NCBI RefSeq assembly: GCF_023612375.1 | Contig: NZ_CP076852.1 | Span: 248,001-312,000, forward strand | Direction of reading: 5' to 3' | Source: Mycoplasma sp. SG1 | GTDB lineage: Bacteria > Bacillota_I > Bacilli_A > Mycoplasmatales > SG1 | Length of the DNA: 64,000 nt | Shown here: piece after piece, positions 1 to 64,000 of the stretch | How the letters are laid out: each line of letters starts with the position of its first letter | Numbering within the stretch: position 1 is the stretch's first letter | Position numbers and translations under genes: made by a program | Notes under the pieces: model-generated | Seen by the model: the letters and a program-made list of their open reading frames with translations, nothing else | What the model was told of the DNA's origin: nothing | Database searches by the model: none

Positions 1-540
<540 letters not shown>

Positions 541-546
541 GACATT

Positions 547-1047
547 ATGCTAGCAATTATAGTAGCCATGACAGACAAGAATGTCATAGGTAAAAACGGA
601 AAACTTCCGTGAAGTTATCCAGAAGAACTTCAAAATTTTAAATATTTAACCCATGATCACAAAATTATTTTTGGAAGAAAAACCGTAGAATCGATTGGTA
701 AATCTTTACCATCAAGGTCAGTTTTTCTTTTAACAAGTCAAAAAGGGTATAAATTACCATATAAAATGATTAACCCATTAAAAATTGTTCATGATTATAA
801 AAAAATTATCAAAAAATTTGCCCTTGTTAAAGATATAATCTTTGTAGGTGGTGGAAGAGAAGTTTATGAACTTTTTTTACCATATTGTAAATATCTTTAT
901 ATAAGCAGAATTAATAAAGATTACGAAGGAGATACTTTTTTTCCAGAACTAGATTTAAATGATTTTGAATTATGTATTGAAGAAGTTCATCCTGATTTTA
1001 GATTTCAAATATGAAAGAGAATATCTGCTATAAATTTAAAACCATAG
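547..1047 (+). CDS. folA: Dihydrofolate reductase
   Basis: Reduces dihydrofolate to tetrahydrofolate with NADPH. The 166-residue product has the normal DHFR length. It starts with the strand MLAIIVAMT, followed by the active-site loop NVIGKNGKLPW (Trp encoded by TGA). The acidic residue of helix B lies in YPEELQNF and the NADPH-binding segment IFGRKT follows. A second nucleotide-binding motif, IFVGGGREVY, lies near residue 100, and the C-terminal half ends in a strand-rich DTFFPELD region. The ATG at 547 is the first after the thyA stop and gives a full N-terminal strand. It is probably translated from the thyA transcript. No sign of damage. Confidence 0.95.
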
Positions 1048-1073
1048 CAAAAGAAAAAATATCAAAGTAAAAT

Positions 1074-1811
1074 ATGAGAATTTGATTTATCCCAATTTAT
1101 TTTTTTTATTTTATTGGTTCGTATATTAAAGCAAAACGAATCGTTAAAAAACGTTTAGAACATAAAAAATATACTGAAGAATATTGTGAAAAGTGACTTT
1201 TAAGAATGTTAAAAGCATTACGTTTTTTACATAAAGTAAAAATTAATATTATTGATAAAGATAAACTTCCTGAACGAACATCGGTTATTGTTTTTAATCA
1301 TCAATCTTGATTTGATATTTTTGTTTTACCAGATATTTTAAAAGATCGTCCCTTTTCTGCAATTGTTAAAATAGAACTTGCAAAAGGGCCACTAAGCAGA
1401 TTTGTGAAAGTTTTTGATCCAATTTTTGTTAACAGAAGCGATTTAAAATCAAAATTAAATACTGTAAGCGAATCAAAAACAAAAATTTTAGATCAAAATT
1501 TAGATTTAGTTATTTTCCCAGAAGGAACAAGAAATAAAAATCCTCAAAAACTTTTACCTTTTTTTGATGGTTTATCATTAATTTCAAAAGCGACAATGGC
1601 TCCTATTGTTCCGATTGTTATATACAATTCTGCTCAAGTTAAAAAGAAATTTAGATTTCATTTATTTAAAGCGCCAAAAATAGATGTAAAAGTATTAGAT
1701 TTCGTTCATCCTAATAAGTTTTTAAGTAAAGATTTAAAAATTGTTACAAAAAATATTCAAAAATTAATTCAAGATGAATTAGATGAATATTATGATTCAC
1801 AAAAAACATAA
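1074..1811 (+). CDS. plsC: 1-acyl-sn-glycerol-3-phosphate acyltransferase
   Basis: PlsC acylates lysophosphatidic acid to phosphatidic acid, the precursor of membrane phospholipids. The 245-residue protein begins with a short hydrophobic segment (residues 2-17), consistent with membrane attachment. It carries the acyltransferase motif I NHQSWFD (NHx4D; Trp is TGA) around residue 78 and motif III FPEGTR around residue 145, with a PIVPIVIYN segment after it corresponding to motif IV. The first in-frame ATG gives the expected hydrophobic N-terminus. The 3' end overlaps the start of scpA by about 29 bases in another frame, so translation of the two is probably coupled. Confidence 0.9.
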
Positions 1812-2562
1812 AGAAATTAATCAAGAAATATTAACAATTAAAGTTGATTTTTATAACGGTTTAATTAATGATTTTACCCGTCTTTTAAAAACGAATAAAA
1901 CATTATTAAGTAAGGTTTCTTTTTTAAATATTATTAACACTTTAATTGAAAAGATCACAATTTATAAAGAGTTCGCTAATAAATATGATCTTTTGTATTC
2001 ATCAAGTTACTTTCTTTTACTTTTAAGTAATTTGATTGATTTAAAACTAAAAGTTGTTATTAATGAACAAACTAAAATTGAAATTCCTGAAGAATTTATA
2101 AAAGATCAAAAAGATATTTTAATTAATTTAAAAGAACATCGTTTAATTTTAGAATTAATTAAATATTTTAATCACAATAAATATGACAGGCAATTATCGT
2201 TTGATAAACAAGCTGACTATAAGTTTTTAAAACCAATTGCTCAATTACAACCATTGGATCTAGAAAAACTAGAAAAGGTTTATCTAAAGATTAAAAAAAG
2301 GTTTGAACTAAAACAACCTTTAGTTAAAGATAATGTTAATTTTATTGATATAAATGACGTTGAAAATCATTTTGCTTCCTTTTTTAAAACAACGAAAGAA
2401 AAAACCTTTTTTCTAAAAAAACATTTAAAAGAGCATAATATGATAACAACCGATCATTTAGCGCTTTCTTTTTTTGTTTTGCTTTTTTTTGCAAATGACG
2501 CTAAAATTGAGTTTGTCAATCAATTAAATTTTAATGATTTAAAAATTATTTTACATGGCTAA
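1783..2562 (+). CDS. scpA: Segregation and condensation protein A (kleisin)
   Basis: ScpA is the kleisin subunit that bridges SMC heads and, with ScpB, forms the condensin-like complex for chromosome organisation. The 259-residue protein has the N-terminal FYNGLINDFTRLL-type segment that resembles the ScpA F-x-G-P-L-D-L-L region. A long helical middle follows, with a winged-helix-like C-terminus (ITTDHLALSFFVLLFFAN). Sequence conservation is weak, as is usual for mycoplasma ScpA, so the assignment leans on the immediate overlap with scpB (8 bases) and on lengths. A start at 1792 (second ATG) is also possible. The gene begins inside the end of plsC. Confidence 0.8.
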   Translation: MNIMIHKKHKEINQEILTIKVDFYNGLINDFTRLLKTNKTLLSKVSFLNIINTLIEKITIYKEFANKYDLLYSSSYFLLLLSNLIDLKLKVVINEQTKIEIPEEFIKDQKDILINLKEHRLILELIKYFNHNKYDRQLSFDKQADYKFLKPIAQLQPLDLEKLEKVYLKIKKRFELKQPLVKDNVNFIDINDVENHFASFFKTTKEKTFFLKKHLKEHNMITTDHLALSFFVLLFFANDAKIEFVNQLNFNDLKIILHG

Positions 2563-3106
2563 AAAATTAGAATTATCATTTCTTAATGCGTTATTATTTG
2601 TTAATGGTGAAAATGGCGTTGATATTGATGATTTAAAAAAACATTATTCATGTTCAAAAAAAGCATTAATGGATTTTTTAAATCAGTATCAAAATCAACT
2701 TGAAGCTGATAACTCATCAGGGTTAAATTTATTGTTTTACAACAACCGAATTAAACTCATCACCAAACCCTCAGTCTATGAAGATTTACAAAAATTTTTT
2801 AAAGATTCAATTACAACAAAAGTTAAATTATCACAACCTGCGCTTGAAGTTTTAGCTATAATTGCTTACAATAAAAAAGTAACCAAAAAATTAATTGAAC
2901 AATATCGCGGTGTAAGTTCAGAATCTTCATTGAATTTATTGCTTTCAGTCGGTTTAATTGAATCACATCGAACAACAACAAGCCCTTTTTTTAATTGCTA
3001 CAAAGTAACCGATAAATTTTTTGATTTATTTAAGATCAAAAATTTAAATGAATTGAAAGAAATAATCGTTCCGACCGATTCAAATAATGATTTATATATA
3101 AATTAA
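2555..3106 (+). CDS. scpB: Segregation and condensation protein B
   Basis: ScpB dimers wrap around ScpA and modulate the SMC complex. The 183-residue product has two winged-helix-like halves. The most recognisable stretch is KVKLSQPALEVLAIIAYNKKVTK around residue 90-115, matching the ScpB pattern LSxAALETLAIIAYxQPVTR, followed by an Arg-Gly-Val-x-Ser segment (QYRGVSSESSL). In the family this is where the second domain packs. Its start codon lies within the last codons of scpA, indicating translational coupling. Length is in the family range and I see no truncation. Confidence 0.88.
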   Translation: MAKKLELSFLNALLFVNGENGVDIDDLKKHYSCSKKALMDFLNQYQNQLEADNSSGLNLLFYNNRIKLITKPSVYEDLQKFFKDSITTKVKLSQPALEVLAIIAYNKKVTKKLIEQYRGVSSESSLNLLLSVGLIESHRTTTSPFFNCYKVTDKFFDLFKIKNLNELKEIIVPTDSNNDLYIN

Positions 3107-3132
3107 GGTCAATAACAAATAAAATTACAACT

Positions 3133-3765
3133 ATGACTAACAATCAAATTATTGCTGATATTCAAGAAAAAATTAAGAATGATGAAATTGTCATTTTACC
3201 AACTGAAACTATTTTTGGTATATTAGGAAACGCAACATCACTAAAGGCTGCTAATAAGCTTAATGAAATAAAACAAGTTCAAAAAAAAAGATCATTTATA
3301 ACGATTTTCGCTTCTAAAGAACAAATTAAACAATATGTTGATATTTCAGAAAAAGATTTAAACCTTCTTGAAACATTTCAAGATCTATCGTTAACTTTTA
3401 TCATTGATAAATTACCAGAAACGAAAATAGTTTCTTTCAATGATAAGATAGCGGTCCGTTTAATTTCAAATCAACATTCACTTTTACAATCGGTTGTCGA
3501 TGTAACTGGACCTTTGTTTTCAACAAGCTGTAATTACGAAGATGAACCATTTATTACGGAACATTTTAAAATATTGGAGTTTGCAACCGACAATAATTTA
3601 TTTTTAGTTAATACATCAAGCGATGATTTAACATCAGAAGAACAGGTTCCATCAACAATTATTGATGTTTCAAAAAGACCTTATAAATTTAAAAGAATAG
3701 GCAAGAATTATAATCAAATCATAGAAAGACTAGACAATTTAGGGATTGAATATGTTAAAAGATAA
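3133..3765 (+). CDS. tsaC: Sua5/YrdC/TsaC-type threonylcarbamoyl-AMP synthase
   Basis: Enzymes of this family join threonine, bicarbonate and ATP to make threonylcarbamoyl-AMP, used for the t6A37 modification of ANN-decoding tRNAs. The 210-residue protein has the YrdC-fold signature: an early IVILPTETIFGI segment (family pattern P-T-E-T-x-Y-G-L), a basic KKRSFITIF strand (KxRP-like) and a later FSTSCN (family SANxSG-like). The C-terminal part, with PSTIIDVSKRPYKFKRIG, resembles the family's STVVDV...RxG ending. Compared with bacterial TsaC it is divergent, so the enzyme call is good but not certain. It overlaps the start of glyA by 14 bases; these two genes are also near neighbours in Bacillus. 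Confidence 0.82.
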   Translation: MTNNQIIADIQEKIKNDEIVILPTETIFGILGNATSLKAANKLNEIKQVQKKRSFITIFASKEQIKQYVDISEKDLNLLETFQDLSLTFIIDKLPETKIVSFNDKIAVRLISNQHSLLQSVVDVTGPLFSTSCNYEDEPFITEHFKILEFATDNNLFLVNTSSDDLTSEEQVPSTIIDVSKRPYKFKRIGKNYNQIIERLDNLGIEYVKR

Positions 3766-4999
3766 AATAGATAAAGATTTATTAGAAATTCTTAAAAAAG
3801 AATTAAAACGGCAACAGAATACGATTTCTTTAATTGCAAGTGAAAATTTAGTTTCTGAAGCAGTTTTAAAAATTGCTCAATCAACTTTAACAAATAAATA
3901 TGCTGAAGGATATCCTGATTATCGTTATTATGAAGGATGTCAATATGCTGATGAAGTTGAAAATTTAGCGATTGAAAAATTAAAAACCTTGTTTGAAGCT
4001 GAATATGTTAATGTTCAACCTCACTCAGGATCGCAGGCGAATGCTGCTGCTTATTTGGCTTTTTTAAAACCTAATGATAAGGTTTTAGCGTTAGGATTAA
4101 GCGATGGCGGGCATTTAAGTCACGGCTTTAATATTAATTTTTCAGGGATAACTTATCATTTTACGCATTATCATGTTGATCCATCAACCTATCGTTTAAA
4201 TTATGAAGAAATCAGAAAATTAGCTTTACAAATCAAACCAAAATTAATTTTAACGGGTTATTCAGCCTATCCAAGGGTTATAGATTTTGCTAAGTTTAGA
4301 GAAATATGTGATGAAGTTGGAGCATATTTAATGGTTGATATGGCGCATATTGCTGGTTTAATCGCTGCTAAAGTCCATCCTTCACCCGTTCCTTATGCTG
4401 ATGTTATTACTTCAACGACCCATAAAACTTTAAAAGGACCCCGTTCTGGAATTATTTTAGCTAAAAAAGAACATGCTAAAAAATTAAATTCTGCTGTTTT
4501 TCCAGGCATTCAAGGCGGTCCATTGGTCCACATCATAGCTGCCAAAGCACAAGCATTTATTGAGGCTTTATCTTCTGACTTTGTTGATTATCAAAAACAA
4601 GTTTTAGCAAATTGTCAAACTTTTTGTGATCAATTTTTAAAAAAAGGATATCATTTGTTAACTGGTGGTTCTGATAACCATTTACTTTTAATTGATGCTT
4701 TAAAAAGTGTTAATTTAACTGGAAAAGAAGCTGCCAACAGATTAAATAGAGTTGGGATTATTGTTAATAAAAACTTTCTTCCATATGATACTTTAAAAGC
4801 AACCGTAACAAGTGGCGTAAGAATTGGTACGCCATGAATAACAAGCAGGGGTTTTAAAGAAAAAGAAGTTACATTATTAGTTGATTGAATTGATCAGATT
4901 TGAAGAAGTAATGATTGAGAAAAGTTAATTCCGACCTTTTCTTTAAAAGTGAAAAATCTTTTAAATGATTTTCCGATCTATAAAGATCTTGAATTTTAA
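3752..4999 (+). CDS. glyA: Serine hydroxymethyltransferase
   Basis: PLP enzyme that interconverts serine and glycine and loads one-carbon units onto tetrahydrofolate, supplying ThyA. The 415-residue length is normal. Visible motifs are the N-terminal QQNTISLIASEN, the folate/PLP-binding YAEGYPDYRYYEGC, PHSGSQANAAAY, the cofactor aspartate in MVDMAHIAG, and the Schiff-base lysine in STTHKTLKGPRSG around residue 228. Three TGA tryptophans near the C-terminus would wrongly end the gene under the standard code. ATG 3752 fits the family N-terminus; a TTG six bases earlier is possible. The gene starts within the end of the preceding tsaC-like gene. Confidence 0.96.
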
Positions 5000-5011
5000 A
5001 TATTTAATTTA

Positions 5012-5587
5012 ATGAAAAAAGTTCTTACCATTTTATGAAATAAAAAAGGGGTCTTTAATTACATTCTTTTTTTTATTTTTTTCCTTTTAGGTTTATTGAT
5101 TGCCTTTTTTGTTATTTATTTTTTATATAACAAAAACGATAATATGTTCCAGCTCCTTGGTTTTAGTGCTGGTTATTTTTTATTTTTAGCTTTTCTTTCA
5201 TTAATCGAAGCAAGCGCTAATAAAGTTTTAAAGCTTGCTCGGAAATCGGTTGTAACCGCTAAAAAAACTTATCTCTTAAGTCTTTTAGGAAGATATGTTC
5301 TTTTAATCGCTTTTTTAATCGTTTTTATTATTTTTCGCCAATATTTTCGTTTAATTGGTCTAGCCTCTGGAATAGCAGTTTGTTTAATTTTAGGTATTAT
5401 TTTGATTATTATTAAATACGTTATAGCACAAGATGAAATTGAAAATGATACACCAAATGACATAAAAGAAACAGCAGTTGATTATGATCTTGAATATCAA
5501 AAACTTTTAAAAGACTTAGAAGAAGAAAATAAACATAAAACTCCGTCAGTTTTAAAAAAAGATCAAAATAAAAAAATAACTTTATAG
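5012..5587 (+). CDS. AtpI-like membrane protein of the ATP synthase locus
   Basis: A 191-residue, very hydrophobic protein placed directly upstream of atpB, where bacteria keep atpI and M. genitalium keeps an AtpI-like membrane protein. I can see about four membrane segments (roughly residues 18-37, 45-60, 85-105 and 113-135), a basic loop between segments two and three (KLARKSVVTAKK), and a charged C-terminal tail rich in Asp, Glu and Lys. AtpI proteins assist assembly of the c-ring or Mg2+ supply, but no diagnostic residue is visible here, so function is inferred from position and topology. The single internal TGA is read as Trp near residue 9. Confidence 0.6.
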
Positions 5588-5661
5588 TTAGTTTTTTAAA
5601 AAATAATTTATTTTTGATAAAATCAAATCTATAGTAATAAAAAAAAGTACTTGATTTGTTC

Positions 5662-5691
5662 ATCCAGTTTGGTTGCTGGATTAGTTTTTTT
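5662..5691 (+). terminator. Hairpin with T-tract just upstream of atpB
   Basis: A 6-bp stem (ATCCAG / CTGGAT, 5662-5667 and 5676-5681) with an 8-base loop is followed by a T-rich run. It looks like an intrinsic terminator for the atpI-like gene. Because the T-run ends only about 7 bases before the atpB ATG, it could instead act as a leader attenuator on the ATP synthase genes. Confidence 0.5.
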
Positions 5692-5697
5692 AATTGT

Positions 5698-6498
5698 ATG
5701 AATTTAGCATCTTCTAAGAGTAGTATATTTAGTTGAAATCTTCAACCGCAACTTTTTACCATCATTATTACAACGGTGATAATTTTAGTTGGGGTCTTTC
5801 TTTATTGATGAAAGTTACGAAAACTATCATATAAAGAAGCTCCAAAAGGGTATGTTTTGCTTTGTGAACGTTTTATTGGGTGAGTAGAAGATACTGTTAT
5901 CGATATTACAAGTCCTAAATTTAGATGATTAACTCCTTATATAATTTTTTTACTTCTATATTTAGGAATTGGTAATTTATTATCTTTAATTGGCCTTTCA
6001 GCTATCAGCACATCTTATACAGTCATTTTTGCTTTAGGGATTGTTACTTTAGCTGGTATGATTTTAACTGGTATTTTCTTTCAACGTTTAAAATACATTT
6101 TAAAATTCATTTATAATCCGCTTGAAATTTTAAATCAATTTGCTCCTTTTATTTCATTAACTTTTCGGATTTTTGGAAACTTAATTGCAGGGACGATGAT
6201 TCTTTATCTTATCTATTTAATGACAGGAAATATCTATGCAATTAAGTTAGGAGCAAACATCGAAATTAATTTTCTAGCTGGCTTTATTGCCCCTCCTTTT
6301 CATTTTTATTTTGATATTTTTGATGGAATAATTCAAACTTTTATTTTTGTTCTTTTAACCCTTTCATATATTGGTATGGAAGCAATTCATGAAGAAGAAA
6401 CAAAAGTTATTAAAAAATCTAAAAAATCAAACGCTAAAGCAAAACTTGGTTCATACTACGAGGATAAAAACGTTGATATTGTGCGACATATCGAGTAA
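5698..6498 (+). CDS. atpB: ATP synthase F0 subunit a
   Basis: Subunit a forms the proton half-channels next to the c-ring. The 266-residue protein has about five to six membrane segments. The key segment PFISLTFRIFGNLIAGT around residues 148-166 contains the stator arginine that interacts with the c-ring carboxylate (family pattern SLxxRLFGN). A later hydrophobic helix, FDGIIQTFIFVLLTLSYIG, contains the conserved glutamine. Several tryptophans are TGA. A charged Lys-rich tail follows the last helix. It opens the structural part of the operon, with atpE next. Confidence 0.93.
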
Positions 6499-6621
6499 GA
6501 TAGGGCGTTCAATTAGAATCAATAAGTTTTATTACTACTTATCAATAATCTTTATAATATTTAAAAAAAGTAATTTAAAAATACAATCAACAAAACAACA
6601 AAACTAGACAAATATTTATTT

Positions 6622-6945
6622 ATGAAATATTTCTTTTTACATCAAAATTTTTCTGATGTCCTTAACTTTTTAGCCCCCTACTATATTAGTTTTGGTAATT
6701 TTTTAACAGTTAACATTTCTGATAGAGGACTAGCCCTTCTAGGGGCCGGGATGGCTACAACAGGATGTCTTGGTGCTGGGATTGGACAAGGGTTTTCAGC
6801 TGGTAAAGCATGTGAATCAATCGGAAGAAACCCAGATGCAATTAACAAAGTAAGAACAATCATGATTATCGGAGCAGCGATCGCTGAATCAGGTGCGATT
6901 TATTCACTTTTAATCGCTTTAATTTTAATCTTTGCTGTTCAATAA
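6622..6945 (+). CDS. atpE: ATP synthase F0 subunit c
   Basis: The c-subunit is the rotor proteolipid that carries protons. The 107-residue protein has two membrane helices joined by a polar loop: a Gly/Ala-rich first helix (LALLGAGMATTGCLGAGIGQGF), the loop ESIGRNPDAINKVR with the conserved Arg-x-x-Pro-like motif, and a second helix whose ion-binding carboxylate is the Glu in AAIAESGAIY. It is about 25-30 residues longer at the N-terminus than the usual 70-80-residue subunit c. This leader may be a cleavable or membrane-inserting extension. The sequence LGAG-G-x-G supports a tightly packed c-ring. Confidence 0.94.
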   Translation: MKYFFLHQNFSDVLNFLAPYYISFGNFLTVNISDRGLALLGAGMATTGCLGAGIGQGFSAGKACESIGRNPDAINKVRTIMIIGAAIAESGAIYSLLIALILIFAVQ

Positions 6946-6975
6946 CACAACAAATAAAAAAAATAATAGACAATA

Positions 6976-7560
6976 ATGGGTAATTTTTTTAGTTTCAATT
7001 TTTATGACAGAACTCCAGATATTAAAGGAGATTTATTTCCAAATATTTCGACTTTGATAGCGCACTTAATTGCCTTATTTGTGTTACTTTTCATTATCTA
7101 CCGTTTTGCTTGAAAGCCGTTTAAAAAGTTTGTTAAAGCAAGACATGATTATATTCAAGATAACATTAAATCTTCAGAACAAAAATTATTTTTATCACTT
7201 GAAAATGTCCAAAAATCTAAAGAAAATTTAGATAAAACCAGCATTCAAGCTGATCAAATTATTGAATCTTCAAAACTTGAAGCTTATAAAGTCAAGGAAT
7301 TGATTATTAATAAAGCTAAAAAAGAGATTGAAATCGAAAGAGAAAATTTTAAAAATGAAATGGAGCAGGTAAAAAATAAATTTTTAAAACAGCAAAAAGA
7401 TTTTATTGTTGATTCTGCTTATCAAATATCAAAAGAGTTTATTAAAACAAATAACTCAGAAGAAGCAGATAAGAAATTTATTGCTAAACTGCTTGCTCAA
7501 AAATCAGAAGAAAATTTATCTCAATCAAAAAATACTAAAAAAATAGATAAACAAAAATAA
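6976..7560 (+). CDS. atpF: ATP synthase F0 subunit b
   Basis: Subunit b is the peripheral stalk linking F0 to the delta subunit. The 194-residue protein has one membrane segment (roughly residues 22-44, SLIAHLIALFVLLFIIYRFAW; Trp is TGA) followed by the Pro-Phe-Lys-Lys-Phe turn. A long charged helix with coiled-coil character fills the rest. Unlike some mycoplasma b subunits I see no lipobox cysteine at the N-terminus. Position between atpE and atpH fits, and the start ATG 6976 is the only one giving the membrane helix. Confidence 0.9.
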
Positions 7561-7589
7561 ATCTTATTTTTTAAACATATTACACTTTA

Positions 7590-8153
7590 ATGCTTTTAAA
7601 TAGCAATTACATTAGAAGTTTATCTGAAGCAGTTTTTGGTCATTTTGAATCGATTAATAAAACTGCTTCTTTAATTAGTGATATTAAAGAATTGAATAAT
7701 ATTTTATCGACAAATAATGGACAAAATTTCCAAAAATTTTTAGATGATTTATTAATTTCAAGGGATGAAAAAATCAAAATAATTAAAAATATTTTTGATA
7801 AAAAAATAAGTCCTGATCTTGTTTATTTTTTTACTTTAATCATTAAACTTGGTTGTGAAAGTTTTTTTAAAAGAATTTTAGATAATATTCTTGTCATTAA
7901 TCAAGTTAGTTTAAATAAACAAACTGTCTTTTTTGAAAGCTATTACAAAATGGATGATAAAAAGATCGAAAAATATATTTTTGAATATTTTCCAAACTTA
8001 AAACCACTATTTCAACAAAAATTAATCACTATAACATCATCAGTTAATAAACAACTACTTGGTGGCTTTAAAATCCAAGTCGGTAATTCATTAATTGATA
8101 ACACTATTTTATTTTCTTTAAATAAAGCAGTTACCCATTTAAAATCAAATTAA
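7590..8153 (+). CDS. atpH: ATP synthase F1 subunit delta
   Basis: The delta subunit caps the alpha3beta3 head and holds the b stalk. The 187-residue product is close to family length. The N-terminal helical domain is divergent. The C-terminal signature, [24 protein letters not shown] around residues 148-172, matches the family pattern in which a Gly-Gly-x-x-(I/V) strand precedes D-x-S-(V/I) in the delta subunit. Order in the operon (after atpF, 17 bases before atpA) makes the identity secure. Confidence 0.9.
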
Positions 8154-8170
8154 ATAACAAAAATAAATCT

Positions 8171-9790
8171 ATGAGTTTTAAACCAGAAGAAATTACTTCC
8201 TTAATAAAAGAACAATTAAAAACTTTTAATTTAAAAACCGAAATCAAAGAACAGGGTAAAGTTATCTCGCTTGGTGATGGTATCGCCTTGGTTTATGGTT
8301 TAACATCAGCTATGATGGGCGAGTTAATTAAATTTCCAAACAATAATTTTGGGATTGTTTTTAATCTTGAAGAATTTTTAGTTGGGGTTGTTTTGTTAGG
8401 AAGTGAAGAATCTGTTAAAGAAGGTGATATTGTAACAAGAACAAGCGATATTGTTCAAGTTGGGGTTGGTGATCAATTTTTAGGCAGGGTTATTAACAGT
8501 TTAGGACAACCGATTGATGGTTTAGGTGATATTAAATCGAAAAAATTCCGTCAAATCGAAAGGGTAGCTCCTGGGGTTATGACAAGAGAATCGGTTAAAG
8601 ATACTTTAGAAACAGGGATTCTTTTCATTGATTCAATGATCCCAATCGGAAAAGGGCAACGTGAGTTGATTATTGGTGATAGACAAACAGGAAAAACTTC
8701 GATTGCTGTTGACATTATCATTAATCAAAAAGGAAAAGATGTTTATTGTATTTATGTAGCGATTGCTCAAAAAAATTCAACCGTTACCCAAATAGTTAAA
8801 AAACTAAAAGAACATGATGCGATGGATTATACGGTTGTTCTTTCATCAACAGCATCAGATTCAACCTCAATGCAATATCTAGCGCCATATACAGGAATAA
8901 CAATCGCTGAAGAATGAATGGAAAACGGTAAAGATGTGATCATCATCTTTGATGATCTTTCAAAACACGCTGTTGCGTATCGTTCCCTTTCTTTACTTTT
9001 AAGAAGACCTCCAGGGCGTGAAGCGTATCCTGGTGATGTTTTCTATCTTCATTCAAGATTACTTGAAAGAAGCGCTAAATTAAATAAAGAATACGGTGGT
9101 GGTTCAATTACTGCATTACCAATTATTGAAACGCAAGCTGGTGATATTTCTGCATATATTCCAACCAACGTTATTTCTATTACCGATGGTCAAATTTTCT
9201 TAATGATGGATTTATTTAATTCTGGTCAAAGACCAGCTATTTCATCTGGATTATCAGTTTCAAGGGTTGGTTCAGCTGCTCAGAATAAAGCGATGAAATT
9301 TGTCGCTTCAAGTTTAAAACTTGAACTTGCTCAATATTTTGAACTTCAAGCTTTTACTCAATTTGGTTCAGATGTTGACGCTTCAACACAGGTTATTTTA
9401 GAACATGGTCAAAAAATTTTAAAGATTTTAAAACAACAACTATACACGCCATACAGTCAAACTGATCAAGCGATTTTACTTTTAACTTTAAAAGAAAAAT
9501 TTATTAGTTGAGTTAATATTGATGATGTTGAAGATTACAAGCATAAACTTCTTGACTATGTTCATAATCACTATCAAAATATTCATCAAAAATTAACGAA
9601 AGAAGCAGAATTCACACCAGAGATTTTGCTTGGAACAAAAAAAGCGATTCTTGATCATTTAAATACTTACTTAAAATTAATTCATAATTATCCGCAAACT
9701 AAATTAGATCAATTTAGCAATTTTTATAATCAATTTTATCAAGATAACAATTTAGTCAAACCATCATCAAATTCAACTTCAAAAAAATAG
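8171..9790 (+). CDS. atpA: ATP synthase F1 subunit alpha
   Basis: Non-catalytic nucleotide-binding subunit of F1. The 539-residue protein carries the beta-barrel domain, a P-loop GDRQTGKTS around residue 175, the conserved [11 protein letters not shown] with the segment [14 protein letters not shown] after it, and the arginine-finger region [15 protein letters not shown]. Two in-frame TGA codons (8915 and 9509) are tryptophans. The C-terminus carries a Ser/Asn/Lys-rich tail of roughly 25 residues, so the protein is a little longer than usual (about 500-515). Flanked by atpH and atpG at short spacing. Confidence 0.97.
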
Positions 9791-9799
9791 TTTTCTAAA

Positions 9800-10705
9800 A
9801 TGAGTGCATCATTAACCGCTTTAAAAAAAAGAATCGCCTCTGTTAAAACAATTAACAAAATAACCCATGCCATGGAGTTAATTGCGACTTCTAAACTGCA
9901 AAAAATTCAAAAAATTCTTAAGGTTTATCAACCTTATTGTGATGCTACATATCAAATTATTTCTTTAATTTTCAGTGAAAAAAATAATAATGTTCGTGAA
10001 ATTAAAAGTAAATACATCGAAAATCAACATTTTCAATCATTTTTTCCAACTAAACCAAAAAGTTTATATATTGTTATTTGTTCTGATATGTCGTTTTGTG
10101 GTTCCTTTAATCATCAAATCATCAATCTTTTATTAGAACAAGAAGGGCCGATTGATCATGTTATTTTATTGGGCAAAAACGGTATTGATATTTTAAAACG
10201 TTATAATATCACCCCAACCGCTTCTTTTATTGGTTTTCATGAAGCGATTAATATAAATCTTGCTAATGAAATAGCGATTACCGCTTTAGAAAAATGTCAT
10301 GCTGATAATATCGGTTATTTAAATATTGTTTACACAAAATACGTTAATTCATTAACTTTTAAACCAACTGTTACGCGTCTGTTACCGTTTACTCAATCTG
10401 ATTTTATTAAAGAAGAATTCTCCAATTTAAAAGAATCAGTTAAACAGCAAGTAGCTCTATATGACCCATCGGTTCTTGATATTCTTAAAAATATTGTTTC
10501 ACAATATTTATCAACCATGATTATGGGATTTTTAATCGAATCGAAAATATCAGAACAAGCAATTCGAAGAAACACGATGGAAAACGCCAATCAAAATGCG
10601 AATGATTTAATTGATGAACTAACCATCACCGCTAATAAATTACGGCAAAACAAAATTACTTCTGAAATTTCTGAAATTATTGAAGGAGCAAACGCTAGTT
10701 TATAA
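9800..10705 (+). CDS. atpG: ATP synthase F1 subunit gamma
   Basis: Gamma is the rotating central shaft that couples c-ring rotation to catalysis. The 301-residue protein has the diagnostic N-terminal helix (LKKRIASVKTINKITHAMELIATSKLQK, matching IRxRIxSVKNTxKITxAMxMVAASKL) and the matching C-terminal helix (EQAIRRNTMENANQNANDLIDELT...NKLRQNKITSEISEI). These two helices form the antiparallel coiled coil inside the alpha3beta3 ring. Length is normal and there is no internal damage. It lies 9 bases after atpA and is followed by atpD. Confidence 0.96.
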   Translation: MSASLTALKKRIASVKTINKITHAMELIATSKLQKIQKILKVYQPYCDATYQIISLIFSEKNNNVREIKSKYIENQHFQSFFPTKPKSLYIVICSDMSFCGSFNHQIINLLLEQEGPIDHVILLGKNGIDILKRYNITPTASFIGFHEAININLANEIAITALEKCHADNIGYLNIVYTKYVNSLTFKPTVTRLLPFTQSDFIKEEFSNLKESVKQQVALYDPSVLDILKNIVSQYLSTMIMGFLIESKISEQAIRRNTMENANQNANDLIDELTITANKLRQNKITSEISEIIEGANASL

Positions 10706-12208
<1,503 letters not shown>

Positions 12209-12217
12209 AGCATAACA

Positions 12218-12628
12218 ATGAATTTCAATCTTAAAATAATAACTCCTGAAGGCGTTTTTTTTAATAAAGCGATTAACTTTCTGTTAATTAGAACTGCTAA
12301 TGGTAATTTTGGAGTTTATGCCAATCATTCTAAAGTTGTTGCCTTGATTGAAATCAGTTGATTAAAAATAATTGATAGCAATAAAAAAGAACGTCTTATT
12401 GCTGTTAATGGCGGTATCTTCCGTTTTTATAATAATCAAGCAACCATTTTAAGTGAATTTGTTTCTTTCCAAGAAGATGTTAACTTAAAAGAAGTTGAAA
12501 GAATGATCAATTTATACAAACAAGAACTTGAAACTGCTAAAACAAAACAGGAAATTATTAAAGTTCAAACAAGTTTAAAGAAAGCTATCAATTTAGCTCA
12601 TGGAGCTAGAGATAAAAAAGATATTTAA
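12218..12628 (+). CDS. atpC: ATP synthase F1 subunit epsilon
   Basis: Epsilon connects gamma to the c-ring and inhibits ATP hydrolysis. The 136-residue protein starts with the beta-sandwich (FNLKIITPEGVFFNKAINFL, matching the family start), followed by the loop GNFGVYANHSKVVALI (pattern GxxGxLPxHxPLxxxL) and LIAVNGGIFRF (pattern V-x-GGF-x-x). The C-terminal part is a two-helix hairpin. One internal TGA is read as Trp. It begins 9 bases after atpD and closes the canonical operon order B-E-F-H-A-G-D-C. Confidence 0.92.
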
Positions 12629-12631
12629 ACT

Positions 12632-12844
12632 ATGATGCTTGATCCCTCAACTAAATATATTATCACAGTTATTGTAATGCTTATTTGTTTTGCACTTAGT
12701 TTTTATCTTGTCTATCAACTTGATCTTGAACAAAAAGTAAAAGTTAAAAATAAATATGTTTTACTTTTAATTTATCTTTTCTTTTCTTTAGCGGTTGGTT
12801 ATTTATCATCAATGTTTCTTTTAACTTTATTTTCAATTCGCTAA
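12632..12844 (+). CDS. Small two-helix membrane protein, DUF1146-like
   Basis: A 70-residue protein starting 3 bases after atpC. It has two clear membrane helices (about residues 8-29 and 44-67) separated by a charged loop with LDLEQKVKVKNKY. In Bacillus subtilis the gene straight after atpC is ywzB, a two-helix DUF1146 protein of similar size. Position, length and topology agree, but the sequence is too short to prove the match by eye. A start at the second ATG (12635) is equally possible. Function unknown; proximity suggests a role linked to the ATP synthase or simply co-transcription. Confidence 0.6.
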   Translation: MMLDPSTKYIITVIVMLICFALSFYLVYQLDLEQKVKVKNKYVLLLIYLFFSLAVGYLSSMFLLTLFSIR

Positions 12845-12944
12845 AGATAAAGATTTAGGCGTTTTTCTATTTTTATTTTTTAAGAAAAAAATAATTATTT
12901 GCGTATTAATTTTTACAACTTTAAAGTTAAAAATTAAACGTAAA

Positions 12945-13478
12945 ATGATGCAAAAAATAAAAATAAATAAGCAATTAGAAATCTGGTATCTGGAAGATTA
13001 TAATCCAGTTGCAAAAGTTTTAATTCATCAATTAAAGATTAAAAAAAACCCATTTCCTTTAGATATTTATCTAAAAAGTTATCAAAAATACCTAAAAAAA
13101 CAATTTAATCGCTCAATTCTATGTATTTTAAACGCTAATCCGCTCTTAAATCTTTTACAAGTTTCTTTCCCAAATATTCCATATTTTATACTTTTTGATA
13201 AAATAAACTATAAATACAAACAAGCGTATGCAAAAAACAAATCTTTAATTTGCAAAGAAATAGATATAAAACACAATATTTTAAAAAGGATTAAATTTAA
13301 TAAATATACAACAAATAGAATTATTATTTTTGATGATATTTGAACATCAGGTAATACTATCAAGACCTGTTATCGTTTACTTTTACAAAATATTGAATTT
13401 AAAAATTATAAAATTATCATTTTTGTTTTATTTAAAACATTCTACAAGGAAATAACAAATAATTTATATTTGATTTAA
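12945..13478 (+). CDS. comFC: ComFC-like phosphoribosyltransferase-fold protein
   Basis: The 177-residue product carries one clear hallmark: RIIIFDDIWTSGNTI around residues 126-140 (Trp is TGA), the PRPP-binding loop of type I phosphoribosyltransferases (pattern VVLVDDVxTTGAT), as in ComFC. The N-terminal Zn-binding cysteines of long ComFC proteins are absent, as is common in mollicute copies. The segment KVLIHQLKIKKNPFPLDIYLK mirrors the ComFC block around the conserved LKY.GD. In other bacteria ComFC acts in DNA uptake or ssDNA handling; its role in mycoplasmas is unclear. It is followed at 14 bases by the permease genes. Confidence 0.7.
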
Positions 13479-13492
13479 TAAAAAAATTTCAG

Positions 13493-14809
13493 ATGTGATA
13501 TATATTTAAAAATACATGGAAGGCGATTTGAAGCAATAAAGTTCATTTTTTTTCTTTATTTCTTTTAATCATTGCCTCTTTAAGCGTTAGTTGGGGAGTT
13601 TTAAGTGCCAATTCAGGTCTTAATCAATCTTTTGATAAATTTAAAACTCAATCTAATCCATCACAGTTTTCGATAGATTTAAACAGTTCGGTTACTTTTT
13701 TTAAATCACCGCCCAACAATATAGATAATGTTGAACATTTTACTAAACAATTAACATCCGATCTTAAAAAAGAAAATCTTAAAATTGATTTATCTTATCG
13801 TGATGAACGTTTATTTCCTTATCATGAATCATTACTATTAGCAATTGGTTATGCCCCTGGTTATCATTTTTCTTGAGGAGATAATAACGCAGTTGATACT
13901 ATTATTCACACTAGCGAAAATCAAGATTTTTCTAATTTAAAAAAAGATCAGATTTTAACTGAAGGTAATTTTTCAAGTGCAAATAATTGAGATATTAATA
14001 ATCAATTAACGAATCTTTTTGGTGAAAAATCAATCTATAAAGTTGTAGGGCATGCTACTTCTTTTGATTTTTCTTATCCTTTGCTAAGTCCCATTAATAT
14101 GGTTGCTTCAACTTCAAGCAATGGAATTATTTTTGTTTCCCCTGAAGCTTTATATAACGTTAATCCCTCTGAAGCAAGATTAAATGTTTCATCATCAGCT
14201 GATCGTCAACAATTACTTTTAGTCAGATTCCATGACCCATCTAATTACACTGAAACCAACCTTAATAAGGTTAAAGATGTTTTAAAAGATATATATAGCA
14301 ATAGTGAAGAGTTTATAGCACCTTCAGATACAAAGTATTATGGAATAAGATCAGATTATTATAACAATGCATTTTTTCAAGAACGAATAAATTCATATCA
14401 TAGTTTTATGAAATTTGAAGTAATAGCAACTCATTTTTTAAGTTATTTAATTATCATTGTTACTTGTTTTGTTGTTGCAGCTGTTACAAGAAAACGGATT
14501 GAGGCAGATCAAGATAATATCTTGATTTTTAAAGCGTTAGGTTATAAAAAAAGTTGAGTTAACTTTATTTATTCTATTTACCCATTGATCTTTAGTTTAT
14601 TTTGTTTTTTAATCGCTTTATTTATCAGTTATGGGTTTCAAAGTTTAATTTATAAAATTTTTATATCGATGTTTACAATTCCATTGATAACTATTAGTTT
14701 TAGTTATATATCCTTTATTGTTAACATTGCTTTGATAACGATCATTTTTATCTTAGTCGCTTTTGTATCAACTAGTTTAACTTTAAGAAAAATACGTAAA
14801 GGAGTATAG
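13493..14809 (+). CDS. FtsX/MacB-type ABC transporter permease (first of two)
   Basis: A 438-residue membrane protein. An N-terminal membrane helix (about residues 15-36) is followed by a large outward domain of roughly 280 residues. Three further helices form the FtsX-type C-terminal core. Between the first two of these sits the motif DNILIFKALGYKKSW, the coupling helix typical of FtsX permeases (LKALG). The last helix ends in SLTLRKIRKGV. The ATG at 13493 is chosen because TGA directly after it reads as Trp and the frame then runs uninterrupted. No ATPase gene lies nearby, so the partner must be elsewhere. It resembles the large permeases of the M. genitalium MG468 type, here split in two genes. 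Confidence 0.72.
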
Positions 14810-14811
14810 AT

Positions 14812-16781
14812 ATGAAAAAATACCATATTTTAAGAAAAATCAGGAACTCCTTTATTATCAAAAGTAAATTTAAAATCTTTTTAACCGCTTTTCTTATTTT
14901 TATTTCAAGTGTTTTGATTTTATTTTCGCTTCTAATTCCTTCTTCTTTACAACAATATTCATCAGGAATGTTAAATGAGTTAAATCCATATAAATCATAT
15001 GTTGACTATGACACCAACCCCTGAAATTCACCAACTTTTAATTATGGAGGTGAAGATGGTGAAGACAAAGTTCCTGATCCGTTAACCTCTCCATCTAAAA
15101 GATATTCAACTTATGGATGATATAACCCGAATGATGAAACCAGTTTTAAAAATCGTAATCCAATAAATGATAGTTCCCTAGCTGTTGCATCTTATTTTGC
15201 TTATTTAAGCGGATTAGCGATTAATAATAACTACATAGATCAACTTAATAATATAAAAGACCCGCTATTGGTTCCTATTGTTTGTAATATGATGGGGGAT
15301 AATAATCCTGATGATATTAAAAAAGGAGTCGGTGCATGTATTAAACATGTTATTACAAGTAATGCTCCTTATTTTGTTAGGCAAAAAATGAACAATAAAA
15401 ATTTTGCTTTAACGTTTGGTTTAACCCCTTTTGATAAAAAAAGCGACGAACATATTGTAAATATTCCTTTTTATTTAAATAAATTAAATGTTAGTCTTTG
15501 AGGTGTTAATTCTCAAACGACAAGATTAAACTCTACCATTAAAAATACATTAAATTCAGATTGAATTAATGATCAAACTGCAAATTATGATAGATTTGCT
15601 GAAAATTCAACAAGTGTTTTTACCAATAATCTGCCTGTTGTTATCAATAAAGCTGCTGCCAAACTTTTAAATTTAAAAACCGGTGATCTTAAAAGATTCA
15701 ACTATTCATATTATCAAATCCAAGTTAAAAACGGTGATAATAAATGAGATCCAGCAGAACCATCACAATTTAAAGCAAATATAAAAACAGCAACCGGAAT
15801 ATTTGTACACCTCCAAACAAACCAGGAGATCCTTGAACATGTTTCAATCCATATGCTACCTATCAGTCAACCTACTGATATAAGGGTCAATCCGTTGTTA
15901 AAATGGTTCACGAAGGTAATATGAGAATTCAAGAAATTAACCAAAATGTTAAATATAGCGTAGTTGCAATATCCCCTGATGTTGGATTTCCTCGTTTTTA
16001 TACAACATCACAATTTGCTACAGCTTTATTATTCGGAAATAAAGAAAATATTCTTAATTTAGCAAAAAATCAAATTGATAAAGATTATTTTATGAGTTTT
16101 TTTGGATATTATCCTACGAAAGCGAATAACAGTAATTATGCTTATAAACCATATTCATCATACTATAACGCTAAATTAACTACTGATACATCCCCAAATG
16201 ATTTATCAACTTATAATGTTAACCAACCATACAATGACTATTCTCAGTTTGGATTAAATGGTGGAAAAGTTCAATTTGGAAATAAAAAAATTGTTAATTT
16301 TACTCAAAATGGTAAATCGATTATTTCAAGTTTATTTTCTTGAGATATAGTTCATAATTCATTCTGGAAAGTTATAACTTCTATTATTTATTTAATTATT
16401 TTAATTGTTGTTATTTCGTTGTTTTTAGGGTTAATTATTATGGCGATAACTACAAATAGCATTATGATTGAATCAAGAAAACAAATTGTTCTTTTAAAAG
16501 CTTTTGGTTACAATGATAAAGAAATTTTAAAAACCAGCGCCGGTTATTATATTTTCTTAGTTATTATCGCTTTTGTCTTATCTTGCTTTCTAACCATATT
16601 CCTATCTCAATATTTATTCTATGTTTTCTTTGCAAGCAAGAATTTATATATCCCTTTTTCATTTCAATGATGGGTTTTAATTGTTGGTTTTATTTTGTTA
16701 TTAGTAATTTACTATGTTAACAAATTGATAGCATGAAAAATAAATAAAACCTTTGTTCCAGCTGAAGCTGTTAAAGAATAA
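14812..16781 (+). pseudogene. FtsX-type permease (second of two), single frameshift
   Basis: Begins 2 bases after the first permease. The N-terminal half reads in one frame from ATG 14812 (membrane helix at residues 20-43, then a polar domain) and would stop at TAG 15961. The C-terminal half continues one frame back, from about 15774 to TAA 16781. It carries MVHEG..., a membrane helix, the FtsX coupling motif IVLLKAFGYNDKEI and three further helices. The two frames overlap between 15774 and 15960, and loss of one base around 15774-15800 joins them into a protein of about 655 residues. If real, the gene gives a truncated permease without its core helices. A homopolymer sequencing error is an alternative. 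Confidence 0.68.
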
Positions 16782-16842
16782 TCAAATGAAAGAATTTTAA
16801 TTAAATAAAATTAAGTTTAATTATTTTAAATTGTTATGGGTT

Positions 16843-16848
16843 TATAAT
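16843..16848 (+). promoter_or_regulatory. -10 element upstream of secA
   Basis: A perfect TATAAT lies 91 bases before the secA ATG in the 158-base gap after the permease gene. No good -35 hexamer is visible 17 bases upstream, which is common in mollicute promoters. It is the best promoter candidate for secA, leaving a leader of about 85 bases. Confidence 0.45.
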
Positions 16849-16939
16849 ATATAAAACTTTATTATTCAACGCACGCATACGAATAATTAATCTTAGTAAA
16901 TTTTTTTTAATTTATTTATTACAAATATTATCAAAAACA

Positions 16940-19348
16940 ATGTATTCATTTCTAAAAGCTTATCTTAACAATGATAAAAAAATCTTAAAGGAAATTAAAC
17001 AAGTAGCGTTTAAAATCGATAGTTTAAAAGATGAGATGGCTAAACTATCTGATGAGCAACTTGCAGCTAAAACAGATTATCTAAGAGATAAAATATTTAA
17101 AGATAAATTATCTTTAGATGATATTTTAATCGAAGCATACGCGGTAGCACGTGAAGCGTGTGGGCGAAAATTAGGTGAGTATCCATATTTTGTTCAATTA
17201 ATGGGGGCGGTTGTTTTACAATTCGGTGATATCGCTGAAATGAAAACCGGTGAAGGAAAAACCCTAACTGCTATTCTTCCTGCTTATTTAAATGGACTAA
17301 CAAAAAAAGGGGTTCATATTATTACTGTTAATGAATATTTATCAGAACGTGATTATAACTACGCTAGAAAAGTTCTTGAATTTCTTGGTTTAACCGTTGG
17401 CTTAAATTCTGCAACTATATCTCCTGAAATAAAGAAAAAAGCTTATGCAGCTGATGTAACTTATACAACCAACCATGAACTTGGGTTTGATTATTTACGT
17501 GATAACATGGTTTATAATATCGATGATAAGAAAGTTAGATCGTTAAACTTTGCTATTATTGATGAGGTCGATTCTATTTTAATTGATGAAGCAAGAACGC
17601 CGTTGATCATTTCAGGAGGAACTGCAAAAGATAGTGATTTATACATTGGAGCTGATTCTTTTGCTAAATCATTAAAACGTCATCATTATCAAGTTGATGA
17701 AGAACATAAAACCGTTTTTCTAACTGAAGCAGGGCAAAACAGTTTAGCTAAGTGATATAAAATCCCAAACATTTATTCATTTGAATCAAGTGAATTAATT
17801 CACTTAATTCAAAACGCTTTAAGGGCTAACTATGTTTTTAAAAACGGTATAGAATACATAGTTCGTGATAATAAGATTATGTTAATTGATTTATTTACTG
17901 GAAGAATCATGGAAAATAGATCATACAGCGATGGCTTACAACAAGCCATTCAAGCAAAAGAAAAAGTTGAGATTGAACCTGAAAATCAAATCGTTGCTAC
18001 TATTACTTATCAAAACTTCTTCCGTTTATATGAAAAGATTTCAGGTATGACAGGAACCGCTAAAACAGAAGAAGATGAATTTAGAAAAATCTTTAATATG
18101 CGGGTTATTGTTGTTAACACCAATAAACCAATTATTAGAAAAGATCAAAAAGATTTAATCTTTAGTTCAAAGCAAGCGAAATTTAAATATATAACCAAAA
18201 AAATTAAAGAACTCCACAGCAAAGGAGTTCCGATTTTAATCGGAACAACTAGCGTTAATATTTCTGAAGAGATTTCTGAAATATTGACAAAAGAAGAACT
18301 TCCGCATAATGTTTTAAACGCTAAAAACCATACTAGGGAAGCTGAAATCATTGCAGCCGCTGGAACTAAAAGTGCTATCACTTTATCAACTAATATGGCA
18401 GGAAGAGGAACCGACATTAAAATTTCAGATGAAGTTGTCAAATTAGGTGGTTTATATGTTATGGGAACAGAAAGACATGAATCAAGAAGAATTGATAACC
18501 AATTACGAGGAAGAAGCGGAAGACAGGGAGACCCTGGGATTTCAAGATTTTATCTTTCAATTGATGATGATTTAATGGTTCGTTTTGCTGGTGATAAAAT
18601 CAGAACTATTTTTAAAAAGTTTGGTGATGAAGCTATTTCAAGTAAATTATTAACCAAAGCGTTAACTAATGCTCAGAAAAAAATTGAAGGTTTAAACTAT
18701 GATACAAGAAAAAATCTTCTTGAATATGATAATATTCTATCACAACAACGTGAATTAATTTATTCACAAAGGGACAAATTTTTAATTGCTACTAACACCG
18801 CTCAAATCATTGATGATATGATTAAACATTTGGTTAAGTTATATATCGATGAATCTGCTGAAACAAAACCAGAAGGTGTCTTTATTAATCTTAATACTTT
18901 AAAAGAACTTATCTTAGCTAGATTAGGAATTGATCTTGAAAATAATCAATATCTTGATTTTAATTTATTAAAACCACTTATTTCACTTCCTGAAAAACTT
19001 TTAGAAAAAATTCATGAAGTAGTTTATAAAAAATATTATCTTATTCGTTCAGAAGTTAATCCAGCTCAAGTTGATGGTTTTGAAAAACAATTGGTTCTTC
19101 AAGTTATGGATCAAAACTGGATTAAACATTTAACAACAATTGAAAGATTAAAACACGGCATTCATTTTAGAAGTTATGCTCAAAAAAATCCTTTACAACA
19201 ATTTATTGAAGAATCTTCAAAAATCTTTGAAGGGTTAAGGGATACAATTGCTAAAAACATTCTTCAAATCATCTTCAATCATAAAGAAGAACATCAAAAC
19301 TTTATTTTAACCCCTCAAGATTCAAAATTTGAAGCCAAAATAAGTTAG
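16940..19348 (+). CDS. secA: Preprotein translocase ATPase
   Basis: SecA is the motor that drives secretory proteins through SecYEG. The 802-residue protein has all the core domains. These are the first Walker A region EMKTGEGKTLTA near residue 100, the Q/F motif region before it, DEVD (FAIIDEVDSILIDEARTPL) as Walker B near residue 205, and the second nucleotide-binding half with TAKTEEDEF, NMAGRGTDIKI and GRSGRQGDPG. There is no zinc-binding cysteine cluster at the C-terminus, so the protein is a short SecA as expected for a minimal genome. A TGA at 17753 is Trp. The gene stands alone, with its own promoter and a strong terminator. Confidence 0.97.
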
Positions 19349-19377
19349 TTATTTTACTTTTATTTTCTTTAAAAATT

Positions 19378-19416
19378 AATAAGTCTTTCTTCAAAAAAGA
19401 AGGACTTATTTTTTTT
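19378..19416 (+). terminator. Intrinsic terminator of secA
   Basis: A 14-bp stem (19378-19391 with 19397-19410, one G-T pair) with a 5-base loop is followed by eight T residues. It starts 29 bases after the secA stop. Only this transcript runs into it from upstream, so it separates secA from the hydrolase gene and the island beyond. Confidence 0.85.
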
Positions 19417-19430
19417 ATATTTATTTTTTT

Positions 19431-19436
19431 TATAAT
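19431..19436 (+). promoter_or_regulatory. -10 element for the hydrolase gene
   Basis: TATAAT lies 15 bases after the secA terminator T-run and 64 bases before the hydrolase ATG at 19501. No strong -35 element is visible. Confidence 0.45.
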
Positions 19437-19500
19437 ACAAATAAGTATCTATTTTTTTAAAATTAGATTAATTGAGAGTATTTTATCACAAATTTAACTT

Positions 19501-20445
19501 ATGAAATTCAAAGAATGAGAAGATCAACTAGATGATGGAACAATTTTACATTGTTATCAATGGGCACCTGATAACGACGATGTTAAAGCGGTTGTTCAAA
19601 TAGTTCACGGATGTGCTGAATATGCCCTTCGTTATGATGATTTTGCTAAATTTTTAGTTAGCAAGAATTATGCTGTTGTCGCTGAAGACCATAGAGGGCA
19701 TGGCAAAACCGCTCAAAAGCAAGATGATTTAGGTTTTTTTAAAGAAAAACATGGTTGAGAAGCCATTATCAATGATTTAAATCATGTCACAAAGTACATT
19801 AAAAACACCTTTTCAAAAAAACCAATCTTTATGTTTGGTGCATCGATGGGTTCATTTATGACTCGTAATTATGGGATTGTTTATGGTAAAAATATTAGTG
19901 GGATGATTCTTTGTGGAACCTCAAATTACAACGAACTTTTATTAATTTATTTAATTTGTCTTGCTAAATTAAGACAAATGGTAAAAGGCCCAAAAGCAAC
20001 CGATCACTTTATCCATAACTTAACTTTTAAAAAACTTAACAAGCGTTTTCAAAATAAAAACAGTTTTGGCACAGAATGATTATCAACTAATAAAGAAATT
20101 CAAATAAGATATAAAAATGATAAATTAGCAGGGCATGTTTTATCGACAAGCGGTTTTAAAGATCTTTTCTCTGGTTTATTATTCATTGCTAAGAAAAAGA
20201 ATGTTCAAAAAACTCCAGATCATCTCCCAATTCTTGTTATTGCAGGAAGCGATGATCCAGTCGGTAAGTTTGGTAAAGCGGTTAAACAAACGGTTAATCT
20301 TTATGAAACATGTAAGAAAAACGTTGAAAGTAAAATTTATCCAAACGCTAGACATGAAATTTTAAATGAAACAATCAAAGACCAAGTATACAACGATATT
20401 TTAAATTTTATTGAGAAGAATTTAAAAAAAGACTCGCTTAATTAA
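19501..20445 (+). CDS. Alpha/beta hydrolase (lysophospholipase/monoglyceride lipase-like)
   Basis: A 314-residue serine hydrolase. The N-terminal strand leads to the oxyanion region VQIVHGCAEYALRYDDFA, followed by AEDHRGHGKT. The nucleophile Ser lies in the elbow GASMGS around residue 116. The acid is the Asp in AGSDDPVG near residue 255, and the catalytic His lies in NARHEIL near residue 288. This set and the HG-x-x-E-(x)-R-Y pattern are those of the monoglyceride lipase/PldB family, which mycoplasmas carry in several copies for host lipid use. No signal peptide is seen, so it is likely cytosolic. The 3' end is duplicated as a scrap downstream of the next gene (see 21165-21242). Confidence 0.88.
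20357..20437 (+). repeat. Direct repeat copy A (3' end of the hydrolase gene)
   Basis: The last 80 bases of the hydrolase coding region recur, with several differences, at 21165-21242. The best-conserved core is the stretch reading tacaacgatattttaaattt and its neighbour. The two copies bracket the HNH-like gene. Confidence 0.8.
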
Positions 20446-20467
20446 TTTATTTAGAAATTTAACATTT

Positions 20468-21073
20468 ATGACTGAAATAGAAAAATTATTAGAGTGCACG
20501 TATGATGAATGCTGTAATCACTTTATAAATAAATATGGACAACCAAAAGGAGATTATTTTTTAGATAAAGAATGTCGGAAAAAAAACACAGCAATCACAA
20601 GAGGGAAAGAAGGTTTATATATACATCATATTGACGAGGATAAAGCGATTCAATTATCGCAACCAATATATGCAAGACTAAATCCATTCGATTATCAAAA
20701 AGCTGATAGATTGATATATTGTAATCTTTTAGAGCATTTAGTTTTGCATATAAAAATATGAGAGAATCCTAGTAAATTTCAAAATAAAAATGAGGCGGTA
20801 GGAGTTGGCGGAGTATATAATTTTATAGTCCCCGAGCTAAATGACATTTACTCTGGTATTTCATATAAAAACTCAAAAGCCAAATGAAAAGAAAAAGTTA
20901 TTGAAGTAGTATTACCTTTAAAAGAAGATTATTTCAAATGTATAAAAAGGTTAGTTAATTTGGGTTTTCCTCATCCGTTATTAACATCATATACTTTCAA
21001 TTGAAACTTTTGAGATCCAAAAAACAATGAAAAGATTTTTAAAGAATTAAAAAAACTTGGAGTAAAAATGTAA
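20468..21073 (+). CDS. HNH-like nuclease-fold protein
   Basis: A 201-residue protein. The best clue to function is GLYIHHIDEDKA at residues 49-59 followed by YCNLLEHLVLH at residues 83-93. This gives a His-His pair, an Asn and two His at the spacing of the HNH (beta-beta-alpha-metal) nuclease fold. No zinc-binding CxxC pairs are seen. The C-terminal half contains several TGA tryptophans (FNWNFWDPKNN). It has no recognisable DNA-binding domain. The gene lies immediately after the hydrolase gene and is flanked by a duplicated piece of that gene, which suggests it arrived by an insertion event. A homing or restriction nuclease is plausible, but the catalytic assignment is inferred. Confidence 0.5.
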
Positions 21074-21452
21074 AATTAAATAATTTTATTTTATTCATAT
21101 TTCTCTTGTTATTAAAAAAGCAATTTTTAAATTATGAACGAAAAGGTTGTTTAGACAAAGTAGGAAATTTAAATGAAACGTTAAAAGAGACCAAACATAC
21201 AACGATATTTTAAATTTTATTAAGAAAAATTTAAAAAAAGAAACTACAGGTTATTAACTTATTTATAAGTTTAGAATTTCTACTTTCTACCGTTTTTTTA
21301 TCTTATTAGATTGAATAATTTATATAATTGTTAAAAGCATAATTTTATATAAATATATTTCATCTTTTTTATTTTTTTATTTAATAATTAACATTATTTA
21401 TATAAAATTAATAATTAAAAATTATACTATTTAACCGGCAGTCATTTTTATT
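21074..21452 (+). other. Gene-free stretch with hydrolase-gene scrap
   Basis: 379 bases between the HNH-like gene and mod1. It holds the duplicated hydrolase 3' scrap (21165-21242) and otherwise very AT-rich sequence. No complete reading frame is visible on either strand. A promoter for mod1 should lie in the last 150 bases, but no clear -10/-35 pair stands out. Confidence 0.7.
21165..21242 (+). repeat. Direct repeat copy B (hydrolase remnant)
   Basis: Matches 20357-20437, the last codons of the alpha/beta hydrolase gene, with substitutions and small indels. No hydrolase start or catalytic region precedes it, so it is a remnant of a second hydrolase copy or a target duplication produced when the HNH-like gene was inserted. 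Confidence 0.75.
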
Positions 21453-23201
21453 ATGGATCTAAATATAGCATTAAAAAAAATTAAAAATTTTGCAAAAGAA
21501 ACATTAAATGCTGAGCAAAAAAAAATAGCAGAATCCATACTAAAAAATTCATGTAATGAAAACGGAGATGTCGATGATAAAGTGCTACAATTTATTATTC
21601 CTATCATCAAAACCGGTTTTGTTTTTGATAAAGCTCCAGAAGTAGATCAAGATAATATCGCTATTGTTGAAGAATCGAAAAACTACAAAAAAATTGGAAC
21701 AAGCGGTCCTTGTCATAGTTTAATCATTGGTGAAAATTATGAAGCTTTAAAAAATCTTAAATTAGTTTTTTCTAGATCAGAACGAGGTAATATAGTTGGT
21801 TTTATTGATATTATTTATATCGATCCCCCTTATAATACCCAAAAATCAAAAGAAGAAGGAAACGATTATAAAGAAGAAATAAAATCTTTTGGTGATTTTA
21901 TTTATCGTGATAAGTATAAAAGAACCGGTTGACTAAACATGATGGACGAAAGATTAAGATTAGCTAAAGATCTTTTAACCGATGATGGCGTTATTTTTAT
22001 TTCTATTGATGACAGTGAATGTTCATATTTAAAGGTATTATGTGATGAAATTTTTGGAGAAGAAAATTTTGTTACATCGATTCCACGCCTTACCAGAACT
22101 GGAAGAGGTGGTCAGGAAAAGTATTTGTGTAAAGCTCATGATTATGTTCTTGTTTATTCTTTTGATGTTGATTTTAATTACATAACAGAAAAATTAATGC
22201 TAGGGACAGACATTTTAAAAGATGAATACGGAAGAGAATATTTCAAAGGGGACTCTTCTCCGATTGTAGCTGGTAAATCGCAAGGATATTCAAAAGGCGG
22301 AGATTATGATTTTGAATATCAAGGTAAAATATATTCTCCAAATGATAAAAGCGGAAACAGGAATAGATGGTTATGAAATAAAACAAGAATGGAAGCAGCC
22401 GCAAATCTTGGTATATTAGTTCCTGTCGGAGAACAGTTAAGGCAACGGACATATATACATTGAAAGTTTGAATCTAAAGGTCCTAACAAAAATACAATGG
22501 TTCGTAAACATGAAAACTGAAAATTTAATAGTATGGATTTTTTCTTAAATAAACCTGTTATAGACAAAAATTTTTCAGAAACAGAGAAAAACTCTTCTAT
22601 AAAAAATTTGCTAAAAATTGATAATCAATACACTAATGATAAAGGCACAGCAGAAGTAAAAAAAATTTTTCCTGACTATGCGCACGAAAAATTATTTAAT
22701 TTTCCAAAACCTTTGGCGTTAATCAAACAATTAATTAAATTAAAAGTGAATAACAAAAACGCTATTATTTTAGATTTTTTTGCAGGTTCAGGAACAACCG
22801 GAGAAGCGGTTATGGAACTTAACGAAGAAGACAGCGGAAGCAGAAGATGTATTCTTGTAACTAACAACGAAAATAACATCGCTAAAGATATTACTTATGA
22901 AAGACTTTATCGTGTTATAAACGGAAAAGGTTCTAATAATCAGGAAATTAAATGAAAATACTCATCTACTAAACCTTCTTTAACTAATAACACAGTAAAT
23001 ATTTTTGAAATTAATCATTATCCTTGCGGAATTAATGAAAATCCTGATTATCTTCAAAATTTAGTTAAATCGGAATTAATTAAAATAAATCCTGATGTAA
23101 AATTTAATGATATTCAATTAAATCGTGATTTATCATCTCTTAATCCGTATGATAAGTCTAAATTAAATAAAACAGAAATCAAAGATTTAGAAAAGTTTTA
23201 A
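21453..23201 (+). CDS. mod: Type III restriction-modification methyltransferase Mod (mod1)
   Basis: Type III Mod proteins methylate adenine (N6) in an asymmetric site and also provide sequence recognition for the Res nuclease. This copy has 582 residues. DPPY (motif IV) is at residues 124-127 and the AdoMet motif FAGSGTT at about 443-449. That order, DPPY first, is the beta-class arrangement of Type III Mods. The roughly 200 residues between about 200 and 420 form the variable target-recognition domain. The N- and C-terminal parts are near-identical in sequence to the other Mod genes of this cluster. Recognition domain related to mod2 but clearly divergent. Codons 21-25 contain a run of nine A residues. 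Several TGA tryptophans. Catalytically intact by motifs. Confidence 0.92.
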
Positions 23202-23244
23202 TATCTTTGTTCTAATTTTTATGTATAACAATTAAAAAATTAAT

Positions 23245-24369
23245 ATGTTTCAACCGACAAACAAAAATAAATCAGTTTATTTAAAACATAAAGAAGAATG
23301 AAAATTTGTTCAATCGCATATTTATCCTAAATCCATCTTAGAAAGATGATTGCGTAAGTGTTTGTTAGAAGGGAATAATAAACTAAAGATTTACAAAATT
23401 AACTTAAACGACAAAAATAAAATAGAAGAAGAAATTTTAGATTCCGATTTAAAAATCAAAAAATATCTAAAAAAGAGTAGTTTATGTTCCTTTCAACAAA
23501 GCGAAAAATATATATCAAAGGATGAAAAACAGTGGGCCAATATTGAAAGCGATTTTGTAAACAAAATATACGATCAAATCGATAAAAATCTAAAACAAGA
23601 AAGATCGGTTAAATGATTAACTAATTTCTTCAAGAGCGTTATCCTCACAAAATATAGTAAAACTATGTGTAATTTTATTTGATTGAATCTTTTTAGATCT
23701 TGTATGTATAGACCTATTTCTAAAATCGAAATAATTAGCAGAGATCAATCTGTTACTACTCACTTCGCTGATGCGTCAAGTTTAAAAAACGATTGTTTTT
23801 TGTCCGAAGAAGGTAGTTTTAATGATAAATTCGAAGAGTTCAAAAAAACTTTAGATTTTTCAAAATATAATTCTTGCTTTTTTTCGCTAAAGAATCATAC
23901 TTTTTGTCGTTTTGTTTGCGACCCCCCTATTTATAACGATGGAGATTTATTTTTTATTTTTCCAGTTTTAGGATTAGGAATTATATTTTTTATAAAAAAA
24001 AATTATCGAATAGAAATAACAGATAACTTAAAAGATTTTAGAGTTGTTACTAACATAGATAATATAGATGAAAAAAAATATATTATTGATGAATGTTATA
24101 TAGTAAAAAAAGAATTTAACAAAGAAAGAAAGGCAGAAGTTTTTTTAGATTTTTTTAATAGCATTATGATATCTTGTTGAATTAATAATGTGGGGTATCA
24201 AAAAGGATACATTTACTTTCTTCGAAGTGATTATGAAACTAACCCTAATTGAATTAAAAATATGATTGACTCTTTAGAAAAACATGGAGCATTTTCAAAA
24301 AGACAACAATACAAAAATAACCCAAGTAATTTTGGTGTAAAAAATAGCATGGTATCTTTTAAATATTAA
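23245..24369 (+). CDS. Unrecognised 374-residue protein between mod1 and mod2
   Basis: I do not recognise this family. The protein has 374 residues with eight in-frame TGA tryptophans. The first 120 residues are rich in Lys, Glu and Asn. A conserved-looking hydrophobic stretch near residues 230-253 (LFFIFPVLGLGIIFFI) could be a membrane segment or a buried core strand. The C-terminal part (residues 310-374) is predicted helical and polar, with SLEKHGAFSKRQQ. Codon use and TGA tryptophans are like the neighbours. It lies 43 bases after mod1 and has a terminator after it (24414-24443), so it may be co-transcribed with mod1. Its place inside a defence island suggests, but does not show, a defence-related role. 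Confidence 0.6.
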
Positions 24370-24413
24370 AATTCCAATAAAATAAAATTTACACTTTTTA
24401 TAAATTCAATTTT

Positions 24414-24447
24414 AAAAAACCAGAATAATTTTTTTGGTTTTTTATTT
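24414..24447 (+). terminator. Terminator after the 374-aa gene
   Basis: A 9-bp stem (aaaaaacca with tggtttttt, 24414-24422 and 24435-24443) with a 12-base AT-rich loop and a following T-rich tract. It lies 44 bases after the stop of the unrecognised gene and separates the mod1 unit from the mod2 unit. Confidence 0.6.
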
Positions 24448-24605
24448 TATTTAGGTATATAGTAACGCGAGATAATATACAAAAAATTTTAAAAATAAAC
24501 AAATAAAACAAACGGATTAAAAATCATAGATCAATTTATTTTTTATTTGTAAAGAAAATCTTTTGTTTTATGTTGTAAATGTAAAAAGCATAATATAATG
24601 GTCTG

Positions 24606-24611
24606 TTATAA
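24606..24611 (+). promoter_or_regulatory. -10 element abutting mod2 start (leaderless?)
   Basis: TATAAT ends 7 bases before the mod2 ATG at 24619. Transcription starting at the usual distance would begin at or beside the start codon, giving a leaderless mRNA. The same element with the same T-run recurs before the mod remnant at 31626-31631. Confidence 0.5.
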
Positions 24612-24618
24612 TTTTTTT

Positions 24619-26289
24619 ATGAATTTAAAAAAAGCAATAGAAAAAATTCAAAATATTGCAAAACAATCTTTTAATAGTGAACAAAAAAAATTAGCAGAAA
24701 TTATTTTAAGAAAGACATCTGATAACGGTGAAATAGATGATAAAATATTTCAATTTATTTTACCTATTATCAAAACAGGTTTTGTTTTTGATAAAGCTCC
24801 TGAAGTAGATCAAAACAATATTGCTATTACTCAAGAATCCAAAAATTTTAAAAGAATCGGAACAAACGGAGTTAATCATAGTTTAATCATTGGCGAAAAT
24901 TATGAAGCTTTAAAAAATCTTAAATTAGCTTTTTCTAAATTAGAAAACGGAAAAAGAACAGGATTAATTGATATCATCTATATCGATCCTCCTTATAATA
25001 CTTATAAATCTAAAGAAGAAGGAAACGATTACAAAGAAGATATAAAATCTTCTGGTAATTTTATTTATCGTGATAAATATAAACAAACCGGTTGATTAAA
25101 TATGATGCACGAAAGATTAAAAATAGCCAAGGATCTTTTAAAAGATGATGGGGTTATTTTTATTTCGATTGATGATAGTGAATTGGGTTATTTAATAGTA
25201 TTATGCGATGAAATTTTTGGAGAAGATAAATTTGTTACAGCAATCCCGAGATTAACCAGAATCGGAAGAGGGGGAGGAGTTGATAAAGATTTATGTAAAG
25301 GGCATGATTATATTCTTGTTTATTCTTTTGATAATAGGTTTAACAAAATCAAAAAAAGATCATTTAAAGGTATCGAAATACTAGAAGATAAAAACGGTAA
25401 ATATATTAAAGGCGATACATCTCCAATCTTAGCAAGCAAATCACAAGGATATTCAAAAGGTGGAGATTATGATTTTGAATATCAAGGCAAAATATATAAA
25501 CCTATCGATTCTTATGGTAAAAAAAATACTTGGTTATGAAATAAAGAAAGAATGGAAGTAGCAGCTAAACTTGGTATTTTAGTTGTTTCCAAAAATCAGT
25601 TAAGGGTTCAAAAGTATTTAGATACAACTTTTGAATTTAAAGGACCTTATAAAAATCAAATGGTTGATAAACCTAAGAACTTTATCTTTCATACAGGCGA
25701 TTTCATGTTAAATAAATTTGCTAATTTAGAAGGTTCTTCAGAAATGAAAAAAATGTTTTCTGATTATTCATCAGATAAATGATTTACTTTTCCAAAACCA
25801 CTATCTTTAATTAAAGAATTAATTAAATTAAAAGTGAATAACGAAAACGCTATCATTTTAGATTTTTTTGCAGGTTCAGGAACGACTGGACAAGCTGTTA
25901 TGGAATTAAATGAAGAAGATGGGGGAAACAGAAAATTTATTCTTGTTACTAACAACGAAAATAACATTGCTAAAGACATTACTTATGAACGGCTTTATCG
26001 TGCTATTAACGGAAAGGGTTCTAAGAATCAAGAAATTCTATGGAAATATTCATCTACTAAACCATCTTTAACTAACAATACTGTAAATATCTTTGAAATC
26101 AATCATTATCCATGTAGCAACAAAGAAGATCCTGATATTCTTCAAGAGTTAGTTAAATCGGAATTAATTAAATTGAATCCAGATGCAAAATTTAATTATC
26201 TTCGATTAAATCGCGATTTATCATCCCTTTTTCCTTATGATAAATCAAAACTAAATAAAACAGAAATCAAAGATTTAGAAACATCTTAA
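24619..26289 (+). CDS. mod: Type III restriction-modification methyltransferase Mod (mod2)
   Basis: A 556-residue Mod protein. The N-terminal block, with MNLKKAIEKIQ, KTGFVFDKAPEVDQ and HSLIIGENYEALKNL, is shared with the other copies. DPPY near residue 125 and FAGSGTT around residue 416 are intact. The recognition domain (about residues 200-390) is homologous to that of mod1, with GRGGG, GHDYILVYSFD, KSQGYSKGGDYDFEYQGKIY and KERMEVAAKLGI, but differs at many positions, so the two may recognise related but different sites. I chose ATG 24619 over an in-frame ATG at 24598 because it matches the N-termini of mod3 and mod5. An 8-A run lies at codon 24-26. No res gene follows directly. Confidence 0.91.
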
Positions 26290-26314
26290 TTATTATTTTT
26301 TTAAATCAATATTT

Positions 26315-26320
26315 TATAAT
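26315..26320 (+). promoter_or_regulatory. -10 element upstream of the KAP NTPase gene
   Basis: TATAAT 26 bases after the mod2 stop and 49 bases before the ATG at 26370. It is the only good hexamer in the 80-base gap and suggests the KAP gene can be transcribed on its own. Confidence 0.4.
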
Positions 26321-26369
26321 CAATTTAATTAATAAGTTCAAACGTAGAGAAGAAACGGAAAAACAACAT

Positions 26370-28004
26370 ATGGCTACTGAAAATAACAACATACTATCAA
26401 TAAATCCGATAGATAACTTGTCTAAACACAATGACAAAATATCGATGATTGATTATGTTATTCGCCCTATTAACGAATATATTCATGATTTTTTTAAAAA
26501 TAAAAACGCACCTAACAGCAAACCTTTTCATAATGTTTTTAATATTAATGGCGGTTGAGGTTCAGGCAAAACAACTATTATTCAAAACTTAACAACATAT
26601 TATAAAAAATCTTATCCAAGCGATGATATAAATTTTAAAATACTAAATTTATGAGAATGTGAATTGTATGTTGATCCGGCACGAGTTATTCTTGATATTA
26701 TAAATTTCATAGACACTTCTGTATACGATGAAAAAGATAAAATAAGCACAACCAGCGGAGAAAAAATAACCAAAAAAGGTATTTTGGTGTTGAAAAGTTT
26801 TTGGTACCACCTTTCTGGATCGTATACTTATGAAAAGGTAAAAGAAAATAGTCGTATAAAACATCCCCCAAGGATAGACGAACTCATAAATGGTTATATA
26901 GAAGAATTAAACAATAATACAAAAAACAAATCCATTGTGTTTATATTTGATGAATTGGAAAGATGTACTCCAGAGAACCAAATAAAAATTTTATCCATTA
27001 TTAAAAATATTTTTTGAAAAGTAACAAATATATTTTGAATAGTTGTTTCTAATAATAAATTGATCAATCAACATATAAATGGTAATTTAGATATAAACCT
27101 TTTGAAATTAACATACAATGAAAAGTATACAGATAAAATATTCCCTATTCAATTGGATTTAGATAATATATATCCAGAGATATTTATAGACAATTTTACT
27201 GACAATAAATATATAAAGGAGTTTTGTAACAAAGTTAATATTTCTTCATTAAAATTGAACATTAAATTAATTATTCAGGTAAATAATTTATTTAACTCAT
27301 TAAAAAACAAGAATGAATTTGAGGTTCTTTTTAAAGAATATAAATCAAATTCAAAAGAAGCAGAAATTATCAGCATACAAAAAGATTACTTAGAATTGAT
27401 AATCTTTTATTGTTATTATTTAAAGTACGAGGATAATAAAGAGTATAAAGAACTAATAAAGTTAACAGACAGTCATTTATTAAAATCAAATTTTTTACAT
27501 CTTTTTATAAATAATATTATTGTTCAATACAGGAAGAAAGCTATATTAGATACAGATAAGTTTCCACTGGAAACATCAATTAAATCTTTAATTACTAAAG
27601 GTCGAAACACTGATGATCCTTATATAACCATCGATAGAATAAACTATACGCCTTTTAAGCTTGATTATTTTTTGAATGATCGCTTTAATGATAATAATTT
27701 AAAAAATTGATTTTTTGGTTTAATTCCATTTTTTGGCTCCCATTTAACAACAGATAATATTAGTCAAATTTTTTCCATAGAAGAAGGCTCTACCAATCAA
27801 TTACATATTGTTATTATCAAAAAAGAATATTTGCTATATTATTTTCCAACTCATAAAAAATGTTTTTTTAATATTTTTTTTAGATATATAAAATCAGAAA
27901 TTCCATTCTCATTCTTTTCAAATGGGAATGATCATTTAAAAATAATTACATACTCTAAAATTAGTAAATTAATTAAAGATTCAATACTTGATCGTTTTAA
28001 TTAG
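26370..28004 (+). CDS. KAP-family P-loop NTPase
   Basis: A 544-residue protein. Walker A is GGWGSGKTT at residues 61-69 (Trp is TGA) and Walker B is IVFIFDELERC near residues 188-198. The combination of a Trp or Phe before GSGKT and DELxRC after the strand is the signature of KAP NTPases. Insertions after the P-loop in KAP proteins often carry membrane helices; here the region between the motifs (about residues 70-185) is polar and helical with no clear membrane helix. The C-terminal 250 residues are unrecognised. KAP NTPases occur often in bacterial anti-phage loci. It sits between mod2 and mod3 with no shared frame, so it is probably island cargo. Confidence 0.75.
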
Positions 28005-28518
28005 TTTTGTCATTTAAAACGTGATTAAAATTAAATCAAAACAAAAACATCAAAGATAAGTAAGATTTCGGATTTAATTTAACGCTTAGAAGCGATAAAA
28101 TACGGATGATAATGGTTATTTTTATATTTAATAATTATTCATTTTAAATTTGTATATTTAAATCATCAGCACTCAAAAGTAAAATTAACAGTAGAATTTA
28201 TTGCACATTTTGATATTTTAATAAAAACAGATCTTTAAAAATTTTAGAAATAAATTAATAAAAAATGTCCCCATTCATTTTTTGGATAAGACTGTCAATG
28301 CCGTTTAAAACAATTGGTCTTAATAAGATTAATCAATATTAACTTATAAAATTAATCTTAATTTCATAAAACCCGTTGGTTAAAAATTATACATAATATA
28401 TAAAAAAGGATAAATATTATCATATATTGAAGTTTTTAATATTTTTTACCCTGTTATAATAGCATAAATACTGGTTATCACCGGTGTTAATGTAAAAACA
28501 TAAGTTCTAAATAATTCT
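28005..28518 (+). other. 514-base gene-free stretch before mod3
   Basis: No reading frame of useful length on either strand. It has a 9-bp inverted repeat (aagattaat at 28325-28333 with attaatctt at 28351-28359) and, at its 3' end, the mod3 promoter and leader. The rest looks like decayed AT-rich sequence. No transposase fragment could be recognised. Confidence 0.6.
28455..28518 (+). promoter_or_regulatory. Promoter/leader module of mod3
   Basis: TATAAT at 28455-28460, a short hairpin (ctggt-tatc-accgg, 28471-28484, one G-U pair), then the string ataagttctaaataattc directly before the ATG. The same order recurs upstream of mod5 (35721-35789) with a different hairpin sequence. A conserved leader with a hairpin suggests shared expression control or that the two units were copied together. 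Confidence 0.55.
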
Positions 28519-29922
28519 ATGGACTTAAAAAAAGCTTTAAAAACAATCAATAATATTTCTATAGATTTATTAACTCCTGAAAAAAAACAATTAGTAAATG
28601 ATATTTTAACCTTAACACTCAAAGACAACGGCGATGTAGATGAAAAAATATTTCGTCTTATTTTACCAATTGTTAAAATCGGATTTATTTTTGATAAAGC
28701 CCCTGAAGTTGATCAAGATAATATTGCGGTTATTCAAGAATCTAAAAATTATCCAAAAATAGGAACAAATGGACCTTGTCATAGTTTAATTATTGGTGAA
28801 AACTACGAAGCTTTAAAAAATCTTAAATTAATTTTTTCAAATTCAGAAAATGATAACAAGAGTGGTTTAATCGATTTTATTTATATCGATCCTCCTTACA
28901 ATACTCAAAAAACAAAAGAAGATGGTAATGATTATAAGGAAGATCAAGAAACATATTCTGAGGATTTTTTAAAACTAAACAACAAGAAAACATCTAAAAA
29001 ACCATCATTTGGTAATTTTATTTATCGTGATAAATACAAAAGAACCGGTTGATTAAACATGATGGATGAAAGACTAAGATTAGCTAAATCGCTTTTAAAA
29101 AAGGATGGCCTTATTTTTATTTCGATTGATGATAGTGAATTTTGTTATTTAAAGATAATATGTGATGACATATTTGGCGCTGACAATTTTATTTCATCTT
29201 TAGTTTGACATGCACGACGTGGGGGAGGTAATGATGTTAAACTTGTTGCTGTTGATCATGAATATATAATTTGTTACTCCAATTGTCAAGAAACCTCATC
29301 ATTACAACAAAAAAGAAATAATTTAGATTTTATTAAAAAGTGCCAAAACTTATTAAGATCTAAGAATTTATTAAAAACTTTAGCTACCGTAACGACAAGC
29401 ACTGGTAATAAAAATTTAAAAGATCTTGGAATTAATTTATTTCCCTATCCAAAACCAGTTAATTTAATCAAAGAATTAATTAGCGTTTTTTCTAAGAAAG
29501 ATTCTATCATTTTAGATTTTTTTGCAGGATCAGGAACAACTGGACAAGCTGTTATGGAATTAAATGAAGAAGATGGAGGTAACAGAAAATTTATTCTTGT
29601 TACTAACAACGAAAACAATATAGCCAAAGACATAACTTATGAACGACTTTATCGTGTTATAAATGGGAAAGGTACTAAGAATCAAAAAATTAAATGAAAA
29701 TATACATCATCTAAACAATCTTTAACTAATAACACTGTAAATATCTTTGAAATAAACCATATTGATCAAAACACAATTGATAAAGATCGAGATAAAATCC
29801 TAGAAGAAGTTAAAGAGCAGTTAAGAAAACTAAATCCAAATCCAAAATTTAAAGATATAGATTTAACTTCTGATTTATCTTCACTTTATCCTTATCATAA
29901 ATATTTAAATAAAAATCAATAA
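28519..29922 (+). CDS. mod: Type III Mod with shortened recognition domain (mod3)
   Basis: A 467-residue Mod. The N-terminal block and DPPY (near residue 126) and the C-terminal block with FAGSGTTGQAVMELNEEDGG are intact. Between the FISSL position and the YPKPV position only about 85-90 residues remain, against 150-200 in the other copies, so most of the recognition domain appears to be missing. Unlike the other Mods it carries an extra 20-residue insertion (SEDFLKLNNKKTSKKPSF) just after the DPPY block. Frame is intact throughout with TGA tryptophans. It may be a non-specific or inactive Mod, or recognise a short target. mod4 starts 41 bases later. Confidence 0.88.
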
Positions 29923-29962
29923 AAAAAAGGTTTAAAAATTAAAAGATCAAAAAAAAGATTCG

Positions 29963-31588
29963 ATGGATTTAAAAACAGCATGTAGAAAAATTAATAATTT
30001 TGCACGACAATCATTAACCGCTGAGCAAAAAAAATTAATAAAATACATCTTAGAAAAAGTTAGTAAAAATAATGAAGTAGATGATAAAATTATCCAGCAT
30101 CTAACTTTAATTATTCAAACCGGTTTTGTTTTTGATAAAGTTCCTCAAGTTGAACAAGATAACATCCCTGTTATTCAAGAGTCTAAAAATTATCGAAAAA
30201 TAGGTTCTGGATCTATTGATCATAGTTTGATTTTTGGCAACAATCTTGAAGTTTTAAAAAATCTTCAATTAGCATTTCAACCAAAAATAGGCAGACCCGG
30301 ATTAATTGACATTATTTATACTAACCTTTCTTCTGTCAATAAAAAACAAGATGAAAAACAAAATTTTAAAAATAAGAATTTATTCACATTTCATTTAAAT
30401 AAGTTCAAAGCAAACGGTTGATTAAATCAATTAAAGGAAAAATTAAAAATAACCAAAAATCTTTTAACCGATGAAGGGGTTATTTTTATTTCAATAGATG
30501 AAAGTGAATATGCTTATTTAAAGGTTTTATGTGATGAGATATTTGGCGAAGATAACTTCATTGCTACTTTGGTTCGTCCATCTTTAAACAAAGAATATGA
30601 AGCTTTATCAGTCGATCATGAATATATAGCTTGTTATGGTAAAAACAAAAAAAAATCTTTATTAGAAGGGTCTCTTAAACCAGAAGAAGCTTTTAAGTAT
30701 AAAGATGAACATTATCAAGAACGGGGAAAATATAATTTAGAACATTTTGAGGCAGGTAGTTTAGATTACACTCCATCGCTTGATTATCCAATTCAAGCTC
30801 CTGATGGAACTTTAATTTATCCTGGACACGTATCTAAAGAGGAACATCTTAAAAGAAAAGCAAACAAAAAACCGCGGAATGATTGACGTTGAATGATTAG
30901 CAAATCGACATATGATGACTATTTCAAAGATGGCTCGATAGTCTTTCGTCAAAACAAACAAAAACGATGATCTGCTGCAAGAAAAAGTTATCAGTTTATA
31001 GATGTTAAAGGTAACCCCGTTCATAAGTTATGAAAGTTAAGAAGTATCATCGAGTCTCCCAAAGATGCAGAAAATAATCATAAATTCAAGTCATTGGGTC
31101 TTGATAATTTTAATCGCTTAAAATTAATTCAATTATTAAAAAAAATAATTCGCTCTTTTGATCCAAAAAAAATTAAAAAAAGTATTTTTATCCTTGATTT
31201 TAAAACAGATACGACCTTTCTAGCACAAGCAGTTATGGAATTAAATCAAGAAGATAATTACATAAGAAAATGTCTTTTTATTTCAAACAATAAAGATCCA
31301 AATTTAAACAAAACTTTTTATAATGATTTATTAAGACTCATTGAGAATAATAATCAAGATAATTCTAAAAAATATTTCAGTAATGGCGAGTTATTTGAAC
31401 CATTTGTAAATAACACTGTAAATATTTTTGAAATAAATTATCATGATTTTAGGATTGATCAAGATCCAGATTATCTTTTAGATTTAGTTAAATCTGAATT
31501 AATTAAACTAAATCCAAAATTTAAATTTAATGATCGTGTTCTTAATAATCAATTATCAACATCGTTCCTTGTAAACAAAACAAAATAG
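29963..31588 (+). CDS. Mod homologue with both catalytic motifs lost (mod4)
   Basis: A 541-residue protein, in frame from ATG to TAG with TGA tryptophans. It aligns end to end with the Mod proteins: RKINNFARQSLTAEQKK, TGFVFDKVPQVEQDNIP, GVIFISIDESEYAYLKVLCDEIFGEDNF and the C-terminal VNNTVNIFEIN. But DPPYNT is replaced by TNLSSV at residues 120-125 (IDIIYTNLSSVN), and the AdoMet motif FAGSGTT is replaced by FKTDTTF around residue 410. Neither the methyl donor nor the target base should be handled, so it is very unlikely to methylate. The recognition region (about residues 200-390) is full length and different from the others. In Type III enzymes one Mod subunit can read the site while another methylates, so this could still act as a recognition subunit. 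Confidence 0.85.
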
Positions 31589-31625
31589 AAATCAAAGATT
31601 AATATAACAAAACATAAAACATTGT

Positions 31626-31631
31626 TATAAT
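31626..31631 (+). promoter_or_regulatory. -10 element of the mod remnant
   Basis: TATAAT 5 bases before the ATG of the mod remnant, in the same gttataattttttatg context as the mod2 promoter. The promoter survives although the gene it served is gone. Confidence 0.4.
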
Positions 31632-31636
31632 TTTTT

Positions 31637-31724
31637 ATGAAATTAGAAATATCACTGAAAAAGTCAATAATTTTACCAAAGAGATATTGAACTCAGAAAA
31701 AAAAGTGGTGAAAATTTTGAGGTA
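31637..31724 (+). pseudogene. Sixth mod copy, 5' remnant
   Basis: ATG at 31637 begins like a Mod N-terminus. After a one-base shift near codon 6 the sequence reads EKVNNFTKEILNSEKKVVKIL, which matches the Mod N-terminal block (EKIxNFAKExLNxEQKKxxxxIL), and then stops at TAA. It also retains an 8-A run at the place where mod1 to mod4 have theirs. Nothing further of the gene follows, because the HNH nuclease gene begins at 31758. Confidence 0.7.
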
Positions 31725-31757
31725 AATAGGCGAGAGATATGGAAAGTAAAAAATAGT

Positions 31758-32724
31758 ATGATAAAAAAATTTAATGAAAAAAAGTTATATTATATATTCC
31801 AAATCTTTTTAAAAAATAATAAAGTTAATGATGATGTTATAAAAAATTCCAAAATATATAAAAAATTAATTAGTATTGGATTTGTTGAAAAAACTAATTT
31901 TTGAATTGTAAATATAACTTCAATGTGTCTTGAAAAAAATCCAGAACAATTAAGAATTAGAAATGATAATTTTTTAACACATGTTAAAAATAATTCAAAC
32001 TGTTGTATTCTTTCTGCTATAAAAATTGAAAATAAAATATTATATTTAATTTTTTTTGGTAAAAGTTTTTATGGTTATAATTTTAAAAATGATGTTGGTA
32101 ATAGTTTTATAAATTTTAATTACTCTGAATTAATAAATTTAGGTTCTTATGAAAATGATATTATACAAACAAAAAATGTAAGAGAAAAAACTAAATATTA
32201 TTTTTATACTTCAATTGATAATAATTTTGATAAAGATAAATTTATAACTTTTTGAGATTTAATTAATAGCACTAAATTCGACCCATATAATTTAAAAAAT
32301 AGTAAATTAGATCCAAATATTCCAGAAAAAACTAAAGAATATGTAGCAACACTTTTTAATGAAATTTGTTCACTTTATGATACAAACGGTCATGAATATT
32401 GTAAAAGCAATATAAATTGAGAAGAATATAAAAAAATAGGTAGAAAATGCTATGAAATTCATCATTTTGTTCCAAAAAAAATATTTTAAAAGTAAAAAAG
32501 GTTTATTAAATTGAAATATTATTCATGATCCTATAAATTTAATACCTTTGTGCAATTTATGTCATTCTTCAATACATAAAAAAAATAATAAAAGTTTAGT
32601 TATTAAAAAATATAAAGAAATAATTGGAGCATATAAACACATTAATAAATTAAATGAATTAAAAAATTATGTTGAAAAAAATACAATTTATAATTTAAAT
32701 ACATTAATAAATTTTTATATTTAA
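31758..32724 (+). pseudogene. HNH endonuclease, frameshifted at an A8 tract
   Basis: The first frame from ATG 31758 gives 243 residues and stops at TAA 32487, just after YEIHHFVPKKIF. The rest of the domain, with GLLNWNIIHDPINLIPLCNLCHSSIHK, continues in the next frame to TAA 32722. Together they give the full HNH pattern His-His, Asn, Cys-x2-Cys-His. The junction is an 8-A run (32474-32481); seven A residues would join the frames into a protein of about 322 residues. The upstream 230 residues are unrecognised and AT-rich. It precedes a methyltransferase gene by 11 bases, so the pair looks like a Type II restriction-modification system. As it stands the nuclease is split before its metal-binding His. 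Confidence 0.75.
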
Positions 32725-32735
32725 AAAGGTAAAAA

Positions 32736-33757
32736 ATGAAAAAAATAATTTGAGATTTATTTGGTGGTGGACAAAACAGTGTTTATAATTCATTGAAAAA
32801 GTATAATCTTTTATCTATGTATGAAGTATATACTTTTGATATTACCAAACCAACCAGAAAACATCACTATAAAATCGATTTATCACAAGATAATATAGTA
32901 GAAATATTTAAAAATTTTCCAGCACCCGATATTATTGTAGCTTCTCCATTATGTCAATCTTTTAGTTGTGTTTTGAATATGAAGGGTGGTGGTACTACAT
33001 TTTGAAAATATGATAAAGAATTAAATAAGATAGTTTTAAGAAGTGTGGAGGAGTTTGAAAAACTAAAAAGTGGTTTTACAAGACGTTTAAAAGCAGAAAC
33101 ACAACTATTTTTAGCAAAATTAGGACAAAAATGTATTAATAATACCATTGAACTTATTAAGAAATACAAACCTAAATTTTGATATATAGAAAATCCTAAA
33201 AATTCTTTAATTTGAAAATATATAACCTTGAATAAAAAAGATTTTTGAGATTTAAATAATTTTTTTTAAATGAAGCGAGTTATGGTAAATATGGATATTT
33301 TATAACAAAACCTACTATTTTTATGAGTAATATAAAAATGGATTTATTAAAAGGTAAAATACCACCACCTTACTTTACTAAAATTGATGAAAATGGTCAA
33401 AAGTGATACATATTAAAAGATAATGAAAGAATTAAATATAAAATGCAAAGTAGAATTATTGGAATTTCTTCATTAAAAACAATTATCAAGGCTAGAAAAG
33501 TAAAATCTGGTATGGCTGGAATGGATTTTATTTCTTTAAATGATACAAAAAAAATATCAATTAAAAATAAATTAACAAATGAACAGATAAATGAAGGTGG
33601 TATAACCAGTTCTATTCCATATAAATTAATTAATGATATTTTTTGTTATTTTAATAACGAAACACCAATTTTTGTTGATGACGAACAACAATTTAAAAAA
33701 AGTAGTGATAAAAGTTTTGATGTAAATGAAGGACAAAGACGGAAAACAATAATTTAA
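32736..33757 (+). pseudogene. Cytosine-C5-type DNA methyltransferase, frameshifted at a T8 tract
   Basis: First frame from ATG 32736: the AdoMet motif DLFGGGQ at residues 7-13, the catalytic loop IIVASPLCQSFS at residues 66-77 (Cys in the place of the family PCQ) and WYIENPKNS around residue 152 (motif VI ENP/ENV), then TAA 33267. The second frame, from about 33269, gives NEASYGKYGYFITKPTIF and a C-terminal IIGISS...RKVKSGMAG... region to TAA 33757. Nine T residues instead of the eight at 33260-33267 would join them into about 340 residues. A ribosome-binding AAAAAGG lies 7 bases before the start. The 33758-33876 stretch could be a decayed tail (KEITELKQ...YGEPSEWQKMF). Both nuclease and methyltransferase are broken by homopolymers. 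Confidence 0.75.
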
Positions 33758-33988
33758 AAAATAAAAAACTAAAAAAAGAGATTACCGAATTAAAACAATA
33801 AATTAATAAAATTAATATTAAAAAAGACACAACTTTTAAATACGGAGAACCTAGTGAATGACAAAAAATGTTTTAAATATTTAATTATATTTTTTTTGTT
33901 GTACAAATAATTTGTGTGCTTATTATTTGTTAAATTATTTATCTAATGAATAAAAATATTTTTTTAAATCATGATCAATAATTATTAA

Positions 33989-34240
33989 ATGAAAAAAAGA
34001 GAAAAATAAATTAAAGATATTTTAGAAGACCACTATTATGACCGCTTACATGAACCTCATATTAATTGTAAAATTTTTTGAAAGATATTTAGAAAAAAAA
34101 CCACACATGACTTGTTATCCTTCTTTGAAAAAGTTCATTGAAATGAAATTAATAAAAATTATTTTGCAAGTATCATGTTCAAACAAAGACTTATTTATCA
34201 CCGTAAAAAATTAGAAAAAAAACTTAATATGTGGATATAA
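33989..34240 (+). pseudogene. Short coding remnant with in-frame stop
   Basis: From ATG 33989 the frame reads MKKREK, then TAA, then IKDILEDHYYDRLHEPHINCKIFWKIFRKK...LEKKLNMWI to TAA 34238, with TGA as Trp. Protein-like composition after the stop suggests a decayed gene of about 83 codons. Family not recognised. Confidence 0.4.
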
Positions 34241-34377
34241 GAGAAGCAAAAATACTTCATAAACTTAGTTTAGTTAGAGATATTTCATCTTTATTTAATT
34301 TAATAAGAAATAATAAATACGGAGACTGTTCTGAGGATGTAGTTGTAAAATACCATCTTGCAAAATATATTTGATAA
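34231..34377 (+). CDS. Possible 48-codon small ORF
   Basis: GTG start overlapping the end of the preceding remnant. It reads VDIREAKILHKLSLVRDISSLF...VKYHLAKYIW, helical and polar. No family recognised. It could equally be the continuation of the preceding remnant after a frameshift. Weak support. Confidence 0.3.
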
Positions 34378-34448
34378 ACATAATATAATAACTTATTTAG
34401 TCGTTTTTTAATTTTGACACATCAAAAAGATTTAATAGCATTAAGCAC

Positions 34449-34476
34449 AAAAAACACCTTTAAGGTGTTTTTGTTG
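34449..34476 (+). terminator. Hairpin terminator
   Basis: A near-perfect palindrome around aacacctttaaggtgtt with T-rich flank (stem about 11 bp). It lies downstream of the Type II pair and its fragments and upstream of the res remnant. Confidence 0.6.
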
Positions 34477-34680
34477 AAATTTACAACAAAGGATATAACT
34501 AAAAGAGAGATTTCAAAAATCTAACATTTTCTAAAATTGATACATTTTTTAATATTTACTAACTTTTATAACAATATTTCGACATTTTTCACTAACATTT
34601 TACAAAAATATATAAAAATAAAAATAAAATAGAAAAAAACAAATACTATTAATTTTTTTATGTAATTTTGTTATCATTAA

Positions 34681-35293
34681 TGCTTAAAAGTAAAATTACC
34701 ATATGAATTTTCTGAATTCAACGATCCTAACGAAAAAGTTATTAAAGAAGATATTAAAGATAGTTCAAAAGGACTACTTTATTTATTACCCTGATACAAA
34801 TTCTGAAGATGATAAAACAATAATATTAGATTCAATCCCAGAAGCTTTAATTTTTAAAAAACTTAAAAGAATAGTAGAGAATCGTGAAAATGTTCATTTA
34901 ATTTATTGAGGTAAAAATCCTGGTAAAATCTCTGGGAATAATGTTTCTTTTGAGTATTTAGATGATGACAATACTATTAAAAAAGCTTTTTTTGATTTTA
35001 TTGTAAAAATAGAAAATAGTCTATTATTTTTAGAAGTTAAAGATCAAAATGATATTGATATCAATAAAACAGCAAACATCGAAGAAGCAATGAATTCATA
35101 CTTTAAAAAAGGGGTAAATAAAACAAATTTATTTTTAGCAATTGTAAATGTTAAGGATACTGAATATACGATAAAAAATATTTATTGTAAAGACGAAAAA
35201 CTTAGTGATACATTTAAAAAATATGCTTATAAATTTATAAGTAATTTGGATTATATCATTGATGAAATTTTAGAAATAAATAACCAAAGTTAA
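34681..35293 (+). pseudogene. 3' remnant of a Type III res gene
   Basis: The frame ending at TAA 35293 encodes the C-terminal domain of a Res protein. It matches the intact Res (37348-39642) from FIYYPDT through IYWGKNPGKI, FEYLDDDNTIKKAF, the PD-(D/E)xK-type strand LFLEVKD, MNSYFKKGVNKTNLFLAIVNV and YCKDEKL. Its 5' part reads in the +1 neighbour frame (LPYEFSEFNDPNEK) and matches the corresponding Res segment, so a frameshift lies near 34770. The helicase two-thirds of the gene is missing. It is probably what is left of the res gene that once followed another mod copy, before the Type II pair came in between. Confidence 0.75.
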
Positions 35294-35508
35294 TCACCAA
35301 AAATAGATAAAATTAATATCATTTTTATAAAGTCGATAATAAGAAAATATTAATATTTATAAAATTTACAACCATCTATACTATATTTTTTATTACTACT
35401 ATTTAGTTACTTTTATAAATTTTTTATCTGTTTTGATTGATTTTTTGGTCATTTTTTATTCATTTATCGCTTAATTTTCACTCATTTTAAGTGTATTTGT
35501 CGTGTTGA

Positions 35509-35549
35509 AGTATATTTTACGTATATTAAAAGTATATTTTACGTATATT
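35509..35549 (+). repeat. Tandem 19-bp repeat
   Basis: Two perfect copies of agtatattttacgtatatt at a 22-base period, separated by aaa. Each includes a TACGTA palindrome. Confidence 0.7.
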
Positions 35550-35720
35550 TGAAGTAAAAATTGGTATTAATTTTGGGGATGTATATTTTGTTATGCATTA
35601 AAATTCTTTGTACATATTTTACGCTATTTTTTGTCATTTTATGCACAATTTTAGTCATTTTACGCTTATTTTTTCGGTTTTACTATTGGTAAAATATATT
35701 TTTCTTTAGTTAATTTGGTA

Positions 35721-35789
35721 TATAATAACATAAAATACGGGGATCCACCCCCCATGTTAAACCAAGATAAATAAGTTCTAAATAATTCA
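35721..35789 (+). promoter_or_regulatory. Promoter/leader module of mod5
   Basis: TATAAT at 35721-35726, a hairpin of four to five GC pairs (gggg-atcca-cccc, 35739-35751), then ataagttctaaataattc immediately before the ATG. Same order as upstream of mod3. Confidence 0.55.
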
Positions 35790-37346
35790 ATGGATCTTAA
35801 AAAAGCTATCACAAAAATAGATAATATAGCAAAACAATTATTAAATACAGAACAAAAATCTTTAGCTAAAACCATATTAAAAAATTCATGTAAAAATGGT
35901 GAAGTAGATGACAAAATACTCCAATTCATTTTACCTATTATCAAAACCGGTTTTGTTTTCGATAAAGCCCCAGAAGTAGATCAAGATAACATCGCTGTTA
36001 TTCAAGAATCTAAAAATTATCGAAAAATAGGGACAAACGGACCTTGCCATAATTTAATTATTGGTGAAAATTATGAAGTTTTAAAAAATCTTAGATTAGT
36101 TTTTTCTAAATTAGATTCAGGGGAAAGAATAGGTTTAATTGATGTTATATATATCGATCCTCCTTATAATACTCAAAGATCAAAAGATGAAGGAAACGAT
36201 TATAAAGAAGAAGTATCTTCTTCTGGTAAGTTTATTTATCGTGATAAATATAAAAGAACTGGTTGATTAAACATGATGGACGAAAGATTAAGATTAGCTA
36301 AAGATCTTTTAACTGAAGATGGAGTTATTTTTATTTCTATTGATGACAGTGAATGTGCTTATTTAAAAGTGTTATGCGATGAAATATTCCATGAAGATAA
36401 TTTTATTTCTTGTCTAACATGACATTCAAGTAATACCGTTTTAAAACCTGGTAAAAATATTAGAAAAGATCATGAATATATTTTAGTTTATAGCAAAGAT
36501 ATAACCAAAACCGCTTTTAATAAACTAAAAGGATCAATGGATTTTTTTAATATAGATAATGATCCGAAAGGACCATGGTTTAGTGCAAACGCAGCCCCTG
36601 GAATTGGTAAAGAAGAGTTTCCTATAACATTACCAAATGGTTCAGTTGTTGTAAGAAGATGAGGGTTTACAAAAGAAGAGTATGAAAACGGTTCAGTTAA
36701 TTTGTATTTTAAAGGTAATAATGTTCCTAGAATTAAAGTTTATAAATCAGAATATATTCAAAATAAAACCCCATCTTCAATCATTTCAAGTGATATCGGT
36801 GGAACTTTAACAACCGCTAAAAATGATTTAAAAAAACTTTATATCTCATTTGATACTCCAAAACCAGTTAAATTAATAAAATATCTTTTATCCATTTCTA
36901 CAAAAAAATCAAGTCTTGTTTTAGATTTTTTTGCAGGTTCAGGAACGACTGGACAAGCGGTTATGGAATTAAATGAAGAAGATGGCGGAAACCGCAGATT
37001 TATTCTTGTAACCAACAACGAAAACAATATTGCTAAAGATATTACTTATGAAAGACTTTATCGTCTTATTAACAACAAAGCTTTTAATAATCCAGAAATA
37101 ACAAATATCAACATTAAAAAATGATTAAACAACAATCAAGTTGATATTTTTGAAATAAATCATTATTTATGTACGATCGATAAAGATCCAGAAAAACTTA
37201 AAAAACTGGTCATCTCTGAATTAAAAAAACTAAATGAAGATGTCAAGTTTGAAGATTTAAGATTAAATCGAGATTTGTCATCACTTTTTCCCTATGATAA
37301 GTCAAAGCTAAATAAAAATGAAATAAAGGATTTAAATAAATTTTAA
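35790..37346 (+). CDS. mod: Type III restriction-modification methyltransferase Mod (mod5)
   Basis: The Mod copy that directly precedes res. It has 518 residues with the shared N-terminal block, DPPY near residue 125 and FAGSGTTGQAVMELNEEDGG around residue 380, so it should methylate. The recognition domain (about residues 205-365) is unlike those of mod1, mod2 and mod4, with WHSSNTVLKPGKNIRKDHEYILVYSKD and NAAPGIGKEEFPITLPNGS. The A-run found early in mod1 to mod4 is only five A residues here. Stop and the res start are separated by one base, so mod5 and res are clearly translated as one unit, and this is the default partner of Res. Confidence 0.93.
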
Positions 37347-37347
37347 T

Positions 37348-39642
37348 ATGATTCTTACAGAAGCCCAAGAATGAGCGGTTAGTGATATAGTAAATAGGTA
37401 TAGAAATAATTTAAAAGAAATTTCTTTTAAAGCACCCACTGCGTCTGGGAAAACATTTATGATTGCAAATGTTATCTCGAGATTATCAAAAATAATAACC
37501 GACAATGGCGATAAATTTCTTTGTATTTGTGCAACCATCACTGATGCTGGTTTACCAAGACAAATGGAGGAAAATTTTCGTGATTATCAAATCTATTTAG
37601 ATCGAACAATCGGAAATCTTTTTGAAATTAAACATTATGTAAGTCCTAGTATCAGTAATGCTAATAAATCTAAAAATGATGCTGATGTAAGAGTGGATCC
37701 TATTGAAAACGGGGTTTTGATTTTTGGAAAATCATCATTTGGGAAAGATCGAATTTTTACTGAAAGGGATGTTATTAAACAATTAGTTGATAAAATAAAA
37801 ATTGCTAATTGAAAATTAATTTACATTAGAGATGAAGCTCACTTAGGGGGGAATAAACTTCCAAAAGAAAATTTATTTATTAATCAACATTTTGAAAGTA
37901 TATTACAAGAAAATGCTGATTTTGTTATTTTAATGACAGCAACCCCTAAAACTAGCAGTGAACATTTAATTGAAATCAATTTAAATAAGTTGATAAAACC
38001 TAGTGATGGTAAGTTTCTAATTAAAACAGATTCAAAATTAGATAGAGGGATTTCCAAAGATATTAAGGAAATAGAAGACTTTGAATATTTTAAACAAGCG
38101 ATTCAATACTTTAAAAAGAAAGTTCAACCAGCTTATAAAAAAGATCCAGCATTAAAAGATATCCGTCCTTGTGTTTTAATTCAAGTTGATAATTCATCTG
38201 CTAATCCAGGAAAAAAAGAAACATGAGAAACAGAATTTGCTAAAGTTACAGCTTATTTAAAAAATGAGTTAGCGACAGCTGTTTATTTTGGAGAAGAAAA
38301 ATATTCTTTAAACATAAAAGAAGATTGCGATGAACGAGCGCTTTCAAAAAATGATTCTTTATATGATTGTGTTGTTTTTAAAGTTGCCTTAGCAAAAGGG
38401 TGAAATATTCCAAGAGCATGTATGTTAATTCAGTTAAGAGACTTATCATCATCTGCTTTAAACATTCAAACTTTAGGAAGAATAAAACGAAACCCAATCA
38501 GAACGCTAGAATATAACGCAACAGCTTTAAAATATTATATCTACTCAAGAGTACCTGAATCAAGGGATAATTTTATCAGATACGTCATTAATCCTAAATA
38601 TAAAGATAAAAAAGAATTTCCGCAAATAAGAATTAAAAACCCTCAACATGTAATAATCACTCCTGAAGAACTTTTAACTAAAACAAAAGACCTTTTAATT
38701 AAAAAACAGGGTAGAATAGTTGAAATTTATCATAATGATTTTTTGAAAAAGAAACGTTTAGCAATTGAAATTTCAAATGTTAATAACTTGAAAAGAGTTT
38801 ATTATATTACTAATTGTTTTCAATTTAAAGAATATGTCTTAAATTTATGTCAGAAATATAATAATCTTTTTAAGACACTAAGCGATCTAATAATAGAACA
38901 ATTTGAAAATTTTAAAATCAAGAATCCTAAAATAACAAAATACCATTATTATTTCGTATTATTTTCTGATAAATACGAAATTCGTGATGAAATATTTACG
39001 ATTTACAACACCAGCAAAACAGTTATAAAAAATTCAGTAACTTACGAATTAAAAAAAACAGCTTTGCCATCATCATTTATTGAATCAAATGATCCATCTG
39101 AAAAAAAACCATTCGAAAATTATAACCCAAGCCTTAAACAATTATTTTATTACCCAGATACAAAGATACCATCTAAAAAGAAAATATTATTTGATTCAAA
39201 TTCTGAACGAATTATTTTTGATGAAATTAAAGATATTTTAAAAAACCACAACGATGTTGATTTTATTAATTGAGGGAAAAATCCAGGAAAAATAGTTGAT
39301 AATCATTTATTTTTTGAATATTTAGATAAAGAAAGTACGATTAAAAAAGCTTTTACTGATTTTATTTTAAAAATAAAAAATAAATTTTTACTTATAGAAG
39401 TTAAAAACAAAAAAGATATCGACCCCTTAAAAACCGAAACTTTAAAAAGTGCAATGGCAGATTATTTTAATAAAGGAATCGATGAAAAAAATTTATTTTT
39501 TACAGTTTTATCTGTTAATAAAATCCGATATGATATCGATGAAATCCATTGTAAAGATGAAAAACTTTATCGACATTTAAATAACCCCCCTGAAGAAAAA
39601 ACATTAGAAAAAATTATTAATAAAATTTTGTATTATTCATAA
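37348..39642 (+). CDS. res: Type III restriction endonuclease subunit Res
   Basis: Res is the helicase-like ATPase and nuclease of Type III systems. It has 764 residues, shorter than the classic 900-970. Helicase motifs are in order: Walker A KAPTASGKTF at residues 28-37, DEAH at 162-165 (RDEAHLG), MTATP at 196-200 and motif VI QTLGRIKRNP at about 374-383. The nuclease domain is C-terminal, with FLLIEVKNKKD near residue 685 (PD-(D/E)xK type) following FEYLDKESTIKKAFTDF. The whole frame is intact with TGA tryptophans. It is the only complete res gene for five mod genes. It starts one base after mod5. Two unknown paralogous genes follow. Confidence 0.92.
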
Positions 39643-39709
39643 GATATCAAAATAATTTAAAACAATATTTTAAAGCATCAATAAAGAAATCAATTTATAA
39701 AAATTTTAA

Positions 39710-40324
39710 ATGATAAATATAGTTATAAATAAAAAAACTGAAATAAACGAAAAAATAAACTTAGAAATAGCATATAAATCTGGTACTTATAATTTAATTT
39801 TAAATGGATTAAATTTTCTTTTAGTAGTTAATTTTGAAGAAAATCAAAACGATTATATTTCTTTAATGGGTAAAAAATATTCCGCTGATTATTTATATAG
39901 ATACGGTGGATGGACAACAGGATTAAAAGTACTAGTTTGAGAGTTGTGATCAAGACATATAGAACATATATCTGAAGCAGAACTTTTAAATGCAAAAAAA
40001 AGTTATCACCAAAAAACGATAAAAATCCTTGAATTTAACAAAACATCTTTTGAAGAAAATATCAAAAAAATTATCAATCATTACCCACAATTTTCCAAAT
40101 TTTATAAAGACGCTAAAAAAAGTCTTGAAGCGATACAAAAAACCGAAAAAGACAGATACATCTTATTAATTAAGCAGATGAAGATCTTAGTTGATTTAAA
40201 GCAACAAATGGAATATAACTGTCCAGAAATAAAAAATAAAATATCCAATGATGCCATTGAACAATTTAAAATAAGTAATCCAGAGTTGGCAAAAATGATA
40301 ATTGATAGTAAAAAAAATTATTAA
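39710..40324 (+). CDS. Unknown paralogue A downstream of res (204 aa)
   Basis: A 204-residue protein of unknown family. The N-terminal half holds a distinctive block, SLMGKKYSADYLYRYGGWTTGLKVLV followed by ELWSRHIE, that is shared nearly word for word with the next gene. Before it a strand-like NLILNGLNFLLVVNFEEN reads as a beta hairpin, and after it a Lys-rich helical tail ends in NPELAKMIIDSKK. The Gly-Gly/Tyr-rich core suggests a small enzyme or nucleic-acid-binding fold, but I recognise no catalytic motif. It begins 67 bases after res. Confidence 0.6.
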
Positions 40325-40401
40325 AAGTTGAATGTAGCAATTAATAAATTTTTGGAAAAACAATATAAAACATTTTAAAATAACGCAATATATCAAAAAA
40401 T

Positions 40402-41016
40402 ATGAAAAATATAGCTATATCTAATAAATCAGAAATACTCAAAAAAATAAATTTAGATGTAGCATATATATCTGGTATATATAACTTAAATTTAAATGGG
40501 CGCCATTTTATATTAATAGTTAATTTTGATGAAAACGGAGAAAAAGGTTATGTATATTTAATGGGTAAAAAATATTCTCATAGCTACTTATATAGATATG
40601 GTGGAGTAACGACAGGATTAAAAGTATTGGTTAGAGAATTATGGTTAAGACACATTGAAAATAGACCAGAGCAAGAAATTAAAAATGATATAGATAAGTT
40701 TCATCAAAAACATATAAAAATTCTTGAATTTAATAAATCCTTTGTTCAAAAAAATCTAGAAGATCTTATCAAGAACTATCCAGGATTTGATAGTCTTTAT
40801 GAAGACACCAAAAAAACTCTTAAAACCATTTATGAAACAGAAAATGATAGATACACCCAATTAAAAAAACAAATTAAGGTTCTAGGATATACAATACGTA
40901 AAATTGAATTAAGTTGTCCAGAGATACAAGAAAAAAGGACTAATGAAATTATAGAACGATGAAAAATAAGTAATCCAGAACTTTACAAAATATGAAAAAA
41001 TAATAAAACTTTCTAA
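40402..41016 (+). CDS. Unknown paralogue B (204 aa)
   Basis: Same length (204 residues) as paralogue A and clearly homologous along its full length. It shares SNKSEILKKINLDVAYISGIYNLNLNG..FILIVNFDENG, YLMGKKYSHSYLYRYGGVTTGLKVLVRELWLRHIE, the IKILEFNKSF repeat of the middle helix and the terminal ISNPEL. Three TGA tryptophans lie at the C-terminus. The 77-base gap between the copies holds no gene. Tandem duplication of a gene that travels with a Type III res is unusual; the function could be auxiliary to restriction, or anti-toxin-like, but nothing in the sequence proves it. Confidence 0.6.
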
Positions 41017-41156
41017 GTTTATTATTTTTTTTAAACAATTTAATTTAAAATTTATTCACTTTTTATAAAGATATTTACCTATATCTTCTTCTTTATTTTT
41101 ATTATAAAACTAATTATTTTTTTATTTCTTTTCTATCTTATTTTCAACCGGGTATA

Positions 41157-41162
41157 TATAAT
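41157..41162 (+). promoter_or_regulatory. -10 element directly before uvrB
   Basis: TATAAT ends 6 bases before the uvrB ATG (41169), so the transcript would start at about the first codon: probably leaderless. Marks the boundary between island and core genes. Confidence 0.5.
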
Positions 41163-41168
41163 TATTTA

Positions 41169-43153
41169 ATGTTTAAAATAAATTCTTCTTATGATTTAAA
41201 AGCTGATCAAATTAATGCAGTTGAAAATTTAGTTAATAATATTAAATCAAAAAAGAAAAAACATAATGTTTTACTAGGCGCAACAGGTACAGGTAAAACC
41301 TTTACTATTGCTAATGTTATTCAAAAACTAAATTTGCCAACTTTAATTATCGCTCACAATAAAACTTTAGCTGCGCAACTTTATGGCGAGTATAAAGCTT
41401 TATTTAAAGATAATTGTGTTGAGTATTACATCAGTTACTTTGATTTTTATCAACCAGAAGCTTATTTACCAAGTTCAGGAACTTACATTGATAAAACATC
41501 AAAAATAAACGACTTAATCAAAATGCTTCGTTTAAGCACTTTAAATGGGGTAACTCAACATAAGGATGTTGTCGTTATTGCATCGGTTGCATCTATTTAT
41601 GGCACTATCGATCCAAATGAATATAAAACTTTATTTTTAGAAATAAAGGTTAATGATGTTTTTCCAAAGATGCAGATCTTAAAAAGATTAATTGAAATAG
41701 GATATTTAAGAAATCAGTTAACTATTGAAAAAAATGGTTTTTTCTACGCAAGGGGAGATGTTATTGAAATTTCACCTGGATGAACATCAGATTTTAATAT
41801 TCGAATTGAGTTATATGGGGATACAATTGAAAAAATTGTAACTTTTAGTCCTTACAATCATAATATTTTACATGAATATAAACGTTATGTCATTTTTCCT
41901 GCAGATGATTATTTATATAACATTGATCGAACTAAACTAGCTTGTATCAAAATTAAAGAAGAATTAAAAGAAAGAATTACGTTTTTTACTAATCAACAAA
42001 AACTAGCTGAAAGCGAACGAATTCAAGCAAGAACAAATAAAGATGTTGAAGATCTTTTAAATTTTAATATTTGTCATGGAATTGAAAACTATGGAAGACA
42101 TCTTGAAAACAGACCACCTGGATCTGCTCCTTTTACTTTAATTGATTTCTTTAATTTAAATGATTGATTATTAATTATTGATGAATCGCATATGACTATT
42201 CCCAAATTAAAGGTATGTATAATACTGATATTAGTCGTAAATCTACGTTAGTAGAATATGGTTTTCGTTTACCTAGTTGTTTAGATAATAGACCTTTAAA
42301 TTATCAAGAATTTGAAAGTAAAATTAGAAATGCGATATATTTATCAGCCACCCCAGGTGATTTTGAACTTGAAAAAGCTAACAACGAAATAGTAGAACAG
42401 ATCATAAGACCAACTGGTCTTGTTGATCCTTTAATAGAAGTTAGACCGCGTTTAAATCAATTGGATAATCTTTTAAGCGAAATCAAAGAAACTGTTAAAA
42501 GAAAACAACGTATTTTTGTTGTTACTTTAACAATTAGATCAGCCGAAGAAGTAAGTGATTTCTTAGTTAAGAAAAAAATCAAAAGTGTTTATCTTCATAA
42601 TAAGATAAAAACGCTTGAAAGAACCGATATCTTATTAAAATTAAGAAAGGGGATTTATGACTGCGTTGTTGGGATTAATCTTTTAAGGGAGGGTTTAGAT
42701 ATTCCTGAAATTTCAAGAATCTTAATTCTTGATGCTGATAAAGAAGGATTTCTGCGTGATAAAAGAAGTTTAATTCAAATTATTGGTCGAGCCGCTAGAA
42801 ACGTTGATGGTAAAGTAATTATGTATGCTGATAAGTATACAAAGTCAATGTCTGCTGCTATTTATGAAACTAATCGGAGAAGAAATATTCAAATTGAATA
42901 TAATCAAAAAAACAATATTATTCCCCAAACAATCATAAAACCAATTGATGAGTCATTTTTATCTATTTCTGAACAGTTTTATGGTAAAAAAACTGCAAAA
43001 TCAGTTGCTTTAAAAAAATTAAACAAAACTGATACTTTAAAAGCGATCAGATCGATTCGTTCTGAAATGATGAAAGCTGCGAAAAAACTTGATTTTGAAA
43101 AAGCTGCAAAATTAAGGGATATTATTTTTGAGCTTGAGCTAAATATTAAATAA
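41169..43153 (+). pseudogene. uvrB: Excinuclease ABC subunit B, frameshifted
   Basis: UvrB is the damage-verifying ATPase of nucleotide excision repair. Part one (frame from ATG 41169) holds LLGATGTGKTFT (Walker A), the beta-hairpin region YYISYFDFYQPEAYLPSSGTYIDK and DESHMTIPKLK. Part two, in the preceding frame, starts GMYNTDISRKSTLVEYGFRLPS and continues with LREGLDIPEISRILILDADKEGFLRD, QIIGRAARN and the C-terminal UvrC-binding EMMKAAKKLDFEKAAKLRDIIFEL. The canonical text is IPQxRGMYNGDxxRK, so exactly one base is missing in taaagg around 42208-42213. Read as is, the protein ends at TAG 42247 without helicase motifs IV-VI. Either uvrB is inactivated in this genome or one A was lost in sequencing. 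About 662 residues when joined. Confidence 0.85.
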
Positions 43154-43160
43154 TATAGAT

Positions 43161-44990
43161 ATGATAATTACATTTAGAAAGAACCAAGAAATAAAAAGCC
43201 TTAAACTTTGACTTGTTTTTATAACCCTTTTTACAGGGGTTTTAAATCTTCTTTTTCTTCCACAACGTTTATTTGTTGATGGGGGAATATCGTTTTTTAT
43301 TTGTTATCTTGTTTTTCTTTTAGTTGTTGGAATTCCCATTTTAATTCTTGAGATTCATATTGCTAAAAAATATAAGCAACCTGCTTGAAAATTTTGAAGA
43401 TTGTTAAATAATAAGTTTTCTTTATTTGGGGTTATTCAAATTTTATTTTCGATTTTATTAGCATTTATTTATTTATTTTATTTAATCTTTGGTTTGTTGG
43501 AAATTTTTACTAACTTTGATCTTTCTTATCGTTACAGTCAGGGGTCAATCATTAACCATGGATCTGATTTTAGTTATTATTTTGGTTTGATTTTTATTTT
43601 GGTTGCTTTATTTATCCTTTTGGTCCTTGCTCAAAGATTTTTAAAAACGCATAACCTTTATTGATTAAATATTGCTAAATTTGGATTATTAATCATTATC
43701 ATTGTTATTGTCTGTTATGCTTTAACTTTCAAAGGAGCAGCAGACGGGGTAGATCAATTCTTCAATTTTAATAATGGTAAGAATTTTGAAAACCCATCGA
43801 TTTGACTTGATTCATCGATTTTAGTTTTCTTTACCTTATTTTTATCAACTGGGCTTGTTTCCTATAATCTTCGTTTTTCAAGATCAAAATTAGACAGTAA
43901 TGTTTCTGTTTTTGCTGTTATTCTTTTTAATATCATTGTTACGTTTATTATTTGTATTATTGTTTATTCATTAGTAGGTTATGAAGCGTCATTGTCTAAT
44001 ACTCCAGTTGATCAATTTATTAGCAATAAAGTTAAAAGCGGAAGTTATGGATATTTTAGTTATTTTTTAGGGTCGTTATTTTTAATTTTTGAACTTTTTG
44101 CCCATTTAGATAATTATCAATTGTTTAACTATTTCTTCACGATTTTTTTAGTCATCGACTTATTTGTCATTGTTGTTTTATTAACAAGGGTCTTAATTAA
44201 TAACATTCGTTATATTTATTCTAATCGATCAATTCTTTTCCCTTGCCTTTATTTTTTTCTTTTATTATTAGGATGTGGTTTATTTATTTTCTTAAACGGT
44301 TTATATATTATTGAAATTATTTATTTTTTCTGTATTGATATGATTTGGTGATTTTTAGTCTTTATTGAAATCGGTTTACTATTCTGAGCTTCAAAAGCAG
44401 GGGGGGAAATTTTTCAATATGCAGAATTACATAGTCAGTTTAAATTTACAAATTTTTATCAGAAAATTATTAAATATGTTATTCCAACTTTGTTTGCTTT
44501 GATCTTTTTACAAAATTTAATCGCTATTATTTTAGATGTTGTCTATATGGTTCCAAATAAAGATTTTATCAATTCATTACCAAACATCGCTGAAGTTTGA
44601 ATTCTTTCATTTATTTTGGTCATTATGGTTCTTATTTGTATCTACTCGATTTGTTATTGAGGTTTTCTTAAAGATCGTTTCCATAAACTTTTAGGTGGTT
44701 ATTCGCTTTTCTTTGCTATTTTATTTCTTTTTATTTTTGCAGTTCCATCAATTATTTTAGTTAATGCGTTAAGCAATTTAAGTAAAAAGTGACAAATTAC
44801 TTATTTCAACTTAGCAGTAATCAATATTTTATATTTATTTATCTTTATTTTTATTCCGCTTATACTAGCCGCTTTTATTAATTACATCTTTATTTTAAAA
44901 TCATATTCATATCCGAACAAAATCAAAACAGCGAAAACAAACTTTTTACAACGTTTCAAAAAAAAGGAAACTGAAAATAAAAATCTTTAA
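43161..44990 (+). CDS. SNF (neurotransmitter:sodium symporter) family transporter
   Basis: A 609-residue membrane protein with about 12 hydrophobic helices. The N-terminal pattern LWLVFITLFTGVLNLLFLPQRLFVDGGISFFICYLVFLLVVGIPILILEIHIAKKY resembles the SNF family start (G-N-x-x-R-F-P...GG-x-F-x-x-Y...G-I-P-x-x-x-x-E). Helix 6-like LVFFTLFLSTGLVSYNLRFSR and the following VIIxFxxxxVTFIICIIVYSLVGYEAS add to it. The family moves amino acids or osmolytes with sodium. Eight or more TGA tryptophans. It starts 7 bases after uvrB and ends 14 bases before uvrA, so it lies inside the repair-gene transcript. Substrate unknown. Confidence 0.7.
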
Positions 44991-45004
44991 ACCAAATAAT
45001 TTAT

Positions 45005-47839
45005 ATGTACCAAGAAATTATCATTAAAGGCGCACGCGAACATAATCTTAAAAATATTAATATTAATATTCCCAAAAATAAACTAGTTGTTATTTCTGGT
45101 TTAAGTGGTTCAGGTAAATCATCGCTTGCCTTTCATACCCTTTACGCTGAAGGTCATAATCGTTATATTCAATCATTAAGTGCTTATTCACGCCAGTTCC
45201 TTGGTAATTTAAAGAAACCTGCTGTTGATTTAATCGAAGGTTTATCACCTTCTATTTCAATTGATCAGAAAAAAAATTCCCATAACCCACGAAGTACGGT
45301 TGCTACTTTAACTGAAATTCATGATTATTTAAGACTTTTGTATTCAAGAATCGGTGATGTTTACTGTCCTCATGGTCATGGCTTAATTGAAAGCACTGAT
45401 TGTAATAAAATTTTAGAAACTTTATTAAAAAATAGTTTGGGGAAACAAATTTTTGTTAAATCTCCTGTTGCAAGAGATGAAATGCAGATTCAAAAAATTT
45501 TTTTTGAAAAATTAAAAAATGATGGTTATATTCGGGTTGAAGTTGATAAAAAAATGTACAATCTTCAAATTGAACTTGATAAAATTAAAATCGACCCCAA
45601 CATTAAACATAACGTTAACGTTATCATTGATCGAGTAATTGTTAAAGATGATGAAGATTCACAGCATCGAATTATTGAAGGTTTAGAACAAGCAGCTGAT
45701 CTTTCATTTGGTTTTATTCTGATTGAAAATTTTACAGACAACACCGAGCATTTATATTCGAAAAATTATATGTGCAAAGTTTGTGGTTTCCATGTCCCTA
45801 ATCTTGAACCAAAGCATTTTTCTTTTAATTCACCAGCAGGGGCTTGTCCTGATTGTCATGGACTAGGTTATAAATTGAGATATGATATTGATAAATTAGT
45901 TCCTAATAAAAATCTAACCATCGCTGAAGGAGCAATTGTTTATTTTAAATCAGATTTTTTTAATAAAGAATATAACAACCTTGTCAAAGTTTGTCAAGAT
46001 TATGACATCGATATTTATAAAGCTTTTAAAAACTTAACTAAAAAAGAAATTAAAATTATTTTTGAAGGTACAAGTGAATCTTTACTATCAAAACACAGCT
46101 TAAAACATTACGAAGGAATTGGTAATAAAATTCAACGTTTATATCTAGCAACTGATTCTGATGCATCTCATATTTTTTATCATCAATATTTATCAGAAAA
46201 AATCTGTCCTACCTGTCATGGAGACCGTTTATCACAACAATCTTTAACAGTTTTTATTAATAAAAAAAACATTGCGCAATTCTGTCGCTTAACAATTGAA
46301 GAATGTTATGATTTTTTAATCAACTTAAAATTAACCCCCTTTAAACAAAAAATCGCTGATTTAGTTTTAAAACAAATTATTGATCGTCTTCGTTTTTTAA
46401 AAGAAGTTGGATTAGAATATTTAACTTTAGAAAGAACTGCTAAAACATTATCAGGGGGCGAAAGTCAAAGAATTAAACTAGCATCGCAGTTAGGAACTAA
46501 ATTAACTGGTATTTTATATGTTTTAGATGAACCATCAATCGGTCTTCATCCCCGCGATAATAACCGTTTAATCAAATCATTAAAAAATATGGTTGAAATC
46601 GGCAATACTTTAGTTGTCGTTGAACATGATGAAGAAATGTTACTTTCATCTGATCATTTAATTGATATCGGACCATTAGCAGGAACGAAAGGTGGTCATG
46701 TTGTTGGAGAAGCATCTCCTGAAGAATATTTGATTCCAAACAATGACAAACTTCAAAATTCATTAACCGCTAAATATTTATCAAGACAACTTTTTATTAG
46801 ATTTCCTGAAAAATTTAAAAAAACAAATAAGTTTTTAAAAATTCAAAAAGCGAACATTAATAACATTAAAGATTTAGATGTTACGATTCCTTTAAATAAT
46901 TTTGTTGTTATTACAGGAGTTTCAGGTTCAGGTAAATCAAGTTTAGTTCATGAAGTTATTTATCAAGGACTTTTAAATGAAATTAATCCTCATGACAATA
47001 AATATCCACAAAATTATAAAAAAATGGAAGGGATTCAAAACATCGATAAAGTTATTTTTGTAGCCCAAGATCCAATCGGTAAAACGCCACGAAGTAATCC
47101 TGCTACTTATACATCTGTTTTTGATGATATTAGAGATTTATATGCGCAATTACCTATTTCTAAAGTAAGGGGGTATAGTAAAAGTAAATTCTCCTTTAAT
47201 CTTCCAGGTGGAAGATGTGATAAATGTAAAGGTGATGGTATCATTAAAATTTCAATGCATTTTCTATCCGATTTATATGTTGTTTGCGATGCTTGTAAGG
47301 GGAAGCGATATAACCCTGAGATTTTGAAAATTCTTTATAATGATAAAAATATAAGTGATGTGTTAAATATGACAGTTGATGAGGCAATCGAGTTTTTCAA
47401 TGCTCAACCCGCTATTTTTCGGAAATTAAAATACTTAAAAGATGTTGGTTTAGGTTATATTAAACTAGGTCAACAAGCCCCTCATCTTTCAGGTGGTGAA
47501 AGCCAAAGAATTAAATTATCAAAATATCTCCAAAAAAGACCAACTGGCAAAACAGTATACATTTTTGATGAACCATCGGTTGGTTTACATTTTCATGATG
47601 TTCAAAAAATTATCGACATTTTTCGCTTAATTGTTGAAAACGGTGATTCAGTTATAATCATCGAGCATAATTTAGAAATTATTAAATCCGCTGATCATAT
47701 TATCGATTTAGGTCCTGAAGCAGGAGATAGGGGTGGAAAAATCATTGTTCAAGGTAATCCGATTCAAGTTAGTCAGCATCCAACTTCACATACGGGTAAA
47801 TTTTTAAAATGAAAACTTAAAGTTGATAAAATTATTTAA
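45005..47839 (+). CDS. uvrA: Excinuclease ABC subunit A
   Basis: UvrA is the ATPase that searches DNA for damage and loads UvrB. The 944-residue protein has two ABC ATPase modules: Walker A GLSGSGKSSLAF and VSGSGKSSLVHE, and the paired signatures LSGGESQRIKLASQLG and LSGGESQRIKLSKYL, each with DEPS...GLHP/GLHFHD. The zinc-binding loops are CKVCGFHVP...CPDCHGLG and CDKCKGDG...CDACKGKR. An in-frame TGA at 47810 is Trp and the true stop is TAA 47837. Intact here, while its partner uvrB is frameshifted. Starts 14 bases after the SNF transporter. Confidence 0.97.
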
Positions 47840-47856
47840 GCTTAAGATCAATTGAC

Positions 47857-48816
47857 ATGAATAAACAAGATTCAAAAAAATTACGTAAATTCTTCCATCT
47901 CCAAGATTTGGTTGACAACTTTAAGTTAACAATTTTATCAGGTCATGATAAAATGATGAATAAAATTTCAAGTTTTGGTATTAATCGACCTGGTTTGGAA
48001 TTAGCAGATTATTTTGCTTCTGGCAGAAATAAAAGGGTTTGTTTAATCGGTGGTAAAGAATCTTCTTTTCTAGCTTCTTTAAAACCAGCGCTTCGAATTG
48101 AAAGATTAACCAATTTAGTTAACAGTTTATCATCAGTTTTAGTTATGACCTCAAAGTTTCAGTTTAAAAAAGAATTGACTAATATTTGCAAAAAAGCCGA
48201 TTTCCCGCTTCTTGAAACTTCTTTATCCTCAACTGAATTTTTTCTTGATTTAGTTCCATGGATTTCTAAAAAACTTTCAAAAACGATTGAAAGACATTGT
48301 TCTTTAATGAGTGTTTATGGAGAAGGGGTTTTAATTGAAGGTCCAAGTGGGATTGGTAAAAGTGAAATCTGTATGACTTTGTTATCTAGAAATCATTTTT
48401 TTGTTGGTGATGACCGTATAATTATTTATCGTACCAGCGATGAACTTTATGGTGCATCCGCCCCTTTAATTAAAAATTTAATTGAAATAAGGGGGATTGG
48501 ATTATTTGATGTTGAGAAAGTTTTTGGAGTTTATAAAGTTTTAGATGAAATTAAAATTTCATGTATCATTAAACTTTATCCTAAAAACCAACCAGGTTTC
48601 AGCGAACCGTTACGGTTAAATGAAAAATATAAACTAGTTGATCTTTTAGGAATTAAAATTCCGATGATATCGCTTTCAGTTTTACCTGGAAGATCTATCT
48701 CTCAACTAATTGAAGCTGCTGTTATTAATTTAAAAATCCAGAAAAAAGGTATCAACTTTTTAGAGGATTTAGAAAACAGATTTTTAGATTTTGTAAAGAA
48801 AGATGAAAAAGAATAA
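47857..48816 (+). CDS. hprK: HPr kinase/phosphorylase
   Basis: HprK phosphorylates HPr at Ser46 and removes that phosphate, setting PTS and sugar-use activity. The 319-residue protein has the N-terminal DRTGG-like regulatory domain, then the P-loop VLIEGPSGIGKSE around residue 163, an acid motif VGDDRII, and the HprK signature LIEIRGIGLFDVEKVFG. Length and order are normal for the family. It lies directly after uvrA and is followed by lgt at 8 bases, the same order as in M. genitalium (MG085-MG086). Confidence 0.92.
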   Translation: MNKQDSKKLRKFFHLQDLVDNFKLTILSGHDKMMNKISSFGINRPGLELADYFASGRNKRVCLIGGKESSFLASLKPALRIERLTNLVNSLSSVLVMTSKFQFKKELTNICKKADFPLLETSLSSTEFFLDLVPWISKKLSKTIERHCSLMSVYGEGVLIEGPSGIGKSEICMTLLSRNHFFVGDDRIIIYRTSDELYGASAPLIKNLIEIRGIGLFDVEKVFGVYKVLDEIKISCIIKLYPKNQPGFSEPLRLNEKYKLVDLLGIKIPMISLSVLPGRSISQLIEAAVINLKIQKKGINFLEDLENRFLDFVKKDEKE

Positions 48817-48824
48817 ACTAAGAT

Positions 48825-49805
48825 ATGAACCTTCTTGATTCTAGTGATTTTAGGGTCGCCTTTTATATAGGCAACTTTCCGATTTATTGATATGCTATTT
48901 TTATTTTTTTAGGTATCATTATTTCTTCAATTGGAACTTGGTATACTGCTAAATTAAAAAAAGTATCAACTAAACCGCTTGAAAATGTTTTATTCATTGT
49001 TATTCCTGCTGCTATAGTTGGAGCACGAATTTGATATATAGTCGGTGATATTGGTCAGTTTGATACTTTTTGATCTTTGTTTGATTTAAGAAAAGGTGGA
49101 ATTGCAATTGAAGGCGCTTTAATGGGTTCAATTTTAGCAGGTTATTTCTGATTTAGATGACAAGCACCGAAGTATAACATGCGCGTTATTCAATATTTTG
49201 ATGTTATTCTTCCCAATATTTTATTTGGACAAATTCTTGGCAGATGGGGTAATTTCTTTAACCAAGAAGTTTTAGGTTATCCTTCTAATCTGTGAAATTG
49301 ACTGCCACCTTTTATTCGTGATCATCTTCATCTAGTTAGCGAATCTTCAAGTGTTGTCAGAACCCCATTATTCTTAATTGAAGGTTTCTTTAATTTTTGA
49401 ATTTTAATGTTTATCTTTTTTGTCCTTCCAAAACTTAATTGATTAAAAATAGATGGCTACGCAGGAGCTAGTTATTTAATTGGATATGGTGTTTTAAGAG
49501 CAATTCTTGAAAACTTCCGTTATGAAAAATATATCATGACCTTTTTTGGGGTCAAGTGAATCCGCTTATCGGTTTTAACAAGTATTATCTTTATTGGAGT
49601 TGGAGTCGGAATAATCATTTATAAAACGCATCAATTTTTAACTTTTAATCTTAATTCTAAATTTAGAAAAAATTTCTTAAGAAATGCTGTGACTTGAAAA
49701 TTTGATTGAATCAAAGAAAATACCCTTCAAGTTGATGTTAAAAAATTAAATTGTTTTCAAGATATTCCGAATTTAAATTCTTTAAAATCTAAAGTAAAAT
49801 CATAA
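48825..49805 (+). CDS. lgt: Prolipoprotein diacylglyceryl transferase
   Basis: Lgt adds diacylglycerol to the lipobox cysteine of prelipoproteins, which are abundant mycoplasma surface proteins. The 326-residue protein has about seven membrane helices. Signature blocks include [16 protein letters not shown] (family pattern GARxxY), [19 protein letters not shown], and the catalytic-site loop [15 protein letters not shown] around residue 140. The frame contains many TGA tryptophans. The C-terminal 40 residues are polar and extend beyond the last helix. Starts 8 bases after hprK. Confidence 0.93.
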
Positions 49806-49809
49806 ATAC

Positions 49810-50802
49810 ATGAAAGACATTCAAGAAAACGAACCAGATTATAAAATTTATGACTGTGTCATTGTCGGTGCTGGTCCAGCTGGGCTAACCGCTGCTTTAT
49901 ACGGTAAACGTGGTAATCTAGATCTTGCTATTATTGAAAAAGATTCTCCAGGAGGGAAGATAGTTCGAACTGGTAAAATTGAAAACTATCCCGGTTTTGT
50001 TGAAATTGACGGCCCTGATTTGGCATGAAAATTTTATGAACAAGTTTTAAAATTAAATATCCCTCTTTTAACAGGAACAGTTTATAAAATTAAAAATATT
50101 TCTACGTTACATAAAGTTGTTTACTATAAAAACGATCTTGAAAAAAAAGAAATTCACACCAAAACAATTATCATAGCAACCGGTTTAAATGAAAAGAAAA
50201 TTGGCATTCCTGGTGAAGATGAATTTTATGGTCATGGTGTTTCATACTGCGCTGTTTGTGATGCTGTTTTCTTTAAAAATGAACCTGTAGCTGTTATCGG
50301 AGGGGGGAATACTGCTTTAGAAGAAGCAATGTATTTAACAAAATATAACCCCAAAATATATCTCATTCATCGTCGTGATCAATATCGTGCAGCTAAAATT
50401 TTAGTAACACGCTTAAATCATCACCAAGATGTTATTGAAGAAAAACTTTCTTTTATCCCATTAGCAATTAACGGTAATTTAAATAATATGAAAATAAATT
50501 CAATTTTAGTTAAAAACATTAAAACTAACGAAGAAGAACTTTTAAATGTAAGCGCTGTTTTTCCTTTTATTGGCCTTGAACCTAATTCTTCATTTTTAAA
50601 AAACTCTAACATCGATTTAGATCTTAAAAATAATTTTATTCAAGTTAATCAAAAAATGGAAACCAATCACGTTGGCATTTATGCTGTTGGTGATATCATT
50701 AATAATAAAACATTGCATCAGATTGTCAACGCAGCCAGCGATGGAGCAATCGCTGCCCAAGAAGTTATAAAATATTTAGACAATCTAAGCGATAAAGATT
50801 AG
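49810..50802 (+). CDS. trxB: Thioredoxin reductase
   Basis: Flavoenzyme that reduces thioredoxin with NADPH. The 330-residue protein carries the FAD motif VIVGAGPAGLTAALYGKR at the N-terminus, the redox-active pair in SYCAVCDAVFF near residue 149, the NADPH-binding VIGGGNTALEEA, and the FAD-closing block IYAVGDIIN...LHQIVNAASDGAIAA. Pyridine domain HRRDQYRAAK is as expected. Starts 4 bases after the lgt stop and is followed by secG and rnr, as in M. genitalium (MG102-MG104). A TGA at 50026 is Trp. Confidence 0.95.
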
Positions 50803-50833
50803 TCCTAAAAATAGGCATTTAAAATTAATACTT

Positions 50834-50839
50834 TATAAT
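50834..50839 (+). promoter_or_regulatory. -10 element upstream of secG
   Basis: TATAAT 22 bases before the secG ATG (50862). Suggests a start for the secG-rnr transcript separate from the trxB operon. Confidence 0.4.
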
Positions 50840-50861
50840 TTAAAAAGAATAAAAAATATCT

Positions 50862-51161
50862 ATGTTAAATAACATTTTTCCATTACTTTCATCTGTTAAA
50901 CAAGGGGTTGGAATAACTATGTTTGTTATCATTATTCTTCTTGCAATTATTTTAATTATTCTTGTTCTTCTCCAAGGCGGGAAAACGCAAGGATTAGGGT
51001 CAACTTTAACAGGGGCCACTGACTCTAATTTGTTTCGTGAAATAAAACAAAAAGAATCAGATAAAAAATTTAAAAGAATCACTTCTTTGTTAATTGCCTC
51101 GTTCTTGATTATTTGTTTAGTATTTGTTATTCTTTTACATTTTCAAATTATAAGTTTTTAA
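50862..51161 (+). CDS. secG: Protein-export membrane protein SecG
   Basis: Small subunit of the SecYEG channel that aids SecA cycling. The 99-residue protein has two membrane helices (about residues 16-38 and 72-95). Between them the loop LLQGGKTQGLGSTLTGATDSNLF fits the family pattern LLQxGKGxGLxxAFGG. Length is slightly above the family mean because of a short N-terminal stretch. Located between trxB and rnr; the reading frame is clean. It complements SecA encoded at 16940. Confidence 0.88.
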   Translation: MLNNIFPLLSSVKQGVGITMFVIIILLAIILIILVLLQGGKTQGLGSTLTGATDSNLFREIKQKESDKKFKRITSLLIASFLIICLVFVILLHFQIISF

Positions 51162-51172
51162 ATTTTAAATAA

Positions 51173-53119
51173 ATGATTGATAATCACCAAACTTTAGTTG
51201 GGATCTTTAAGTTTTCAAGAAATTATTCAGGAATTATTATTGAAGAAAACTCAACAAATAAATATATTGTTTTCTACAATAATTTCAAAAACGCTTTAAA
51301 TGGCGATAAAGTTCTTTTTAAAGCTGTCAAACTTAAAGGACCACAAAATCCTAAATTTTTACAAGAAGTAAAGATTATTAAAATTTTAGAAAGAAAAAAC
51401 GCTAAAATTATCGGTACTTTTCTTTTTGATGAAAACAGCTCACCAAAAATTGTTTTTGATGATTATAGTTTTTTTTATGATCTTTTATTTCAAGATCCAA
51501 TTGATAAAAAATATCAAAATCATAAATGTTCACTCCAAGCAATTCGCTTTGTCCAAGACAACCGTTTATTGGTTAAAATTGACAAAGATTTTGGTCATTT
51601 TGAAAACGAAGACATTAACCAGCGTGTTATTTTTTATCAATATGGGGTTGATGTTGAATTTTCAAAAGAAGTTATCAATGAATCATACGACGTTGTTAAA
51701 CTAAAAGACGATTTTAAAAACCGAACTGATTTAACTTCAAAAACAATTGTTTCAGTTGATTCAGAAACAGCGAAAGATTTAGATGACACCATTTGTGTTG
51801 AAAAAACAGATAACGGTTATATTTTGTATGTTTCAATCGCAGATGTATCCCATTACGTTCAGGAAGGAAAAGCTTTAGATCAAGAAGCGATGAATCGTGG
51901 TAATAGTATTTATTATCTAAATAAAGTTATCCCGATGCTTCCTTTTGAAATTTCAAACGATCTTTGTTCTTTAAATGAGTCTGGTTTAAAACTGACTTTA
52001 ACATGTCAAATCCATCTTGATCAAAACGGTAATACCATTTCATCAAAAGTTTATCGTTCATTTATTAAAAATCACGGCCGTTTAACCTATACTGAATTAA
52101 ATGATCTTTTTTATGATCACAAGGTTTCAGCAAAAATAGCAGATAACAACCTTAAAGACATGCTTCTTTTAGCGTTTCAGCTTTATAAAAAAGTGAATAA
52201 GGTTAAACAAAACCAAGGCGCTTTGTCGTTTGAGTTAACTGAATCTAAATTTATTTTTGATCCTGATTCTCCAAATAAATTAATTGCTATCGAGCAAAGA
52301 CATAACTTAGATGCTGAAAAATTAATTGAAGAATTTATGGTTTTAGCCAACCAAGAAGTTGCAAGATTCCTTCTTAAAAATAAACTTCCAGGCATTTATC
52401 GGATTCATCCATCTCCAAATAGATTAGTCGCTAAAGATATGTTTACGCGTCTTCAATTTTTAGCAAATCTCAAAATAAACTTAAAAACTGAAAAGTACGA
52501 TGCATCAACTTTTAAAAAAGTTCTCAACGCTTTAAAAGATAAGGAAAATAATATTTGTTTATATCCTTTAGTTTTACAAGCGATGGCTAAAGCAAGATAT
52601 AGTCCTCAAAACGTTGGCCATTTTGGTTTAGGTATTCATGAATACTTACATTTCACATCACCAATTCGTCGTTATGCTGATTTAGTAGTTCATAGATCTT
52701 TAAACTATTATTTATTACATCAAAACGATAAATTGAAAGATAATTTTTTTCATTTAAAAAATCTTGAAGAAATCGCTGATCATATTTCTGAAACCGAAGT
52801 TCAAGCGACAAACATTGAATATAAAATAGAAGACATTAAAAAAGCTGAGTTTTTTTCTGATCAAGTTGGCCATAAAATGTTCGGTTTAGTTTTATCAATC
52901 ACTAAATTTGGTATTTTTGTAACCTTACCAAATACAATTCAAGGACTTATCCCCCTTAAAAGTCTACCAAATCACTATAAACACGACTCAATCAAAAATA
53001 TTGTTGTCAATAAGCATGACCATCATAAAAATTTAAAGATTGGACAAGAAATTCTTGTTGAAGTAATAGAAGTTAATAAAAATAGGGGACAAATAATTTT
53101 TAATCTTTCTGATATGTAA
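51173..53119 (+). CDS. rnr: Ribonuclease R
   Basis: RNase R is a processive 3'-5' exoribonuclease that degrades structured RNA and works with the tmRNA-SmpB system. The 648-residue protein has an N-terminal cold-shock-like domain (short here), the RNB catalytic block SETAKDLDDTICVE around residue 203 (Mg2+-binding Asp residues), a later block YLHFTSPIRRYADLVVHRSLN, and a C-terminal S1 RNA-binding domain (KMFGLVLSITKFGIFVTL...GLIPLKSL). It is shorter than E. coli RNase R, as in other minimal genomes. Located right before smpB and ssrA, with which it is functionally linked. Confidence 0.94.
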   Translation: MIDNHQTLVGIFKFSRNYSGIIIEENSTNKYIVFYNNFKNALNGDKVLFKAVKLKGPQNPKFLQEVKIIKILERKNAKIIGTFLFDENSSPKIVFDDYSFFYDLLFQDPIDKKYQNHKCSLQAIRFVQDNRLLVKIDKDFGHFENEDINQRVIFYQYGVDVEFSKEVINESYDVVKLKDDFKNRTDLTSKTIVSVDSETAKDLDDTICVEKTDNGYILYVSIADVSHYVQEGKALDQEAMNRGNSIYYLNKVIPMLPFEISNDLCSLNESGLKLTLTCQIHLDQNGNTISSKVYRSFIKNHGRLTYTELNDLFYDHKVSAKIADNNLKDMLLLAFQLYKKVNKVKQNQGALSFELTESKFIFDPDSPNKLIAIEQRHNLDAEKLIEEFMVLANQEVARFLLKNKLPGIYRIHPSPNRLVAKDMFTRLQFLANLKINLKTEKYDASTFKKVLNALKDKENNICLYPLVLQAMAKARYSPQNVGHFGLGIHEYLHFTSPIRRYADLVVHRSLNYYLLHQNDKLKDNFFHLKNLEEIADHISETEVQATNIEYKIEDIKKAEFFSDQVGHKMFGLVLSITKFGIFVTLPNTIQGLIPLKSLPNHYKHDSIKNIVVNKHDHHKNLKIGQEILVEVIEVNKNRGQIIFNLSDM

Positions 53120-53188
53120 TCATATGTAAAAAGTTTATTTTCGTCCCATTTTTATTTTTTGATGATTAGAAATAAAGATATTACTATT

Positions 53189-53629
53189 ATGAAACCTATA
53201 AAAATAATCCAAAAAAATAAAAATTTATATAAGTATAAAATTTTAAAAACCTTAAATGCTGGACTTGTTTTAAAAGGTTCAGAGGTTAAATCGATTAGAA
53301 ATAATGATGTTGTCATTGATAACGCTTATGTTGTTATTAATAGGAATAATATTGCCCAAATCATCGGGATGCATATTAAAAATTATCAATATCAAACTTT
53401 TTTTAAATTAGACCCTGAAAGAACAAGGGACGTACTTCTGCATAAACATGAAATTTTAAAACTAAATATCCTTCTCAAAAAAGAAGCTGCAACGATCATT
53501 CCGATTAAACTTTTTTGAGAAAATAATTTAGTTAAAATTGAAATTGGTTTAGCAAAAGGTTTAAAACTTTATGAAAAACGGCAAACTGAAAAAAATAAAG
53601 AAGCTTTAAAAAACCTCAAAAATTACTAA
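53189..53629 (+). CDS. smpB: SsrA-binding protein
   Basis: SmpB binds tmRNA and brings it to stalled ribosomes. The 146-residue protein has LNAGLVLKGSEVKSIRNNDVVI (family pattern FEAGIxLxGTEVKSLR), HIKNYQYQTFFKLDPERTRDVLLHKHEI (pattern RxRKLLLH) and the C-terminal GLAKGLKLYEKRQTEKNKEAL (pattern GKKxYDKRxxxKxRD). I chose ATG 53189; an in-frame ATG at 53162 would add nine residues. Ends just before its terminator and tmRNA gene, so the partner genes are adjacent. TGA at 53516 is Trp. Confidence 0.93.
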
Positions 53630-53671
53630 AACTTTTTTGATAAAGGGTTTGATCTTTATCAAAAAAGTTTT
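53628..53671 (+). terminator. smpB terminator overlapping the ssrA promoter
   Basis: A perfect 18-bp stem (53628-53645 with 53654-53671) with an 8-base loop ggtttgat, followed directly by the TATAAT box of ssrA. The loop contains a TTGAT -35-like element. Terminator and promoter are therefore interleaved. Confidence 0.75.
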
Positions 53672-53676
53672 ATAAT
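53671..53676 (+). promoter_or_regulatory. Promoter of ssrA (-10 TATAAT)
   Basis: TATAAT at 53671-53676 lies 7 bases before the first base of the tmRNA (53684). A -35-like TTTGAT lies at 53648-53653, 17 bases upstream and inside the terminator loop. Confidence 0.65.
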
Positions 53677-53683
53677 TATTCAT

Positions 53684-54276
53684 GGGGATGTTAAGGCCTC
53701 GACATTTATTTTCTGTTTTTTGTTGCAGTGGTGTGGTAGACCATAAGACCACGAGGTTTAATAAACGCAAACCAAAAAAATACTGTAACTGAAAAATCTG
53801 AAGAAATTTCAGTTCCATTTAATCTGCTTGCATCTCAAAATGTAAGTGCACAACTAGCTATTTAGTATTTATCTTAATCGGTTAGTTTAAAAAAAAGTGT
53901 TTCTGTATACAACATTTTTTCTATTTTATAGTTTTTGGGATGAATTATATTTAATATACGATGTTCAACTATTCTTCTAAGTAAAATTCGGTTTTTAAGT
54001 TTCTTTCTCAGTTTTTATTTTGTCAATTCGACAATTTTTACTTAGAAAAGTAAAAATAGTTATTCTCTTTAAAATTTATTTTCAGATTTATAAAAGTCTA
54101 AAATAAAGTTTATTGTGTTTCAATAAAATAGTAGATGCTGAATCATTCGGTCTTTTTTTAAATCAGATCATACACAATCGATTCAATCTGTATTTTAACT
54201 AACAAAAATTTTAAACTGTCGAAAACAATTAATTAGAAATAAATGGACGTGAGTTCGATTCTCACCATCTCCTCCA
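53684..54276 (+). ncRNA. ssrA: Transfer-messenger RNA (tmRNA)
   Basis: tmRNA frees stalled ribosomes by switching translation to its own tag-encoding reading frame. The 5' end GGGGAUG pairs with CAUCUCC before the encoded U-CCA end (54273-54276), and GUGAG-UUCGAUU-CUCAC gives the T arm. The 5' domain has the usual ggggatgttaaggcctcgac opening. The tag frame starts with GCA at 53767 (ANQKNTVTE...) and ends NVSAQLAI before TAG, about 32 residues: hydrophobic end as in other mycoplasmas, longer than E. coli's ten. At about 593 nt the RNA is much longer than the usual 350-420 nt, owing to roughly 200 extra bases between the tag stop and the T arm. Located after smpB. Promoter TATAAT immediately upstream. 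Confidence 0.9.
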
Positions 54277-54418
54277 CAACAAATAATAAATCAAATTATT
54301 TTCTTGTTATGGGGGAGTGTTTTATTACCTGGATGGATATGCAGTTATTTTATTTTTAAACAAAATGAATATAATAAACTAAAATAAATACAAAGTACAA
54401 AGCATTTAACTCAATTTA

Positions 54419-55060
54419 ATGGTAAGCGCTGATCTTTTTGGTTTAGTAGTATATATCGCGGTATTAATAACTATCACTTGTTTGATATTCTTATTTAAAG
54501 TTATTTTCAAAAACAACCGTTCGCGTTGAATTTCAGAAAATAGTTTAAAAAAATTGCAGCTTTCAAAGAAAAAAATGCTTACAAGCAAGTTAATAGACAC
54601 TGTAAGACATTTATCTTCGCAACGTTTAGGAGCTTTAATTGTCCTTGAACAACATGGATCTCTTGAAGAATACGCTAAAAGAGGATATAGAATTAATGCT
54701 GATGTATCACCTGAGTTAATCCAACTTATTTTTAATAAAAAATCACCATTACACGATGGCGCTATGATTATTCGCGGTGATAAAATTGTTTCTGTTTGTT
54801 GTTATCTGCCAACAAGCACACAACGCTTAAAACCAGAATTTGGAAGCAGACATCGTGCTGCTTTAGGGATTAGCGAAATAAGCGATGCAATTGTAATTGT
54901 TGTTTCTGAAACGAATGGTGATATTGCCTGTGCTTATAAAAAAGATCTTATTTTTATTGAAGATCCTTATGATATTTACAATTTTATCCTTTATAAAAAT
55001 ATTAATAAATCTGAAAAAATGAGTTTAAAAGCTCAAAAAATAAAAGATATTAAAAGTTAA
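54419..55060 (+). CDS. cdaM: Diadenylate cyclase (CdaM type)
   Basis: Makes cyclic di-AMP from two ATP. The 213-residue protein has one N-terminal membrane helix (residues 6-25) and a DAC domain: LGALIVLEQHGSLEEY, the DGA motif HDGAMII near residue 120, and the RHR motif GSRHRAALGIS near residue 147. This matches M. pneumoniae CdaM (MPN244) and M. genitalium MG105, which lies directly after rnr there. A Trp codon TGA is at residue 38. The start ATG gives the membrane anchor; no other gene intrudes between it and the tmRNA. c-di-AMP is an essential second messenger for potassium and osmotic control in related bacteria. Confidence 0.9.
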
Positions 55061-55166
55061 AATTTTTAAAAAAAGTTTTCAAGATTCTTTAATAAATTTT
55101 TAAGAATAATTGATCATAAATGACTATCAATACTTTTATAGTGATTAAAAATATATTTTAAATTTG

Positions 55167-55172
55167 TATAAT
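55167..55172 (+). promoter_or_regulatory. -10 element of tRNA-Ser
   Basis: TATAAT ends 25 bases before the tRNA. Fits a short 5' leader trimmed by RNase P. Confidence 0.4.
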
Positions 55173-55197
55173 TACAAAGGAATAAAGTCTTTTTTCT

Positions 55198-55290
55198 GAA
55201 GTGGTACTCAAATGGACAAAGAGGCTTTCCTGCTAAGAAAGTAGGTTGGTTAATACCGACGTGTGGGTTCGAGTCCCACCCGCTTCGCCA
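55198..55290 (+). tRNA. tRNA-Ser (anticodon GCT)
   Basis: 93 nt with encoded CCA. Acceptor GAAGTGG pairs with CCGCTTC (one G-U). The anticodon loop has TGCTAAG with anticodon GCT (reads AGC/AGU). It has a long variable arm as expected for serine tRNA, and a T arm GTGGG-TTCGAGT-CCCAC. Confidence 0.93.
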
Positions 55291-55352
55291 TTTTTATTGT
55301 TCGATATCTTGTATACTAAAAAGATATAAGAAGAATAAAAGTTGAAACGTAT

Positions 55353-56933
55353 ATGAAGATATTCTATTCTAAAATTGTTATTTTTGCCTTTTTTCTTTCG
55401 TTGATGATATTTTTATTCGTCCTTTTTATTGTTTTAATTGCCGTTTTTAAATTGTCTTTTTTTTACATTTATGGTTTTTTTGTTTTAACTTTAGCTTGAG
55501 TTAGTTCGTTTGTTATCTTTATGTCTTCAAAAAGATTAGCAGCTTCAAAAACTTCTTGAATATTTGTTATTTTTGCAATTCCTTTTTTTGGTATTTGTTT
55601 TTACTTATTATTTGGTCGAACTTATTACTATAAAAAATATCATCGTTTTATTAACCGAACAAAAGATTTTTATAAATTAGATGATTGAAGTTTGGAAAAT
55701 GATTTTCTAAAAGCAAATAAAGATAATCATCAACGCTTAAGTTTATATAAATTTATTAAAAATATTAGTTATAAACCGATTTCTCATTTCAATCATTTTC
55801 AATTTTTTATTGATGGGGTTGAAAAAATGGAATCTGTTTATAAAGATATTTTAAAAGCTAAAAAATATATTCATGTTGAATATTTTATTATTTCTGATGG
55901 ATTTATTTTAAGTTTATTTTTAAAGTTGTTAGAACAAAAAAGTCAAGAAGGTCTTGATGTTAGAATCATTTATGACGGTGTTGGTTCATTAATGGATTTA
56001 GGAATTGGTTATATTAAACAATTAAGAAAACATAACATTAAAATTCACTGTTTTTCTCCTCCGTGATCAAACCTTGGAACTTCAACCAATTACAGAAATC
56101 ATCGAAAAGCAATTATTATTGATGGTAAAGTTGTTTATTTTGGCGGGATTAATATCGGGAATGAATATATCGGCGTAACTAATAAATTCGGTTATTGACG
56201 TGATAATCATATTCTAATCAAAGGAGCAGCCGCTAATATTTTTGAATTAAATTTTCTTCAAGATTGAGAATTTATTACTCAAAAATATATTAAAAATAAA
56301 GCTGAATATTTAAACTACCAATCTCCTGTTTTAAATAATCACTTACTATCTCATCAAGAATCTTCATCTAATGAATGAATTCACACCGTTGAAAACAGTC
56401 CAAGTTATGTCGATTCTCTCCATTATCAATTAATTGTTAAATTATTCGCTTCAGCTAAAAAAAGAATTTGAATTCAAACCCCTTATCTTGTTTTATCTGA
56501 TGAATTAATTGATATTTTAAAGATTATGGCCAACTCTGAAGTTGATGTTAAAATTATTACCCCTGCTGTTGCTGATAAGAAAACAGTTCATTTTATGACA
56601 AGATTAAATTATCAAAAACTTATTCCTCATCATATCGAGATTTATGAATATCAAAACGCTTTCTATCATGCAAAAGGGATTTTAATTGATGATGATATTA
56701 CATTTTTAGGATCAACCAATTTAGATTATCGTTCCATTTTTTTAAATTATGAACTTTCAAGTGTTTTTTATTCTAAAAAAGTAGCAGATCTGTTTGAAAA
56801 ACAATTTTTGAAAGATTTAACTTTTTGTAAACCGATTAAACTAGACAATAATGATAAATTTAAGTTTCCCAACAACTTTATTTACGTTAATTTTATGAAA
56901 GTTTTTTGTAAAGTTTTTGAACCGCTTCTTTAA
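55353..56933 (+). CDS. cls: Cardiolipin synthase
   Basis: Phospholipase D-superfamily enzyme that condenses phosphatidylglycerol into cardiolipin. The 526-residue protein starts with two membrane helices (about residues 8-33 and 38-58, plus a third near residue 75). It has two HKD motifs. The first is NHRKAIIIDGKVVYFGG near residue 250. The second is FYHAKGILIDDDITFLGSTN near residue 438, with FLNYELSS after it. Length and layout match bacterial Cls. Numerous TGA tryptophans. Membrane-located. Confidence 0.92.
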
Positions 56934-57016
56934 AAATTGTCATAATTTTAAATATAATATCGATAAGCAAAGAAAAGATTAAGTTCTTTATTTTTATTTT
57001 AAACTCTAAAAAAAAT

Positions 57017-57022
57017 TATAAT
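57017..57022 (+). promoter_or_regulatory. -10 element of ptsH
   Basis: TATAAT 54 bases before the ptsH ATG, in the 142-base gap after cls. Likely the start of the ptsH-ptsI transcript. Confidence 0.45.
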
Positions 57023-57075
57023 TTTCTTACTTAAAAGTAAAATCAATAAAAAGTTAACAAAATTTTAAAACACAT

Positions 57076-57354
57076 ATGGCATTAAAAGCAAATTTTACAA
57101 TTATAGATCCGATCGGAATTCATGCCCGTCCAGCAATGAAAATAGTTCAAGTAGCAAGTCGTTTTAGTTCAAATCTTTCGATTAATTTCAATGGCAAAAC
57201 AGCAAATTTAAAATCAATTATGAATTTAATGGCATTGGGAATTTTAACTAACAGTCATGTTGAGATTGTAGCGGATGGACGAGATGAAAAAGATGCGCTT
57301 GAAGAGATTAAAAAAGTGATGATTCTTGAAAAAGTAATTAATAATGTCGAATAA
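57076..57354 (+). CDS. ptsH: Phosphocarrier protein HPr
   Basis: HPr passes phosphate from enzyme I to the EIIA domains and is the target of HprK. The 92-residue protein has the catalytic histidine in GIHARPAMKIV (residue 16) and the regulatory serine in LKSIMNLMALGI (residue 47, the Ser46 site of HPr kinase). Both sites are intact, so it can take part in both transfer and regulation. It is followed by ptsI after 24 bases, the standard order. Confidence 0.95.
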   Translation: MALKANFTIIDPIGIHARPAMKIVQVASRFSSNLSINFNGKTANLKSIMNLMALGILTNSHVEIVADGRDEKDALEEIKKVMILEKVINNVE

Positions 57355-57378
57355 TCATTTTAAAATTTACAAATAATA

Positions 57379-59175
57379 ATGAAAAATAATATTGAATTTA
57401 AAGGAATAGTTATCAATAGTGGTTATGCCCTTGGAAAAGCAAAAGTTATTATTAAAGAAACAATTATTTCATCTAAAGTTGTTAAAAAGATGATTAAAGA
57501 TAACGAAATCGCTCCAGAAATAAGCAAACTAAATAAAGCGATTGAATATTTAATTAAAGAAAACCAAGAAACGCAGTTAAAATTAAAAGATAAACTTTCA
57601 AAAGAAGATAGCGAAATCTTTCAATCATTTTTAACCATTCTTCAAGATAGAATTATGATTGAAGAAATCGAAGCATTAATCAAAAACGAAAAAGTAGCAG
57701 CTGATTATGCTGTTAACGATGTCCTTGATAAATATGTTAAAATCTTTCAAGATTCACCTGATCAATATTTTATTGAAAGAGCAGAAGATTTAATTTCAAT
57801 TAAAAACAATTTAATTTCAAGAATCAACAATCAAGTAAAAGAAAATTGTTTTGATGTTCTTGAAAGTTATCGCGAAGATTTCATTTTAATTACAAATGAA
57901 CTTGAACCAGTTGATATTTCAACCATTTTTTCTCCTTTTTTAAAGGGAATTATTTTATATAAAGGGGCAGCTTCATCGCATATTGCTATCCTTTTAAAAA
58001 ACTTTAAAATACCAGTTTTATTTTCAGTTCATGGATTAAAAAACCAAAAAGATATTCATGATCAAACGATTGTTATCGACGCTAAAAAAGGGTATGTTCA
58101 TTTAAATTTAGAAAAAGAAGAATTAGCCTTTTTTGCAGAAAAACAAAAAGTTTGAGAAACTTACCAAAAAACACTTGAAAGTTATGGTTTTAAAAAAACT
58201 GTAACTTTAGATGGCTTTGAATGTTTAGTTGAAGCTAATATCGGAAACGTTGAAGACGCTGAAAAAGCACGTCAAGAAGGAGCTGATGGAGTGGGTCTGT
58301 TTAGAACAGAATTCTTTTTCACTTCAGCTACAAATTGACCTAATTATTTAAAACAAGCAACCGTTTACGCTCAAATTGCTGCTAAATTCAAAGATTTTGA
58401 TGTTGTATATCGAACATTAGATATTGGAGCAGATAAAGTTTTACCTTATTATGAATTTGAAAAAGAAGATAACCCCTTTCTTGGAAAAAGAGGAATTAGA
58501 TTTTCTTTAGCTCATAAAAGCGTTTTCAGAGATCAATTAAAAGCGCTATTAAGAACAAGTGCTCAACATAAAAACGTTAACATTATGTTACCAATGGTTT
58601 CTACTATTAAAGAAATTGAAGATGTTAAACTTTTAATTCAAGAATTGAAAAAAGAATTACATGAACAAGAACATCTAAACAGTTTTGACTATAAATTAGG
58701 AATTATGGTTGAAACTCCAGCTGTCGCTGTAGCTGCTAATTTATTTGCTCCACACGTTGATTTCTTTTCAATCGGAACAAATGATTTAATTCAATACTCA
58801 ATGGCTGCAGATAGAACTAATTCTAATTTAAGTCATCTTTATCAACCGCTTCATCCAGGTATTTTAAAACTTATTCATAATGTTATTTGAGCGATGAATA
58901 ATCTTATTGCTAAAACTAACAGCAAGAAAAAATGAGTTGGAATGTGCGGAGATGCTGCAGGATATGCCTTAGCGGTTCCTTTGTTTATTGGGATGGGATT
59001 ACAAAATTATTCTGTTTCAATTAGTTCTGTTAACTACATTCGTTATTTAATTTCTAATTTAATTAAAAAAGATTGTGATAAATTATTAGAAACGGTTTTA
59101 AATGAAGTAGATCATTTAAAAATAGCTGAAATTGTTGAACAATTTTTCAAAGATAAAAAATTAATTCAATTTTAG
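57379..59175 (+). CDS. ptsI: PTS enzyme I
   Basis: Enzyme I takes phosphate from PEP and passes it to HPr. The 598-residue protein has the phospho-accepting histidine in [20 protein letters not shown] (pattern GGxTSHxAI) near residue 200. The PEP-binding C-terminal half has [57 protein letters not shown] and the catalytic cysteine in MCGDAAG (pattern MCGEMAG). It is slightly longer than usual because of an extended N-terminal helical bundle. It forms an operon with ptsH; several TGA tryptophans. Confidence 0.96.
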
Positions 59176-59203
59176 ATCCTTAACTTAATTAAAGGACTTA
59201 TTA

Positions 59204-59209
59204 TATAAT
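59204..59209 (+). promoter_or_regulatory. -10 element directly before a small membrane-protein gene
   Basis: TATAAT ends 8 bases before ATG 59218: the transcript could start at the first codon (leaderless). Confidence 0.4.
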
Positions 59210-59217
59210 CAAATGTT

Positions 59218-59529
59218 ATGATAAATTTTATTTTCTCAGGAACAGTTGATCCTGTTCAATTAGCTATTTATATTCCTGCAACGATTATATTCTTCATTCT
59301 TTGTTTAGTTTTTTTATGGCTTGCCTGAAAAAGAAATGAATTTGAAAGAAGAATCCCGCCTGAACATAAATGAAGAAAAAAAGAGGGCTTTTTTAAAAAG
59401 CAACTTAGTTTATTTTATGGTATTATAACCTGTTTATTTTTATTAATAACAATCACTTTTATTGTTGCATTAGCAACTAATAATTTTGATTTTAAATCTA
59501 ATTGAACCGATTTAATCTATTTAGTTTAA
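59218..59529 (+). CDS. Small two-helix membrane protein, unknown
   Basis: A 103-residue protein rich in TGA tryptophans, so it is easily missed. Two membrane helices are clear (about residues 15-38 and 67-90), separated by a basic loop with ERRIPPEHKWRKKEGFFKKQLS. Both ends are short. I recognise no family. It is located between ptsI and crr and has its own promoter; function unknown. Confidence 0.6.
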
Positions 59530-59697
59530 TTTTTAAATTTTGTCAAAAACGATCCTTAAATTGATTAAAAAGAAAAGCAAGATTAATGATTTTCTTTATT
59601 TAATTTTGCTTTTTTCTATATAATTTATATAAAAAAATGAATAGAACCTTATTATCTTATTAGAAGTTAATAAAGGAAAAAGGATAAAAATCTATAT

Positions 59698-60204
59698 ATG
59701 TGTATTAAAAAAATTATTAGTTTTTTTAAGAAATCGTCATCAGTTGTGGTGTATTCTCCATGTGATGGTGAAATTAAAGACATCGCAAATATCGAAGATG
59801 AAGTATTTTCAAAAAATGTCTTAGGACGTGGTGTTTATATCACTCCAGAAATTGGCGAATTTCATGCCATGGTAAATGGTAAATTAGTTAACGTATTCCC
59901 GCTTGGACATTATTATTGCATTAAAACATCAGACACTGGTTATGAAGTGGTTTTACATATTGGAATTGATTCAGTAAATGTATCTGGATCATGTTTTTCT
60001 AAAAAAGTAGAGCAAGATGATGAAGTAGAACAAGGAAGTTTACTAGTAGAAGTAAATATTGATGAATTGGGGAAAAAAGCCAAATCTCTAGATTCTCCGA
60101 TCATTGTAACAAATGAATCTTTAAAAAATGCTCAAATAACCGATATCAAATACGGAAAAGTAAAAACAGGAGATCCTATTTTTACTATAGTTAAAAAATC
60201 TTAA
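59698..60204 (+). CDS. crr: PTS glucose-type EIIA
   Basis: EIIA carries phosphate from HPr to EIIB of the glucose or N-acetylglucosamine permease. The 168-residue protein has the family fold: YSPCDGEIKDIANIEDEVFSKNVLGRGVYITP, the first histidine in GEFHAMVNGKLV (conserved but non-phosphorylated) and the phosphorylated histidine in EVVLHIGIDSVNV near residue 86. A free-standing EIIA agrees with the EIICB at 61425. The ribosome-binding AAGGAUAAA precedes the start. It is one of few genes here with a good Shine-Dalgarno site. Confidence 0.94.
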   Translation: MCIKKIISFFKKSSSVVVYSPCDGEIKDIANIEDEVFSKNVLGRGVYITPEIGEFHAMVNGKLVNVFPLGHYYCIKTSDTGYEVVLHIGIDSVNVSGSCFSKKVEQDDEVEQGSLLVEVNIDELGKKAKSLDSPIIVTNESLKNAQITDIKYGKVKTGDPIFTIVKKS

Positions 60205-60222
60205 ACCTATTTAATTCTTTAA

Positions 60223-60247
60223 AACAACTACCAATAGTTGTTTTTTT
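60223..60247 (+). terminator. crr terminator
   Basis: An 8-bp stem aacaacta/tagttgtt (60223-60230 with 60235-60242), loop ccaa, then T-run. It ends just before the tRNA-Gly gene (60250). Confidence 0.75.
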
Positions 60248-60249
60248 AT

Positions 60250-60324
60250 GCAGTCATAGTTTAACAGGTAAAACTACAGTTTGCCATATTGTGGATGGGG
60301 GTTCAAGTCCCCCTGATTGCTCCA
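60250..60324 (+). tRNA. tRNA-Gly (anticodon GCC)
   Basis: 75 nt with encoded CCA. Acceptor GCAGTCA pairs with TGATTGC (one G-U); anticodon loop TTGCCAT, anticodon GCC; T arm GGGGG-TTCAAGT-CCCCC. It follows the terminator of crr by 2 bases. Confidence 0.92.
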
Positions 60325-60400
60325 TTTTTTTAACTATATATAAGTAAAAATTTATAATTATTATTAAAAATGAAAAATTTTTAAAAATAAGGATATATTT

Positions 60401-61165
60401 ATGTTTATATATATTTCAAAAGATAACAAAAATGCATCAAAACTAGCATTACCGTTCTTTACAAATTTGGTTAAAAAGAAAGAAAAACCAGTTATTTGTT
60501 TTGCGACTGGATCATCTCCGATCGATTTATACAATCTAATTATCGAAGATCATAAAAACAATAACACCTGCTGGGCGAATGTTGTTTCTTTTAATCTTGA
60601 TGAATATGTCGGTGCTGACGGGTCCGAAGAGTATAGTTATCGTTATTTTATGAATCATCATCTTTTTGATCATATTAATATCAATATCAAAAATACGCAT
60701 GTCCCAAACGGAATAGGGAATATTAATCAAAATATTTTAGATTATGAAAAGAAAATTCATGATCACAACCAAATCGATCTTTTATTATTAGGGTTAGGCA
60801 GAAATGGACATATTGGTTTTTGTGAACCAGGAACTGATATATCATCATTAACCCATGTTGTTAAATTACATGAATCTTCAAGAAAAGATCACGCAAGAAT
60901 GTTTTTTGATAATGATATCTCAAAAGTTCCAACCAAAGCTATAACGATGGGTATTAAGTCAATTATGAACGCTAAATGCATTATTTTATTGGCTTTTGGA
61001 GAAAGCAAAGAAGATGCGTTGAAGAAACTAACCCAAGATCATATATCTTTAGATTGTCCTGCATCTATATTACAACTGCATCCAAATGTTCATATTTTTG
61101 TAGATGAACAAGCCGCTAAATCGATTAATAAAGATAATTTATATCTTCAAATTTTTAATCTTTAA
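60401..61165 (+). CDS. nagB: Glucosamine-6-phosphate deaminase
   Basis: Converts glucosamine-6-phosphate to fructose-6-phosphate and ammonia, linking amino-sugar use to glycolysis. The 254-residue protein has FATGSSPIDLYNLI near residue 40, the FNLDEYVG block near residue 67, LLLGLGRNGHIGFCEPG around residue 133 (pattern LGxGxDGHIAFNEP) and TMGIKSIMNAK. The catalytic aspartate of FNLDEY and the histidine of GHIGF are present. A Shine-Dalgarno-like AAGGAUAU precedes the ATG. It lies between the tRNA and ptsG. Confidence 0.92.
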   Translation: MFIYISKDNKNASKLALPFFTNLVKKKEKPVICFATGSSPIDLYNLIIEDHKNNNTCWANVVSFNLDEYVGADGSEEYSYRYFMNHHLFDHININIKNTHVPNGIGNINQNILDYEKKIHDHNQIDLLLLGLGRNGHIGFCEPGTDISSLTHVVKLHESSRKDHARMFFDNDISKVPTKAITMGIKSIMNAKCIILLAFGESKEDALKKLTQDHISLDCPASILQLHPNVHIFVDEQAAKSINKDNLYLQIFNL

Positions 61166-61205
61166 TATCCTATAAATTGCTTTTTTAAGATATTTAAAAC
61201 CCTAA

Positions 61206-61239
61206 AATATATCAGAAATATTTCTGATATATTTTTTTT
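61206..61239 (+). terminator. nagB terminator
   Basis: A 13-bp perfect inverted repeat (aatatatcagaaa / tttctgatatatt; the innermost bases form the loop), followed by eight T residues, 40 bases after nagB. Confidence 0.8.
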
Positions 61240-61308
61240 ATCTTTAAAAATCAAACCTAAAAATTTATCGATTTAATCGTTTTTTCAAAAGGATCCAGTT
61301 AAACAAAA

Positions 61309-61314
61309 TATAAT
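61309..61314 (+). promoter_or_regulatory. -10 element of ptsG, with leader ORF
   Basis: TATAAT lies 110 bases before the ptsG ATG (61425). The leader holds a possible 18-codon ORF (61339-61395, MKKFSSFCLKIVPIKKNK). Confidence 0.4.
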
Positions 61315-61424
61315 ATCAATGGGTTATTATTTTTAAAGATGAAAAAATTTAGTTCATTTTGTTTAAAAATAGTTCCTATTAAAAAAAACAAATAATAGAA
61401 TTTTAACAAACAAAAATTGATAAA

Positions 61425-63218
61425 ATGCTAGTAAAATTACAAAGGTTGGGTAAGTGTTTAATTTATCCAATAGCAATTTTACCATTTGCTGCGATTTTGA
61501 ATCGGGTTGGTCAATTGGGTATCCAATACACCGTTTCTATTCCATGATTACAGCATATCTTTCAAGTTATTCAATTTCCCGGTGTAACGGTATTTAATAA
61601 TTTAGGATTAATTTTTGCGATAGCTCTTGCTTTTGGATATGCCAAAGATCTTCGTGGTGAAGCTGCTCTTATGGGTGGTCTTGCATATATAATTATGACT
61701 ACATTCCTTGGTGAAAACGGAATGGCTTCATGATTTTATAGTCACGTCTTAGATTGAAAACAATCGGATTTCCCGAGTGGTTTTCCTTTTAAATCAGGTC
61801 ATTCTAGACTTCTTTATGGGGTTACTTATACTGATCCACAGGATGCTTCAAAAGGATCTTTTCAATATATTTTAGATATTGGAGTATTTGGGGGTATTTT
61901 CCTTGGTTGTTTTTCTGCTTTCTTTTACAATAGATTTAAAGAAATCAAATTACATCCTGCGCTTTCTTTCTTTAGTGGAAGAAGATTTTTACCAATGGTA
62001 GTGCTATCTGCATCTATTCCTTTTGCTGTTTTATTTGCTGCTATATGACCATGATTTCAATACGCTCTTCTATCAATGGGAGAATGAATTGGTAATGGTT
62101 CTAGCGGTGCTAGTGGGTCAAAACTTAGTTATAACGCTGGAGCTAGTTTAAAAGCTGGTGGGTTTGCTTTCGTTTATGGAATTATTAACAGATTGATGCA
62201 ACCATTTGGTTTACATCATATTCTAAATACATTCCTATGATTCCAATTACCAATTAATGGTAATTTATTAGTGGAATGAATGGATAAATCAGGAACACTC
62301 CATCATGCTGGTTCAAGTGTTACAATTTATGGTGACATTAATGCCTTTATGATTGGGGTCAATGGTGCTGGTGTATTCCAAACAGGTTATTTCCCTATGT
62401 TTTTAGGTGGATTACCAGCCACTGCGTTAGCAATGGTTATGACCGCTAAAAAAGATAATCGGAAACAAGTTTTAGGATTCTTATCTGGGGTAGCTGCGGT
62501 TGCCTTTTTAACAGGTATTGATGAACCCCTTGCTTTCTCATTTATTTTTGTATCGCCATTGTTATGGGGAATACATGCCTTTTTAACAGGGTTCTTCTCG
62601 TTCATAACAGTCGCGTTAAACATTAGAGTCGGATTTGGATTCTCAGCAGGATTTATTGACTACATCATTTCCCTACCAATGTCATGGGAACACGCAATGT
62701 CATTCACTGGCGGTGGGGCGAAAGTATTCTCAAATCCATTGATTATATTCCCATTAGCTGCTGCTTGTTTTGGATGTTATTACATAACATTCTACTACAT
62801 CATTAAAAGATTCGATGTTGCGACTCCTGGACGTCATGATGTTGTCTTGAAAATGTCACATCTTGAAGAAAAAGAGGTCGAAGCCGAACATGTTGAAAGA
62901 GCCCTTGGTGATAGCGATCATATCGACGCAACCAAGGTTTTACCAAAAGTTGAAACAGATAAATATTATGTTTATGCTAGAAATATAGTTGACGGAGTTG
63001 GAGGGCCAGGGAACATCGTTAAAGTTGAAAACTGTGCTACAAGACTAAGAATTGAATTAAAAGACAATTCTCCTTCAATTGTAAATGATACCTTAATTAA
63101 ACAAAGAGGTGGAGCATACGCAATTAAACGTCTTGGTAAAAAAGCTTATCAAATTATTATCGGTACCGATGTTGAACATGTTGCAAATAGAATAAATGAT
63201 ATTCTTAAAAAAGAATAG
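61425..63218 (+). CDS. ptsG: PTS EIICB, glucose/N-acetylglucosamine family
   Basis: Membrane permease that takes up and phosphorylates the sugar. The 597-residue protein has the EIIC domain of about 10 hydrophobic segments (SLQRLGKCLIYPIAILPFAAIL-like start, FFSGRRFLPMVV, LTGIDEPLAFSFIF, MFLGGLPATALAMVM). The C-terminal EIIB domain carries the phospho-cysteine in VENCATRLRIELKD near residue 539. EIIA is a separate gene (crr). Its substrate could be glucose or N-acetylglucosamine: nagB just upstream favours amino sugar, but glucose-type sequence is equally consistent. Several TGA tryptophans. Confidence 0.93.
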
Positions 63219-63243
63219 ATTAATTTAAAACTATTTTCATCTA

Positions 63244-63273
63244 AATGGAGGCCATGGAGCCTCCATTTTTTTT
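63244..63273 (+). terminator. ptsG terminator
   Basis: A 9-bp stem aatggaggc/gcctccatt (63244-63252 with 63259-63267), loop catgga, then eight T residues, 26 bases after the stop. Confidence 0.85.
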
Positions 63274-63369
63274 ATTAAATAAATATCTATAATATCTTTT
63301 ACATTTTTTATATATTAATATTCTTTTAGTATTTTTTTTAAATTTCCAAATTAATTTTTTACTTTTTTC

Positions 63370-64000
63370 ATGAAGTTTTCTTTTTCTAATCCTTTTAAAA
63401 AATTCAACAATTGACTTAACTCAAATAAATATTTTCAAAAAGCGTATCAACATTATCAAAAAGGTGATCGTTCTACTGAAACATTGATTAGAGAAATTGA
63501 AAATAATAATTTAACTAATAATTATTTTTTTTCTAAAAAAAGTAAACAGACTTTAATTCAATTTAAAAATCATCATTTTAACCCAACCCCTTTACCTAAT
63601 TTTTTAAATGATAAAAGCATTCCAAGCACACTTTGAAGATATGGTTTTATTTTTGTTTTCATGGTTATGCCGATGTTAATTGGTTTTTTTGTCTATATTT
63701 TTCAACCTCAGATTTTAATTATTAGAAGTCCTTCAACAGGAAGATTAATTTTCAGCCAAACAGATTGATTGGATACTTTTAATAATATTTGGATTTTAAC
63801 AGCTTTTTTTTATTTTATTTTAATGTGGACTTTTTCATGAACATTTCGTAATGACATGAAATTTTCAGGTTTATTTTTTATTTTATATCTTGTGATGACC
63901 TATATTATTATTTATTTTGTCCTATTAAAGATCATAAACATTCAGAGCGGAATAAACCCAAATACAAGCAGTGATCCGTCCAAGACTCTTTTTTTTCTTG
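63370..64000 (+). CDS. Membrane protein, cut by the window end
   Basis: ATG 63370 opens a frame that runs off the window end; 210 residues are visible. It has a polar N-terminal part of about 90 residues, then membrane helices near residues 95-115, 135-155 and 175-195. Several TGA tryptophans. No family recognised; this may be a transporter or an unknown membrane protein. Confidence 0.5.

What the first reader, a model, noticed from the sequence alone, without database searches (positions are those of the whole stretch)
29963..31588. Mod-like protein with both catalytic motifs replaced but frame and recognition region intact
DPPYNT is replaced by TNLSSV and FAGSGTT by FKTDTTF, while the 541-codon frame carries no stop and the recognition region is full length. 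A decaying gene would also accumulate stops and shifts, as the Type II pair nearby has done. In Type III complexes one Mod reads DNA and another methylates, so a dead Mod could act as a recognition-only subunit, a decoy or a regulator by DNA binding.
Basis: partly seen in the sequence, partly recalled or inferred. Interest (0 to 1): 0.78.

Follow-up and report, generated by a model that had tools for sequence, protein, structure and literature searches.

The report
Split reader/writer Type III methyltransferase pair
Two neighbouring DNA-methyltransferase genes in a small mollicute genome have lost opposite halves of the same machine, one its catalytic site and the other its DNA-reading domain, so they probably work only as a pair, a natural version of the 'one subunit reads, the other methylates' model.

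Summary
Read with genetic code 4 (TGA=Trp), ORF 29963-31588 ('M4') is an intact 541-aa Type III Mod in which motif IV (IDPPYNT→TNLSSV) and motif I (FFAGSGTTG→KTDTTFLA) are both gone. In a survey of about 150 mollicute Mods it was the only one in an open frame lacking both. It is not simply drifting: ω=1 on its branch is rejected (p≈2e-17); it keeps 27/32 conserved recognition-domain positions but only 11/28 in the second catalytic half; neutral drift to that degree should have left about 20 stops, where there are none. M3 (28519-29922), 40 bp upstream, is the complement: full catalytic site, recognition core deleted (shortest recognition span of 142 Mods measured). Its remaining RRGGGND loop occurs only in Mods with M4's recognition-domain class, so both descend from Mods of one specificity class. 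In EcoP15I one Mod reads DNA and the other methylates; M4 keeps reader parts, M3 writer parts. Best explanation: an M4 (reader)–M3 (writer) heterodimer, working like METTL14–METTL3. Sequence supports function and complementarity; dimerisation, methylation and expression are untested, and no orthologue from another strain was available. New variant of a known kind.

The parts
29963..31588 (+). M4: 541-aa Mod with degenerate catalytic cleft and full recognition domain (proposed reader)
   Evidence: Pfam N6_N4_Mtase 1.8e-9; PADLOC MTase_III 6.9e-44
30320..30337 (+). M4 motif IV position: TNLSSV in place of DPPYNT
   Evidence: in the survey alignment I, D, P, P and Y are substituted, N and T fall in a gap
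30674..30997 (+). M4 recognition-domain (TRD) core, residues 238-345
   Evidence: 53% identity to L124; 27 of 32 class-invariant positions kept; pLDDT mostly 82-92 with one dip to 73
31109..31126 (+). M4 motif X: FNRLKL in place of FxxPKP
31199..31225 (+). M4 motif I: FKTDTTFLA in place of FFAGSGTTG
28519..29922 (+). M3: 467-aa Mod with intact catalytic site and deleted TRD core (proposed writer)
   Evidence: Pfam N6_N4_Mtase 4e-37
28888..28905 (+). M3 motif IV DPPYNT, intact
29206..29235 (+). M3 loop WHARRGGGND, signature of M4's TRD class; its ND aligns with EcoP15I Asn232/Asn233
   Evidence: residue roles from PMC4490356
29290..29370 (+). Stub where the M3 TRD core (about 110 aa) is missing
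   Evidence: pLDDT below 50 for residues 266-287
29518..29541 (+). M3 motif I FFAGSGTT, intact
28453..28518 (+). Leader of M3 (TATAAT, then ATAAGTTCTAAATAATTC before ATG), resembling that of M5; M4 has none
   Evidence: no terminator-like site between M3 and M4
35790..37346 (+). M5: complete Mod with a different TRD, directly before res
37348..39642 (+). Res: the only full-length Type III restriction subunit found in the window
   Evidence: Pfam ResIII 1.9e-12; PADLOC REase_III 3.6e-79
21453..23201 (+). M1: complete Mod paralogue
24598..26289 (+). M2: complete Mod paralogue (ATG homologous to the others at 24619)
34703..35293 (+). Remnant of a second Res C-terminus, 51% identical to Res 601-740

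Best explanation
M4 and its upstream neighbour M3 are two Type III Mods of one specificity class that have degenerated in opposite ways and now work as an obligate heterodimer. M4 takes the place of EcoP15I ModA: its recognition domain reads the DNA and its C-terminal domain probably docks Res, while its own cleft, which in ModA is empty and far from the DNA anyway, has been lost. M3 takes the place of ModB: it holds the catalytic site (DPPY, FxGxG) and the loop that contacts the base left unpaired, and methylates the adenine, while its recognition core, which in ModB does not enter the major groove, has been lost. Shown here: the opposite lesions, the shared recognition-domain class, same-strand adjacency 40 bp apart, conservation of M4 outside the cleft. 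Inferred: heterodimer formation, methylation, Res docking, co-transcription.
For: M4 lacks motifs IV and I, M3 has both. M3 has the shortest recognition span (125 aa; next real value 190; median 229) among 142 Mods measured and M4 is the only double-motif loser, and the two are adjacent. Positions invariant in L124, L130 and L037: TRD core M4 27/32, M3 0/32; second catalytic half M4 11/28, M3 23/28, M5 25/28; M4 TRD versus catalytic half Fisher p=4e-4. M3's loop is 64% identical to L124, M4's 38%, other paralogue M5 33%; RRGGGND occurs only in M3 and Mods with M4-class TRD (also L146). Omega on the M4 branch 0.04 (synonymous changes saturated), omega=1 rejected, 2dlnL=72. Neutral simulation: T=0.3 substitutions per site, about what the cleft losses imply, gives about 20 stops; observed 0. 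Predicted folds match Type III Mods 7dsu, 6k0w and 4zcf for both. Division of labour in EcoP15I from PMC4490356. M4 has no leader of its own resembling that of M3 and M5.
Against: No orthologous pair in 320 genomes of the order, so selection after inactivation rests on one sequence. The low branch omega includes time before inactivation. M4 lost its loop and some AdoMet-domain residues that could matter for folding; its model is mediocre (pLDDT 74, pTM 0.65). The leader comparison is by eye and M1 and M2 also lack it. No expression, methylome or complex data. A dying locus could also leave two damaged neighbours, and a Res remnant lies downstream.
Confidence: 0.5

Rival explanations
1. M4 is a functional recognition subunit without a dedicated partner: it pairs with any of the Mods (M1, M2, M3, M5) through the shared N-terminal domain, giving them a second specificity or blocking them, and brings Res to its sites.
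For: All five Mods share an N-terminal domain (51-64% identity to M4) and a C-terminal domain (40-44%), while those parts are unrelated to foreign Mods of the same TRD class. There is one full-length Res in the window for all.
Against: Does not explain why the adjacent gene has lost exactly the recognition core of the same class.
Confidence: 0.2
2. M3 and M4 are both relics of a dying duplicate system, inactivated recently enough, or held open by chance, that frames are still intact.
For: A Res remnant (34703-35293) and a broken HNH/C5-MTase pair lie next to them. A comparable Mod with both motifs lost in another genome (L018) is frameshifted next to a broken Res. Single-sequence evidence only.
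Against: Losses in M4 are concentrated in the cleft. Even 0.05 neutral substitutions per site gives a mean of 4.8 stops and P(0)=0.005 in this AT-rich gene. TRD conservation: P of 5 or fewer losses in 32 is 6e-5 at the 50% loss the cleft implies. M3 keeps a complete active site.
Confidence: 0.22
3. M4 acts alone as a sequence-specific DNA-binding protein, for example a regulator or a competitor at restriction sites.
For: Complete TRD, no catalytic motifs.
Against: Type III Mods bind as dimers with recognition shared between subunits (PMC4490356); the paired lesion in M3 is left unexplained.
Confidence: 0.08

Closest known systems
EcoP15I Mod2Res1 (PDB 4ZCF, PMC4490356) and Mbo45V Mod (PDB 7dsu)
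   Same: Beta-class Mod fold with N-terminal, MTase, recognition and C-terminal domains; in EcoP15I one Mod reads and the other methylates
   Different: There both roles are played by two copies of one complete protein; here two genes have each lost one role
METTL3-METTL14 (PMC5023411, PMC8828048)
   Same: [quoted passage not shown] dimer resembles EcoP15I
   Different: Eukaryotic, acts on RNA and single-stranded DNA, neither subunit keeps a Type III recognition domain, METTL14 keeps a near-motif EPPL
Tandem mod genes with one res in mycoplasmas (e.g. Mycoplasma agalactiae, PMC9465063)
   Same: Several Mods beside one Res
   Different: Those keep DPPY and FxGxG and vary by GA-repeat phase variation; here the two genes have fixed, opposite domain losses and no such repeat was seen in them

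Membership tests
Type III Mod (N6_N4_Mtase) | Homology over the whole Mod architecture | tested here: met
   Pfam, PADLOC, phmmer and Foldseek all place M4 and M3 with Type III Mods
Type III Mod (active methyltransferase) | Motif IV DPPY and motif I FxGxG | tested here: not met
   M4 lacks both; M3 has both
Type III Mod | Recognition domain between motif VIII and motif X | tested here: met
   Met in M4; not met in M3, whose core is deleted
Type III R-M system | Res subunit encoded nearby | tested here: met
   Full Res at 37348-39642, about 5.8 kb downstream of M4 and directly after M5; that it serves M3/M4 is not shown
METTL3-METTL14-type heterodimer (works like) | Stable heterodimer with one inactive subunit needed for activity | not testable with these tools
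   Only single-chain models were possible; needs co-purification and activity assay
Pseudogene | Stops, frameshifts or neutral substitution pattern | tested here: inconclusive
   No stop or shift and branch omega well below 1, conservation concentrated outside the cleft; but the branch includes time before inactivation and strain comparison was not possible

The most novel reading that the evidence does not exclude
Probability: 0.45. Interest if true: 0.85.

Novelty: new variant of a known kind. Interest (0 to 1): 0.7.

Why it matters
Whether beta-class methyltransferases in general work with one subunit reading and the other methylating was proposed from the EcoP15I structure, where both subunits are identical and the roles are hard to separate genetically. 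A pair in which nature has removed the unused half from each subunit would make that model directly testable with two plasmids and a methylome, and would show in bacteria the kind of step that could lead to heterodimers such as METTL3-METTL14. If the pair is a relic, it is an instructive case of how Mods decay.

Tried and rejected
Strain-level dN/dS: no genome of the same genus or family is held, so replaced by a branch model on the five paralogues. Search of genome contigs with M4 gave four distant Mods only; viral contigs gave only distant Mods. Identity as a published Hepatoplasma was considered and dropped: reported sizes and GC (22.5-24.7%) differ from this window (26.7%). Hidden compensating frameshifts as the cause of the motif changes were looked for by eye in the DNA of motifs IV and I; no clear case, not tested further. 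Apparent further motif losers were checked: L071 (FYTGSGT) and L203 (FHLGSGTT) only missed the search pattern; L014 starts at the motif in a split gene; L012 (FAGSETT) and two Mods of L066 (DLPY; GSCAT) carry single substitutions; the short span of L214 is a pattern error. Independent decoy or regulator ranked below the pair because it leaves M3 unexplained.

Full report
Setting. The window lies in a 622,752-bp single-contig genome of the mollicute type that reads TGA as Trp; window GC is 26.7%. It carries an array of five Type III Mod genes on the + strand, here M1 to M5, and one full-length Res after M5. No genome of the same genus or family is held, so all comparisons are with paralogues and with Mods of other families in the order.

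Observation. With code 4 the ORF 29963-31588 (M4) is 541 aa without a stop. IDPPYNT of M1, M2, M3 and M5 is TNLSSV, and FFAGSGTTG is KTDTTFLA. I then scanned related Mods in 320 genomes of the order. Of 152 distinct ORFs spanning both motif regions, M4 is the only one lacking both. The survey is not exhaustive: hit lists were cut and at most four candidates per genome were scored. One other Mod with both motifs changed, L018, is split by frameshifts and sits before a broken Res; that is what a decayed Mod looks like here.

Is M4 drifting. Three lines say not. First, a codon model on the five paralogues outside the recognition domain gives omega 0.04 on the M4 branch against 0.10 elsewhere, and rejects omega=1 with 2dlnL=72, p=2e-17. 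Synonymous change on that branch is saturated and the branch includes time before inactivation, so this rejects neutrality of the whole branch only. Second, the losses are not spread evenly. Against 119 active Mods, M4 has lost the conserved residues of motif IV and most of motif I, with further losses in motif X, II and III, while residues 153-199 of the fold are nearly all kept. Against three Mods of related recognition class, M4 keeps 27 of 32 invariant positions in the recognition core but 11 of 28 in the second catalytic half, where M3 keeps 23 and M5 25; the lost positions are listed. Third, simulation of neutral decay with this composition gives 4.8 stops at 0.05 substitutions per site and about 20 at 0.3, the level at which half of motif residues would be lost. 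M4 has none. Treating motif changes as few events weakens but does not remove this, because about ten further conserved positions of the second catalytic half are lost one by one. The split into regions was chosen after seeing the motifs, so these p-values are guides.

The neighbour. M3, which ends 40 bp before M4, keeps DPPYNT, FFAGSGTT and motif X, but the distance from motif V to motif I is 125 aa, against 190 or more in the other Mods measured and a median of 229 (one shorter value was a pattern error). The missing part is the recognition core. What is left at its edge, WHARRGGGND, is 64% identical over the loop to L124 and L130, and the RRGGGND signature occurs only in M3 and in Mods carrying M4's recognition class (L146). 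So M3 and M4 once carried the same class of recognition domain; M4 now holds the only copy in this array, and M3 the catalytic site. Their N- and C-terminal domains belong to the family of the other local Mods. Whether they are direct duplicates of each other, or acquired that recognition class separately, is not settled: the tree of the shared parts does not group them firmly.

How it would work. In EcoP15I, ModA reads DNA with its recognition domain and binds Res with its C-terminal domain, its cleft being empty and more than 30 angstrom from the DNA; ModB takes up the flipped adenine and its recognition domain stays out of the groove (PMC4490356). ModB residues named there are Asp123-Tyr126, Asn232/Asn233 on the unpaired thymine, and Asn416/Lys418 of motif X. 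By alignment M3 has DPPY, ND at 232/233, and Tyr-Pro-Lys at motif X; M4 has lost DPPY and the loop, and keeps only the Lys. M4 keeps what ModA uses, M3 what ModB uses. The prediction is an M4-M3 heterodimer. M3 and M5 share a leader sequence that M4 lacks, and no terminator-like site was found between M3 and M4, which fits a joint transcript but does not show it.

Structure. AlphaFold models from an alignment of 42 Mods: M4 pLDDT 74, with the recognition domain mostly 82-92 and cleft loops low; M3 pLDDT 77, with the motif I region mostly above 90 and the recognition stub below 50. Both match solved Type III Mods best. Single-chain models say nothing on pairing.

Doubts. One sequence, no orthologous pair, no expression or methylome. 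A Res remnant lies downstream, and a frameshifted HNH-like gene and C5-MTase lie between, so joint decay is the main rival. However uvrB in the same window also has a 1-nt shift, so some of those shifts may be consensus errors.

Novelty. Searches of the held papers for paired mod genes, inactive Mods and pseudo-methyltransferases found no described split Type III Mod pair; subscription papers and REBASE were not searched. METTL3-METTL14 is the nearest working analogue (PMC5023411, PMC8828048). I file it as a new variant of a known kind.

Noticed in passing
31758-33757: HNH-like nuclease split by a frameshift near 32480 and a C5 cytosine methyltransferase broken near 33269 at a run of T.
   Followed up: partly
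41169-43153: uvrB is split by a 1-nt frameshift near 42200; an ABC-transporter permease-like gene at 14812-16781 is also split. May be assembly errors or real.
   Followed up: partly
26370-28004: KAP-family P-loop NTPase (weak QatA and PDC-S20 matches) between M2 and M3, a possible further defence gene.
   Followed up: partly
39710-41016: Two tandem 204-aa proteins of unknown family, about 72% identical in DNA.
   Followed up: no
L018 (G020) 1336-2681: Another Mod with both catalytic motifs changed (DLTY; IFGSHDTF), split by frameshifts, beside a broken Res: a decayed Type III system.
   Followed up: yes
L066 (G112) 2373-8011: Array of three Mods in which the first has DPPY changed to DLPY and the third has motif I GSGTT changed to GSCAT; possibly another case of divided labour by point mutation.
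   Followed up: partly
many loci, e.g. L073, L074, L065: In many mycoplasma Mods the N-terminal domain and the catalytic part lie in different frames joined at a GA-repeat (RERERE), the known phase-variation arrangement.
   Followed up: partly
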